From Pseudovirgaria hyperparasitica (Eukaryota > Ascomycota > Dothideomycetes > Acrospermales > Acrospermaceae), in assembly GCF_010093815.1 (NCBI RefSeq), contig NW_022985571.1:152888-216887 (forward strand): a stretch of DNA of 64,000 bases. The letters run 5' to 3'. Below, piece by piece: positions 1 to 64,000 of this stretch. The translations under genes were made by a program, and so were the position numbers. The notes beneath the pieces were generated by a model that was not told where the DNA came from, did not search any database, and worked only from the letters and a program-made list of their open reading frames with translations. How positions within the stretch are numbered: the stretch's first letter is position 1; every line of letters begins with the position of its first letter.

Positions 1-1503
1 AGATTTAAGTTTTATTTATCTAGTCTATATAAGAGCTATATACTAGTACTTATATCTATATATAAAAGTAGATTATATTATAAAGATATATAGCTAGTAT
101 ACTTTATTCTAGGTAGTTCTCTATATAGAGACTATAATCTAGTATATAGTAGCTTCGGTCTTAAGGGCCCTAGATATAATATATATTATCTATAGTCTCT
201 ATTTAAGTTTATTATTAATTATTATACTAAGTATATATATACTCTATATTAGTAGTTTAGAGAAGATATCTAATATAGAGTATTATTTACTATCTCTAGT
301 AGTCTATCTTCTATAATAGTTAATAAAGTATATAAGTTAGTATTTTTTAGAGATTAACTTTACTCTATAGTACTTTATCTATTAGATATATCTCTTATAG
401 TCTTATTTAAGATACTTATATATTAGACTAGTATTATTATTAATAGCTAGAAGATACATATTATCTATATATTCTACTATCTCTATATATTATATTCTCT
501 ATAGAAGATCTATAGTAAAGAAGAGAAAAAGAATTAGAGAGATAGTATTTTCTTATAGAATACTATATATTATTTTCTTATACTTACTTTAGTATCTAGG
601 AATATATATCTAGATAATTCTTTTAGTAAGAAAGAACTATATAAACTTTATAATCTATTTAGATATATATCTCTTCTATAGATTATAGATAAGTCTTATA
701 TAGTTTACTTTATTAAATATATTAGCTATATTAAGAGAGAGTAGTATTATTATATATCTCTACTTCTATATAGTCTAGATAACTTCTAGAATATATTAGA
801 TAATAGTAATTAGTAAGCTTCTAGTCTCTATCTTCTAGTTTACTAGAAGAAGATTATATTTCTATACTATAATACTTATCTTCTTTATAATTATAGTCTT
901 AAGTATCTTACTAAGATAGAAGAGAAGGGTTATTAGTTTCTATCCTTTTAGAGAATTAGAATTCTTCTCTAGATTTAGAAGTATAATAATATAGATAGTC
1001 TAGAAACTTTAGAGATAGTATCTATTTTTAATATATATCTAGAAGATAAGACTAATAAGTAGTAGAGTTATCTATATAGTATATTTAAGGTATCTATTTA
1101 GTATTCTATCTAGTCTAGATACTTTATTATTTAGAAGTACTTTAATAGTATTAAGTATATTCTTCTCTATAACCTTCTTAGAGATATTAATTATATCTAG
1201 ATATATAGTACTATTAATATCTAATAGGTCTACTAGCTCTAGAGGGGGAAATATAACTTTATATAGAATTTCTATCTTTTCTAGACTTATAATATATATT
1301 TCTCTCTAGTATATTAGAGAAGATATTAGTAGTAGTAGTACTAGTATATCTATACTCTTAGTCTACTTTACTATATACTATAGTTCTATAGCTTATTATA
1401 TATATTTAGTAGTAATTATATACTATTATTTATATTATTTATTATAGAGAACCCTATTATAGAATTAGATAGTCTCCTTCTATTTCTTCTATACTTTAGT
1501 TAT
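1..1503 (-). mobile_element. RIP-degraded LINE, outer copy, RT-containing part
   Basis: On the minus strand this matches, base by base, the ORF2 region of the LINE copy at 1504-6841. The complement of about 900-800 corresponds to about 4810-4870, and an RT box reading Y-I-D-N-M-Y-L-L-A corresponds to the YVDD box at 5256. The copy is much more RIP-saturated than the one inserted in it: CpG has also been lost and almost all remaining C is in CpT. It continues beyond the left window edge and resumes at 6855 after the inserted element. There is no open frame. Confidence 0.85.
1491..1503. repeat. Target-site duplication, left copy (atactttagttat)
   Basis: This 13-bp sequence is repeated exactly at 6842-6854, immediately after the (TTA)n tail of the inserted LINE. 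The outer LINE is continuous across the insertion once the insert and one copy are removed. Confidence 0.85.
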
Positions 1504-1761
1504 TACTATTATTAATATTAAAGAGAAAAAACTTCTTATACCCTAACGGACTAAACTAGTTAATTCGGGGTAAAACAGCGATTTACATACATCAAATGAT
1601 AGAGCATACCGAGTATAATAACCTCCGACATACGTGCGTACGTATAGCGTATAATACACGACGATACTAACGTATAGAGACACTATATATATACGCTTAA
1701 AGACTCTTCGATAACACGAGCATAGACTATATCTAATAAATACCGACACGCCGACCCCCTT

Positions 1762-1792
1762 TTATTAGTTAAGGGCTACCCTTAACTAATAA
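1762..1792. repeat. 31-bp palindrome, LINE left end (centre CTA)
   Basis: Two perfect 14-base arms (TTATTAGTTAAGGG and its complement) flank a 3-base centre CTA. The RNA would form a 14-bp hairpin. It lies about 250 bp inside the 5' end of the LINE. Confidence 0.95.
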
Positions 1793-4700
1793 TTATAGCG
1801 GCCTTAGGCACCGACGTACCTCGGCTTCCACTAGGTATACCCCTAATACTAGTACGGTAGAAACGGCTATATAGCGGCATATTCTAGGACGATTAAACCC
1901 CCGTCTAATAAACGACGAATAACTAAGGGCGTATAATACTATAGATAATAGAGACGGAGGGGACCCCGCCCGGGGAGACCCTTCTAGATAAGATTAACTA
2001 CTAGATAGCACGTATAGAGGGGGAAGTCGAGAAGGGAGAAACGGCCCTCCTTAGTATCTTCCGGAACCTTATCTAGAATATTAGAGAGCTTACCATAGGA
2101 GTAAAACAGGCGCCGGAACTAGACCCGGAATCTAGACTAGATTATATAGAGGCTAGCCTATAGAGGATCTAGGAGGGCCTTATCTAGGGAAAACGCCCTA
2201 GTACGTGGGCATAGATCGCCGCACCTATAAGCGGAACAGCCATATTAGCTAAAATACTAAGGGCACCTACGGACGGGGCATATAGTATACGAGTTACTAT
2301 CTAGAATAAAGAAGTACTCATATAAGTCTAGTAAGCGTCCCTAAAGGACATTATAAATAAGATTAACGAATAGAAAGGGATATAGTTAAATATAGTGGCC
2401 GCCAAACTCACCCTAGAAGGTATAGTACTAACTACTACTACTAACACGGCCTAGTAGACTATCTTGCGCGACCCGAACGCGATTAACGACATCTTCCCTA
2501 GCGTGTCCGTCCACGTAACCACGTACCCGATATAGATATATACTATCTCTATCTAAGGACACGTTATTAGAGAAGACGATATCGAGCGAATAGAGTAATC
2601 TAATAAACCGAAGTACCCTAGGATTAAGATCGCGAAGGCGTAGTAGAAGAACGTCTAGGGGATTAAGATAAAATTAAAAAAGTACTCTACTATAATAGTA
2701 GAGCTTAGGGACCCCGCTCTCGCCTATAGAATAACGTAGGAGGGCTTCCTAGCCGAAGGAGAGCTACTTACGGCGGAACCATAGAATAGGGCATAGGTAA
2801 TGACGCAATGCTTCAACTATTAAGAATATAGACATACTAGGCAGAGGTGCTCTTAGAAGACCGCCTATAGGTAGTATAAATAGGGCTATAATACTAAGGA
2901 ATGCCCTTATAAGACGCAGAGCGACGAGACGCGAGATAGGGACATCGCTAAGTACTCTAACTACGACGGGAAACATCTATCCTAGTCGGTAACGTACACG
3001 AAACGTAAGTAGGTCGTAGAATATATTAACGCGATAAAGACAAGAGGAGTAAGATAGATATACTAAGCCATAAGGCCCTCGCTACCCTCGCCGCTATCCC
3101 TAACTTTACTTATAAATCTAGTAACTACCCCCCGAAGAGGAGAGGATAACACGTAATAGTATACTATATAGAGAAAGATAGGCCGACCCCGGGGTATACT
3201 CAAAGCTGCTACCGCGCGAGAATAATCACGCCTTAGCGCTACTAATATATAGACTTAAACTTTCTCTAGCACCTAATGAGGGCATAACATATACTTATTA
3301 TTATATAGGCGAACGTATAATATAAACGAGAAAACCAAGCGACGCTCCTAGAAGAGATAGAAGCCATAATAATAGCTATCTAGGAACCATATAAACACTA
3401 CTAAACCAATAAGCTAATAACACACCTAGAATACTATACCATCCACCCTACGGGCCCGGATAGGAGAGTTATGTTTTATATATATAAGTCGATCCCGCTC
3501 TTAGAATGGTCTTATACCGAACGTGATAACCTCCGGATAATACTATATCTCTAGATAAGTATAGGGCCTCTCTATATCTATAATATCTATAATTAATAGC
3601 GATCGCTTACGCTAGATAATATACTCGAGGGCACCACGACGCCGGGATAACACATCCTCCTAGGCGACTTTAATCTCTACTATAGATGGTAGGGAGGCCT
3701 AGCCGTCGCGAGAGAAGAACTTAGAGTAAGGGAACTATACACACGGTACCACGACTTCCTATACCTCCTTATACCCGTAGGGTAGATCACCTAGAGGAAA
3801 CATAAATAGGACGAGAACGGGTCTACGCTCGACCTTACCCTCGCCACCGAGTACATTAGCCATAGAGTATAGTACTACCGCCCAAGCCGGATATAGACGG
3901 ACTCCGACCACGAATATATAGAAACCGTAATAGACGTCTCTACTCTTAATAAATAATATAGAAAATAGCTATAGAAGGATACTAATTAGGATAAATACCT
4001 AGAGGACCTAGAATTAGTAATTCTAGACCCCTCTATAGTCGACGTATCCAACGGCCTAGCCATAGATAAGGCCGTGTAAGTCCTCCTTTAAGTATACTAA
4101 GCCATGAGAGATAAACACGTACTATACTAAATATATAGATCCCTAGAAGCGAGGGGTATACCTTAAATACGAGAGTATAGAAGAGACGCCCGTAGACTAT
4201 ATATATATATATACTATATCTAGACGACCGAGGCCTAGGAAGAGTAGAAGGAAGTAGTATAATATCGTAATAGGGCCCTCCGTAATAAATAATAAAAATA
4301 ATAGCGTATGATTACTAATAAACACACACGGTAAGCCGTAGGGCTATAGTGTATAGTAAAGTAGGCTAAGGGTATAGACGCGCCGACACCGCCGCTACTA
4401 ATACCTCCCCTAATATACTAAGAGAGAATATACTCTATAAGCCCGGAGAAGACGGAGATCTTATATAAAGTTATGTTCCCCCTCCCGGAGCTAGTAGACC
4501 TATTAGATATTAATAATACTAAATATCTAGATATAATCGATATCCCCTAAGAGGTTACCGAGGAGAATATACTCGACGCTATTAAAGTACTCCCGAATAA
4601 TAAGGCACCCGGACTAGATAGGATACTAAATAGATGCCTTAAACGCACTATACTAGCTACCCTACCGCTTATTAGTTATATATTTTAAGTATATATTAAG

Positions 4701-6571
4701 AACGGATACCACCCCTAAAGCTTCCGGGCCGCCTATACTATTATACTTCTAAAACTAGGGAAGAACCCTAGCTCCCCAAAAGGATAGAGGCTAATCGCCC
4801 TCCTCTTCTATCTTAGGAAGATACTAGAGGCTACGATTACAAAGAAGATAAGCGCCGTAGTATAGGAATATAACCTCCTCCTAGTAAACTAGAAGGCGAA
4901 GACTAGAAGCTCTCTAATTACCGCTATCTAATATATCCTCGAAGTCGTCTAGACCGTATAGAAGTAGGGACGTATAGTAACGCTACTCTCCCTTAACATG
5001 GCCGGCGCATTTAATAAAGTAAACCACACGAGACTTATCTATAACTTACGGAAGAGGCGTATACCCGTGTAGATTACGCGGTTTATATAGTCCTTCCTCG
5101 CTAAAAGAGTTACCTAGATATACATCTCTAGATATCGAAGTAAGTACGAGAAGACGGCTTACGGCATCCTATAAGGAAGTACTATCTCTCTAATCCTCTT
5201 CCTCTTCTTTACTATAGACCTTCTCTAGAGAATATAATATATAGAGGTAGTAGGATACGTAGACGATACATACCTTCTAGCCATTAATAATAATACTAGC
5301 CAAATATATAGACGACTCGAATAAGACCATAGAAGATATATCTAATAGGCAAAGCGCTACGGAGCAAAGTTCGCCCCTAAAAAGTACTAACTTATATACT
5401 TTATTAACCGCCGTAGGAAATGGGCTACTAGGGAAGGTAAGCGACGCCCTAGAATAGACGCCTTCGACGAACCGCCGACATAAAGTATACGCGTACTTAG
5501 CGTTATAATCGATAATAAGCTTAAATAGGGACCATAGGTAGTATATACCGTTTCTAGGGCCCTCTAGATAGAAGCTACTATATAACGGATTATAGCCTCC
5601 ACGTAGAGAACCGCCCGGGATAAGGTACGCTAGCTATATATATCTATAGTACGACCCGCCTTCACGTACGGACACGAGTGCTAGTATACGGCCCTTATAT
5701 AGACTAGGCGAATAAAGCTCGAATCTATATAGAACCGTATACTCCGTCTTATATTAGGCGTATATAAAGCTACTAATATAGTACTACTACGACGCGAGAT
5801 AGACGTTATAAGTATATATAACTTCTACTAGATATAGAGGGTAGTATACTTTACTAAATAATAAGCATAGGAACGTATAGAAAATATAGAATATACCTTC
5901 GCCGCGCTACGCGTGCGAGTTAGCGTATACTACTAAGTACTCTTATATATAGGCCGGACTCGACTATGGTATAAGTGCCCGATAGAAATAGACTTAAACT
6001 AAGTAGTATAAGAGATTAAGAATAACCTAGATACCCTTCTAGACTAATAGAGTCTTTAAGAGCTCGGATAAAGTATACGGTTATAGATCTAAGATAAGTA
6101 GAAAGAGACACTCCGGGCCTAGTGGGCCTCCTAGTAGAATAGATACCTAGAGTAGATCCGAGGACCATAGAAGGAGCTAAGTAAATAGATATATAAAGGG
6201 CTTATAAAGGCCTAGATATCTATACTTCTCTAAGCCCGAACGGGCGCTATAGAACTTCTATACTACCTCTATAAGAGAGGTATCCCTAACGTGTCTCTAT
6301 AGTATAAGGCGTGCGGCCGGAGAGGTATAATACGCTACTATCTTATAATATACCCCGATCTTCACACGTAAAGGCAGAAGCTTATCCACACGATAAGAAC
6401 CTCTAATATTATATGATAGCTTAATAAGTACCCTAAGGATATCTCCTAATAGATACTTATATATCTACTACTCCTCTAGTACTAGTAGACCTAGAAATAT
6501 ATACTAGAAGAGACCCGGTATACGCTAGTAGTAACCTAATATATACTGGAAGAACCCCGGGAGAACCCTAA

Positions 6572-6602
6572 TTATTAGTTAAGGGTAGCCCTTAACTAAT
6601 AA
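6572..6602. repeat. 31-bp palindrome, LINE right end (centre TAG)
   Basis: Exact reverse complement of the palindrome at 1762-1792: same arms, centre TAG instead of CTA. It lies about 240 bp upstream of the (TTA)n end, so the two ends of the LINE carry the palindrome in opposite orientation. Confidence 0.95.
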
Positions 6603-6841
6603 CCTCCGTACCTATACGTACTACCTAAGGGTAAAATAATAGTAATATAGGCTATAGGCTAATAGGCGTACTCTATAGCTATATACTTAAGACGAAATAG
6701 AGGTTTAACGAGATATAGTTATAGATATAAGGAAGTTTTTCCCTATAGGGTTTCTTCTTATATAGTGGCTTAGACTAGAGGAGGCATAGGCCTATAGAGT
6801 ACTACTCTATCTAGTTATATAATATTATTATTATTATTATT

Positions 6842-6854
6842 ATACTTTAGTTAT
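6842..6854. repeat. Target-site duplication, right copy
   Basis: Identical 13 bp to 1491-1503, directly after the LINE (TTA)n tail. Confidence 0.85.
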
Positions 6855-8115
6855 CTAGATATAATATATATATATATATATATATAGTCTCTAGGCTTCT
6901 TATCTATATTCTTATATTTAAGGTATACCCTTTATATCTAGAGACTTATATATTTAATATAGTATATATTTATCTCTAGTATTCTAGTAGACTTAAAGAA
7001 GAACTTATATAGCTCTATCTATAGCTAGACTATTAGATATATTAACTATAGAGAGATCTAGAATTACTAATTCTAGATTCTCTATATACTTTTTCTAGTT
7101 AGTATTCTTTTAGAGCTATCTCCCTTATTATTTATTAGATATAGATATATCTTCTATAGTTTCTATATACTTATAGTTAGAGTCTATCTATATCTTACTT
7201 AGATAGTAGTATTATACTCTATAGCTTATATATTTAGTAGTAAGGGTAAGGTTAAGTATAGATCCTTTCTTATTCTATTTATATTTCTTCTATATAACTT
7301 TTCTAATAGATATAAGAAGGTATAGAAGGTCTTAGTATTATATATATTATTCTTTTACTCTAAGTTCTTTTCTTATAACTATTAGATCTCTCTACTATCT
7401 ATAGTAAAGATTAAAGTTATCTAGTAGAATATATTATTCTAATATTATAATACTTTCTAGTATAGTATCTAGTATAAGTAATTCTTTCTAGTTATAAATA
7501 TTATAGATATAGAGAGACTCTAAATTTATCTAGAGATATAATATTATTTAGAGATTATCTTATTTTATATAGAACTACTCTAAGAGTAGAATTAATTTAT
7601 ATATATAGAATAGAACTCTTCTATCTAGGCCTAGAAGATAGATAGTATAGTACTCTAGATATATTATTAGTTTATTAGTTTAGTTATATTTATATAGTTT
7701 CTAGATAGCTATTATTATAGTATCTATCTCTTCTAAGAGTATTATCTAGTTTTCTTATTTATATTATATATTTATCTATATAATAATAAGTATATCTTAG
7801 CTTCTTATTAGATACTAGAAAATACTTAGATCTATATACTAGTAGTATTAAGGTATAATTATCTCTATATAGAAGCTATTTTAAGGATATCCCTAGATTA
7901 GTCTATCTTTCTCTACTTACTACTCTAAAGAGTTTTTAAGTATATATATATAATATCTCTATATATTAGTACTATTATATATTATATACTAGGTATATAT
8001 ATATTAGAAGTTATTATACCTAGTATACTCTATTAATTAATATATATAGATTACTATATTACTCTAAATTAACTAGTTTTAGTCTCTTAGAGTATAGAAA
8101 GTTTTTCTATCTAAT
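6855..8115 (-). mobile_element. RIP-degraded LINE, outer copy, 5' part with ORF1 deleted
   Basis: Continuation of the minus-strand LINE of 1-1503. It matches the endonuclease part of ORF2 up to about 7900, then jumps to the LINE 5' untranslated region (about 7920-8115). That end matches the other minus-strand LINE 5' ends near 30270-30380 and 51430-51615. The ORF1 region and the left palindrome are missing, so this copy has an internal deletion. Confidence 0.75.
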
Positions 8116-8985
8116 TAAAATTATAAGAAAATAAGTCTTTAAGTTAAAAAAAAGTATATAGCTATACTAGAGATAACTATACCCTATATAATAGATATAC
8201 TCTTTATTAGTATTAAGGTATAGAATATAAGTAAATCGTTAGTTAATTAGATTATAAGAACTAGATAGTATAGTAGTAAAGATTCTAAACTACTATTTAC
8301 TTATAACTCTATATCTATATATTATCTCTATATATATAGAAAGACTAGAGTTATTATATACTAGTATATATCTATTCTATAACTACTAAGTAGAGTTATA
8401 AGTATATAGAATAAATAGTTATAGAGTAAGAGACTAGATAAAAGATTATATAGATATATTTTTAATATTTAATAGAAGAATCCTTCTATTACTAAATCTA
8501 TATTATAAGTATATAATTTATAGTTTTAGATTAATAGATCAAATAATAGAAAATATAGATATATTTCTAATATTTAATAGAATAATAACTCTAGAAGTAC
8601 TAGAAATACTTAATAAGAAGTAGAAGAACTCTAGAATCTATTTAGAATAATACTAGAAGTACTAGAAAGTCTAAAAGTATTAGAAGTATTATTTAGTCTC
8701 TAATATAGATTATATATTATATAGAAATTATAATAGAAGATTATATAAGAGTTTCTATATCTATAGCTTTATCTTATATATTATAGCTTTAATAAGAGAA
8801 GATAAAGTTATTAGAGTACTACTCTATTCTATATAATATAGATTTTTATTATACTTAATATTATCTACTATAAGTAATTAGTTAGAATTTATCTAATAGT
8901 ATAATTAACTATTTTATTTATATAATTTAACTTAATCTATTATATATAATCTCTATACTAATTTCTCTATTCTATATATATATCT
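8116..8985. other. AT-rich RIP-type sequence, unclassified
   Basis: There is no open frame and almost no CpA/TpG. A direct repeat of about 30 bp (around 8450 and 8553, sharing the string atatttaatagaa) is visible. It may be an LTR or solo-repeat remnant, but no coding motif was recognised. It forms the upstream flank of the LRR gene at 9106. Confidence 0.5.
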
Positions 8986-9105
8986 ATGAATATCTTATCT
9001 TATCTACTATATATTACTATAAGTACACGTGTTTTGTCTTATCGTGTTGCTTGGTATATCACCTACCTTCAGTTTTCTCTTCACCACCTGACCACCTATC
9101 TGCCA

Positions 9106-10734
9106 ATGGCATCTCCTCCAAGTTCTCCACCACTGGCTATATTACCGCAGCGGCCCTCTAACAAACGTCAACGCTCCGGTGAAGTTACCGACTTCTTCTC
9201 TAGTGATCCTGCGCCCGTCTTCTCCTCAGATGACTGGCAAGATGCGTCGATAGAGCAGTATGAAGCACCGCGGAGGAAGAGAACATTCAGGGGCCCATGG
9301 TGGAAAAGCTGCAAGAGATGGGAGCCTGCAACTATGCTGACATCAGAATCCCATGTGATGTCCCTAGCAAGGAACCTTGACAGCGGTGTATGGATAGACA
9401 ACGATGATAGCATTGCGTTATCGTCCTCTTTATCGACTCTACTTAACGGCCCTACTACTACCGATACCTCCTATCAATTGACATTTTGTCCTGATTGGCA
9501 GCAAAAATACCCAGCGCCATTACTTTCACAGGCTGAGCTGCAGGCTCAAGGATTAGTCGAAAGTTGCCTCGAGCAAGGCACGCAATATGTCGACATGAGG
9601 TATGTATGGTCTTCAAACCATGGTCATAGGATTCTGATTTCAAGCAGCAACTTGGGCTTGGAAAAATTAGATGGGAGCATAATCCAGCCGATTAGGGCTT
9701 TCAGTACTGTTCCCATGGCATGCGACCGCGACTTCCGACCACAACTTAAGATCCTATTGTCAATGAACTCTCTTCAAACTTTGCCGAAAGAAATCTGGGA
9801 GCTAAATCATATCGTTCACCTCGGTTTACGTCAAAACAGATTAGAGACCTTATCCCCCAACATAGCAAAGCTCGTAGATCTACAGTCCCTCGACATCACT
9901 GGAAATAAAATCCGCTGGCTTCCATGGGAGCTTCTATCATTGATCACCCCGTCGAGGAGCCTGGCGATGTTTCACGTGGAGCACGGAAATCCCCTACTCA
10001 TGCCATTCGAAGGCTTGCCCGAGTTCCCATCATGTATACGTGAACTAGCCATAGGCCACCATCAAGATTTTGTACAAACCAAGCCCGAGACCAATTCCGG
10101 CCACGCAACTGAGATGCAGAGGTGGCTTTGCAGAATCGGTGAGACAATCCATGCAGGCAAATTATATGGTGAGGGTTTATCTAACAGCCACTGTATACCC
10201 TCAAAGCCGTGGCTCGTAGGATGCTCGGAAATGGCCCGCTTTAGTAGCGATGGTACACTCGCTAACGGTTCACCAATTGCTCCTTCACTCGTACCTCTAG
10301 AACAGAGATCATTAAAGGCGTATTTGGTGGACGATCTGCCCCAGCCACAACGAATATCTTGTAGTCGTGTGGGCTCTCTTTTTGAGCTCTCACTTCGAAG
10401 AGTAACAGCGTTAATATCTACAGAGCAACTTCGGAAATATGTACCAGATCTCCCAGAAGGGCCCTTCCAGCGTGCTCTTACAGAGGCTGAACACGTTCAA
10501 GCTGACGGAGGTCGTACTTGTTCTGTTTGTGGCCAATTGTACATCCTTCCTCGAGCAGAATGGATGGAATTTTGGCATGTTCATCGCTCTGGAGCTACGG
10601 CTGGCATCAACGGCCATCTTCTCCCATTTCTCCGAAGAGCTTGTAGTTGGCGCTGCGGATACACCGCCTTCTGTAATATAAGGAGTGCATATGGTAGATA
10701 CGCCGCTAAGTGTACTATAAATTCATTTCCATAA
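9106..10734 (+). CDS. Leucine-rich-repeat protein with C-terminal CxxC...CxxxC motif
   Basis: A single open frame of 542 codons. The frame extends upstream to an ATG at 8986, but those 40 codons lie in RIP-type AT-rich sequence. The start at 9106 (MASPPSSPP) begins where composition becomes normal, so I chose it. The protein has a basic and Ser/Pro-rich N-terminus and short leucine-rich repeats at about residues 213-280 (L..LP.EIW.L, then L.L..N.L..L, then L..LDI.GN.I..LP). A Cys motif lies near the C-terminus (C472-x2-C475 and C513-x3-C517), possibly zinc-binding. No signal peptide is seen. LRR proteins of this kind usually mediate protein binding, and the function is not known to me. The gene is alone in a 1.8-kb island between RIP'd repeats. 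No intron is evident. Confidence 0.8.
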   Translation: MASPPSSPPLAILPQRPSNKRQRSGEVTDFFSSDPAPVFSSDDWQDASIEQYEAPRRKRTFRGPWWKSCKRWEPATMLTSESHVMSLARNLDSGVWIDNDDSIALSSSLSTLLNGPTTTDTSYQLTFCPDWQQKYPAPLLSQAELQAQGLVESCLEQGTQYVDMRYVWSSNHGHRILISSSNLGLEKLDGSIIQPIRAFSTVPMACDRDFRPQLKILLSMNSLQTLPKEIWELNHIVHLGLRQNRLETLSPNIAKLVDLQSLDITGNKIRWLPWELLSLITPSRSLAMFHVEHGNPLLMPFEGLPEFPSCIRELAIGHHQDFVQTKPETNSGHATEMQRWLCRIGETIHAGKLYGEGLSNSHCIPSKPWLVGCSEMARFSSDGTLANGSPIAPSLVPLEQRSLKAYLVDDLPQPQRISCSRVGSLFELSLRRVTALISTEQLRKYVPDLPEGPFQRALTEAEHVQADGGRTCSVCGQLYILPRAEWMEFWHVHRSGATAGINGHLLPFLRRACSWRCGYTAFCNIRSAYGRYAAKCTINSFP

Positions 10735-10933
10735 CAAGAGGATTAAGATAGAGACATAGTATATTAGGAATTAGCTATGAACGGAGCCCTTAGGCACGTG
10801 TGTAGGACGTGTCCTTCCATATGTGTTTTCGACTTTATAAGTAATGTTCTCTACCCTTAAAGTAGTTTAACATATCTACTAATAAGCTAACCTACTAATA
10901 AATATTATAATTTAAGTATAACTCTAAATATCT
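10735..10933. other. 3' flank of the LRR gene and island edge
   Basis: Normal composition ends at about 10860, only about 125 bp after the stop codon. RIP-type sequence follows, up to the (TAA)n end of a minus-strand LINE. Confidence 0.6.
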
Positions 10934-11118
10934 ATAATAATAATATTATTATTATATAACTAGGTAGAGTAGTTTACTCTATAGATATATACCTTCTCTA
11001 GTCTAAGCTATTATATAAAGAGAAACCCTTTTTTTAAAAGAAAAAACTCTCTTCTCTTTATAACTATATCTTATTAAGTCTATATATCTTCTTAAGTATA
11101 TAGCTATTAGATATATCT

Positions 11119-11131
11119 ATAGATCTATAAT
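11119..11131. repeat. Target-site duplication of SINE, left (atagatctataat)
   Basis: These 13 bp are repeated exactly at 12084-12096 and bound the SINE on both sides inside the minus-strand LINE 3' region. Confidence 0.85.
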
Positions 11132-12083
11132 TAGCTAGATAGTATAGTAGTAGTATACTATATTACTAGAAGCGTTTATTATCTAATATTATAGGTTTAA
11201 ATTCTATAATAGCTACCTTTTTATATACTAGTTTTTATATACTCTACTAAAGATATATAGAGTTAAGTAAGTATATAATATAAAGATTACTATTATATAA
11301 TTACTTAGTTCTAAGTAATAGTTAGATAATATAGTAGTATTATATAATAAAATTATCTAACTTAGCTATCTATCTATACTACCTTAAGTAGTAGAGCTAA
11401 GTCTAGAGTAGCTAGATCTAAAAAATCCTACTTAGCTTAAATTATAGAATATATATATAGAGCCTTATCTATCTCTATAGAGTCTTATCTACTCTAATCT
11501 AGCTTAGCTTATACTTACTCTAGCTTAGTAACTATAAAATAGATAGTAGTATCTAATTAAGTATTCTATCTACTAATAGATAATTATATAGTTCTAAAGA
11601 ATAATTTCTAAATTTAGTCTAGCTAGGGTTAGTACTAAGGCACGGACCTATTAGATATATACCCTCTCTAGTATTAGTTATCTTAATTAATAACTAATAT
11701 CTAGCGTAAAGCTATATTTCTATAGATAGAAAAAACCCGGTAGTATAGAAATAATAGACTAGGCCTAGCCTAGTAATCTATCTAATTATAGAAGAGATAA
11801 TACTTACTATAGTTAGTTAGGGTATTATTAAGAGCTAATACTAATATAGTAATAAAAAAGTCTAATTTTAAAAAGAATAAGAAGTAAGTTTATTATCTAA
11901 TAGAATTTAAGAACTTAGACTAGACTAGGTTAGATTAGTAATAGGGTCTAGTTAGAGAGCTAATTATAGAAGGTTTTCTTATATATATAGTAGCTTAGAC
12001 TAGAGAAGGTCTATACCTATAGAATATATATATAGCTATATATATAGTTCTTCCTAGTTAAATACTAATATTATTATATTATT
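11132..12083 (+). mobile_element. tRNA-derived SINE with LINE-like 3' tail
   Basis: A 952-bp insertion flanked by 13-bp target-site duplications. The 5' end looks like a RIP-mutated tRNA gene: an A-box-like stretch at 11140-11154 (tagtatagtagtagt), a B-box-like GGTTTAAATTC at 11194-11204 (GGTTCAAATCC after C-to-T changes), and a T-arm stem around it. The last ~110 bp (about 11970-12083) resemble the LINE 3' end (cttagactagag..., then TA-rich, then TTA repeats). A second copy lies on the minus strand at 52548-53489. It is non-coding and was probably mobilised by the LINE family of this window. Confidence 0.82.
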
Positions 12084-12096
12084 ATAGATCTATAAT
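12084..12096. repeat. Target-site duplication of SINE, right
   Basis: Exact copy of 11119-11131. Confidence 0.85.
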
Positions 12097-12145
12097 CTAT
12101 ATTACTATTATTTTATTCTTAGATAATATATATAGAGTATAGAGA

Positions 12146-12176
12146 TTATTAGCTAAGGGTTACCCTTAGCTAATAA
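12146..12176. repeat. 31-bp palindrome variant, minus-strand LINE 3' end
   Basis: Same position in the LINE as 6572-6602. The arms read TTATTAGCTAAGGG with matching changes on both sides and centre TTA, so base pairing is kept despite two substitutions. Confidence 0.9.
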
Positions 12177-12980
12177 TTAGAGTTCTTCTAGAGTTCTTCT
12201 AGTATATACTAGAGTCTATCTAGTATATATCTAGTTTCTTCTAGTATATATATTAAGATCTACTAGTACTAAGAGAGTAGAAGATATATAAGTATTTACT
12301 AGATAATTTTCTTAAAGTACTTATTTAGCTAATATATAATATTAGAGGTTCTTATTATAGAATAAGTATTTATCTTTATATATAGAGATCTAGATATATT
12401 ATAAGATAGTATTATATTATATATCTCTAATTATATACTTTATACTATAGAGATATATCTAGAATATCTCTCTAGTATAGAAAGTATAAAAGTTCTATAG
12501 CTTCTATTTAGGCTTAGAGAAGAATAGATATTTAGACTTTTATAAGCTCTTTATATATCTATTTACTTAGTTTCTTCTATAGTTCTTAAATCTACTCTAA
12601 ATATCTATTCTATTAGAATATCTAATAGACTTAAAGAGCTTCTTTCTACTTATTCTAGATCTATAATTATATAGTCTATATAAGTTTTTAAGGGTTCTAC
12701 TAGTATAAGAAGGTATCTAGATTATCTTTAATCTCTTATATAATCTAACTTAAGTATATCTCTATTAGATACTTATATTATATTTAAATCTAGTCTATAT
12801 ATAGAAGTACTTAATAGTAGATACTAACTTATATATATAGTATAGTAAAAGTATATTCTATATATTCTATATATTTCTATACTTATTATTTAATAAAGTA
12901 TATTACCCTCTATATCTAGTAGAAGTTCTATATATTTATTATATTTATCTTATATTATAGTAGTACTATATTAGTAGCTT

Positions 12981-12995
12981 TATATATACTAGATA
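12981..12995. repeat. Target-site duplication, left (tatatatactagata)
   Basis: 15 bp repeated at 19467-19481, partly merging with the TTA tail there. It delimits the 6.5-kb LINE insertion. Confidence 0.8.
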
Positions 12996-14182
12996 GGCTA
13001 CGAAGCCTTATAAACCGCGTCCACGTTATCGTAGCTAGGCAATGCCTCTATAGAGGTAGTAAGAGATTCGGAGCGGCGTTAATAGTAACCTAGTCGTCGC
13101 TAGATAGATGGTTAAAGAGTTTTCGCGGAGCGTCTACCTTACTAAACCACGCTAATATAACCTAGCTAGGGAAGTATATACTTCTATTCTATCCCTAATA
13201 AACGCGTTAAGAGAAGTTCACGAGAATAAAGGGATAAGAAAACCATCTAACGCGCTACTACTATGTCGAAAGTAGGCCTAAATCTATTTTACTAACTAGG
13301 TAGAGGAAGCGGAGATTCTAGTAGCGTGATAGGATACCTTAAGGCTTAAACGGCTCTAGGAACGTAAGGAACACGTCGAGGGTAACTAAGAAACTACTAC
13401 TAGAAGAACTTATTAAAGCTAACTCTTCTATAGTATTAAACTACGTTTATTAAGCTATCTAGTACGACTACTAGTAGTATAACTCTATTAAGACCTTTCG
13501 CTCGATACGAGATACTACTTTACTACTAATAGGTAGAGTAGCTCCCGCGTACGAGAGATGTTATAGTCTACTATAGAAGGTGGGATACTAGAGTATATAG
13601 ATAATAGTATATAGATATAGATAGGAGGCAGCTATAGGGACCCTTTAAGAGTAGTAGAAATAAGTCGGGTTAGTAGGAAGAGAATACCTAAGTCGCCTAG
13701 GCGTATATACGTAAGGGATTTAGAGGATACTCTCCTATAAGATATAGTTAGCCTATTATAGAGAGATCCTTATAGGTAACACGAAACTAAAAAGTAGTAA
13801 TACTTAAAGGCGGGGCGTGGTATATAGTAGTAACTACTAGCTCTAAGGACCTTACCTCTTTAATAGGCTCTAACCCTTAATATATCTAGAAGTAGATAGA
13901 ATTATATTCTAGCTAGAGAGACTACTATATAGCCTAAGAGAACGGATATATATATTAATTTATAAAGAGATAGAACGTATCGCCTATAAGGCATATACGC
14001 TAGTATTATAAGTTTAAGGAGTAAACCTTATAGTTACCTAGCTAGGAGAGGCTTCGGTTACCTCTCCTAGTAGAGCCGGAGGTATAAGCCTAGAGGGAAT
14101 AAGATAAGGCGAAAACAGGAGTAGGGCCTAATGGTATAGGGCACGTCGAACCTATAGGAGTTATCTAACTCCGAACTAGAGG
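12996..14182 (+). repeat. Alternative LINE 5' module, ending in tRNA-like sequence
   Basis: The reverse complement of 49702-50905 matches it over the whole length. It starts ggctacgaag and ends ...aactagagg just before the LINE-common sequence cctaacgg. Near its 3' end the stretch CCTAATGGTATAGGGC (about 14129-14144) resembles a tRNA D-arm/A-box. A possible protein-coding origin was examined but not recognised. Copy 1 of the LINE has another 5' sequence in this place. Confidence 0.7.
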
Positions 14183-14402
14183 CCTAACGGACCAAACTGG
14201 TTAATTCGGGGTAAAACAGCGATTTACATACATTAAACAATAGAGTACACCGAGTATAACAACCTCTAACACACGTGCGTACATGTAGCGTATAATACAC
14301 GATAATACCGACGTATAGAGATACTATATATATACGCTCGAAGACTCTTTAATAATATAAGTATAGACTATATCTAATAAACGCTAATACGCTAACCCCC
14401 TT

Positions 14403-14433
14403 TTATTAGTTAAGGGCTACCCTTAACTAATAA
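14403..14433. repeat. 31-bp palindrome, left end of long LINE (centre CTA)
   Basis: Identical to 1762-1792, at the same position in the LINE. Confidence 0.95.
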
Positions 14434-17400
14434 CTATAGCGGCCTTAGGTATCGTAATACCCCGGTATACGCCGGATATACCCCTACTAGTATAGTAGAA
14501 ACAGCTATATAGCGATATTAATATAGATAGCTAGATATCTATCTAAAATATAGGAACTAACTAAGGGTGCGAAGCGCTATAGATAACCTAGACTAAGGGG
14601 ACCCTAAGAGAGAAGACCCTCCTAGATAAAATTAAATACTAGATAATATATATAGAGAGGGACGCCGAGGAGGGAAAGAAGACCCTCCTTTATATATTCT
14701 GAGACCTTATCCGGAATCTAAGAGAAATTATAGAGGAAGAAAGGAAGTCGTTACGAGAGGAACCTAGTAGTAGACTTAACTAAATAGAAGCTAGTCTACG
14801 GAGAATCTAGAAAGAGCTATTCTAAGGTAAGCGCCCTAACACGTAGGCTTAGATTATAGTAACACCTAGAGCTACTATACTAAGGACTACTAGGACTATA
14901 GATAGAGTATATAGTATATATATCGTAATCTAGGATAAGGACACGCTAGCGTAGGTCTAATAGGTATCCCTAAAGGAAATTATAAATAAGATTAATAAAT
15001 AGAAAGGAATATAGTCGAGTATTATAGCTACTAAAGTTACGCTAGGTAGGGTAGTACTTACTACTATAACGAATACTACGTAGTAAAACATCTCGCGAGA
15101 TCTAAACGTGATAGGTAGTATCTTCCCCGGCGCGTCTATTAGGGTAGCTATATATCTAATTATAGTATATATAGTACCCGTATAGGGATAGGCTATTAGA
15201 GTAGAGAATATTACGTGTATAGAATAATCTAACACGCGAAAATATCTAGGGATTAAGATTATAAAAGCGTAGTAGAAGAATCTATAGACGATTAAGACGA
15301 CGGCGAAAAAACACTCTACTATAATTATAGAGCTCTAAGACCCCGCCCTTATATAATATATTATATAGAAGGGATTCCTAATAGAAGGAGAGCTCCTTAT
15401 AGCCGAGCTATAGGATAGAGTATAGATAATAATATAGTGCTTTAACTATTAAGGGTATAGATATACTATATAAAGGTACTTATAGAAGACTAAGTACGGA
15501 TAGTACCGTAGGGACTATACTATCTAGAAGTGCCCTCACGAACCGCAAGGAGATAGACTAAGAAATAGAGATATAGTATAGTATTTAAACTACGACGGGA
15601 AATACCCGTTATAGTCATTAATATATATAAAATATAAATAGGTTATAGAATATATTCGCACGATAAAAGCGAGAGGCGTAAGATAGTTATAGAATATAAT
15701 ACCTACCACGAGCCCTTCCTTTATAATACCCCTAACCTCCTCTCTAGAAGGTAGTTAGGTAGGATAGTAGACTATTCTAAAGATAATAGAATAACTAAAA
15801 GGCATAGTTAAAGCCGCTACCGCGCGAGGATAGTCGCCCCTCTAAGGAATAAGTATATAGGTATATATACTCTCTAGTACCTAATAAGGGACTAGAATAT
15901 ACTCCGAATTATATAGATAAATATATAATATAAAAGAGAGAACTAGGCGACGCTTCTCAAAGAGACTAGGGCTATAATACTTACTATCTAGGAACCCTAT
16001 AAATACTACTAGACGAGTAAACTAACTATACACCCCGGATACTATACTATACACCCTCTAGGACTAGAAAGACGAGTCCTCTTCTATATTTATAGGTTAA
16101 TACTACTCTTATTATAGTTATATACTAAGCGCGATAACCTTAGAATAATACTATACCTATAAATAGATATAGGCCCTCTATATATATATAATATATATAA
16201 CTAATAACGTGTACTTATACTAGACGAGATGCTCGAGGGTACTACGGAACTAGGGTAACATATCCTCCTAGAAGACTTTAACCTCTACTACTAATAGTAG
16301 GGAGGCCTAGCCGTAGTTAGAGAAGAACTTAGAGTAAGGGAACTACGTACCCGCTACCACGACTTTCTATACCTACTTATACCTATAGAATAAGTTATAT
16401 AGAAAAAACATAAATAGGACGAAGACGGGTCTACGCTTAACCTTACCTTCGCTACGAAGTATATTAGTTACCGGATCTAATACTACCGCCTAGGCTAGGT
16501 ATAGACGGATTCCGACTATAAATATATAGAAACTATAATAAACGTGTATACCCTAAATAAATAACGGGGACGATAGATATAGAAGGACACCGACTAGGAA
16601 AAGTACCTAAAGGACCTAGAATCGGCGATTCTAGATCCCTCTATAGTCGATATATCTAACGACCTAGCCATAGACTAGGCCGTATAGACACTCCTATAAA
16701 TATACTAGAATATAAGAAATAAATATATACTATACCGAATATACCGGCCCCCGGAAGTAAAGGGGATTCCTTAAGTATAGGAAAGTAGATAAGACGTCCG
16801 AAGGCTATATAGACGCGTATACTATATAAGAATACCCGAGTCATAGAAAGAATAGAAGGAAGTAATATAATAACGTAATAAAGTCCTCTATAATAAAAGG
16901 CGTAAATAGTAGCGTATAATTACTAGTTAATAGATATAATATATAATAGGGCTATGGTATATAGCGAAATAGGCTAAGGGCGTAGATACTCCGATACCCC
17001 TACTACTTATACCTCCCCTAATATATTAGGGGAGAATATACTCCACGGGCCTTAAGAAAACTAAGGCCCTATAGAAGGCCATGTTCCCTCTCCTAGAACT
17101 AGTAGACCTATTAGATGTTTACGGCGCTAAATACCTATACGTAGTAGATATCCCCAAAGAAGTTACGGAGGAGGACATACTTAATATTATTAAGACACTC
17201 CTAAATGATAAAGCACCCGGACTAGATGGAATTCTAAATTAATACCTAAAAAGTACTATAAAAGCGACCCTACCGCTTATTACTTATATATTCTAAGTAT
17301 ACGTCACGTAGGGGTACCACCCCTAGAGCTTCTAAGTCGCCTATACTATTATACTCCCGAAACTAGAAAAGAGCCCTAACTCTCTAAAGGGATAGAGACT

Positions 17401-19179
17401 AATCGCTCTTCTCTTCTACCTAGGTAAGATACTAGAGACTATAATAGTAAAGAAGATAAGTACCGCGGTATAGGAATATAATCTCCTCCCTCTAAACTAG
17501 AAGATAAAGGTAGATAGCTCTCTAATAATAGCTATCTAATATATTATTAAAGTCGTCTAGGCCGCATAGAAATAGGGACGGGTAGTATCGCTTCTCTCCC
17601 TCGATATGGCCGGAGCGTTTAATAAGGTAAACTATATAAGACTTATTCATAACCTCCGGATAAGACGAATACTAGAATAGATTATATACTTTATATAGTT
17701 ATTCCTTATAGGAAGAATAACTTAGATATATATCTTTAGATACTAGAGCGAATATAAAGAGACGGTATATAGTATCCTATAAGGGAGCACCATCTCTCTA
17801 ATTCTATTCCTCTTCTTTACGGTAGACCTTCTTTAAGAAATAAAGTATATAGAGGTAGTTGGATACGCTAATAATATATACCTTCTAGCTATCGATAATA
17901 ATACTAACCGAACGTATAGACGACTAGAATAGGACTATAAGAGGTGTCTCTAGTGGGTAAAACGCTACGGAGCAAAGTTCGCCCTAGAGAAATACTAGCT
18001 TATATACTTTATTAATCGTTAAGGGAAATAGATAACTAGGGAAGGCGAACGACGCCTCTAAATTAACGCATTTAACGAACTACTAGTATAAAGCATGTAC
18101 ACGCTTAGAGTTATACTAGATAGTAAGCTTAAATAGGGACTATAAGTAGTATACGCCGTCTCTAGGGCTCTCCGGGTAGAAGCCGCTATATAATAGATTA
18201 TAGTCTCTATATAGGGAACCGCCCGGGATAAGGCACGCTAGCTATATATATCTATAGTACGACCCGCCTTTACGTATAGACACGAGTACTAGTATACGGC
18301 CCTTATATAGACTAGGTAAATAAAGCTTAAATCTATATAGAACCGTATACTCCGTCTTATATTAGGTGTATATAAAGCTACTAATACGGTGCTACTACGA
18401 CACGAGATAGACGTTATAAGTATATATAACTTCTACTAGATATAGAGGGTAGTATACTTTACTAAATAATAAGTATAGGAATATATAGGAAACGTAGAAT
18501 ATACTTTCGCCGTACTACGTGTATAAATTAGTATATATTACCACGCACTTCTATATATAGACTAGAATCGAATACGGTATAGGTACTTAATAGAAGCCGA
18601 CTCTAGCTAAGTAGTATAAGAAGTCCGAGATAACCCGGACGCTCTTCTAGACTAGTAGAGCCTTTAAGAACTTATAAAAAATATACGGTTATAGACTTAA
18701 GATAAGTAGAAAGAGGTACTCTATACCTACTAGACCTCCTAGTAGAATAGGTACCTAGAGTAGATTTAAGGGCTATAGAAGAAACTAAGTAAATAGATAT
18801 ATAAAGGGCTAACGAAAGCCTAAGTATCTATACTCATCTAAGCCCGAACGGGCGCTATAGAACTTCTATACTATATCTATAAGAGAGGCGTTCCTAATAC
18901 CTCCCTATAGTATAAGGTATACGGCCGGAGAGATATAATATACTACTATCTAGCTATATACCCTAACCTCTATATATAACGGTAATAGCTTATCTATATT
19001 ATAAAGACTTTAGATATTATATAATAGCTTAATAAGTACCCTAAGGACGTCTCCTAATAGATACTTATATATCTACTACTCCTCTAGTACTAGTAGACCT
19101 AGAAATATATACTAGAAGAGACCCGGTATACGCTAGTAGTAACCCGATATATACCGGAAGAACCCCGGGAGAACCCCGA

Positions 19180-19210
19180 TTATTAGTTAAGGGTAGCCCT
19201 TAACTAATAA
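19180..19210. repeat. 31-bp palindrome, right end of long LINE (centre TAG)
   Basis: Identical to 6572-6602, at the same position in the LINE. Confidence 0.95.
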
Positions 19211-19427
19211 CCTCCGCATCTACACGTACTACCTAAGGGTAAAATAATAGTAATATAGGCTATAGGCTAATAGGCGTACCCTATAGCTATATACTTAAGA
19301 CGAAATAGAGGTTTAATAAGATGTAGTTATAGATATAAGGAAGTTTTTCTCTATAGGGTTTCTTCTTATATAGTAGCTTAGACTAGAGGAGGCATAGGCC
19401 TATAGAGTACTACTCTACCTAGTTATA

Positions 19428-19430
19428 TAA

Positions 19431-19466
<36 letters not shown>
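19428..19466 (+). repeat. (TTA)n tail of LINE
   Basis: About a dozen TTA units at the 3' end of the long LINE. It is equivalent to the poly(A)-like tail seen as (TTA)n or (TAA)n at the other LINE ends. Confidence 0.9.
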
Positions 19467-19474
<8 letters not shown>

Positions 19475-19946
19475 CTAGATATAAGATAGAGTATATGGTT
19501 CTATATAGATTTAAGCTTTATTGGCTAGCTTATATAAGAGCTATATACTAGTACTTATATCTATATATAAAGGCGAGTTATACTATAGAGATATATAGCT
19601 AGTATATCTTATTCTAGATAGTTCTTTATATAGAGACTATAATCTAATATATAGTAGCTTCTATCTTAAGGGCTCTAGATATAATATATATAATCTATAG
19701 TCTCTATTTAAGTTTATTATTAATTATTATACTAAGTATATATATACTCTATATTAGTAGTTTAGAGAAGATATCTAATCTAGAGTATTATTTATTTTCT
19801 CTAGTAGTCTATCTTCTATAATAGTTAATAAAGTATATAAGTTAGTATTTTTTAGAGATAAACTTTACTCTATAGTATTTTATCTACTAGATATATATCT
19901 TATAGTTATATTTAAGATATTTATATATTAGACTAGTATAGAAGGC
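19467..19946 (-). mobile_element. Continuation of minus-strand LINE after insertion
   Basis: It continues the ORF2 match that broke off at 12995. It is near-identical to window bases 1-420 and to 37990-38420, and stops matching at about 19946. Confidence 0.75.
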
Positions 19947-20966
19947 TATATCTATAGCTCTATATATAAATATCTCTAGCTTAATTATATAGTATATTTA
20001 TATACTTAAAAAGAATATTTCTCTACTTATTTTAATATATATATATACTCTCTATTACTAATATTTAACTATATTAGCTTTTCTTTACGTTTATAGGCTT
20101 CCATAGACATTAATTAATAGACTTAGTTATTAAAGAATCGATTATAAGTATTATATAGACCCGTTCTATTATATAAGAGAACTAATAAGTAGTTATAAGG
20201 TTAAAGAGTACTTATAGTCTATAGAAGAGATAGATATAACTTTATTATATCTACCTTAAGAAAGAGTAAATCTCTTTCTTTAGAGAGACACGTCTAAGAA
20301 TAGCTTACTATAATTTTAGAGATTATACCCGGACTTTAAACTTATAGAGAGAGATTAAGACTTCTAAACTAATATAGAGGAGATACGTTAAGTAGCTACT
20401 AAGATAATCTAGATCTACTAGGTTAAAGCTATAAGTCTAGAAGCCGAAAACTCTAGAATTACTAGAGGCTAGCCTCTTAGAAATTCCTATAGAATTATCA
20501 AAAGATATAATGTTTTATCTAGCGCCCGCTAGCGCCCTTACTAAAACCACGATAAAAAAACTACCTTTTACTATATATTAAATTAACTAGGCCCTAATTT
20601 AAAAATCTAGTCCCTAGTTTTATAGCTCTACCTATAATAAGTATTTTTATATACTTTTTATTCTCTATAGGGCTATACTTATAGATAAGATAGGTTTATA
20701 AGCCTCTAGTATTGCGTTTAGTAGTAGCTTGAAAATTCACATGTCTTAGCCGTGGATTTTCCAGCGTGCCTTAGTACCTTAGTACCTTAAATTAAGACTA
20801 CACGTAGTCTACTAGCTATAGACTACCCTAGTTATAACTAAAAGTATATATATAATAGTCTATATAATAATATAACTTAAAAGAACCTTATAGAAATAGA
20901 AGATAAAAAGAGACTAAATAGAGTAATAAGAATAATAATAATAGAGCCCTTAGAAATCAACTATAA
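19947..20966. other. RIP-type sequence with a less mutated patch
   Basis: No element family was recognised. Most of the stretch is CpA/TpG-poor. The patch at about 20500-20800 keeps several CA and TG dinucleotides and CpG-rich words (tagcgcccgctagcgccc). An imperfect inverted repeat is seen: GAAAATTCAC at 20731-20740 and GTGGATTTTC at 20752-20761. Confidence 0.5.
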
Positions 20967-21490
20967 TAAATTAGTAGCTACGACTATAAAAGAATATATA
21001 GACTCTAGTATAAGTAATATAAGGGATAGTATAATATATAGAAGAGGTACTTATAATACTATAGATAGCCTTAGATAATAATCTAAGACTAAGATAGATA
21101 TCTATAGAGAGAGCTAATTATAGATACTTAGAATAGATATTCTAAGTAGTCTACTAAGTAATTAGAAATAGAATACTAATATTCTAAGTAATATACTAGA
21201 TACTTAGAATAAGTATTCTAATTAAAGAATCTTAGTAGAACTATATAGACCCTTTAAACCTAACCTCTAGAGATAGTTCTATAGTAATTAATTTAAACTT
21301 ATACTAATATAATTACTACTTTACTTACCTACTAGCTAATTACTATTTATACTCTATTAATACTTACTATAAATCTACTTATACTCTTCTAAGCCTTCTA
21401 AGTATCTTTATCTTTAGAAAAACTAGAATACTTTATATAATAGACTACTTTAGAGATAAGCTATATCCTTACTAGAGAAGGTTTATTATA
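20967..21490 (+). repeat. 5' LTR of Gypsy A1
   Basis: Length 524 bp. It matches 27469-27970 and the LTRs at 44452-44975 and 53659-54181. The terminal TG is mutated to TA here but intact at 44452. It ends gtttattata. Confidence 0.85.
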
Positions 21491-24400
21491 GTTTAATTAC
21501 TACCTTAGACTCTAAAGTAAGTATTTATACTATCTATTTAAATATAAAAAATAGTAAATAATAGATAGTTCTTATCTTTATAAACTACTCTATAAGTTCT
21601 AACTATAGAATAAGTTAGATATCTTATTATAGAATTAGAGAAGTAAGTTATAGAGCTCTAGAGAGAAAATATTAAACTTAGAAAAGCTAAAGAGGGCTTT
21701 AAAAGAAAAATCCTAGAATCTTTTAAAGATAAGTAAAGCGAACTCTAAGGATTTCTAATATAGATTAGAATATATCTCTAGATCTACTAAGTCTAGAACC
21801 TAGAAGAATAAGTTATATTTACTACTAGATTACTAAAGAAAGATATACTTATTTAGTTTAAACTCTACTTAAGAGACTTTATAGAAAATAATCTATAGAA
21901 TTAATAGAATAATACTACTAAGATCTTTAAATATTTTAAAGAATTTAAGAAATATATTAAGATAATCTTTAGAGATATAGATAAATAAAGAATAGCTAAG
22001 AGATAGATCTAGTAAATAGTCTAAATAAAATCTATATCTAACTACGCCTCTAAATTCTAATAAATCTTAAGTTAGTTAGACTAGAATAATAAACCTCTAA
22101 TTCTCTAGTTCTATATAGAACTCTATAATAATATTAAGGATAAAATCTCTAGAGAGAGAGACTATTCTACTAATCTCTAAGAATATATTAAGCTTATAGT
22201 CTAGATTAATAACTAATTATATAAGAGACGCTATAAGAAAAGAGAGAAAAAGATCTTTTAATCTATACTTAAATAAGATACTAGAAAGGGCTATATTAAT
22301 AAGGCTCTAAACTATTTATATAAGAGATTCTATAATAGACCTATACTAATAGAACTTAGTATCTTATAGATAAAATATCTATCTAATAAAGAAAAGAAGT
22401 AACTAAAGAAGAAAGATAAGTATCTCTACTATAAGGAAAAGAGATACTATATCTATAAATACCCGAAAAATAAAAATATAAAAAATTAGATTAAGAATCT
22501 AGTACTAAGATAAGAAAACTTTACTATAGAAAAAGAAGAAGTACCTTATATAGCTATATTATAGACTAGTTATACTAATAACCTCTACTTTATATATAAG
22601 TTAGAAAAGAATAGTATAGATTAGTATCTAAAGAAAAGAAATATTTTAATAGCTAGTAAATAACTTCTATTACTCTATAAAAAAACGGAACTATAGAAAT
22701 ACTTAGATATAATAAGAAGATCTAAACTAACTAAAGAAATAGTATCTAAAGAAGTAACTATAGAAGGAAGTACTATAGAGGAAGATAGTAAGAAAGAAAC
22801 CCTTACTATAGAAGAACTATATAATAAGTTAATAATAGACTAAGATTCTAGTACTTACTATACTATCTATTATTATAGAAAATATATAAGTAAGAATAAT
22901 AGAGACCTACTTTTAGAAGATATAGAGATTTAACTAGAAGATAACTAACTTATCTTACTCTACTATAAGAGATATAATAAGACCTTCTAGATTATCTATC
23001 TCTATAATAATTATCTTTAATATCTCTATAAAAAGCGAATCTAGAAATAGTTTCTATAATAGTACTAGAATTAAGTAATTCTAAAAGCCTTTAAAGATAA
23101 AGATATATAATAGTATAAAATAATAACTAAGAAAACTAATGGAAAACTACTTTATATTAAAGTAGATAAAAAATAAGATTTATCTAGAGAACTAATATAT
23201 CTAATACCCGGATATTATATCTAGATCTATCTAATATCTAAGACTATTATATAATATAACCTTTAAATAGACTTAGGCGAAATTAAGAAATAAGTTTAAT
23301 CTATAATCTAACTTATATAGAAAATAGAATAGAAACTTAGTAAGCTATAAAAAAACTAGAAAGGCTAGATATACTAAGAGAAATAGCTAAGCTAAAAAGA
23401 AAATCTCTTATATCTATTAGTAGCTTAGATAACGAAATATAGATATCTCTTAAAATTTAGCTCTATTAAAAATACTCTATTAAAGTATTAATTAATAGTA
23501 GAGTATAGTCTAACTTTATCTCTCTAACTATAGTAGATAAACTAAAAATACTCTATAATAGTAAAGAAGAACTATATAAGCTATCTATAATTAAAGGACT
23601 TAATATAGAATATATTAATAGAATAGTATACTTAGAAATAGAACCTTTAGATTTAGTCTTAATAATAGAATACTAATAACTATAATTAGATATAGTAGAG
23701 CTAGAATAATATAACTTAATTCTAGAAATACTATAGCTTAAAGAAGTTAACTCTATAATTAACTAGAAAACTAAGGAAATTATACCCTAGGAAACGTTAA
23801 GACCCTTAGAAACTATTAAAGAAGAATTAGAGATTAATAAATCTATAAAGGCGCTAATAACTAGAAAGTCTATCTACTATATTTAGAAGCTTAATAATAA
23901 GTAAGATAATATTAAGAGTAGACCCTTATATAAGAAATATATAGTATAATAAAGTACGTCTATAGATAAATAGATTTAAAAAATAAATAACATACTTATA
24001 CTAAAGGACTATTACTAATATTATATTATCTTTAAAGAAGAACTTAAGATAAGACTACTAAAGTATAGTCTATATAACTATATAATAATACTCTAACTAG
24101 GAATATTATCTATATTTAAAAGTATATATTAACTTACTAAAAAATAACTAGAAATAATACGATAATATATTAAGAAAATAGAAGTAAAAGAATATATCTA
24201 ACTATCTAAATTACCTATAGAATATCTAATACTCTTTATACTAAAGAAAGATAGAAGTAAATAACTCTATATAGACTATTAATATCTAAATAATATTACT
24301 ATTAAAAACTAATACCCTTTACCCTAAATTAATAAGTTATAGAACTAACTTATAGAAGCTTAGTACTTTACTATAATAGATTTATAAGAAGTCTATAACC

Positions 24401-27400
24401 TTATATATATAGTAGAAGAAGATAAATAGAAAATAGCCTTTTAGACTTATTATAGCTACTATAAATATCTAGTAATACTATTTAGACTAACTAATATACT
24501 AGCTATATTTTAGATACTAATTAATAATATATTAAGAAAATACCTTAACTACTTTATAATAGTCTACCTAGATAATATATTAATTTATTTAAAGAATCTA
24601 TTAGAGTATAGAGAATATATATATAAGATACTTTAGAAACTATAAATAGTAAATCTACTAATAAAATTAAAGAAGAGTATCTTCTATATATAGAAAGTTA
24701 TATTTCTAGAATTTAAGATTATACCTAGAGAAATATAAATAGACCTAAAGAAAATTAAGACTATTAAAAAATAGAAATAACCTAAGATAGTTAAGAAAAT
24801 CTAAGGATTTACTAGATTTACAAACTTTTAAAGAAAATTTATATATAACTATTCTATAAAAATAGCCCTACTATATAAGCTTATAAAGAAGAATATAATA
24901 TTTAAATAGAAACTAAGATAGAAATAAGTATTTTAGTAGTTAAAAGAATCTATTATAACTAAACTAGTATTAAAGATATATTAAATAGAGAAACTTAGAG
25001 ATAGATATATTAGAATTTACTATTAAAGGGTAGTTAACCTAGATAGATAAATAAGAGAAAAGATCTTCTATAGTATTTTACTTCTAAAAATTCTAAGGAT
25101 TAGAAATAAACTAGCTAATCTATAAAAAAGAACTCTATACTATTATTAAATACCTTAAGGAATAGAGAAGCTATCTTTATAGATTAGACTATATAATAAA
25201 AATATATACTAACTATAAGAATCTTATAACCTTTACTATAATAAAGGAACTATAAAAGAAGTAAATTAGTTAATATAAGCTTCTTATAGAATTTAATATT
25301 TAGATTATATACTATAAGAAATCTAAAAGTAGAAGAGCTAACGCCCTTAGCTAATAAGCGGAATATAAGTAAAAAGAACCTACTATAGAATAGACTATAT
25401 TAGAAGTTACTAAAGATAGAAACCTTAGACTAATATAATATATTATAGTAATATAAAAAGAATTTATACTTAAAGACTCTAAGGGAAGAAGTATAATTCC
25501 TAGAGATAAGATCTATTACTTTATTAAAGAATTCTATAAAGGTCTAATATATAGATACTAAGAAGAAATAAAAACTTATAAATAATTTAAGAGATACTAT
25601 ATAATCTATAAGAAAAGATAAGTTATTAAAGAAGTTATATAGAACTATATTCTATATAGTAAAAGCTAATCTAATAGATATAAACTATATAGAGAATTCT
25701 AACTAATTCCCCTACTATTATATACTTAGAAAATAATCTCTATAGATTTTATAATAGATCTACTACTCTTAAGAGAACTAGTTTTATAAGTATAGTATAA
25801 TATTATACTAGTAGTAGTTAATAAACTTATAAAGTATATCTACTTTATACTATATTAAAAGAATATAGATATAGAAGAAATAGTCTATATATTTCTATAA
25901 GTAGTTATAGTAAACTATAGATTATCTAATAGTATTATATCTAATAGAGATAAGCTCTTTATATTAAACTTTTAGAAAAGCCTAGTATAATAGCTTAGAA
26001 TAAGTTACTAACTATTAATAGTCTATTATCTATAGATAGATAGATAAATAGAGATTCTAAATAGAATACTAGAATAATACTTATAATACTATATTAATAA
26101 ATAATAAAATAATTAGATAGAACTACTACTACTAGCTTAATTCGTCTATAATAGTACAATAACCTTAATAACTAAAACTTTACTATTCTATATAAACTAT
26201 AGATTTAACTCTATAGCTAGCTATAATTATAAACTAGAAGAATCTATACTAAAAGTAAAGATTAAGGTAGAATAACTATATAAGCTATACTTAGAACGAT
26301 AAACTAAACTTTCCTTTATAAATAAAAGAATAGTAAAATATATAAATTAGAAAAGAATAAAGAGACTATCTCTAAAGGGGGAAGACCTAGTATTCCTTAT
26401 ATAAAAAAACGTTAAGATATAATAACTAAATAGTAAACTAGACTTTAAGAAGATTAGACCTTTTAGAATAAAATAAAAAATTTTAGAAGTTAATTATAAA
26501 CTATCTTTATCTTAGAATATAAGGATATACCTAGTATTTTATATCTTATTACTAGAACTAGTACTATATAATATAAAAGTTAAAACTAATATTAAAACTA
26601 TAGATAAAGAATTTAAAGTTAAAAAGATTCTAGAATCTAGAATTAGTAATAGAATACTAGAGTATCTAATTAAGTAGAAGGGCTATAGATACGAATTAAA
26701 TACTTAGAAATCTAGGGAATATTTAATAAACTACTAGTAACTATTATAGAAGTTCTATTAAATAAACCTAGATTCGCCTAGTTCTCTATACTAAGCTAAG
26801 AATTATTAAAATCTAAGGAAGAATTTAGAACCTCCTCGGCGATAACTCTCTATTATTATTTAAGTTACTTCTTCTTCTTCTTAAGGTCTATTACTAATAG
26901 ATTCTAATAAAGTATATTATTTTAATAATACTCTAATAACTTCTACTATTTCTCTAAACGCTCTAGATATATAAAAGTAGTCTAAGCGTTCTACTAAGCT
27001 TTTTACTAGATAGTAGCTATATATTCTTTCTCTAGCTTAAGGCGAGCCTTCTTAGAATAGATCTTCTTATCTAGAAATATTACTAATCTACCCTAATAAA
27101 AAGAAAGAAGACTTATAAGATAACTTACTTAAAGCTTTAATTCTATACTTACTTACTAAATAACTCTAATAAATATACTCTAAATACTTATTAGACTTTA
27201 TAAATACTACTCTATAAGTTAAACTATATTTCTTATAAAATAAGTAAGAGAAAGGTATTTTATTACTCTTATAATTAATTAAGATAGATAAAGTAACTCT
27301 CTATTTTACTAGATTAGACTTAGAAGGCTTAACTAATTTTATAACTCTAGATATAATAGAAGAAAAGAGAAAGAAGCTCCTTACTAGAGGAAGTTAGAAT

Positions 27401-27468
27401 AACTATCTACTTATAAGTAGTAATAGAAGTACTTTAGAACGAAGTACCTTAGAAGAGGTATTATATAA

Positions 27469-27970
27469 TAAATTACTAGCTATAACTATAGAAGAATATA
27501 TAGACTCTAGTATAAATAGTATAAGAGATAGTATAATACTATAGATAGCCTTAGATAATAATCTAAGGCTAAGATAGATATCTATAGAGAGAGCTAATTA
27601 TAGATACTTAGAATAGGTATTCTAAGTAGTCTACTAAGTAATTAGAAATAGAATACTAATATTCTAAGTAATATACTAGATACTTAGAATAAGTATTCTA
27701 ATTAAAGGACCTTAGTAGAACTATATAGACCCTTTAAATCTAACCTCTAGAGATAGTTCTATAGTAATTAATTTAAACTTATACTAATATAATTACTACT
27801 TTACTCGCCTACTAGCTAGTTACTATTTATACTCTATTAATACTTACTATAAATCTACTTATACTCTTCTAAGCCTTCTAAGTATCTTTACCTTTAGAAA
27901 AGCTAGAATACTCTATATAATAGACTACTTTAGGGATAAGCTATATTCTTACTAGAGAAGGTTTATTATA
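27469..27970 (+). repeat. 3' LTR of Gypsy A1
   Basis: Matches the 5' LTR except for scattered transitions and one deletion of about 22 bp near 27535, where a short tatagaagaggtact segment is missing. Confidence 0.85.
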
Positions 27971-29352
27971 AATAAGAGGTTAGAAGATTAGCTTCTTATA
28001 GAATAGAATAAGATAGAAAGTACTAATATTATAGAAATATTTAAACCTCTTAAGTCTAAAATAACTATACTTAATAAAAGTATTCTTAAACTTAGTAGAC
28101 TAGAGTTTAAGATATATAAGTACTACTAGTAGAGATATAATAATAAGTTAAACTATAGATAGCTATATACTATCTACTACTTCTATATCTAGTAGCTACT
28201 CTACTAATATTCTATATACTAGCTTATCTATATAGTCTATAGATCTAATTATAACTATTATCTAATTTTATATCTATATTATATAAGGTTCTAGGGACTA
28301 GAAGATAAAACTATATTCTAGTATCTAGATAACTTAATTAACTAGATACTAGACTCTAATAACTACTATAGTACTAATATAATTTAAAGTAGTATTAGTT
28401 TTAATAATAAGTAAAAAGATAACTATACTATTATTATTCTATAATTATATAAATTTTTAGAAGAATAGTAGATCTAGATAAAGCTCTATCTAGAAGTTAA
28501 TAGATATAGTATAATTACTACTATTAATAATAAGATCTATAATATAGAGAATAAGAAGAGATTTAGTCTATTTATATCTATATCTTATAAGACCCTTAAG
28601 GTCTATATATCTAGCCCTCTAATAATATATAGTACTCTAGAACTAGTAAAGAGAGTAAGATATATAATACTTCTATAGTATATCTCTATTAGTTCTAACT
28701 ATATAATAATAGAGATACTAGAAATAGATACCTAGAAGTAGCTTATAGTAGTATATAGAAATCTAATACTAGAGTCTATATCTCTATCTAGTTTCTTAAA
28801 TAAGTATAGCGCTATTCTATATACCTTTTCTACTACTATCTAGCTCTTAAGTTCTAATATAGTAAGTAAGACTCTTATTAGCTAGAAAAGATAGAATAGC
28901 TAGAAAGTATATAAGAAGACTATTATATAGCTTAATACTAGACTCTAGAAGTTAAAATAAAAGACTAACGCGTGGTTTAAAGACGCTACTAAGGTATTTA
29001 TAGAAACTTTAATAAAGATAGTAGAACTAGAGAGAGAGATCTATAAGAATAGATTATTCTAGAAGGAATTTAATAAGGCTAGAGGTAAGAAGTAGTCTAT
29101 TAACTTTAAGAAATATCTATCTAATACTAGACTATCTAATAATATAAAGAACTTCTATAGATAGAAGAAGTCTAAGAGAATCTCTAATAATAATAATTCT
29201 ATTCTATCTAAACTAAGTAATATAATTCTTAAAGAGCTAGCTTAGAATCTTAAAGACTAAGAATAGATATCTAAATCTATCTAATTATTAGTTAAGGGCT
29301 ACCCTTAACTAATAATCTAGACTAATATTTATCTATAATAACTACTTATTAT
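27971..29352 (+). other. RIP-degraded coding repeat of unknown family
   Basis: No open frame. Around 28970-29280 one plus frame reads as protein-like with stops where Trp would fit (for example F-K-D-A-T-K-V-F-I-E-T-L), so this was once coding. The family is not recognised. It ends in the 31-bp palindrome at 29285 and then the assembly gap. Confidence 0.5.
29285..29315. repeat. 31-bp palindrome outside a recognisable LINE
   Basis: Identical to the LINE left palindrome (centre CTA). The preceding sequence does not match the LINE 5' region that precedes the other left-end copies. The 37 bases left before the gap are too few to decide. Confidence 0.9.
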
Positions 29353-30262
29353 NNNNNNNNNNNNNNNNNNNNNNNNNNNNNNNNNNNNNNNNNNNNNNNN
29401 NNNNNNNNNNNNNNNNNNNNNNNNNNNNNNNNNNNNNNNNNNNNNNNNNNNNNNNNNNNNNNNNNNNNNNNNNNNNNNNNNNNNNNNNNNNNNNNNNNNN
29501 NNNNNNNNNNNNNNNNNNNNNNNNNNNNNNNNNNNNNNNNNNNNNNNNNNNNNNNNNNNNNNNNNNNNNNNNNNNNNNNNNNNNNNNNNNNNNNNNNNNN
29601 NNNNNNNNNNNNNNNNNNNNNNNNNNNNNNNNNNNNNNNNNNNNNNNNNNNNNNNNNNNNNNNNNNNNNNNNNNNNNNNNNNNNNNNNNNNNNNNNNNNN
29701 NNNNNNNNNNNNNNNNNNNNNNNNNNNNNNNNNNNNNNNNNNNNNNNNNNNNNNNNNNNNNNNNNNNNNNNNNNNNNNNNNNNNNNNNNNNNNNNNNNNN
29801 NNNNNNNNNNNNNNNNNNNNNNNNNNNNNNNNNNNNNNNNNNNNNNNNNNNNNNNNNNNNNNNNNNNNNNNNNNNNNNNNNNNNNNNNNNNNNNNNNNNN
29901 NNNNNNNNNNNNNNNNNNNNNNNNNNNNNNNNNNNNNNNNNNNNNNNNNNNNNNNNNNNNNNNNNNNNNNNNNNNNNNNNNNNNNNNNNNNNNNNNNNNN
30001 NNNNNNNNNNNNNNNNNNNNNNNNNNNNNNNNNNNNNNNNNNNNNNNNNNNNNNNNNNNNNNNNNNNNNNNNNNNNNNNNNNNNNNNNNNNNNNNNNNNN
30101 NNNNNNNNNNNNNNNNNNNNNNNNNNNNNNNNNNNNNNNNNNNNNNNNNNNNNNNNNNNNNNNNNNNNNNNNNNNNNNNNNNNNNNNNNNNNNNNNNNNN
30201 NNNNNNNNNNNNNNNNNNNNNNNNNNNNNNNNNNNNNNNNNNNNNNNNNNNNNNNNNNNNNN
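29353..30262. other. Assembly gap (910 N)
   Basis: Run of N. Repeats flank it on both sides, so it is probably an unresolved repeat. Confidence 1.
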
Positions 30263-30600
30263 ATTATTTACTATATATATATATTAAAAGTTATTATACT
30301 TAGTATACTCTATTAATTAATATATATAGATTACTATATTACTCTAAATTAACTAGTTTTAGTTTCTTAGAGTATAAGAGAAGTTTTTTATACTTATTAT
30401 ATTCTATTAATTAAGATATATAAATTATTATATTACTCTAAATTAATAAACTTAATCTTATAGAGAGTATAAAGAAGTTTTTCTACTCTTAAGAGAAGTC
30501 TATTTAGTATTATATATTTTTAAGATAATATTAGTACTAAGTACTTTATTACTCTTAATAAATAATATATTATATTATCATATATACTAAGAGTTATACT
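30263..30600 (-). mobile_element. Two LINE 5' ends in tandem (minus strand), RIP-degraded
   Basis: 30263-30390 matches the LINE 5' region (aactagttttagt, then tataag, then aagttttt). A diverged version of the same 5' end follows at about 30395-30490. Repeat-type composition ends near 30600, where the second gene island starts. Confidence 0.65.
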
Positions 30601-31117
30601 AAAATAGGTAAGAAGGGCTCGATTTATAACTTAGACCACGTTTTTAACTCTATAAGCTTTGCTTTAATCGTGTTATACTCTAAGTATAGAGAGTCTATAT
30701 AGTTTAGCTATAGTAATTCGTGAAAAGTAAATTAGCTACTAGGATATCCGAAACCTGTAGTTTGTTTGTCTCGGCGTACCAAGTACTCTAGTCCGATATA
30801 TAACTTCGCTAGATACACCTGCTACTCGACTTTCCGAGTCTTGTAATCTTGGACGTGAACGGCATCTCTGTGTTTATGTGGTGAGCTATATATAACGCTG
30901 GCAAACTTGTCGTCATCTTGGGAGCCTATTATAAGAGCTTATTGCGCTTGACCCACTGAAGAATGAGAGGGGTGCTCGTCTACTAGGGCTATTCGGTCCC
31001 TCCGGTCACTGTTGTGAGACGCACTCCTATGGTAGGCGTATAGCGCATTTTAACATTACTAGAAGCCTATTTGTGTGTCAAACTAGAGCTCTGCCATCAT
31101 ACATAAAGCCGCTGCTG
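30601..31117. other. Intergenic, 3' side of SAD1
   Basis: Composition changes gradually to normal. No ORF, tRNA or repeat was recognised. Confidence 0.5.
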
Positions 31118-32785
31118 TCAAGCCCTCCCGCTACCCTTATCTCGAGCTCGGTTTGGCAACCGTCTCCTCTCCCAAACCTGCACGTAACTCTCCTTCGTAA
31201 ATAGCGTCTCCGCCCTCGCATTCTCTACAAATAGATCTTGCACTTCAATCCATTCGTCCAGAGCTCGATCAAGCAACTGTACGCGCCACACTTTGCGCTC
31301 TTGTTCGCCTTCGACACTATCGTCGCGCGTTCTCACAGCCTCGTGTGTGATATTCGCAATCAAATCGTACAATATGGGTTCCATGGATGGATGTATTGCC
31401 GGGTTTGGTTCAACATAGGGCGTCATATTTAGCGAGCGAGGGTTGAAGGTGACGATGGTAGGATTGCGTTCGTGCACGAATTTATTGACGCTGAAGCGTT
31501 TCACATGGAAGAGGAGGTAGGGAGGAAGTGGATGGATCAGGCGGTAGCGCACACGGGTGTTTAGTCGTTCTTGCGCAGATACGCCGTCATATTTGTTTAG
31601 TATGGTCGTGAGCGGAACTTGCGGGATGATGTTCTTGTCCTGATCGTCTTGAAAGAGGGGCGTTGCGGGAAGATCTAAAGTCAATATCAGGTAATGTGAG
31701 AGTTGAGTTTGGACGTCTGCATCTTCGAATCGAAGACGATCGCCGGGGGCAGCGCGAGCAGTGATCGCTTGTGATTCAACTTTGAGCTGACCCTGGAAGA
31801 CACGCTGAACGATGGAGGTCCAAGGTTTGGTCTTTAAGCCACCGAGCGCAAGATGTAGATGATTCAGGAACCAAGAAAGAAAGTCAACAGGATCAGATTG
31901 TGCTGTGAGGGTGTACCGTTTCGAAGATCGAAGAGCTATTTCCTGGAGGAGTTCGTGGGGCGAGACATGAGACTTGAAGGCGCGTGGATTCCAGATCTTA
32001 CGTATGAGTATTGAAAATCGTTGAGCGAGCTGTGGCTTCGCGGACAGGTCTTCGAGCATGAAGAAATTTCGTAGAGGTGTTACGTGAGCGAGAGCATGGC
32101 ATACAACGTTGAAGTAATCATTGGCCTTGATGTTGTTCATGCCTACGAATCCGGGGGTATATTTGCGGCCCATGAGATCCCACACTGGCTCTCTCTTCAT
32201 GTCCAATGTTTGCATTTCCATTTTCGTGTACTTTGGGTCAACGACGTATTTGATATCGTCCAGACTTTTGCTTTTGACCTCGTACCCTTCGGGTAATATG
32301 TAAACCCTTTTCGTCTCCATATTAATGTATGGATGGTGATCCTCTTCCAGTGCATGAAAATAGGCGAATGACTTTGGTCCCCTTCCTTGGAAATATTTCC
32401 CACATGTTAAACAGGCGTATACGTTGATATTCGATAGCGTGACGGAGCATAGTTTCTCGAAATCAAAATCAAGCACTGATCTGTTTATGGTGTCAAGGTA
32501 GAGGTCGTCGTAGCCTTCTTCCGGCGCCATCTGCCGCCTTGTCGTTGAAATCGCAGACTCGTCATCCTCGTCGTACTTAACCTTCTCGTGAGCTTTAGCG
32601 AGTATCTCTGAGTTTGCTGAGGAAGGCGTTGATATGCTTGAAGCCTGTGATTCGCGATGTCCGATTGTATATTCATGGAAGGGCAGCGCTCGTGTCGTGG
32701 TGTCGTTGCCCGTACGATGTTTCTTAAGCAGCGGCGACCGACCATCGAGCTCTTCGAGTGGTGTTTCGGCTTGTCGTTTCGACAT
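31118..32785 (-). CDS. SAD1: SAD1/USP39, U4/U6.U5 tri-snRNP assembly factor (catalytically dead ubiquitin-hydrolase fold)
   Basis: 555 codons with no intron. The ATG at 32783-32785 (MSKRQAE) is the first in the frame, which extends 12 codons further only through a TTG. The protein has a Ser-rich acidic N-terminus. A UBP-type zinc finger follows from about residue 98 (DDLYLDTINR...), with C113, C125, C128 and His residues at 144 and 150-151. A USP-like domain starts at about residue 213. The catalytic Cys box is replaced by G-M-N-N-I-K-A-N-D-Y, with Asp where Cys should be, as in USP39/Sad1. The family is needed for tri-snRNP addition to the spliceosome and acts in the nucleus. The length agrees with human USP39 (565 aa). 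The next gene is on the same strand 543 bp upstream. Identification is strong. Confidence 0.95.
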   Translation of the reverse strand: MSKRQAETPLEELDGRSPLLKKHRTGNDTTTRALPFHEYTIGHRESQASSISTPSSANSEILAKAHEKVKYDEDDESAISTTRRQMAPEEGYDDLYLDTINRSVLDFDFEKLCSVTLSNINVYACLTCGKYFQGRGPKSFAYFHALEEDHHPYINMETKRVYILPEGYEVKSKSLDDIKYVVDPKYTKMEMQTLDMKREPVWDLMGRKYTPGFVGMNNIKANDYFNVVCHALAHVTPLRNFFMLEDLSAKPQLAQRFSILIRKIWNPRAFKSHVSPHELLQEIALRSSKRYTLTAQSDPVDFLSWFLNHLHLALGGLKTKPWTSIVQRVFQGQLKVESQAITARAAPGDRLRFEDADVQTQLSHYLILTLDLPATPLFQDDQDKNIIPQVPLTTILNKYDGVSAQERLNTRVRYRLIHPLPPYLLFHVKRFSVNKFVHERNPTIVTFNPRSLNMTPYVEPNPAIHPSMEPILYDLIANITHEAVRTRDDSVEGEQERKVWRVQLLDRALDEWIEVQDLFVENARAETLFTKESYVQVWERRRLPNRARDKGSGRA

Positions 32786-33328
32786 TGCCAGGAGTCTACG
32801 ACAATAGGCGACCAAACTCAACGCGTTGAGTGTCCAGAGGCGCGATTTTGTGGTGATGACAAAATGACCACATCCGTCGGTCGTAGCTTCAGTTAATTAG
32901 CTGCCGCGAGGTTTCTCCGCTTGCGAGCGTTGATACGAATACGAAAATATGCACATATGAAAGGTGAGTGGGACAAGAAGAGTTAGATTTGCATGCTCTG
33001 TGTTGCCTAGAAAATTACTACATTTATCGGAACATTGCCCTGTTTATGGAATAATGTAACGATGGCCATGTTTGGCCATTCCCTAGAATGTGCATTCGCC
33101 AGGCCCCACTTTTTTCGGTCATGCGTCTGTTGACATCGGAGCGTACCAAATATCACAGCAAAACTACATGGCAACGACCACGGTGTCGATTCGTAGTATT
33201 CCTGCCACGCCATGCAGATGTCACGTCAAAATATGCCAAACGCCATAGCGCCCCTAACATTAAGAGACATGATACACATAATCCTTCTGGAGCATTGTAT
33301 TAGCCGGCATTCAAACAGCCTCACTCCT
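32786..33328. other. Intergenic between SAD1 and the upstream gene
   Basis: 543 bp of normal composition. It should hold the SAD1 promoter and the 3' end of the gene at 33329-34501. Several short frames on both strands lack codon character or recognisable motifs. No RNA gene was recognised. Confidence 0.6.
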
Positions 33329-34501
33329 TCACGCTGCCTGTCTTCCTGCTACGTACTTGGATATGTCATTCCGTGCGAAGGAGAACGGGCTCTTGGTCAT
33401 TTCTGGGCTTCTCGGAGATATCGGGACAGCGAAAAGACCGTCTTCTTTGTCGTCGTCGGCTTTGTCATCTAATGCCGACGAATATTGGAGTATGCCCCGT
33501 GACTCCCATGCCGGTGCCACCGCAAATGCATCGAGCGACCCGATGCCTATATTATGTTGCTGTTGTTGTTGTGCCAGAATTTCTGCAGGCGGTCCTTGCG
33601 TTGAGACTTTACGGCGGAATTGAAGCTTTGTGGTGACTTGGCTAGGCATGGCACCCTTGAATGTCGAGAATGAGGACACAGCGACATCAGAGGATTCGGG
33701 TGATAAAGTGTTAGGCTCGTAGGAGGTAATAGACATGCCTCCCGGGGAGTGATGTTCTTTATCTGTGGTGCTCAACTTCAAGCCCTTCAGCTTCTCCATC
33801 AAACGCCCACCACCAGGACTCTTTGGGCTTCCTGGACTCAACGGCGCCGCAGAATTGGTGCCGGCTCCAGTCGTGATGGTCAGGCCGCTTGGGCGTGCGC
33901 TAACACCAAAGTTCTGCTCGATCCATTCCTTCTCTTGCAGTGCCATTGTCAAGCCGATCCCTTCAACATTGTTCTGGCTTTCTGTATCAATCTCACGCTG
34001 TAAAGCCTGTAGCCTCTTCTTAGCCCATATTGTGTGCAGAACCCCCTTCTTTCCAGCTTGTCTCGCACTGGCGCCAAGTTCTGGTGGGAAGATCGCAGGT
34101 AATGGGTTTGTGCGCCAATATGTCTCACCCTTGGTTAGTATGACCATACCAGGGACTGGAACGCCCGGCGGCAGGAGAAAGTACATCCTATGGAATTCAC
34201 CTGCGCGTTCTTCAGGGGGAATGAGCGTTGGCGTGTCGTCGACGGGGAGAACATGTGTCTTGCTCTCCCAGCTAATCTGCCAGGAGCCCAAGATTGTGCG
34301 GGTCGAAACATCGTCCTCCCACTCGATCATCAAGATCTTGGTACCTTCTTTGGACAGGCCGGGTTCAAACTCAAAGCGTGCTAACGCATTCGCATTTGAG
34401 AGACTTGGGGATTTGACTTCATCTTTGCCTGGTGCGAATTGTGCGGTATCTGCAGCACTGAAAATGGCATTGGAGGACTGACATGAGTTCGTAGCGGCCA
34501 T
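33329..34501 (-). CDS. Conserved fungal protein of unknown function
   Basis: 390 codons, ATG at 34499-34501 (MAATNS) with G at -3 and +4, no intron evident. The N-terminal half (about residues 40-150) is compact and hydrophobic, with motifs F.FE.G...GTKILMIEWEDD, GSW.ISWE and FHRMYFLLPP. A charged helix follows at about 165-205 (WAKKRLQALQREID...EKEWIEQNFGV). The C-terminal half is disordered: Gly/Ser/Pro-rich with several SPGSP/SPRSP sites and a Q5 run. I recognise the type as an uncharacterised protein conserved in filamentous ascomycetes but cannot name a function. The coding start lies about 90 bp from the RIP'd repeats. Confidence 0.85.
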   Translation of the reverse strand: MAATNSCQSSNAIFSAADTAQFAPGKDEVKSPSLSNANALARFEFEPGLSKEGTKILMIEWEDDVSTRTILGSWQISWESKTHVLPVDDTPTLIPPEERAGEFHRMYFLLPPGVPVPGMVILTKGETYWRTNPLPAIFPPELGASARQAGKKGVLHTIWAKKRLQALQREIDTESQNNVEGIGLTMALQEKEWIEQNFGVSARPSGLTITTGAGTNSAAPLSPGSPKSPGGGRLMEKLKGLKLSTTDKEHHSPGGMSITSYEPNTLSPESSDVAVSSFSTFKGAMPSQVTTKLQFRRKVSTQGPPAEILAQQQQQHNIGIGSLDAFAVAPAWESRGILQYSSALDDKADDDKEDGLFAVPISPRSPEMTKSPFSFARNDISKYVAGRQAA

Positions 34502-34644
34502 AGCTGCTTGATTAAGTCGTGGGTGGCAACGACACCATGGGAATTATGGCCACCCAGCACACGATCTTACGGGATTTCTATTAGGTCATCTCAATTACTT
34601 AGATCTTATTAAGTACTAGGCTAGTATATAGAGTATATAGATAG

Positions 34645-35030
34645 AATAGATAATAATAATAATAATATTATATAACTAGGTAGAGTAGTTTACTCTATAG
34701 ATATATATCTTCTCTAGTCTAAGCTATTATATAAGAAGAGACCTTTTAAAAGAAAAAACTCCCTTCTCTCTATAACTATATCTTATTAAGTCTTTATATC
34801 TTCTTAAGTATATAACTATAGAGTATATTTATAGATCTATAATCTATATTATTATTATTTTATTCTTAGATAGTATATATAGAGTATAGAGGTTATTAGT
34901 TAAGAGCTATCCTTAACTAATAATTAGAGTTCTTCTAGAGTTCTTCTAGTATATACTAGAATCTATCTAGTATATATCTAGTTTCTTCTAATATATATAT
35001 CTAGATCTACTAGTATTAAATATTAGAACT
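34645..35030 (-). mobile_element. 5'-truncated LINE, 3' end only (minus strand)
   Basis: It begins with (TAA)n and runs through the 3' region with a palindrome variant at 34893-34923. It stops matching at about 35030, so only the last ~385 bp of the LINE are present, as is usual for truncated target-primed insertions. Confidence 0.8.
34893..34923. repeat. 31-bp palindrome variant (34893)
   Basis: TTATTAGTTAAGAG-CTA-TCCTTAACTAATAA. One base near the centre of each arm has changed; the outer 12 bp still pair. Confidence 0.9.
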
Positions 35031-36881
35031 TAGTCTTATATATAACTAGATCTATATATATCTTAGCTAACTTAGTTAGAAGATAGTATAATAAATAGTA
35101 AATAGTTATATACTAAATAGATTAGTATCTCTTTATATATATACTCTTAGATTTCTACTAAAAGAGTTTAGTAGTAATTTATTCTATAATAGAATATACT
35201 CTATTAATCTATCTAACTATACTACTATCTAATTACTCTATTCTTATATTTAAATTACTCTCTATATAGTACTATAGTTAAGATAGTTTAACTAGAATTA
35301 AGAAGATTAATATTATCTACTATAGAGATAAGTAATACTATATTAAATAATAGAAATTCTCTATAATTAGTATTAAATCTAGCTATTTCTAACTAAGAAG
35401 TAGAGATATTAGACTAAATTATAGAACTTTCTAATAAGTAAATAATAGATATACTAAGTAACTTCTAATAATATAAAGCTAGATAATAAGTTATAGTAGA
35501 GCTATATAAGATATTATAATAAACTATTACTAAACTATAGAAGTATATTACTAATTAAGTCTAAGAGATTTAGATTCTTAAAGAATAGACTAAATATATA
35601 AAACTTCTTATAAAAAGATAAGACCTTAAAGAGTCTCTTAAAGAACTATACTAAATAGTAGTAGCTAAATAACTTTCTATACTAATTTAGATAGAACTAG
35701 TTTATTCTCTACTAGAGTTATAATAATCTTCTATAATTCTAGCTACTTTATTACTAACTTACTCTATTCTATCTCTAGATATACTAAAATCTAAGAATCT
35801 AACTATATTTATAGAGAAGAACTAAAAGAAGTAGAAAGACTAGAAGAGAGACTATAAAAAGTACTTTCTTAATAACTCTCTACTCTTTTCTACTAAAGTA
35901 TATTATATTTTATTTAGAGAATAATAACTAGATTTATAATTCTATAATTAATAGAATAGATAGAAGAAAGTATAGCTACTATCTATAATAACCTAGAAAT
36001 ATTTAGCTATATTTATACTAAATACCCTTAGAATAAATAGAGAATATAAAAGAAAGATACTATCTAAGTTAAGAAGTATAGTATAATAACTAAACTAGAT
36101 ATCTACTTAACTACTATAATATCTATAAAACCTATAGAATAATATTTCTATACTATAGAAAAATATTTATATATTCTAGTTTTATAAAGTACTACTTCTA
36201 TTAATCTATAAAAGACTAGAAATAGTATTATTAAGTTTTAATTATCTATATAAATTAGAGAAGAAAGCTAATTAATACTACTATATTCTTAAGAAATATA
36301 GCTCTCTAAATAAAACTAATAAACTCTATATAGATTAGAAATAAGATTAATTAAATATATTTAATTAAGAGTAATCTTACTATAATTAATACTAGAAGAG
36401 TATAAATTAGAGAAGAAACGTATTAAGAGAATACTAAAATAATTAAAATAGTAGTTCTTAATATAGAAAAGAATAAGATATAGACTTAAATATAATATCT
36501 ATTATAAAATAGTAGAATTATAGTATACTTTATTACTATAAGTATAGAGAAATAGAATATATTTTATCTAACTATAAGAATCTAAAAAAAGAATAGACTA
36601 GTATATAAGATCTAACCACATTCTTAGCTAAATTATATATAATTAGAAGAAGCTATAGCACCTTCTAGCAAGTAAAGACCTAATATTACTAAAAATATTA
36701 TTATCTATAGTAAATAGTAATAAAACTATATAGACCCTTATAGATACTAGTATAGAAGATAACTATATCTTATTAATTCTTATAAAGAAGTATAGATTAT
36801 TATATAATCTTAGTAAAGTTAGCTAAACTATTATAGTTAATAGATATAAAGTTAGAACTTTAGATAAAGCTATAATAAATT
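35031..36881 (+). mobile_element. RIP-degraded Gypsy element D, LTR end, gag and protease
   Basis: 35060-35260 matches the complement of about 59450-59700 and looks like an LTR end. It is followed by a Lys/Glu-rich gag-like stretch and a Cys-to-Tyr-mutated knuckle region near 36480. A protease motif (T-L-I-D-T) lies at about 36740. The element is broken at 36882 by a minus-strand LINE and apparently resumes at 42065. Confidence 0.65.
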
Positions 36882-37116
36882 ATAATAATAATAATAATAA
36901 TATTATTATATAGCTAGGTATAGTAGTACTCTATAGATCTATACCTTCTCTAGTCTAAGCTACTATATAAGAAGAAACTCTATAGAGAAAAACTTCCTTA
37001 TATCTATAACTATATCTTATTAAACCTCTATTTTATCTTAAGTATATAGCTATAGAGTAGTCTATAGTCTATATTACTATTATTTTATCCTTAGATAGTA
37101 TATATAGGTATAGAGG

Positions 37117-37147
37117 TTATTAGTTAAGAGCTACCCTTAACTAATAA
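37117..37147. repeat. 31-bp palindrome variant (37117)
   Basis: TTATTAGTTAAGAG-CTA-CCCTTAACTAATAA: one mismatch between the arms. Confidence 0.9.
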
Positions 37148-40100
37148 TTAGGGTTCTTCTAGAGTTTTCTAGTATATATTAGGTTACTACTAGTATATAC
37201 TAGGTCTCTTATAGTATATATTTCTAGGTCTACTAGTACTAGAGAAGTAGTAGATATATAAGTATCTATTAGAAGATATCCTTAGGGTACTTATTAAGCT
37301 ATTATATAATATCTAAAGTCTTTATAATATAGATAAGCTATTACTATTATATATAGAGATTAGAGTATATAGCTAGATAGTAGTATATTATATCTCTCTA
37401 GCTATACGCCTTATACTATAGAGAGATATTAGAAACGTCTCTCTTATAGAGATAGTATAGAAGTTCTATAGCGCCTCTTTAGACTTAAATAAGTATAGAT
37501 ACTTAGACTTTTATTAGCCCTTTATATATCTATTTACTTAGTTCCTTCTATAGTCCTTAAATCTACTCTAAATATTAATTCTACTAGAAGATCTAGTAGA
37601 TATAGAGTATCTCTTTCTATTTATTTTAGGTCTATAACTATATATTTTTTATAAGTTCTTAAAGGCTCTACTAGTCTAGAAGAGTATCTAGATTATCTTA
37701 GACTTCTTATACTACTTAACTAGAGTCGGCTTCTATTAAGTATCTATACTATATTTAATTCTAGTCTATATATAGAAGTATATAGTAATATATACTAATT
37801 TATATATATAGTATAGCGAAAGTATATTCTATATTTTCTATATATTTCTATACTTATTATTTAGTAAAGTATACCACCCTCTATATCTAGTATAGGTTAT
37901 ATATACTTAAAATATCTATCTTATATTATAGTAGTACTATATAAGTAGCTTTATATATACCTAATATACGATAGAGTATATAGTTCTATATAGATTTAAG
38001 CTTTATCCGCCTAGTCTATATCAGAACTATATACTAGTACTTATATCTATATATAAAGGCGGGTTATACTATAGATATATATAGCTAGTATACCTTATTC
38101 TAGGCGGTTCCCTATATAGAGGCTATAATCTATTATATAGCGGCTTCTATCTAGACGGCCCTAGGGATAGTATATACTACTTATAGTTTCTATTTAAGCT
38201 TATTATCTAGTATAACCCTAAGTATATATATACTTTATACTAGCTATTTATTAAATTTATTAATCTAGGGGCGTTATTTACCTTCTCTAGTTATCTATTT
38301 CCCTTAATAGTTAATAAAGTATATAAGCTAGTATTTCTCTAGAGTAAACTTTACTCTATAGTATTTTATCTACTAGAGGTATCTCTTATAGTTCTATTCT
38401 AGTTATCTATACGTTTAGTTAGTATTATTATTAATAGCTAGAAGATATATATTATTAGTATATCTAACTATCTCTATATACTTTATTTCTTAAAGAAGAT
38501 CTATTATAAAGAAGAGGAATAGAATTAGAGAGATAGTACTCTCTTATAGAATACTATATACTATCTCTTTATATTTATTCTAGTATCTAGAAATATATAT
38601 CTAAGTTATTCTTTCTATAAGGAATAACTATATAAAGTATATAATCTATTCTAGTATTTATCTTATCTAGAGATTATAAATAAGTCTTATATAGTTTACC
38701 TTATTAAACGCTCTAGCTATATTAAGAGAGAGGAGTAATACTATCTATCTCTATTTCTATACGGCCTAGATAACTTTAATAATATATTAGATAGCTATTA
38801 TTAGAGAGCTATCTATCTTTATCTTCTAGTTTAGAGAGAGAAGATTATATTCCTATACTATAGTACTTATCTTCTTTACTATTATAGTCTCTAGTATCTT
38901 ATCTAGGTAGAAGAGAAGAGTGATTAGTCTCTATCCCTTTAGAGAGTTAAAGCTCTTTTCTAGTTTTAGAAGTATAATAGTATAGATAACTTAGAAGCTC
39001 TAGAGATAGTACTCCTATATAATGTTAGTATTAGATCTAGTAACTAATATACTCTATAGTAAAGGTAAGATTAAGTATAGATCTATCTTTATTCTATTTA
39101 TATTTTTTCTATATAACTTATTCTATAGATATAAGTAGATATAGAAAGTTATAGTAGCGGGTATATAGTTCCCTTACTCTAAGTTCTTCTCTAACTATAG
39201 CTAGGTCTCTCTACTATTACTAGTAGAGATTAAAGTCTTTTAAAAGAATATATTACTCTAGTTCTATAGTACCCTTAAGTATCTTATCTAGTATAAGTAT
39301 ATATTATTAGTTATATATATTATATATATATAGAGGGCCTATATCTATTTATAGGTATAGTATTATTCTAAGGTTATTATACTTAGTATATAACTATAAT
39401 AAGAGTAGTATTAACCTATAAATATAGAAGAGGACTTATATTTCTAGTTCTAGAGAGTATATAGTATAGTATCTAGGGTATATAGTTAGTTTACTTATCT
39501 AGTAGTATTTATAGAGTTTCTAGATAGTAAGTATTATAGCCCTAGTCTCTTTAAGAAGTATTATCTAGTTCTCTCTTTTATATTATATATTTATCTATAT
39601 AATTTAGAGTATATTCTAGTCTCTTATTAGATACTAGGGAGTATATATATCTATATACTTATTTCTTAGAGGCGTGACTATCCTTATATAGTAGCGGCTT
39701 TAACTATACCTTTTAGTTATTCTATTATCTTTAGAATAATCTACTATTCTATCTAACTATCTTCTAGAAGGAAGATTAGAGATATTATAAAGGAAGGGCC
39801 TATAGTAGATATTATATTCTATAACTATCTTATATCTCTTACTTTTATTATATAAATATATTCTATAATCTATTTATATTTTATATATATTAATAACTAT
39901 AATAGATATTTTCAATTATAGTTTAAATACTATACTATATCTCTATTTCTTAGTCCGTCTTCTTATAGTTTATAAGAGTACTTCTAGATAGTATAGTCTC
40001 TATAGTACTATCTATACTTAGTCTTCTATAAGTATCTTTATATAGTATATCTATATTCTTAATAGTTAAAGTACTATATTATTATCTATACTCTATTCTA

Positions 40101-41077
40101 TAGCTTAACTATAAGAAGCTCTTCTTCTACTAGAAATTCCTTCTATATAATATATTATATAAGAGTAGGGTCTTAGAGCTCTATAATTATAGTAGAGTGT
40201 TTTTTTACTATTATCTTAATTATCTATAGGTTCTTCTACCACGCTTTTATAATCTTAATTCCTAGGTACTTTTATATATTAGATTATTCTATATATATAA
40301 TATTCTTTACTCTAATAGTCTATCTCTATATAGATACTATATATACTATAATTAGATATATAGCTACTCTAATAAACACGCTAGAGAAGATACTATCTAT
40401 TATATTTAGATCTCACGAGATATTTTATTATATAGTATTTATTATAGTAGTAAGTACTACTCTATCTAGTATAACTTTAGTAGCTATAATACTTAACTAT
40501 ATTTCTTTCTATTTATTAATCTTATCTATAATTTCCTTTAGGGATATCTATTAGATCTACGCTAGCGTGTTCTTATTCTAGATTATAATATATATATTAT
40601 ATACTCTATCTATAGTTCTAATAGTTCTTAGTATAGTAGCTCTAGATATTACTATAATCTAAGTCTATATATTAGGGCGTTTACCTTAGAATAGCTCTTT
40701 CTAGATTCTCTATAGACTAGCTTCTTCTTAGTTAAGTCTACTACTAGATTTCTCTTATAATAACTTTCTTTCTTTCTCTATAATATCTCTTAGATTCTAG
40801 ATAAGATTCTAGAATATATAAAGAAGGGTCTTCTTTCTCTTCTTAGCGTCTCTCTCTATATATATTATCTAGTATTTAATTTTATCTAGAAGGGTCTCCT
40901 CTCTTAGGATTCTCTTAGTCTAGATTATCTATAATACTTTATACTCTTAGTTAGTTTCTATATTTTAGATAGATATCTAGCTATCTATATTAATATTACT
41001 ATATAGCCGTTTCTACTATACTAGTAGAGATATATCTAGTATATACTAGAGTATAGTAATACCTAAGACTACTATAG

Positions 41078-41108
41078 TTATTAGTTAAGAGCTACTCTTA
41101 ACTAATAA
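41078..41108. repeat. 31-bp palindrome variant (41078)
   Basis: TTATTAGTTAAGAG-CTA-CTCTTAACTAATAA. Both arms carry the same change, so pairing is perfect. Position corresponds to the LINE left end. Confidence 0.9.
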
Positions 41109-41199
41109 AAGAGAGTTAGTATATTAGTATTTATTAGATATAGTCTATACTTATATTATTAAAGAGTCTTTAAGCGTATATATATAGTATCTCTATATA

Positions 41200-42064
41200 N
41201 NNNNNNNNNNNNNNNNNNNNNNNNNNNNNNNNNNNNNNNNNNNNNNNNNNNNNNNNNNNNNNNNNNNNNNNNNNNNNNNNNNNNNNNNNNNNNNNNNNNN
41301 NNNNNNNNNNNNNNNNNNNNNNNNNNNNNNNNNNNNNNNNNNNNNNNNNNNNNNNNNNNNNNNNNNNNNNNNNNNNNNNNNNNNNNNNNNNNNNNNNNNN
41401 NNNNNNNNNNNNNNNNNNNNNNNNNNNNNNNNNNNNNNNNNNNNNNNNNNNNNNNNNNNNNNNNNNNNNNNNNNNNNNNNNNNNNNNNNNNNNNNNNNNN
41501 NNNNNNNNNNNNNNNNNNNNNNNNNNNNNNNNNNNNNNNNNNNNNNNNNNNNNNNNNNNNNNNNNNNNNNNNNNNNNNNNNNNNNNNNNNNNNNNNNNNN
41601 NNNNNNNNNNNNNNNNNNNNNNNNNNNNNNNNNNNNNNNNNNNNNNNNNNNNNNNNNNNNNNNNNNNNNNNNNNNNNNNNNNNNNNNNNNNNNNNNNNNN
41701 NNNNNNNNNNNNNNNNNNNNNNNNNNNNNNNNNNNNNNNNNNNNNNNNNNNNNNNNNNNNNNNNNNNNNNNNNNNNNNNNNNNNNNNNNNNNNNNNNNNN
41801 NNNNNNNNNNNNNNNNNNNNNNNNNNNNNNNNNNNNNNNNNNNNNNNNNNNNNNNNNNNNNNNNNNNNNNNNNNNNNNNNNNNNNNNNNNNNNNNNNNNN
41901 NNNNNNNNNNNNNNNNNNNNNNNNNNNNNNNNNNNNNNNNNNNNNNNNNNNNNNNNNNNNNNNNNNNNNNNNNNNNNNNNNNNNNNNNNNNNNNNNNNNN
42001 NNNNNNNNNNNNNNNNNNNNNNNNNNNNNNNNNNNNNNNNNNNNNNNNNNNNNNNNNNNNNNNN
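41200..42064. other. Assembly gap (865 N)
   Basis: Run of N between the 5' end of a minus-strand LINE and the RT end of Gypsy D. Confidence 1.
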
Positions 42065-44300
42065 TTTCTTAGCTTTATTATAATATATAGTAGTCTAAAA
42101 ATAGAGCTAGAGCGTATAAAGACTATTATAGAATAGCTAGAACCTACTACTATATATTAAATTAGAATATTTATAGGTTTTATAAACTATTATTATAAAT
42201 TTATTATAGGCTTCTTATAAATTATAGCGCCGCTTAATAAACTTACTAAGAATAGTAGTAAAATCTCTATAGATAGTTAAGTATAGTATAAAGCTAAGTT
42301 AGTTAAGATATAGTTAATACTAGAAGTATAAGATATATTCTAATTATTAAAGAATTACTTTATAACTATACTAATCCTTAGGTATTTTAACTCTAAGAAG
42401 TATATTTAGATTAAAACTAATATATTAGAATTTATAATTACTAGAATTATTAGTTAACTATATAAGGATATAAAAGATAAGATATAATAGTACCTAGTTA
42501 TCTTCTTTTTCTATAAAATAGTAGATATAGAGATATATTATAATACGTATAACTAGAAACTACTTATAATTAGTAAGAGTTTTAAGTAATAGTAATATTA
42601 TTTAGAAGGTTCTATATATTAGATTAAATTATTATTAGATTATATAAATCTATATTACTTTATATTAACTAAGGTTCTTAATTACTAATAAGTATATTAG
42701 ACTAAGTAGATATTAATATTTAACTTTAAAATCTTATATAAAACTAGAAGAGAGAATAAAGCTAATTCTCTATCACAGTATAAAGATTATAAGAAATTAT
42801 TATAGAATAACATAGATAGTTAGTATAATCTAGACTATACTATACTATAGATACTATAAGACTAGTTATCTAATAGAATACTAGAAGCTAGGATACTTTT
42901 AGTAATTCTCCATAGAAATTAAAGCAGGTATTAAGTAATCTAAATAAATATCTAAGAAACTAAGAAAACCCTTAAAGACTTAATTAAATCTATCTAGAAT
43001 TCTAATATATTAGTAAAGAAAGTTATAAGTATAAAAGAAAGTACTATAGATCCACTATAGTTATTAAGGTAGAAATAATAATTAAATATAATCTACTTCT
43101 AAGGCTAACTATATATACTAGAAGGCGGCTTATAAATTAATATTTTAAGGGAATAATATAATTATATATTAGTAGAATACTTTAGTATTATAAGAATAGT
43201 TATTTTAATCTAAAGAATATATAACTAGCTAGGTCTTTATGGATATATAAAGGACTATATAAAAATATATAACGTTTACTAGTATATAAAAGTATATAGA
43301 TACTTACTATATAGTAAATTAAGGCTATTATCTATACTAAAGAAGATATAGAAGAAATTATTAATAGATTTTATTATAGATCTACCCCTAAGTAAGTATC
43401 TTAGATATATTTATAATAGTTTACTTATAGTTCTAGATAGATTTATAAAGATATTATACTATATCTCTATAAGAAAGATAATCTAAGTACTAGATCTTAT
43501 AGATATACTACTCTATAATATAGTCCAGCTCTATAGTATACTAAATAGTATAGTTTTAGATAGAGATCCATAGATAATATCTAAATTTTAGAAGAATTTC
43601 TACTATATACTAGGAATTAAGTAGAAACTTAGTACTATATTCTATCTATAAATAGATAGATAGATAGAGTAGTAGAATTAGATAGTTAAGGTATATTTAT
43701 ATATATATTATAACTATAAGTAGAATAACTAGATAAGATTAGTCTATATTATAGAATTTATATATAATAATAGCTAATAAATATTAATCTACGAAAGTTT
43801 ATTTAAAGTAAACTTTAGTTAGAACTATAATATATAGTTCTTAGAAATATAGTTTAAAGTAGAATAATCTAATATTAAAGTAATAGAAATTACTATAGAA
43901 CTATTCTAAATATAAAGAAGTATTATAAAGTTACTATAAGATACTATAGATTATAGTAAATTATACTATAATAAGGGTAGAAAACCTATAATCTTTAATA
44001 TTAGAGATTAAGTTTTACTAAATAGTAAGAATATTTATAGTATTAGACTAAAGAAGAAGCTTAACTATATAATAAAAGATCTATATAAGATTATTTATAT
44101 AATTAATAACTAGACGTATAAGTTAATACTTCCTTCTATATTAAAGATATATAATATATTCTATATTATACTTCTTAAGCTATTTTATATCTTATTATTA
44201 ATAGATTATTCTAAATAGATATTATATAAAGTAGTTATATAAGAAGGTATAGATATCTATCAAAGTTAAATAGATACTTAGCTAATAATATACTAAAAAT
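42065..44300 (+). mobile_element. RIP-degraded Gypsy element D, RT end, RNase H and integrase
   Basis: Near 42145 the frame reads F-I-G-F-I-N-Y-Y-Y-K-F-I, the conserved end of Gypsy RT (FxGFxNFYRxFI). Integrase is seen at about 43365-43460 (I-D-F-I-I-D-L-P-L-S, then V-L-D-R-F-I-K). The usual C-terminal HxVFHxSLLK-like region is near 44150. No chromodomain was noticed. It is probably the other half of 35031-36881. Confidence 0.7.
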
Positions 44301-44451
44301 AGTAATGAAAAACTTCTTATACTCTAAGGGACTAAAACTAGTTAATTTAGCGTAATATAGTAATCTATAGACATTAATTAATAGAGTATACTAAGTATAA
44401 TAACTTCTAATATGTATATATATATATATAGTATATAATATATATATATAA
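44301..44451 (+). mobile_element. LINE 5'-end fragment
   Basis: gaaaaacttcttatac followed by ggactaaaactagtt and then agtataataacttc matches the first ~150 bp of the LINE at about 1525-1680. It is cut by the Gypsy A2 LTR at 44452. Confidence 0.6.
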
Positions 44452-46505
44452 TGAATTACTAGCTACAACTATAGAAGAATACATAGACTCTAGCACGAGT
44501 AGCGTAAGAGATAGTATAACACCTAGAAGGAGTACTTATAATACTATAGGTAGCCTTAGATAATAATCTAAGGCTAAGATAGGCATCTATAGGGAGAGCT
44601 AATTATAGGTACTTAGAATAGATATTCTAAGTAGCCTACTAAGTAATTAGAAATAGAATACTAGTATTCTAAGTAATATACTAGATACTTAGAATAAGTA
44701 TTCTAATTAAAGGACCTTAGTAGAACTATATAGACCCTTTAAACCTAACCTCTAGAGATAGTTCTATAGTAATTAATTTAAACTTATACTAATATAATTA
44801 CTACTTTACTCGTCTACTAGCTAGTTACTATTTATACTCTATTAATACTTACTATAAACCTACTTATACTCTTCTAAGTCTTCTAAGTATCTTTACCTTT
44901 AGAAAAGCTAGAATACTCTATATAATAGACTACTTTAGAAATAAGCTATATCCTTACTAGAGAAGGTTTATTATAGTTTAATTACTTATCTTAGACTCTA
45001 AAGTAAGTATTTATACTATCTATTTAAATATAAAAATAGTAAATAATAGATAGTTCTTATCTTTATAAACCACTCTATAAGCTCTAACTATAGAATAAGT
45101 TAGATATCTTATTATAGAATTAGAGAAGTAAGTTATAGAGCTCTAGAGAGAAAATATTAAACTTAGAAAAGCTAAAGAGAGCTTTAAAAGAAAAATCCTA
45201 GAATCTTTTCAAGGTAAGTAAAGCGAACTCTAAGGATTTCTAATATAGATTAGAATATATCTCTAGGCCTACTAAATCTAGAATCTAAAAGAATAAGTTA
45301 TATTTACTACTAGATTACTAAAGAAAGATATACTTATTTAGTTTAAACCCTACTTAAGAGACTTTATAGAAAATAATCTATAGAATTAATAGAATAATAC
45401 TATTAAGATCTTTAAATATTTTAAAGAATTTAAGAAATATATTAAGATAATCTTTAGAGATATAGATAAATAAAGAATAGCTAAGAGATAGATCTAGTAA
45501 ATAGTCTAAATAAAATCTATATCTAACTACGCCTCTAAATTCTAATAAATCTTAAGTTAGTTAGACTAGAATAATAAACCTCTAATTCTCTAGTTCTATA
45601 TAGAACTCTATAATAATATTAAGGATAAAATCTCTAGAGAGAGAGACTATTCTACTAACCTCTAAGAATATATTAAGCTTATAGTCTAGATTAATAACTA
45701 ACTATATAAGAGACGCTATAAGAAAAGAGAGAAAAAGATCTTTTAACCTATACTTAAATAAGATACTAGAAAGGGCTATATTAATAAGACTCTAAACTAT
45801 TTATATAAGAAATTCTATAATAGACCCATACTAATAGAACTTAGTATCTTATAGATAAAACACCTATCTAATAAAGAAAAGAAGTAACTAAAGAAGAAAG
45901 ATAAGTATCTCTACTATAAGGAAAAGAGATACTACACCTATAAATACCCGAAAAATAAAAATATAAAAAATTAGATTAAGAATCTAGTACTAAGATAAGA
46001 AAACTTTACTATAGAAAAAGAAGAAGTACCTTATATAGCTATATTATAGACTAGTTATACTAATAACCTCTACTTTATATATAAGTTAGAAAAGGATAGT
46101 ATAGATTAGTATCTAAAGAAAAGAAACGTTTTAATAGCTAGTAAATAACCTCTATTACTCTATAAAAAAATAGAACTATAGAAATACTTAGATATAATAA
46201 GAAGATCTAAACTAACTAAAGAAATAGTATCTAAAGAAGTAACTATAGAAGGAAGTACTATAGAGAAAGATAGTAAGGAAGAAACCCTTACTATAGAAGA
46301 ACTATATAATAAGTTAATAATAGACTAAGATTCTAGAACTTACTATACTATCTATTATTATAAAAAATATAGAGGTAAGAATAATAGAGATCTATCTTTA
46401 AAAGATATAGAGATTTAACTAGAAGATAACTAACTTATCTTACTCTACTACGAGGGACACGATAGAACCTTCTAGATTATCTATCTCTATAATAATTATC
46501 TTTAA
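44452..46505 (+). mobile_element. Gypsy A second copy (A2), 5' LTR and gag
   Basis: LTR 44452-44975 (524 bp, 5' TG intact) followed by sequence collinear with 21491-23025 of copy A1, including the Tyr-substituted nucleocapsid knuckle near 45905-45950. The match ends at about 46505, where a minus-strand Gypsy piece begins. The 3' part of A2 reappears at 51620. Confidence 0.85.
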
Positions 46506-48835
46506 TATTATAGAACTAGAGTCCTCCGCTAGACTTTCTTATAAATAATATAGAGGCCGTGACTTCTAATATAGTATACTAAATTAGCCCTTTTACTAGA
46601 AGGTCTCTTAGAAGTTTTACTAGTATAAGAAGCTTATCCTTTACTATACTAAATAGCCGCCCCTATAGTAAGTCTATTAGTATTCTATCTACTTTCTTAT
46701 ATGTCTTAATTTTATAATTAATATCTAGTTAGTACGGCGTAAGTTTATCTACTTCCCTTTTAGAAAATAGTAGAGCTATATTCTAGAGTTATAGAGGTAG
46801 TATCTTCCGTATCTATTCTAGTAATAGCTCTTTCTTCTTCTCTAGTACCTTATAGATATTCTCTATAGATACCGCGTTTACTATAAGGGCCCCTTTAGAG
46901 TTCTTATATTCTTTTATAGGGTCTATCTACTCTTTAGCGGTCCCTAGCTTATAGTAGTTAAGACCTTTATCTATCTATTACTTTACTTAGCCGTAGTAGT
47001 ACTATTACTTATTAGGCGCGGTCTATACCTTATTATATACTTTCTAAGGGTTTCTAAGAATAAGCGGGAAGGCTAAGTTAGATACTATATAAGCGTAGAT
47101 ATCTTATCTATAATTATCTATCTCTATATAAAACGCGATAACTCTACGAATTTTAGAGTTATTTATAGTATCTATTACTCCCTTAATTATATACTTTCTA
47201 TTAGTTATATAGGGGAGTTCTAGACCTTCTATTAGATCTTCTTAAATTATAGTATAGTACTAGTAGCCTTTATTAATAAGCGTAAAAGTTCTAATAGCTT
47301 TTTAGAGAACTATATCTATATATATAAGGTTTCTATCTATTATACTTCGGAACTCGGTCTATCTATCTACTAGTATATTCTCTACTCTCTACTCTTAACT
47401 TTAAGAGAGAGTTATATATTTTCTAAGTACTTATTACTAGAATCTATAAGATTATCTTTAATCTCTAATAGAGATATAATTTTAACTTAATTAATCTTTA
47501 TAATTCTTTTAGAGGTTAAGAAGGGATTAGTATATAGATAGTCTTTAATCTAGTATCCTAATACCCTATAACGGAAGTAGAGCCCTTCTTTCTAGTATCT
47601 ATCCCTTTCTACTTAGTTAATCTACTTTACCTTTAGTATCTCCTCCATCTTATAGTAGAATCTAGATTCTTTCTTCTAGTCTCTACTTATATATATAGGG
47701 TCTATAATAGTATCTCTATCCTTATCCTTTTTAGCTATAGTATAATACTTATATAATCTTATAGCTACTATGCTTTTTATTATAGTAACTATATTCTTTT
47801 TCTACTTCTTATTAGCTACCTTAAACTACTTAGTATCTTCTAAGTCTATTATAATTCTCTTAATCTCTTCCACGAAGCTTTAGTAGTTTATAATCCTTAG
47901 TATAGAGACTATATATATATAAGCGGGGTTTAAGAAGATATTTTAGAGATAGCTAATTTTTATACTATCTTTCTAGTTATCTCTACTAGCGTTTAGTAGA
48001 AGTCTATTAAATTTAAGTTAGTATTTATACTAAGGTTAGCTATTTATATATTTAAGTAATAAAAGCTTTTCTAAGGCCTTAGCCTTCTTATTACTATATA
48101 TAAATATATATTTAAGTTATATAAAGAAGGCTTTAGAATTCTTATCTTTTATAGAGTCTCTTCTTTTCTAGAAGTATTATATTTAGTTTCTCTTACGCGC
48201 TAGTAGAGTCTTATAGATAGTATTCTAGTAGTGTTCTAGAGATAGCTTTAGCTTAAGTATAGATTATATCTTATAGAAGCTATAAAACTATAATAAATAG
48301 TCTTAGAAGGTAGCTACTTTACTATTCTAGAAGGGTAGTTTCTAGTCCCTAGATTCTAATAGTTTCTAGTTAGTTTATAGAGTTAGAGTTATTTTTTTAA
48401 GTAGAGACTTTAGTAGTTTATTTATAGTAGAGTATAATTAATTCTAGAAGACTTAGTTTCGTATAGTAAGAATCTCTTATTTAAGAGCTTACTAGTATTA
48501 TAGTAGATTAAAGATAGTCTCTTTAGTACTTTATAACTCTATATTTAGATCTAGGTCTTAGTCTAGCTTACCTCTAGTATTACTCTATATATTATCTCTA
48601 AAGTCTATAGTAAAGTACTTAGAGAGTAAAATAGAATTAAACTTAATATTATAGAAATATAATATATATATATATAGATATAAGAGTATTTATAGAATAT
48701 AGTAAGTTTAATAAGAAAGAAAGTTAGAGTCTACTTAGCTTTCTTAAGATATAGAATAGAGTACGCTATTAAAAAGAACCTTACTTAGTCTTATTAAGTA
48801 AGAAGAGAGTAGTAGTATAGACGTAGTATACTAGC
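46506..48835 (-). mobile_element. RIP-degraded Gypsy element C, gag to start of RT (minus strand)
   Basis: Read on the minus strand, the left end translates as a Gypsy RT start (K-S-S-G-G-L, resembling the KPSGGLRFCVDYR motif), preceded by protease and gag-like sequence further right. It ends abruptly at the RT start. Less saturated than Gypsy A, with CpG still frequent. The right limit is uncertain. Confidence 0.65.
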
Positions 48836-49317
48836 GTTAACTATACTTAGAGTCTACCCTTAATAGTATTTTTTTTAATTTTACCTTAATTCTCTATATA
48901 TTTTTCTACTATACCTTTATAATCTTATTTCTAGGGTACTTCTAGTTATTAGATTACTCTATTTACTTAATATTATTATTTCTAATAATATAGCTCTAGA
49001 CGGGGATAGTATATATCTATATTAGATATATATTTATATAGATAAATATACTAGAGAAGATATTATTTATTATATTTAGATTATTAGAGATAGTCTACTA
49101 GACTATATTAGTAGTAGTAGTTAGTACTATACCTTCTAGAGTAAGTTTAGCTATAACTATATTTAACTATATTTCTCTCTAGTTATTAATTTTATTAACA
49201 ATATTCTTTAGAGATACTTACTAGACCTATATAAGTATTATCTTATTCTAGATAGTAACTTATACGCTATACGCTTCCCCCTTAGATATTCTTAGTATTT
49301 AAGTTATTCTAGTTATA

Positions 49318-49332
49318 CTATCTATTAGTATA
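49318..49332. repeat. Target-site duplication, left (ctatctattagtata)
   Basis: Repeated exactly at 50906-50920. It bounds the 1.57-kb element. Confidence 0.88.
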
Positions 49333-50905
49333 ATAATAATAATAATAATATTATATAACTAGGTAGAGTAGTACTCTATAGGCCTATGCCTTCTCTAGTC
49401 TAAGCCACTATATAAGAAGAAACCCTATAGGGAAAAACTTCCTTATATCTATAACTATATCTCGTTAAACCTCTATTTCGTCTTAAGTATATAGCTATAG
49501 GGTACGCCTATTAGCCTATAGCCTATATTACCGTTATTTTACCCTTAGGTAGCACGTGTAGATACGGAGGTTATTAGTTAAGGGCTGCCCTCGACTAATA
49601 ATCGGGGTTCTCCCGGGGTTCTTCCGGTATATATCGGGTTGCTACCGGCGTATACCGGGTCTCTTCCAATATATATTTCCGGGTCCACTAGTACTAGAGG
49701 ACCTCTAGTTCGAAGTCGGATGACTCCTATAGGTTCGACGTGCCCTATACCATTAGGCCCTACTCCTATTTTCGCCTTATCTTATCCCCTTTAGGCTTAT
49801 ACCTCCGGCTCTACTAGAAGAGGGGCACGACGCCTTATCTAGCTAGGAAACTATAAGGTTTACTCCTTAAACTTATATTACTAGCGTACGTGCCTAGCGA
49901 CACGTTCTATCTCTTTATAAATTAATACGCGTATCCGTTCTCTCGGGCTATATAGTAGTCTCCCTAGCTAGGACGTAATCCCGTCTACTTCTAGATATAC
50001 TAAAGGTTAGAGTCTATTAAAGGGGTAAGGTCCTTAGAGCTAGTAGTTACTACTATATACTACGCCCCGCCTTTAAGTATAGCTACTATCTGGTTTCGTG
50101 TTACCTATAAGGATCTCTCTATAATAGGCCGACCGTGTCTTATAGACGAGTATTCTTTAAATCCTATACGTGTATACTCGTGTGACGCGCCTAGGCGACT
50201 TAAGTATCCTCTATCTACTAACCTAACTTATTTCTACTACTTTTTAATGGGTCCCTATAGCCGCCTCTTACCTATATCCGTATACTATTATCTATATATA
50301 CTAGCGCCCTACCTTCTATAGTAGACTATAATATCTCTCGTACGTAGAAGCTACTCTATCTATCCTAGACCTAAGTAGTATTCTATATTAAGCGAAAGGT
50401 CTTAATAGAGTCGCGCTACTAGTGGTCGCGCTAGGCGTCTTAATAAACGTAGTTTAATACTATAGAAGAGTTAGCCTTAATAAGTTTATCCGTAGTAGTT
50501 TATAGTTACCCTCGACGTGATTTCTCGCTAATCCTTACGTACCTAGAGCTATTTAAGCCTCGAGGTATCCTATCGCGCTACTAGGACTTCCGCTTTCTCT
50601 ATCTATATAGTAAGGTAGATTTAGGCCTGCTTTTAATATAGTAGTAGCGCGTTAGGTGGTTTTCTTATCCCGGTATCCTCATAGACTCCTCTTAACGCGT
50701 TAATTAAGAATAGGATAGAAGTATATACTATCCTAGCTGGTTTATTACGGTATAGTCCCTATAGAGTAACGCGTTACGAAAACTCTATAACTATCTACCT
50801 AGCGACGATAAGGTCGCTATTAACGCCGCTCCGAACCTCTTACTACCTCCGAAGAGGCATTACCTAGCTATAATAATATAGACGCGGTTCGTAAGACTTC
50901 GTAGC
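49333..50905 (-). mobile_element. Short non-autonomous LINE derivative (5' module fused to LINE 3' tail)
   Basis: A 1,573-bp insertion flanked by 15-bp target-site duplications. On the minus strand it starts with the same 5' module as the LINE at 12996 (50905 down to about 49702, with the tRNA-like stretch at the end). It then jumps directly to the last ~370 bp of the LINE, including the palindrome at 49571 and (TTA)n. About 5 kb with ORF1 and ORF2 is absent. It is CpG-rich and among the least RIP-saturated elements here, so it is probably young. Confidence 0.85.
49571..49601. repeat. 31-bp palindrome variant (49571)
   Basis: TTATTAGTTAAGGG-CTG-CCCTCGACTAATAA. Two substitutions in one arm keep CpG and TpG, consistent with low RIP. 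Confidence 0.9.
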
Positions 50906-50920
50906 CTATCTATTAGTATA
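50906..50920. repeat. Target-site duplication, right
   Basis: Exact copy of 49318-49332. Confidence 0.88.
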
Positions 50921-51347
50921 GTAACTTATATTTATATACTAGAGTATTTTTTCTAGATAAGGTCTACTTAGATCTTTAATAGACTAGTCTTAATCTAGTC
51001 TAGTCTAGATTCTAGATTTAACTCTAGCGTCTACTTTACTTCTATAGTAAGTTCTTAGATATTTTAGACTAGACTCTAGAAGATACTAAGAAGAATAGTC
51101 TCTCTCTTCTTAACTTCTCTCTCTATATATATTATCTAGTAGTTAATCTTATTTATAAGATTTTCTTTAAGTAGAGTTCTCTCTATTTTAGTTATCTATA
51201 ATATTTTATATTTTTAGCTATTTTTTATTTTCTAGATAGATATTTAGTTATTCTAGAATATACTACTATATAGGTATTTCTATTATATAGATAGTAGAGA
51301 TATATCTAGTAGAGACTAGAGTATATTAGTATCTAGAGCTACTATAA

Positions 51348-51378
51348 TTATTAGTTAAGAACTATTCTTAACTAATAA
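51348..51378. repeat. 31-bp palindrome variant (51348)
   Basis: TTATTAGTTAAGAA-CTA-TTCTTAACTAATAA: two changes in each arm, mutually compensating, so the arms still pair perfectly. Confidence 0.9.
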
Positions 51379-52530
51379 AAGAAAATTAGTATATTAGTAT
51401 TTCTTATTAGTAGTCTATACTTGTATCTATAAAGAGCTTTTAAGTATATATATATATATATAGTATCTCTATATATTAGTATTATTATATAATATATACT
51501 ATATATATATATTAGAAGTTATTATACTTAGTATACTCTATTAATTAATATATATAGATTACTATATTACCCTAAATTAACTAGTTTTAGTCTCTTAGAG
51601 TATAAGAAGTTTTTTTAGTTTATTACTTATAGATAAAAATATTAAGATATAATAACTAAATAATAAATTAGACTTTAAGACAATCGGACCCTTTAAAATA
51701 AAATAAAAAATTTTAGAAGTTAATTATAAACTATCTTTACCTTAATATATAAGAATAAACCTAGTATTTTATATCTTATTACTAGAACTAGTACTATATA
51801 ATATAAAAATCAAAACTAATATTAAAGCTATAGATAAAGAATTTAAAGTTATAAAGATTCTAGAATCTAGAATTAGTAATAGATTACTAGAATACCTAAA
51901 TAAAGTAGAAAGACTATAAATATATAACTAATACTTAGAAACCTAGAGAATATTTAATAAACTACTAGTAACTAGTATAGAAGTTCTATTAAATAAATCT
52001 AGATTTATCTAGTTCTCTATACTAAGCTAAGAATTATTAATATTTAAAAAAGAATTTAGAATCTCCTTAGTAATAACTCTCTATTATTATTTAAGTTACT
52101 CTTTCTTTACTTTAAGATCTATTACTAATAGATTCTAATAAAGTATATTCTTATAATAATACTTTAATAGCTTCTACTATCTCTCTAGATACTCTAGATA
52201 TATAAAGATAGTCTAAGTATTCCACTAAGCTTTTTGCTAAGTAGCGGCTATTTTTTTTTCCTCTAGTTTAAAATAAGCTTTCTTAGAATAAACCTTCTTA
52301 TCTAGAAATATTACTTATCTACTCTAATAAGAAGAATAAAGACTTATAAGATAACTTACTTAAAGCTTTAATTCTATATTTACTTACTAAATAACTCTAA
52401 TAAATATACTCTAAATACTTATTAGACTTTATAAATACTATCTTATAAATTAAGCTATATTTTTTATAAAATTAATAAGTAAAAGGTATTTTATTACTCT
52501 TATAATTAATTAAGATAGATAAAGTAACTC

Positions 52531-52547
52531 TCTATTTTACTAGAATA
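52531..52547. repeat. Target-site duplication of second SINE, left (tctattttactagaata)
   Basis: Matches 53490-53506 with one difference: TTTTAC here, TTTCAC there. The difference is a C-to-T change at CpA. Confidence 0.85.
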
Positions 52548-53489
52548 ATAATAATAATATTAGTGTTTAACTAGGAAGAACTATATATATAGCTATATAT
52601 ACGTTCTATGGGTATAGACCTTCTCTAGTCTAAGCTACTATATATATAAGAAAACCTTCTATAATTAGCTCTCTAACTAGACTCTATTACTAATCTAACC
52701 TAGTCTAGTCTAAGTCCTTAAATTCTATTAGATAATAAACTTACTTCTTATTCTTTAAAATTAAACTTTTTATTATTATATTAGTACTAGCTCTTAATAA
52801 TACCCTAACTAACTATAGTAAGTATTATCTCTTCTATAATTAGATAGTTTACTAGACTAGACCTAGTCTATTATTTCTATACTACTAGGTTTTTTCTATC
52901 TATAGAAATATAGCTTTATACTAGATATTAGTTATTAATTAAGATAACTAATACTAGAGAGAGTATATATCTAATAGATCCGTGTCTTAGTACTAACCCT
53001 AGCTAGACTAAATTTAGAAATTATTCTTTAGGGCTATATAATTATCTATTAGTAGATAGAATACTTAATTAGATATTACTATCTATTTTATAATTTACTA
53101 AGCTAGAGTAAGTATAAGCTAAGCTAGATTAGAGTAGATAAGGCTCTATAGAGATAGATAAGGCCCTATATACATTCTATAATTTGAGCTAAGTAGGATT
53201 TTTTAGGTCTAGCTACTCTAGACTTAGCCCTACTACTTAAGGTAGTATAGATAGATAGCTATATTAGATAACTTTATTATATAATACTACTATATTATCT
53301 AACTATTACTTAGAACTAAGTAATTATATAATAGTAATCTTTATATTATATACTTACTTAACTCTATATATCTTTAGTAGAGTATATAAAAACTAGTATA
53401 TAAAAAGATAGCTATTATAGAATTTAAATCTATAATATTAGATAATAAACGTTTCTAGTAATATAGTATAGTACTACTATACTACCTAG
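52548..53489 (-). mobile_element. tRNA-derived SINE, second copy
   Basis: The reverse complement of the SINE at 11132-12083 over its full length (942 bp), flanked by 17-bp target-site duplications. On the minus strand it begins GGTAGTATAGTAG, with the B-box-like GATTTAAATTC (RIP-changed) about 60 bp in, and ends in a TTA-rich tail next to the LINE-like segment. The acceptor-like ends GGTAG and CTATC can pair. It is inserted in Gypsy A2. Confidence 0.82.
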
Positions 53490-53506
53490 TCTATTTCACT
53501 AGAATA
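53490..53506. repeat. Target-site duplication of second SINE, right (tctatttcactagaata)
   Basis: See 52531-52547. This copy keeps the CpA. Confidence 0.85.
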
Positions 53507-53658
53507 GACTTTAGAGATTTAACTAATTTAGTAACTCTAGATATAATAGAAAGAAAGAAAGAAGAGCTTTTTATTAAAGGAAATTAGAATAACTATCTAC
53601 TTATAAATAGCTATAGAAGTACTTTAGAATAAAGTACCTTAGAAGAGATATTATATAA

Positions 53659-54181
53659 TAAATTATAAATTAAGATTATAGAAGAATATATAGACCTTAG
53701 TATAAATATTATAAGAAATAGTATAATATATAGAAGAGATATCTATAATACTATAGATAATCTTAGATAATAATCTAAGACTAAGATAGATACTAATAAA
53801 GAGAACTAATTATAGATACTTAGAATAGATATTCTAAGTAGTATACTAAGTAATTAGAAATAGAATACTAGTATTCTAAGTAGTATACTAGATACTAAGA
53901 ATAGGTATTCTAATTAGAGAACCTTAGTAGAACTATATAGACTCTTTAAATCTAATATCTAGAGATAGTTCTATAGTAATTAATTTAAACTTATACTAAT
54001 ATAAATACTACTTTACTTATCTACTAGCTAGTTACTATTTATACTCTATTAATACTTACTATAAATCTACTTATACTCTTCTAAGTCTTCTAAGTATCTT
54101 TATCTTTAGAAAAGTTATAATACTCTATATAATAGACTAATTTAGAGATAAGCTATACCCTTACTAGAAAGGTTTATTATA
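53659..54181 (+). repeat. 3' LTR of Gypsy A2
   Basis: 523 bp matching the LTR at 44452-44975, with the terminal TG changed to TA. Confidence 0.8.
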
Positions 54182-54480
54182 TATAGTATCTTATAGTAAC
54201 TTTATAATACTCTTTTATACTTAGAATAGCTTTATAGTAATCTCTATTATCTTAATATAATATTATTCTACTTTAAATTAAGTTTCTATAAACTATACTA
54301 TATAGTTCTAACTAAAGTTTACTTTAAATAGACTTATATAGATTAATATATATTAACTATTATTATAAATAAACTCTATAATATAGACTAATTTTATCTA
54401 GTTATTCTACTATATCTTAAGAAAGCTAAGTAGATTTCTACTTTCTCTCTTATTAAACTTACTAAAGTTCTATTACTACT
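54182..54480 (-). mobile_element. Gypsy D integrase fragment (minus strand)
   Basis: Matches the complement of about 43690-43960 of Gypsy D (integrase, C-terminal part). A short relic without ends. Confidence 0.65.
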
Positions 54481-54959
54481 CTTATATCTATATATATATT
54501 ATATTTCTATATTACTAGAGATATAGATAGTATAGATAGAAGTACTTATAGAAGACTATATATAGATAGTATAAATAGTATAGATAGAAGTACTTATAGA
54601 AGACTATATCTAGATAGTATAGATAGAATACTTTATAGTATCTCTATTATATATTCTATCTATATATACTTTATAAGAATACTTCTAGATACTATAGCTC
54701 TAACTATAATAGTAAATACTCTTTCTAGTTTATAATATATATAAAGTAAAAGTAGATTACTAAGTATATTAATATAATAAAAGTATAAGAGATAAGATAG
54801 CTATAGTAAGTTATAGAACTCTCTCTAGTAATAGTAGTACTACTACTATCTTCTCTAACTATTCTCTAATAAGAAAATAAAGATAGAAATATATAATAGT
54901 ATACTATCTAGAAGAAGATAGATAGACTATAGAGTATTATTAAGATAGCTACTATATAT
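54481..54959. other. AT-rich sequence with a short tandem repeat
   Basis: 54523-54625 holds two near-identical units of about 45-50 bp (gatagtatagatagaagtac, then ttatagaagactatat) and part of a third. The rest is unclassified RIP-type sequence. Confidence 0.6.
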
Positions 54960-55600
54960 AGTTATTTATATCTCTATTATACTAGTTTATAGATATATAT
55001 ACTCTCTAGTACTTAATAAGAATATAGAGAATACTATAGATTATATAGATAAATATATAATATAAGTATAAGAACTAAATTTTACTTATAAAGAAGATAG
55101 AAGTAGTAATACTTACTATCTAAGAGCTATATAAATACTACTAGATCTATAAGCTAATAATATACCTAGAATACTATACTATCTACTTTCTAGAACTAGA
55201 TAGAAGGGTTCTATTATATATATAAGAGTTATATTATATAAATATAAGTCTATTCTACTAGTAGTATAGTTATATACTAAGAGAGATAATCTCTAGATAG
55301 ATATAGACTCTATCTATATCTATAATATATATAATTAATAATAGTTACTTATATAAGATAATATATTCTTTTTAGTAACTTTAATTATTTCTACTAATAA
55401 TAGAGAGATCTAAATATTATAAGAAAGAAACTATAAGTATAAAAGCTATATATAAGGTACTATAACTTTCTCTATCTTCTTATATCTATAGAATAAATTA
55501 TATAGTAAAAATATAAATAGAATAAGATTAGATCTATACTTATTCTAGAGAATCTCTACTTTTATCTCTCTAATATATTTCTACTATAGAGTAGTTAATA
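54960..55600 (+). mobile_element. LINE endonuclease fragment, heavily RIP-degraded
   Basis: Collinear with about 3240-3900 of the LINE (endonuclease domain) on the plus strand, but almost free of CpG and CpA. It adjoins the gene island starting at about 55620. Confidence 0.75.
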
Positions 55601-55619
55601 CTCTAAAGTTTTAGACCTT

Positions 55620-55853
55620 CTATTTTTTTATCGTATCTAGGCTAAGGCATCTTATATCGATTACTTGTCTTGTCTTTGGTCCCAATTCACCTTATCACCC
55701 TCCTTATCGTCTTGCTTCTCCCCCACCTTGTTCCCCTCTTCTGGTCCATAAGCTCGTCTTCCACTCTAACTGCTGTTATCGTTTAAGACTCTCAACGAGC
55801 GAATATCCGCAACGATACGATTGATAACAGCGATACTTCGGCATAAAAGTATA
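55620..55853 (+). promoter_or_regulatory. Short upstream region with pyrimidine-rich stretch
   Basis: Only about 235 bp of normal sequence separate the RIP'd repeat from the start codon at 55854. 55680-55745 is rich in C and T on the plus strand, as is common just upstream of fungal genes. No TATA box was assigned. Confidence 0.4.
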
Positions 55854-56678
55854 ATGTCTAACGGCTCCAACGATCGCCCTGGCCCTCCTTCTCCCTCCCC
55901 AAACGCGACTGACAGACGTCGGTCATCCTTCTCTACCGGTGCTCTCGCCGACCTCTTCACTCGTCCTTCCAATGCCAACCACAATGGCCCCCAAGCCTAC
56001 CCAGGACCCATCACGACTGCTGCAGTACAAGCTCAATCGCGTCGCTTGTCTTTGACCACGCTTGGGCTGTCTGGCTCCCAAGGCCAGGCTTCCCCGTTTA
56101 ACACCATACGTGACCGCAAACAAAGCTTCTCGAGCGCTAGCAGTGCCTCCGCTGTGGATGAGAGTCCTTTCGAAGAGGAAGATCGGTCCACACCCGCCTT
56201 GGCTACACAAACAAACCAGTTCGCAAGACGACTCAGTTTTGGGGCTCGAGCTCTGCGAGATAGACAAAATTCTGGGAGTGCGAGCAATGCGAATGGTAGA
56301 CCCTCCGTTGATAAATCTACTCTTCCACCCCCGACTACCAAAGGTCGAGGTCTGTTTGCACAACTACATCTAGAATCTTCTACTTCCTCTCCACACAACA
56401 CATCTTTATCTTCACTTGTTCAACTGATGACAGTTCATAGTACCCGTGCTAATTTGTTATTTTCCTTAGCTGAAGGTTACAACTTTGCAGACAGCATGCG
56501 AAGTCGTGCTGAAAGAGGATCCATGTCTGGCAGGCCGCATTCACCACCTGGTCGTATGCACGAACGTGCTAAAAGCGTTGCTATTATGGAACCACCGAAA
56601 GAGATGCCGAAGGCTTCTCCAAAGATCCCCGATGCTTTTCAAGAACGGATCCTAAAGGGAGACTTCTACATGGACTAG
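55854..56678 (+). CDS. Small Ser/Pro-rich conserved fungal protein, probably one intron
   Basis: The start is the ATG at 55854 (MSNGSNDRPG). Eleven codons upstream are open only from a TTG. Unspliced, the frame codes 274 aa. A likely intron at 56350-56469 (GTCTGT...GCTAAT...TTAG, 120 nt, phase 1, in frame) would give 234 aa and remove a stretch unlike the rest. Features: RRRSSFSTGALADLF near the N-terminus, RRLSLTTLGLSGS, FARRLSFGARALR, then EGYNFADSMRSRAERG and the C-terminal FQERILKGDFYMD. The RRxS sites could be phosphorylated by basophilic kinases. I recognise it as a conserved ascomycete family of unknown function, mostly disordered. Confidence 0.78.
   Translation: MSNGSNDRPGPPSPSPNATDRRRSSFSTGALADLFTRPSNANHNGPQAYPGPITTAAVQAQSRRLSLTTLGLSGSQGQASPFNTIRDRKQSFSSASSASAVDESPFEEEDRSTPALATQTNQFARRLSFGARALRDRQNSGSASNANGRPSVDKSTLPPPTTKGRGLFAQLHLESSTSSPHNTSLSSLVQLMTVHSTRANLLFSLAEGYNFADSMRSRAERGSMSGRPHSPPGRMHERAKSVAIMEPPKEMPKASPKIPDAFQERILKGDFYMD
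56350..56469 (+). other. Probable spliceosomal intron
   Basis: The 3' end is strong: gctaat branch-like site, pyrimidine tract, then ttag. The 5' site GTCTGT is less typical. The length is a multiple of 3, so the frame stays open either way. Confidence 0.55.
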
Positions 56679-57368
56679 CCCACAGATTCGACGATATGCA
56701 AACCCCTACAGAACACATAAAAGCCGGAGTTCAATCGTGAATAAACTGCCTTGAGCACTGACAGCACTTCAATTTGGCTGATAACACAGTCAACTAATTT
56801 GATATTTGGGGGTCATTCTTGTCCAGTACAGGCGTCCTGGCCGCCGTTATCACCACAACGTGACACAGAGACGTAACCGGCTGCACTGTATCTTGGCCTC
56901 TTCAGCATGTTATCCCTCATATTTTCTCATTGATATTATGTTTCTTTGATGTTACTCATTGTATGCCGACGAATCGTCCGAAAAACGTCCGCCCTGGGTG
57001 TTTCATCTGATCATCGCGGAGTATGGAGTCATCAATGCAAAACAGTCCTTGATGCAAGACTTTAATTGTCGTACCGAGTTTGATCAAACTTGTGGTTACC
57101 AATGGAATAATATCCGTTGGATGACGTGGTGACAACGCATCTCATTGCATCAAGGATACATATAATAATACGGCAGACGCCTCATCTACGCCTCATCTAC
57201 GCCTTAGTGAGTCTATGCAGGATTGCTTTTCTGTGTACGTTGGCCTACAACACGATAATATGACCCAATTAAAGGTAGCACTCCTATTCCAAGAACAGCT
57301 CCCACGCGTCGGAAAAACTGCCGCGATATGAATCGGAAGTTGATAATAGTGCTCTACAATACATCATA
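56679..57368. other. Intergenic between convergent genes
   Basis: 690 bp holding the 3' ends of both neighbours. A small tandem duplication (gcctcatctac repeated) lies at about 57178-57203. No RNA gene was recognised. Confidence 0.6.
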
Positions 57369-58866
57369 TCATGGTTTCAGCACGGCGTTAATTTGCACTT
57401 TTTTATCTTCCCCACCGCTCACAATCCCAACCTCTCGGTCCCAGCATATGCCAAAGACTTTCACTCCATCACCAGCAACAGCTCTCTTGCTCCTCTGCTT
57501 CATGCTCTCCCGATCGATCGTGTATACACTTTCGCCCACTTGTACGCTCCTAACATCGCTTCCTGCTGTCTTCACATTCCGCACGTCCCACACCCGACAA
57601 GTCCCATCATGACTGGCACTCACCAGCCGATGCTCATTCTCCGGGTCTGCCGCCAGATCAACAACAGAATTCGTGTGTCCTCTAAGCGTTGCCGCCGCAA
57701 TTGTGGCCGTCGACTCGCGCGGATCGATCAGCGTGATATGTCGCGCCGATGAGCCTGCCGCGAGCAGGGATAGTGTTGGTAGCGTCGTTAAGCTTAGTAA
57801 TGACGAATTCGTGGTGCGTAAAGAAACAGGTGTTGAAGTGGCCAGATCCCACGTGCGCAATGTGTGGTCATGGGAGGTCGAGTATGCAGCCGTTGGGTCT
57901 GCAGGGGAGAATATCACGGAAGACACGGGAGCGGTATGTGCACAGAGTAAGGACAATGGGCCTCTCTGCTCTGGGGATTCACCTTGCTGTTGTGACGCGA
58001 AAACTTTCTGTCGCTTGATCGATTTAGAGATAAGTGATTCAGGGGCCGCAGGTGCTAAGTCTGTGCTCGTGCTCCAGAGGCCAAGGGTGTGGTCGGAGGA
58101 TGCCGAAAGAATGTGTGATGATGGAGAATGGACAGCAAGAGATTCAACAGCCCATTTGTGGCCGTAAAGCTCGAGAGTGGGTTCGATCGTTAAATGATCT
58201 GGGTCATATTTCCATACTCGCAAGACTGCGTCAAGGCCTGCGGACACGAGACGTATAGGAGACAAGAATTTCACGGATTTAATGGAGGTAACGCGAGAGC
58301 TGAGTGGGAGTTTAGATATGGCGAGGGGCTCGGATGCGTTTGTGGTATCCCATAGACGTAGTAGGCCATCGTAGCTGCCAGACAAGATACGTGCTTGACC
58401 TTGCGAAATAGTAGGCTTCGTGCGCCAAGTACTTGCGGGGGAGGTCGAGGATATGATGTCGACGGAGGAGACCCAGTCATCATGCTCAAAGGAGGCAACG
58501 TGGGTAGGCGGGCTGAGGGCGCGAATATATTCGACGCTGAGGACGGTTTCGGTGGATATCCCATTCTTGGTAAGGAACTCATCCAGTGTCGTGCGAAGGA
58601 TTCGGCCATTGATGAGGAATTCGTATGGTACGGGCCGCTCGTTCTGTTGTAGGCTGTTGACGAGGCTTGAAAGCTGGAGACGCTTCCAACCTATATACTA
58701 AAGTGAGGATCCTGGAAGCGTCACGATTGAAAGACGACTTACTGGAGGATACGACGGTTGTGCCCGGGTCTTCCGGTAGAGCTATGCTCTGGTCTCGAGT
58801 CGAAATCCGCACTTGCACTTTCTCTTGCGGCGCATCGGCCATTAGCATTGCGACATTGTCAGCCAT
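57369..58866 (-). CDS. YTM1: YTM1/WDR12, WD40 ribosome biogenesis protein (two exons)
   Basis: Exon 1 is 58866-58743 (ATG with G at -3 and +4), the intron is 58742-58691 (52 nt, GTAAGT...TATAG), exon 2 is 58690-57369. The spliced product is 481 aa, close to yeast Ytm1 (460 aa). The N-terminal NLE domain begins at about residue 15 (VQVRISTRDQSIALPEDPGT), crosses the splice junction (SSS-WKRLQLSSLVNSL) and includes EFLINGRILR. It is followed by a seven-bladed WD40 propeller with repeats such as GSYDGLLRLWD, HTLGLWS, HTLRTWDL and GTCRVWDV. The family forms the PeBoW complex with Nop7 and Erb1 in the nucleolus for 60S subunit maturation, and its NLE domain is released by the Rea1/Mdn1 ATPase. Identification is strong. 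Confidence 0.95.
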
Positions 58867-59040
58867 TACTCTCGTACTATGGAGCCCGAAAGCTGTAGTG
58901 TCGTCAGCGCCGTCGTGGTCGTGGTCGCATCTAGAATTGGAGAATATTTTTTATGGAGATCTAGGCACTACATTCTACCACCAGGCGCGGAGATAACGAA
59001 AGACAAGGTGGCGTAGACTCAAGTCCAGCCCTATAATTAG
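58867..59040 (-). promoter_or_regulatory. Compact YTM1 upstream region
   Basis: About 170 bp of normal sequence lie between the YTM1 start codon and the RIP'd repeats. No specific promoter element was recognised. Confidence 0.4.
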
Positions 59041-62000
59041 ATTAGAAGATCTATAGCTAATAAGTCTATATTATTATTATAGTATATAGAATATTCTATA
59101 TATATAGAGAGAAGTATAAACTAAATAAGTAAAGAATAAATATATATTATATAATTCTACTAGAGTAGTCTATAGCTAGTAGACTATAAGTAGTCTTAAG
59201 TTTAAATCTACTTTTATAGAGTTAATAAGTAAACTATTATAGAGTAGAGTACTATAGTATAATAAGTTATATAGTAGAGAAATTTATATAATATATCTAT
59301 AATCTTTAACTATAACTAAACTAGAATATTATAAGTTCTTATTAATATATTTAATATCTTATCTTTTATTTAGATATAAGTAACTAATAAAAAATTCTTA
59401 TTTACTATAGGAAGTAATAATTTATTAAAACTTCTTTATAGTATCTAAGAGACTAATCTATTTAATTTAGATTAATAGAGTAATAGAGTAATTATAAGAA
59501 TAGTATAGATAGATAAAATAATAGAATATATTCTACTATGTAATAAATTACTACTAAACTCTCTTAGTAGTAATTAATAAATATATATATAACGAGATAC
59601 TAATCTATTCTATATATAATTATTTACTACTTATTATACTATCTCTAACTAAATTAGCTAAGAAATATCTATATCTAGTCTAGTCTTTAGCTAATTTATA
59701 ATAATTATTCTCTCTCTTTAGAAAGCTATTATTAGTAATATAGATTATTATATAACTCTAGTTTAGAATACTTCTATCTTTTAGTATTATACTATACTAA
59801 TATTAGTACTAAGTTTATTAATAGTTTAAGTTAAGTTAGTTATAATATATACTATTTCTATCTACTTATATAGTTAGTTATATAAATATATCTAACTAGT
59901 TATTTACTACTATCTATATTACTTATATATATATATATATTTACTATTACTATATCTATAATAATATAAGAATTATAGATATAAGATAGTAGTCTAATAG
60001 ATTATAGAAGGATTTAGAAATATATTTAAAAGAGTAGTCTACTCTTATAATAAGGTTAATTTCTAAAGAGTAGAAATTAAGTATATATAATCTACTTATA
60101 TAGTAATCTTACTTATTCTAGCTAACTTAGCCTAGATCCTTCTATTATAGAACTATACTAGACTATAGTAGTCTAGTTAAGTCTATTCTAGTACTTATTC
60201 TAATAATATTCTTCTTCTTTTTATACTTCGCTCTAAAGTACTTAATTATATATAAATCTAAAATTCTATAATTATTATATTTCTATATATATCTAATTAA
60301 GTCTATATAATATAATTAATAGTCTTTATATAGATAAACTTTAGATTCTAGTTTACTTTTATTAACTTATATATATACTTATCTTTTACTTTCTAGCTAC
60401 TATCTTAGAGATAGCTCTATAGGTTATATAACTATTATATTAACTAAGCTTATATTTAGCTCTCTTATTCTAAATTTTCTTCTTTAGTATATCTATCTTA
60501 CTCTTAAGATAAGTTATTAATTTATATACTATCTTCTTTAGTTTAGATCTATTAGAGTCTAGAGTAGTCTATTCTTATTAGAATTAGTTTTATATAATCT
60601 ATTTATATTATTATAGTTACTAATTTAGCTTTTCTAATTACTCTTAAAGCTAGATAAATATTCCTTTCTTAGATCTTTAGCTAATATATATATATATATA
60701 TATAGATATCTAATACTAGTTCTATTTCTAAGTCTATCTTCTTCTCTTATAAGACTTACTCTAAAGAAATTACCTCTATTCTAGCTATACTAGCTAAAAA
60801 GTCTACTTATTATAGTAGTATAAAGATATACTCTAAGTTAGAGAAGAACATAGCTAAGACTACTACTACTATTATTACTACTAAGATAGCTATTAGTTAC
60901 TCTAATCTAGATAATTCTAATACTAGTATTATAGAAGAAGTAGCTATAAAGTCTACTTATACTTTCTTATACTATCTATCTACTCTATCTTCTTTAGAGA
61001 ATAAAGAAGATCTTATTATAGATAATAATTAAGAGTTTATACTCTTACTACTCTACTCTAAATACTATTTCTCTTTTTAGTCTAATATAGACTAACTTAA
61101 TTATTCTAGATTCTTTTAGAATCTTATTATTTACTCTAAGTCTAGCTCTACTAATAATAAGATCTAGGTTACTAAAGATACTAAATATAGTTATAGTTTA
61201 TACTATAGAAAAATAGTAAACTATAGTTTAATATACTATAAGTATATTAAGACTTATATAACTAGCTCTAAATATCTCTTTTACTCTAACTCTAGTACTA
61301 GTTATTATTCTACTAACTCTAATAGTTCTATATACTCTATCTTTACTCTATCTATCTACTACTACTACTATACTATTCTTAGTAAAGTTTATCTTTAGAT
61401 AAGTCTATTAGACTATTTTAGTCTAGAGTAATCTAAAGTTATCTATACTAATATATTTTTAGATTTCTATTTATATATAAGATATATATAATAATCTTTA
61501 TATCTATAAGACTCTTAGTAGTTCTAGTAGTTATCTAGTCTTTATATATAGAGAGTTTAGAAAATACTATAAGCTCTTTCTAGAGATTATTAAAGTATAA
61601 GTTTAGAAACTATTAATTACTCTTAATCTTAGCTTATAATTTTTAGTTACTATAAGATTTCTAGTACTTAGACTATCTATTCTAAAGAGTTAGTTTTAGC
61701 TACTAAAACTATAGAAGAGATTTAGTATATCTCTTTTTATCTAACTTATACTACTAATAGATCTTATAAGAGATCTACTAGTTCTCTCTCTAAGTTACCT
61801 TATAAGAGAGTATATATTCTATTCTAGATTATTCTAGATTATATTAGCTAACTTTAGATCTAGTTACTCTAGTCTAGTATATAGTTCTTCTTCTACTAGA
61901 CTCTAGTTAATTAGATAGCTAGTATCTAATCTCTACTACTATATTATCTTTTTAGATTAGTTAGTTTACTCTAAAAAGAAGAATAAAATAAAGGAATAGC

Positions 62001-62500
62001 TCTATAGGTCTATATACTAGTGTTTCTATATAGTATATTATAGCTCTATCTATCTAGTTTCTATCTATTTTAGTCTTTTTTAGACCGTTTAGATATCTAC
62101 TTACTAGTTTTCTAGTAATTTAATTCTTAATTTAATAATATTATATATACTCTTATTTATTCTATAACTATTAAATTCTAGATTCTAATTTACTTTAAGT
62201 TACTTAAGTTTAGATAATATATATAAATTAGTTTATCTCTCTAAATTATATTAGAGTATCTAAACTAGTAGTCTAGTAGTTATTAGTTTAGGTACTCTAA
62301 CTTTTTATATTATATATTATATATTTAATTCTATTAGAAGGTATCTTTTTAAGTTCTTAGTTCTATATTTTTCTTATATATAATAGTCTATATTAGTCTA
62401 TTCTAGACTTTTCTATATTATTCTATTATAATATATTATATTATATATCTATAATAGTTATTTATATTTTCTTCGTGTTTAGTAACTATATATTATTTAA
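59041..62500. mobile_element. RIP-degraded repeats: LTR-like part and a mutated ORF
   Basis: 59400-59700 matches the complement of 35060-35260 (LTR-like end of Gypsy D). From about 60690 to 61980 one plus-strand frame reads as a Ser/Thr/Lys-rich protein broken only by TAA and TAG, where Gln or Trp codons would fit. Its family is not recognised. No boundaries or target-site duplications were found. Confidence 0.5.
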
Positions 62501-64000
62501 ATTATAGGGCTACCTTATAGAGTTTTTCTAGTATATATTTAAGATTTATAATTTAATACTTTATTCTCTATAGTATTCTTTTTCTTTTTATAATAGCTCT
62601 AATAGTACTAGGTTTATAGTAGTAATATATTATTCTATAACCTCTATTTATATATAGATATCACGGTACTTAAGATATATACTATAGGTTTCTAGATATT
62701 CTTATTCTTAGTATAGTTCTTCTAATAGATTTAATACTTCTAGATACTATTCTTATTAAGTCTATAATTAATAATATAGTCTACTTTATATATATCTAGT
62801 CTATCTTAGAGTATAATAGAATATAACTATATATTTATATAATTATATATATTAGATTAAAACCTTTCGAGTAATAAGATATAGAATATATTATAGACTT
62901 TTATATTATTTTCTAGGTTAAGCTTATAGACTCTTAGACTAATATAATATTTAATTTAGAAGAGACTAGGTATTTTATAATTAAGCTTTTTATTTACTTA
63001 TAATATTTATATATTATAGATATTAAGAAGAACTTTATCTTTCTTCTTATATATTTAATCTTTAACTAATCTATTATAGTACTTTATATATAACTTATTT
63101 ACTTACTAGATTATTATATAATAGTTATATATAGCTTTAAAGATTTTAATTACTAGTTTCTATATATATATATATTAATATCTATTATTTAGTTAAACTA
63201 GATCATATAAGGTTTAAAATCTATTCTTAGACTATATTTTAGGTTCGCCTAGAAGAGTATAACGTCTATTATACTATAATAACTATTATTATAAGTAAAT
63301 TCTACTATACTTAGTAGAGAGGCCTAGTTATCTTATTTAAAATTTTAGAATATATAAAGGTAGACCTTAAGTATTTAGTTCTATTACTCTATCTAACTAT
63401 CTATTTATAGATAGAATACTATTAATATATTTCTATTTATACTAGCTATTTTATAGAATAACATCTAGAATTTAGATATAAATATACTTCCTTAGTCTAT
63501 AATAATTCTTTTTAGTATATTATAGACCTTAATAATCTTATTCTAGAGTACTTATACTAGTTCTTTTAATATAATTATCTTCTATATAGAGATATACCTA
63601 GATATCTTTATAAGCCTATCTATAATAATAAGAATTAAATTATAACTTATTCTAAGTATCTTACTTAGAGATAAGTTAACTATAAAATCTATAATAATAT
63701 CTTTCTATATAAAGAGGGGGACTAGTAGAGACTATAAATTCCTATATAGCTTATATCTAGATACCTTTATTCTTTAATAAATCAGATAAGTAGCTATCTA
63801 TTCTTTAATATACTTAGATATATCTTTCTAAAAATAGTACTAACAAATCAAGCTTAGGGTATATATATACCCAAAATATTCTACTAGATTAGTATTATAG
63901 TATTAGCTAACTATAGTAAATTATATATTATCTATTAGTATATAGTACTTTCTATTATAGTAGAGTAAGCTATCTATAAAGGTCTACTTATAGTCTACTT
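62501..64000 (-). mobile_element. RIP-degraded Gypsy element (minus strand), integrase and chromodomain-like end
   Basis: On the minus strand, about 63700-63560 reads D-I-I-I-D-F-I-V-N-L-S-L-S followed by I-I-I-D-R-L-I-K, a Gypsy integrase core. About 62980-62870 reads as the usual C-terminal V-Y-K-L-N-L...N-I-F-Y-I-L-L-L region. About 62840-62650 resembles a chromodomain with Trp positions changed to stop. It runs out of the window on the right. Confidence 0.7.

Follow-up and report, generated by a model that had tools for sequence, protein, structure and literature searches.

Why does a fungal LINE carry the same 31-bp palindrome near both of its ends? The question arises from a 64-kb stretch of Pseudovirgaria hyperparasitica DNA (hereafter the window, meaning the whole stretch that was analysed), in which an earlier note had listed ten places of the motif. 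It was present at 10/10 of these, and an eleventh copy, absent from that list, was found at 29285. In un-RIPed copies the palindrome reads TTATTAGTCAAGGG-CWG-CCCTTGACTAATAA, with TTATTAGTCAAGGG and CCCTTGACTAATAA as its arms. Eight places in the window had 14/14 arm pairs complementary, against none in each of five dinucleotide-model shuffles, and the genome held 531 places at ≤3 mismatches, against 0 for a reversed control pattern. The palindromes are real, and their frequency is far beyond chance. The predicted RNA fold has an energy of -18.1 kcal/mol (z -6.1). No match was obtained in an Rfam search with six loci at gathering scores, and the publications listed as matching the motif letters were unrelated works, going by title and the start of the abstract.

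The identification of the element as a LINE was upheld by an RVT_1 match on the + strand (E 2.5e-14 in L027; 1.1e-32 in un-RIPed L004) and a (TTA)n tail. Given the fungal host and this tail, it may belong to the Tad1 clade. In the one case checked, L064, a LINE 3' end of ~460 bp lies between copies of ATAATCTTGTT at 96 and 564, and this locus is a 5'-truncated LINE insertion with target duplication. Full-length copies carry the palindrome at constant positions close to either end, rather than at one end only. In the 5306-bp copy L027:1264-6569 palindromes begin at 238 and 5015, and at least 37 of the 87 listed exact 5' sites (C1-C24) were paired with a listed exact 3' site 4.73-4.82 kb downstream. 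The genome holds roughly 165 LINE 5' sites and up to 319 sites of the LINE 3' type, the pattern for the latter being able to pick up Gypsy B as well. When palindrome-free LINE flanks were used as probes in the window, with homology required within ~40 bp of the site, the palindrome was present at 10/10 sites (four LINE 5' and six LINE 3'). Five other LINE-like stretches, which break off 53-145 bp before the expected site, had no palindrome (0/5), and two further stretches that face an N stretch were left out of the count. Genome-wide, 40 of 187 candidates for the 5'-flank probe and 40 of 249 for the 3'-flank probe were scored, and within the fully listed range the palindrome was found in 4/4 and 5/5, respectively. 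The LINE 3' region also contains long identical blocks common to subfamilies.

Two near-full-length, RIP-mutated LINEs lie on the + strand of the window. The copy at 1526..6860 joins a 5' UTR of subfamily a to a body from a third lineage (c) and a 3' part that is a-like again; its 5' palindrome (1762..1792, centre CTA) ends 2 nt short of the ORF1 ATG position (ATA after RIP), and its 3' palindrome (6572..6602, centre TAG) includes the ORF2 stop position. The second copy, of subfamily a (14183..19470), has its 5' and 3' palindromes at 14403..14433 and 19180..19210. On the - strand, a RIP-mutated subfamily-a LINE (36872..41197), the 5' end of which meets an N stretch at 41200, carries a 3' palindrome at 37117..37147 and a 5' palindrome at 41078..41108, with the centre flipped relative to other a-type 5' copies. 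A composite element, also on the - strand (49329..51641), consists of a LINE 5' end, ~1.2 kb without a match to the LINE and a subfamily-a LINE 3' end, with palindromes at 51348-51378 (LINE 5' end) and 49571-49601 (LINE 3' end). Further 3' palindromes lie in a LINE fragment (12146..12176) and in a heavily RIP-mutated LINE 3' fragment (34893..34923).

The earlier note had treated the palindrome as a LINE feature, but we found it also inside an ~11.3-kb Ty3/Gypsy-type LTR element, which carries two sites (A and B) and a degenerate third (C) near the 5' LTR. This element bears long terminal repeats, seen in L042-L043 as an ~368-bp repeat at both ends, ~11.3 kb apart. An RT_RNaseH domain was found in L040 and L035; RT and integrase gave no match at the thresholds used in six frames of L040 and one frame of L035, and three frames of L043 gave no gag domain match. 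The Gypsy palindromes are known only in RIPed spelling. The eleventh window copy (29285..29315) belongs to a relative of this element (67-68%) around palindrome A (28018..29331, + strand), in which codon phase places a TAT TAG stop within the palindrome. Elsewhere in the genome, 15 of the 28 places of the single arm TATTAGTCAAGGG lay outside listed palindromes and 80 places fitted the pattern TTATTAGTYAAGGGR; many of these single-arm places look like Gypsy site C.

All of the listed exact copies (50/50, the part of the 531 places covered by family classification) lay inside a LINE or Gypsy-type element. The fixed positions in both families rule out an independent small repeat placed at random, the outcome against which the earlier note had guarded. 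Because the palindrome also lies within an unrelated Gypsy-type element, it is not a terminal inverted repeat of the LINE. We conclude that two unrelated retrotransposon families carry it as an integral component.

ORFs could not be defined by stops common to all copies, as too many RIP stops were shared, and ORF phase was taken from transversion phase and base-composition phase. The LINE 5' palindrome directly precedes the ATG position in the ORF1 phase, the 3' palindrome includes the ORF2 stop (GAT TAT TAG in un-RIPed copies), and the ORF1/ORF2 junction has no palindrome. By codon phase, Gypsy site A spans the stop of the last ORF, and site B falls between the gag-position and the RNase H-bearing reading frame. 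The frame reads through B, the best phase being the same in 9/9 windows from C to B (one marginal), although composition phase was wrong in some windows of the calibration LINE and mixed in parts of Gypsy pol. RNase H shares its frame with the ATG that follows B. The idea that palindrome B is the gag stop codon was dropped, as the frame is the same before and after it, and a peptide-level motif was rejected on the differing reading frame among sites. The palindromes lie mostly at the edges of coding regions.

The opposite orientation of the 5' and 3' palindromes proved not to be robust. The arms are self-complementary, and orientation therefore rests on the centre base only, which alone differs (A or T) and flips among copies; the CTA and TAG centres are due to RIP. 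Among copies with a-type flanks, the 5' site had T as its centre base in 10/11 and the 3' site had A in 18/19; with b-type flanks the centre base was A at both (6/6 and 3/3), and un-RIPed L065 has T at its 3' site. Centre A/T flips were seen in 2/30 a-type copies, the near flanks of which held three other minority transversions, and there was no flip among Gypsy A and B copies (n=22). Outside Gypsy C, the observed centre triplets are mostly compatible with CWG before RIP. Between the un-RIPed LINE 3' ends L064 and L065 the arms showed 0/28 differences and the centre base was the sole palindrome difference; ORF2 differed at 38/166 positions and the 3' UTR at 26/206 (gap columns, 104 and 42, set aside).

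Most arm changes observed were compatible with RIP on both strands. The only two-sided change outside RIP was at 12146 in the window (T-A to C-G, 14/14 pairs kept), for which the genome gave no second exact match and one candidate with a single mismatch, at C30:146046. A one-arm A-to-G change, which leaves a G-U pair intact, persists without correction at four or more loci (L004, L066, 49571 in the window, and C7:1639640). The arm sequence itself is kept, beyond pairing alone.

Traces of exchange were also found. The window copy 1526-6860 and L050 have a-type 5' UTRs (0 and 1 transversions of 236) and a differing body (49/417 and 26/277), with the first body-type difference 21 bp after the palindrome. 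Their bodies differ from each other by 0/277 transversions, and by this sequence comparison the 5' UTR swap was probably one event. The swap point may fall anywhere in a block from -25 to +52 that is nearly alike in all subfamilies. Because other LINE breakpoints lie elsewhere (near position 1000 in L041 and near 4000 in the window copy 1526-6860), clustering at palindromes is not shown, nor is a role as general recombination boundaries. Subfamilies a and b showed no divergence jump at the 3' palindrome (20/250 before, 21/238 after). In L002, un-RIPed Gypsy pol ends at the palindrome edge and is followed by the palindrome and 22 bp of LINE 5' UTR; its relative L008 continues past the joint, matching the RNase H stretch of L001. 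The outer joints of L002 carry an 8-bp inverted repeat, and the locus could be a DNA-repair product. Microhomology at the joint was rejected, as the relatives L008 and L016 read otherwise and the joint looks blunt. Other candidate chimeras at the palindrome (L048:679, L051, L066 and window 12146, 34893 and 49571) were set aside, their breaks lying roughly 40-150 bp away.

These results led us to hypothesize that the palindrome is an inherited hairpin-forming element at coding borders, in which strand switching keeps the arms alike and exchanges modules, a reading to which we assign a probability of roughly one in three (0.35). Since the frames differ between sites, the palindrome presumably works as nucleic acid, not peptide, and may fold into a hairpin during copying. 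The hairpin would allow a polymerase or reverse transcriptase to cross from one arm to the other, with the effect that the arms stay alike and the centre base flips. More rarely, the enzyme might jump to another transcript with the same hairpin, passing UTRs, coding modules and the palindrome itself between elements. In its favour we counted the identity of the arms across four sites in two unrelated families and the containment of 50/50 listed exact copies, together with the differing frames, the L064/L065 arm identity, the centre flips, the 5' UTR swap, L002 and the RNA fold. Against it we counted the few exchange events, the swap point unplaced within -25 to +52, the other breakpoints elsewhere, the missing divergence jump at the 3' palindrome, the possible origin of L002 in DNA repair, the absence of Gypsy flips, the persistent one-arm A-to-G change and the composition-phase errors. 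Taken together, they hint faintly at a reverse-transcriptase strand switch with module exchange as the mechanism. A wider version, in which non-LTR and LTR retrotransposons have a portable hairpin in common and reverse transcription uses it to trade UTRs and coding modules between them, seems unlikely; if true, one genome would possess an exchange signal common to different classes of retrotransposon.

A tiny inserted 25-bp element (TTAGTCAAGGG-CWG-CCCTTGACTAA) with a duplicated TA may instead have landed repeatedly in retrotransposons and become a passenger, which we consider possible but doubtful. Deleting 27 bp leaves TTAA at both LINE sites and at Gypsy A and B; the deletion is in frame, and LINE ORF2 and Gypsy A still have a stop codon after it. 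The palindrome ends also resemble the inverted repeats of fungal Fot1/pogo. However, no free-standing copy occurred among the 50 listed exact copies, and Gypsy site C is without TA on one side. The search for empty sites, made for LINE sites only, found none: there were 0 at the 5' site, and the single two-mismatch match at the 3' site equalled the control. On the 50 classified copies and the LINE empty sites, the palindrome does not qualify as a MITE or mini DNA transposon, though it may be an ancient insertion of a kind since extinct.

Conservation of the exact sequence beyond pairing would also suit a DNA-level binding site for a two-fold symmetric host protein, such as a transcription or chromatin factor, exploited by both elements. 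The CWG centre gives 15-bp DNA half-sites, and TTAGTCA resembles a fungal bZIP/Yap1 site. This is quite unlikely in our view, as stop-codon and gag/pol positions are odd for a promoter site and none of the 50 classified copies lay outside the elements, although some of the single-arm places may be host half-sites. Recognition of an RNA stem-loop by the element's own proteins, the suggestion of the earlier note and the model for the 3' stem-loop of stringent LINEs, appears improbable. The identical blocks of the LINE 3' region and the retained G-U pair fit it, and recognised stem-loops are reported for stringent LINEs (PMC5135761). Yet the palindrome is not terminal, the Gypsy copy would require a second, unrelated reader protein, most arm changes are explicable by RIP, and the lone non-RIP two-sided change has no second exact genome match. 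A translation-control hairpin acting by reinitiation or pausing would fit a palindrome that stands 2 nt ahead of the ORF1 ATG position, overlaps the ORF2 stop and recurs at the gag/pol junction. It is very improbable, as the junction between ORF1 and ORF2 of the LINE, at which such a hairpin should be most useful, has none, and the sequence identity exceeds the needs of a generic hairpin. Neither circularisation of the RNA through the palindromes nor recognition by the ORF1 protein in particular found any support.

If the palindrome serves as a signal for exchange or recognition, it would offer a handle on LINE 5' UTR swaps and on LINE-LTR part trading; if it is a passenger insert perfected by arm-to-arm copying, it would be a clean natural case of palindrome correction and inversion against a RIP background. 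An exact 31-bp cis-element that unrelated retrotransposons have in common at coding-region edges is, to our knowledge, without other example.

Among known systems, stringent-type LINEs and their SINEs have 3' UTR stem-loops in SART1, UnaL2, ZfL2 and R2, with Tad1 in fungi (PMC5135761). The present LINE resembles them in its 3' hairpin and in a 3' region conserved between subfamilies. In contrast to their stem-loop at the very 3' end, the palindrome is perfect and of 14-15 bp, spans the ORF2 stop at a distance of ~240 bp from the end, is repeated before ORF1 and also occurs in an LTR element. Another published system, like this LINE, has stem-loops both in its 5' UTR and close to where ORF2 ends, but its structures differ by position, and sharing with an LTR element is not described in the part of that account available. 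The Magnaporthe LINE MGL forms template-switch chimeras (MINE) with other transcripts at preferred positions, again in a fungal LINE, although the reported switch consensus is a GCC motif rather than a palindrome and L002 joins LINE to Gypsy (PMC2104539). Finally, the Conserved Hairpin Site of fungal GalEa Copia elements is likewise a conserved, hairpin-forming palindrome of short length in fungal retrotransposons, whereas the GalEa sequence, as described in PMC5445492, is 9 bp long, adjoins the 5' LTR and belongs to one Copia clade.

The 31-base palindrome, two 14-base arms around a CTA or TAG centre, was present at all ten window places for which the earlier note had reported it, near each end of a LINE and in opposite orientation; an eleventh lay at 29285. 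All 14 arm pairs were complementary at eight 31-base window places and at none in each of five shuffles, and the genome (35.03 Mb, 59 contigs) held 531 palindrome places at up to three mismatches, the reversed control giving 0. With two mismatches allowed, the left-flank pattern of the LINE 5' site occurred at 165 genome places and that of the 3' site at 319, a number that may include site B of a second element. Among the places listed on contigs C1-C24, 37 of the 87 exact 5' places had one of the 75 3' places lying 4.73-4.82 kb downstream and oriented alike, and three 5'/3' pairs at this spacing were wrongly arranged.

Most palindrome loci had been picked by the palindrome search itself. A census was made with palindrome-free probes. 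Placement at fixed LINE sites held in the window, with the palindrome at 4/4 5' and 6/6 3' sites reached by homology. Five LINE-like stretches without it stop 53-145 bp before reaching the expected position, and two further stretches run into an N stretch. N stretches lie at 29353-30262, beside palindrome 29285, and at 41200-42064, at a LINE copy's 5' end. Genome-wide, where 40 of 187 5'-flank and 40 of 249 3'-flank candidates were scored, the palindrome was found at 4/4 and 5/5 checkable places, respectively.

The motif proved not to be confined to the LINE. A second element of ~11.3 kb has terminal repeats of roughly 368 bp, and its minus strand encodes an RNase H domain (found again in locus L035); it was therefore taken as a Ty3/Gypsy-type LTR retrotransposon. 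Its site A lies ~150 bp inside the 3' LTR, site B 7.3 kb from A, and the degenerate site C ~500 bp inside the 5' LTR; palindrome 29285 is part of a relative of this element. By flank comparison, all 50 listed exact palindromes among the 531 fell within the LINE (5' or 3' site) or the second element. The anatomy is solid: one palindrome in two unrelated retrotransposon families, at coding-border sites, best shown for the LINE.

In each of three LINE copies free of repeat-induced point mutation (RIP), the un-RIPed L004, L064 and L065, ORF2 closes with Y-stop and its TAG lies within the 3' palindrome. When LINE subfamilies a and b are compared, transversions, which are not made by RIP, follow a codon period; its phase in ORF1 fits an ATG position 2 nt past the 5' palindrome, and in ORF2 it fits the TAG. 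As periodicity was weak or absent before ~position 500, the precise start of ORF1 is putative. At Gypsy site A, phase from the window relative places TAT TAG inside the palindrome. Base-composition phase, which was wrong in some LINE calibration windows and mixed in parts of the Gypsy pol, gave one best frame in 9/9 windows from C to B, a single one of them marginal; this is also the frame of the RNase H domain and of an ATG 10 nt after B. Since the frames before and after B agree, B would be read in a frame that is free of stops in the un-RIPed palindrome. The frames differ between sites, which argues against a peptide motif. Base-composition and transversion phase also suggest a possible further long ORF in L035 (~6070-8833), in another frame after the RNase H-bearing one and ending at palindrome A; a domain scan of this frame, in L040 only, gave no match.

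Seven repeat stretches were strongly RIPed (TpA/ApT 1.56-1.74, (CpA+TpG)/(ApC+GpT) 0.01-0.27), the corresponding ratios for two window genes being 0.62-0.81 and 1.2-1.3. Exact TTATTAGTCAAGGG-CWG-CCCTTGACTAATAA occurs in un-RIPed L002, L064 and L065, and with one base different in un-RIPed L004. Given this spelling, C-to-T and G-to-A changes on the two arms produce the common window form, while RIP turns a CTG/CAG centre into CTA/TAG. Gypsy sites A and B were seen in RIPed form only. L064, flanked by an 11-12-bp target duplication, looks like a recent insertion. Another repeat family is extremely RIP-mutated (20962-23023, 44447-46508, also 27464-27970 and 53648-54221), with 3 CpA and 1 TpG in 20962-28000 and copies up to 96% identical. 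Higher-GC islands at 8962-10734, 31118-32896 and 57369-58697 hold open host-type genes, for an LRR protein (below the curated cut-off), a ubiquitin hydrolase with zf-UBP and a WD40 protein.

We tentatively favour, at a probability of about 0.35, a hairpin promoting switches of strand and of template. The centre was T in 10/11 a-type 5' copies and A in 18/19 a-type 3' copies, the two exceptions being A/T flips. No minority transversion besides the flip occurred in the 5' set (-85 to +50). The 3' set had three more from -40 to +99, and of 45 beyond +99, a single disrupted copy, L051, accounted for 41. Among 22 Gypsy copies no centre was flipped. The palindrome at 12146, the sole exact match to its form in the genome (one more place at one mismatch), has T-A replaced by C-G on both arms, which may be arm-to-arm correction or true compensation; a one-arm A-to-G change kept in at least four places counts against correction.

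There are also signs of module exchange. An a-type 5' UTR is joined to a different body both in window copy 1526-6860 and in L050 (0 and 1 transversions in 236, respectively); the switch falls between the centre of the palindrome and +52 when the centre base is relied on, and otherwise between -25 and +52. In L002:1157-1210 (G000 C47:10991-11044), un-RIPed Gypsy pol ends at the palindrome edge, joined to the palindrome and 22 bp of LINE 5' UTR; the outer joints show an 8-bp inverted repeat, CTGCGCCG/CGGCGCAG. Other recombinants switch elsewhere, so any excess of switches at palindromes is putative; the LINE at L041:1788-7082 (G000 C3:410688-415982) is b until ~position 1000, then a to the end. 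Minus-strand 49329-51641, composed of LINE 5' and 3' ends around ~1.2 kb without LINE match, may be a non-autonomous LINE derivative; its foreign part recurs at 12983-14182 (83%), and L066 matches 49329-49962 at 85%.

Between un-RIPed L064 and L065, the palindrome differs at 1/31 positions, the centre base, and with gap columns set aside the ORF2 part differs at 38/166, the first 60 bp of the 3' UTR at 5/60 and the remainder at 21/146. Zero differences at 28 arm sites have a calculated probability of ~0.001 at the rate of ORF2 but only ~0.02 at that of the 3' UTR; the arms are thus set apart from ORF2, but from the 3' UTR no more than mildly. Between a and b, no transversions lie from -24 to +51 around the 5' palindrome, except at its centre and at one base next to it.

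Somewhat more doubtful than switching is a relic of a past tiny insertion, and a putative DNA-binding site is unlikely. Single-arm places leave room for host half-sites or for decayed copies. TATTAGTCAAGGG occurs at 28 genome places, 13 inside listed palindromes, and TTATTAGTYAAGGGR at 80, many resembling Gypsy C by the next base. At least eight single arms or altered palindromes read TTATTAGTYAAGGGG (C1:9927, 54199, 73353; C6:914741, 930345; C7:1665397; C9:1459680; C15:850827), of which C1:54199 lies at a LINE 3' end. As RNA, the 31-mer folds at -18.1 kcal/mol (z -6.1) and keeps its hairpin in three longer un-RIPed contexts; Rfam gave no match in six loci. Recognition of the hairpin as RNA is less likely than a DNA-binding site, and translation control is the least probable reading.

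A second small inverted repeat, GTAGAGTACTACTCTAC, lies just before the (TTA)n tail (L064:516-532), unchanged in L004 and with one centre base different in L065, and is a candidate for the 3' stem-loop typical of stringent LINEs. The ends of the palindrome resemble those of Fot1 and its sequence a Yap1 site, and the LINE may belong to the Tad1 clade. The literature drawn on for comparison comprised PMC5135761, PMC2104539 and PMC5445492. Among the papers listed, judged by title or abstract start, none describes such a palindrome arrangement.
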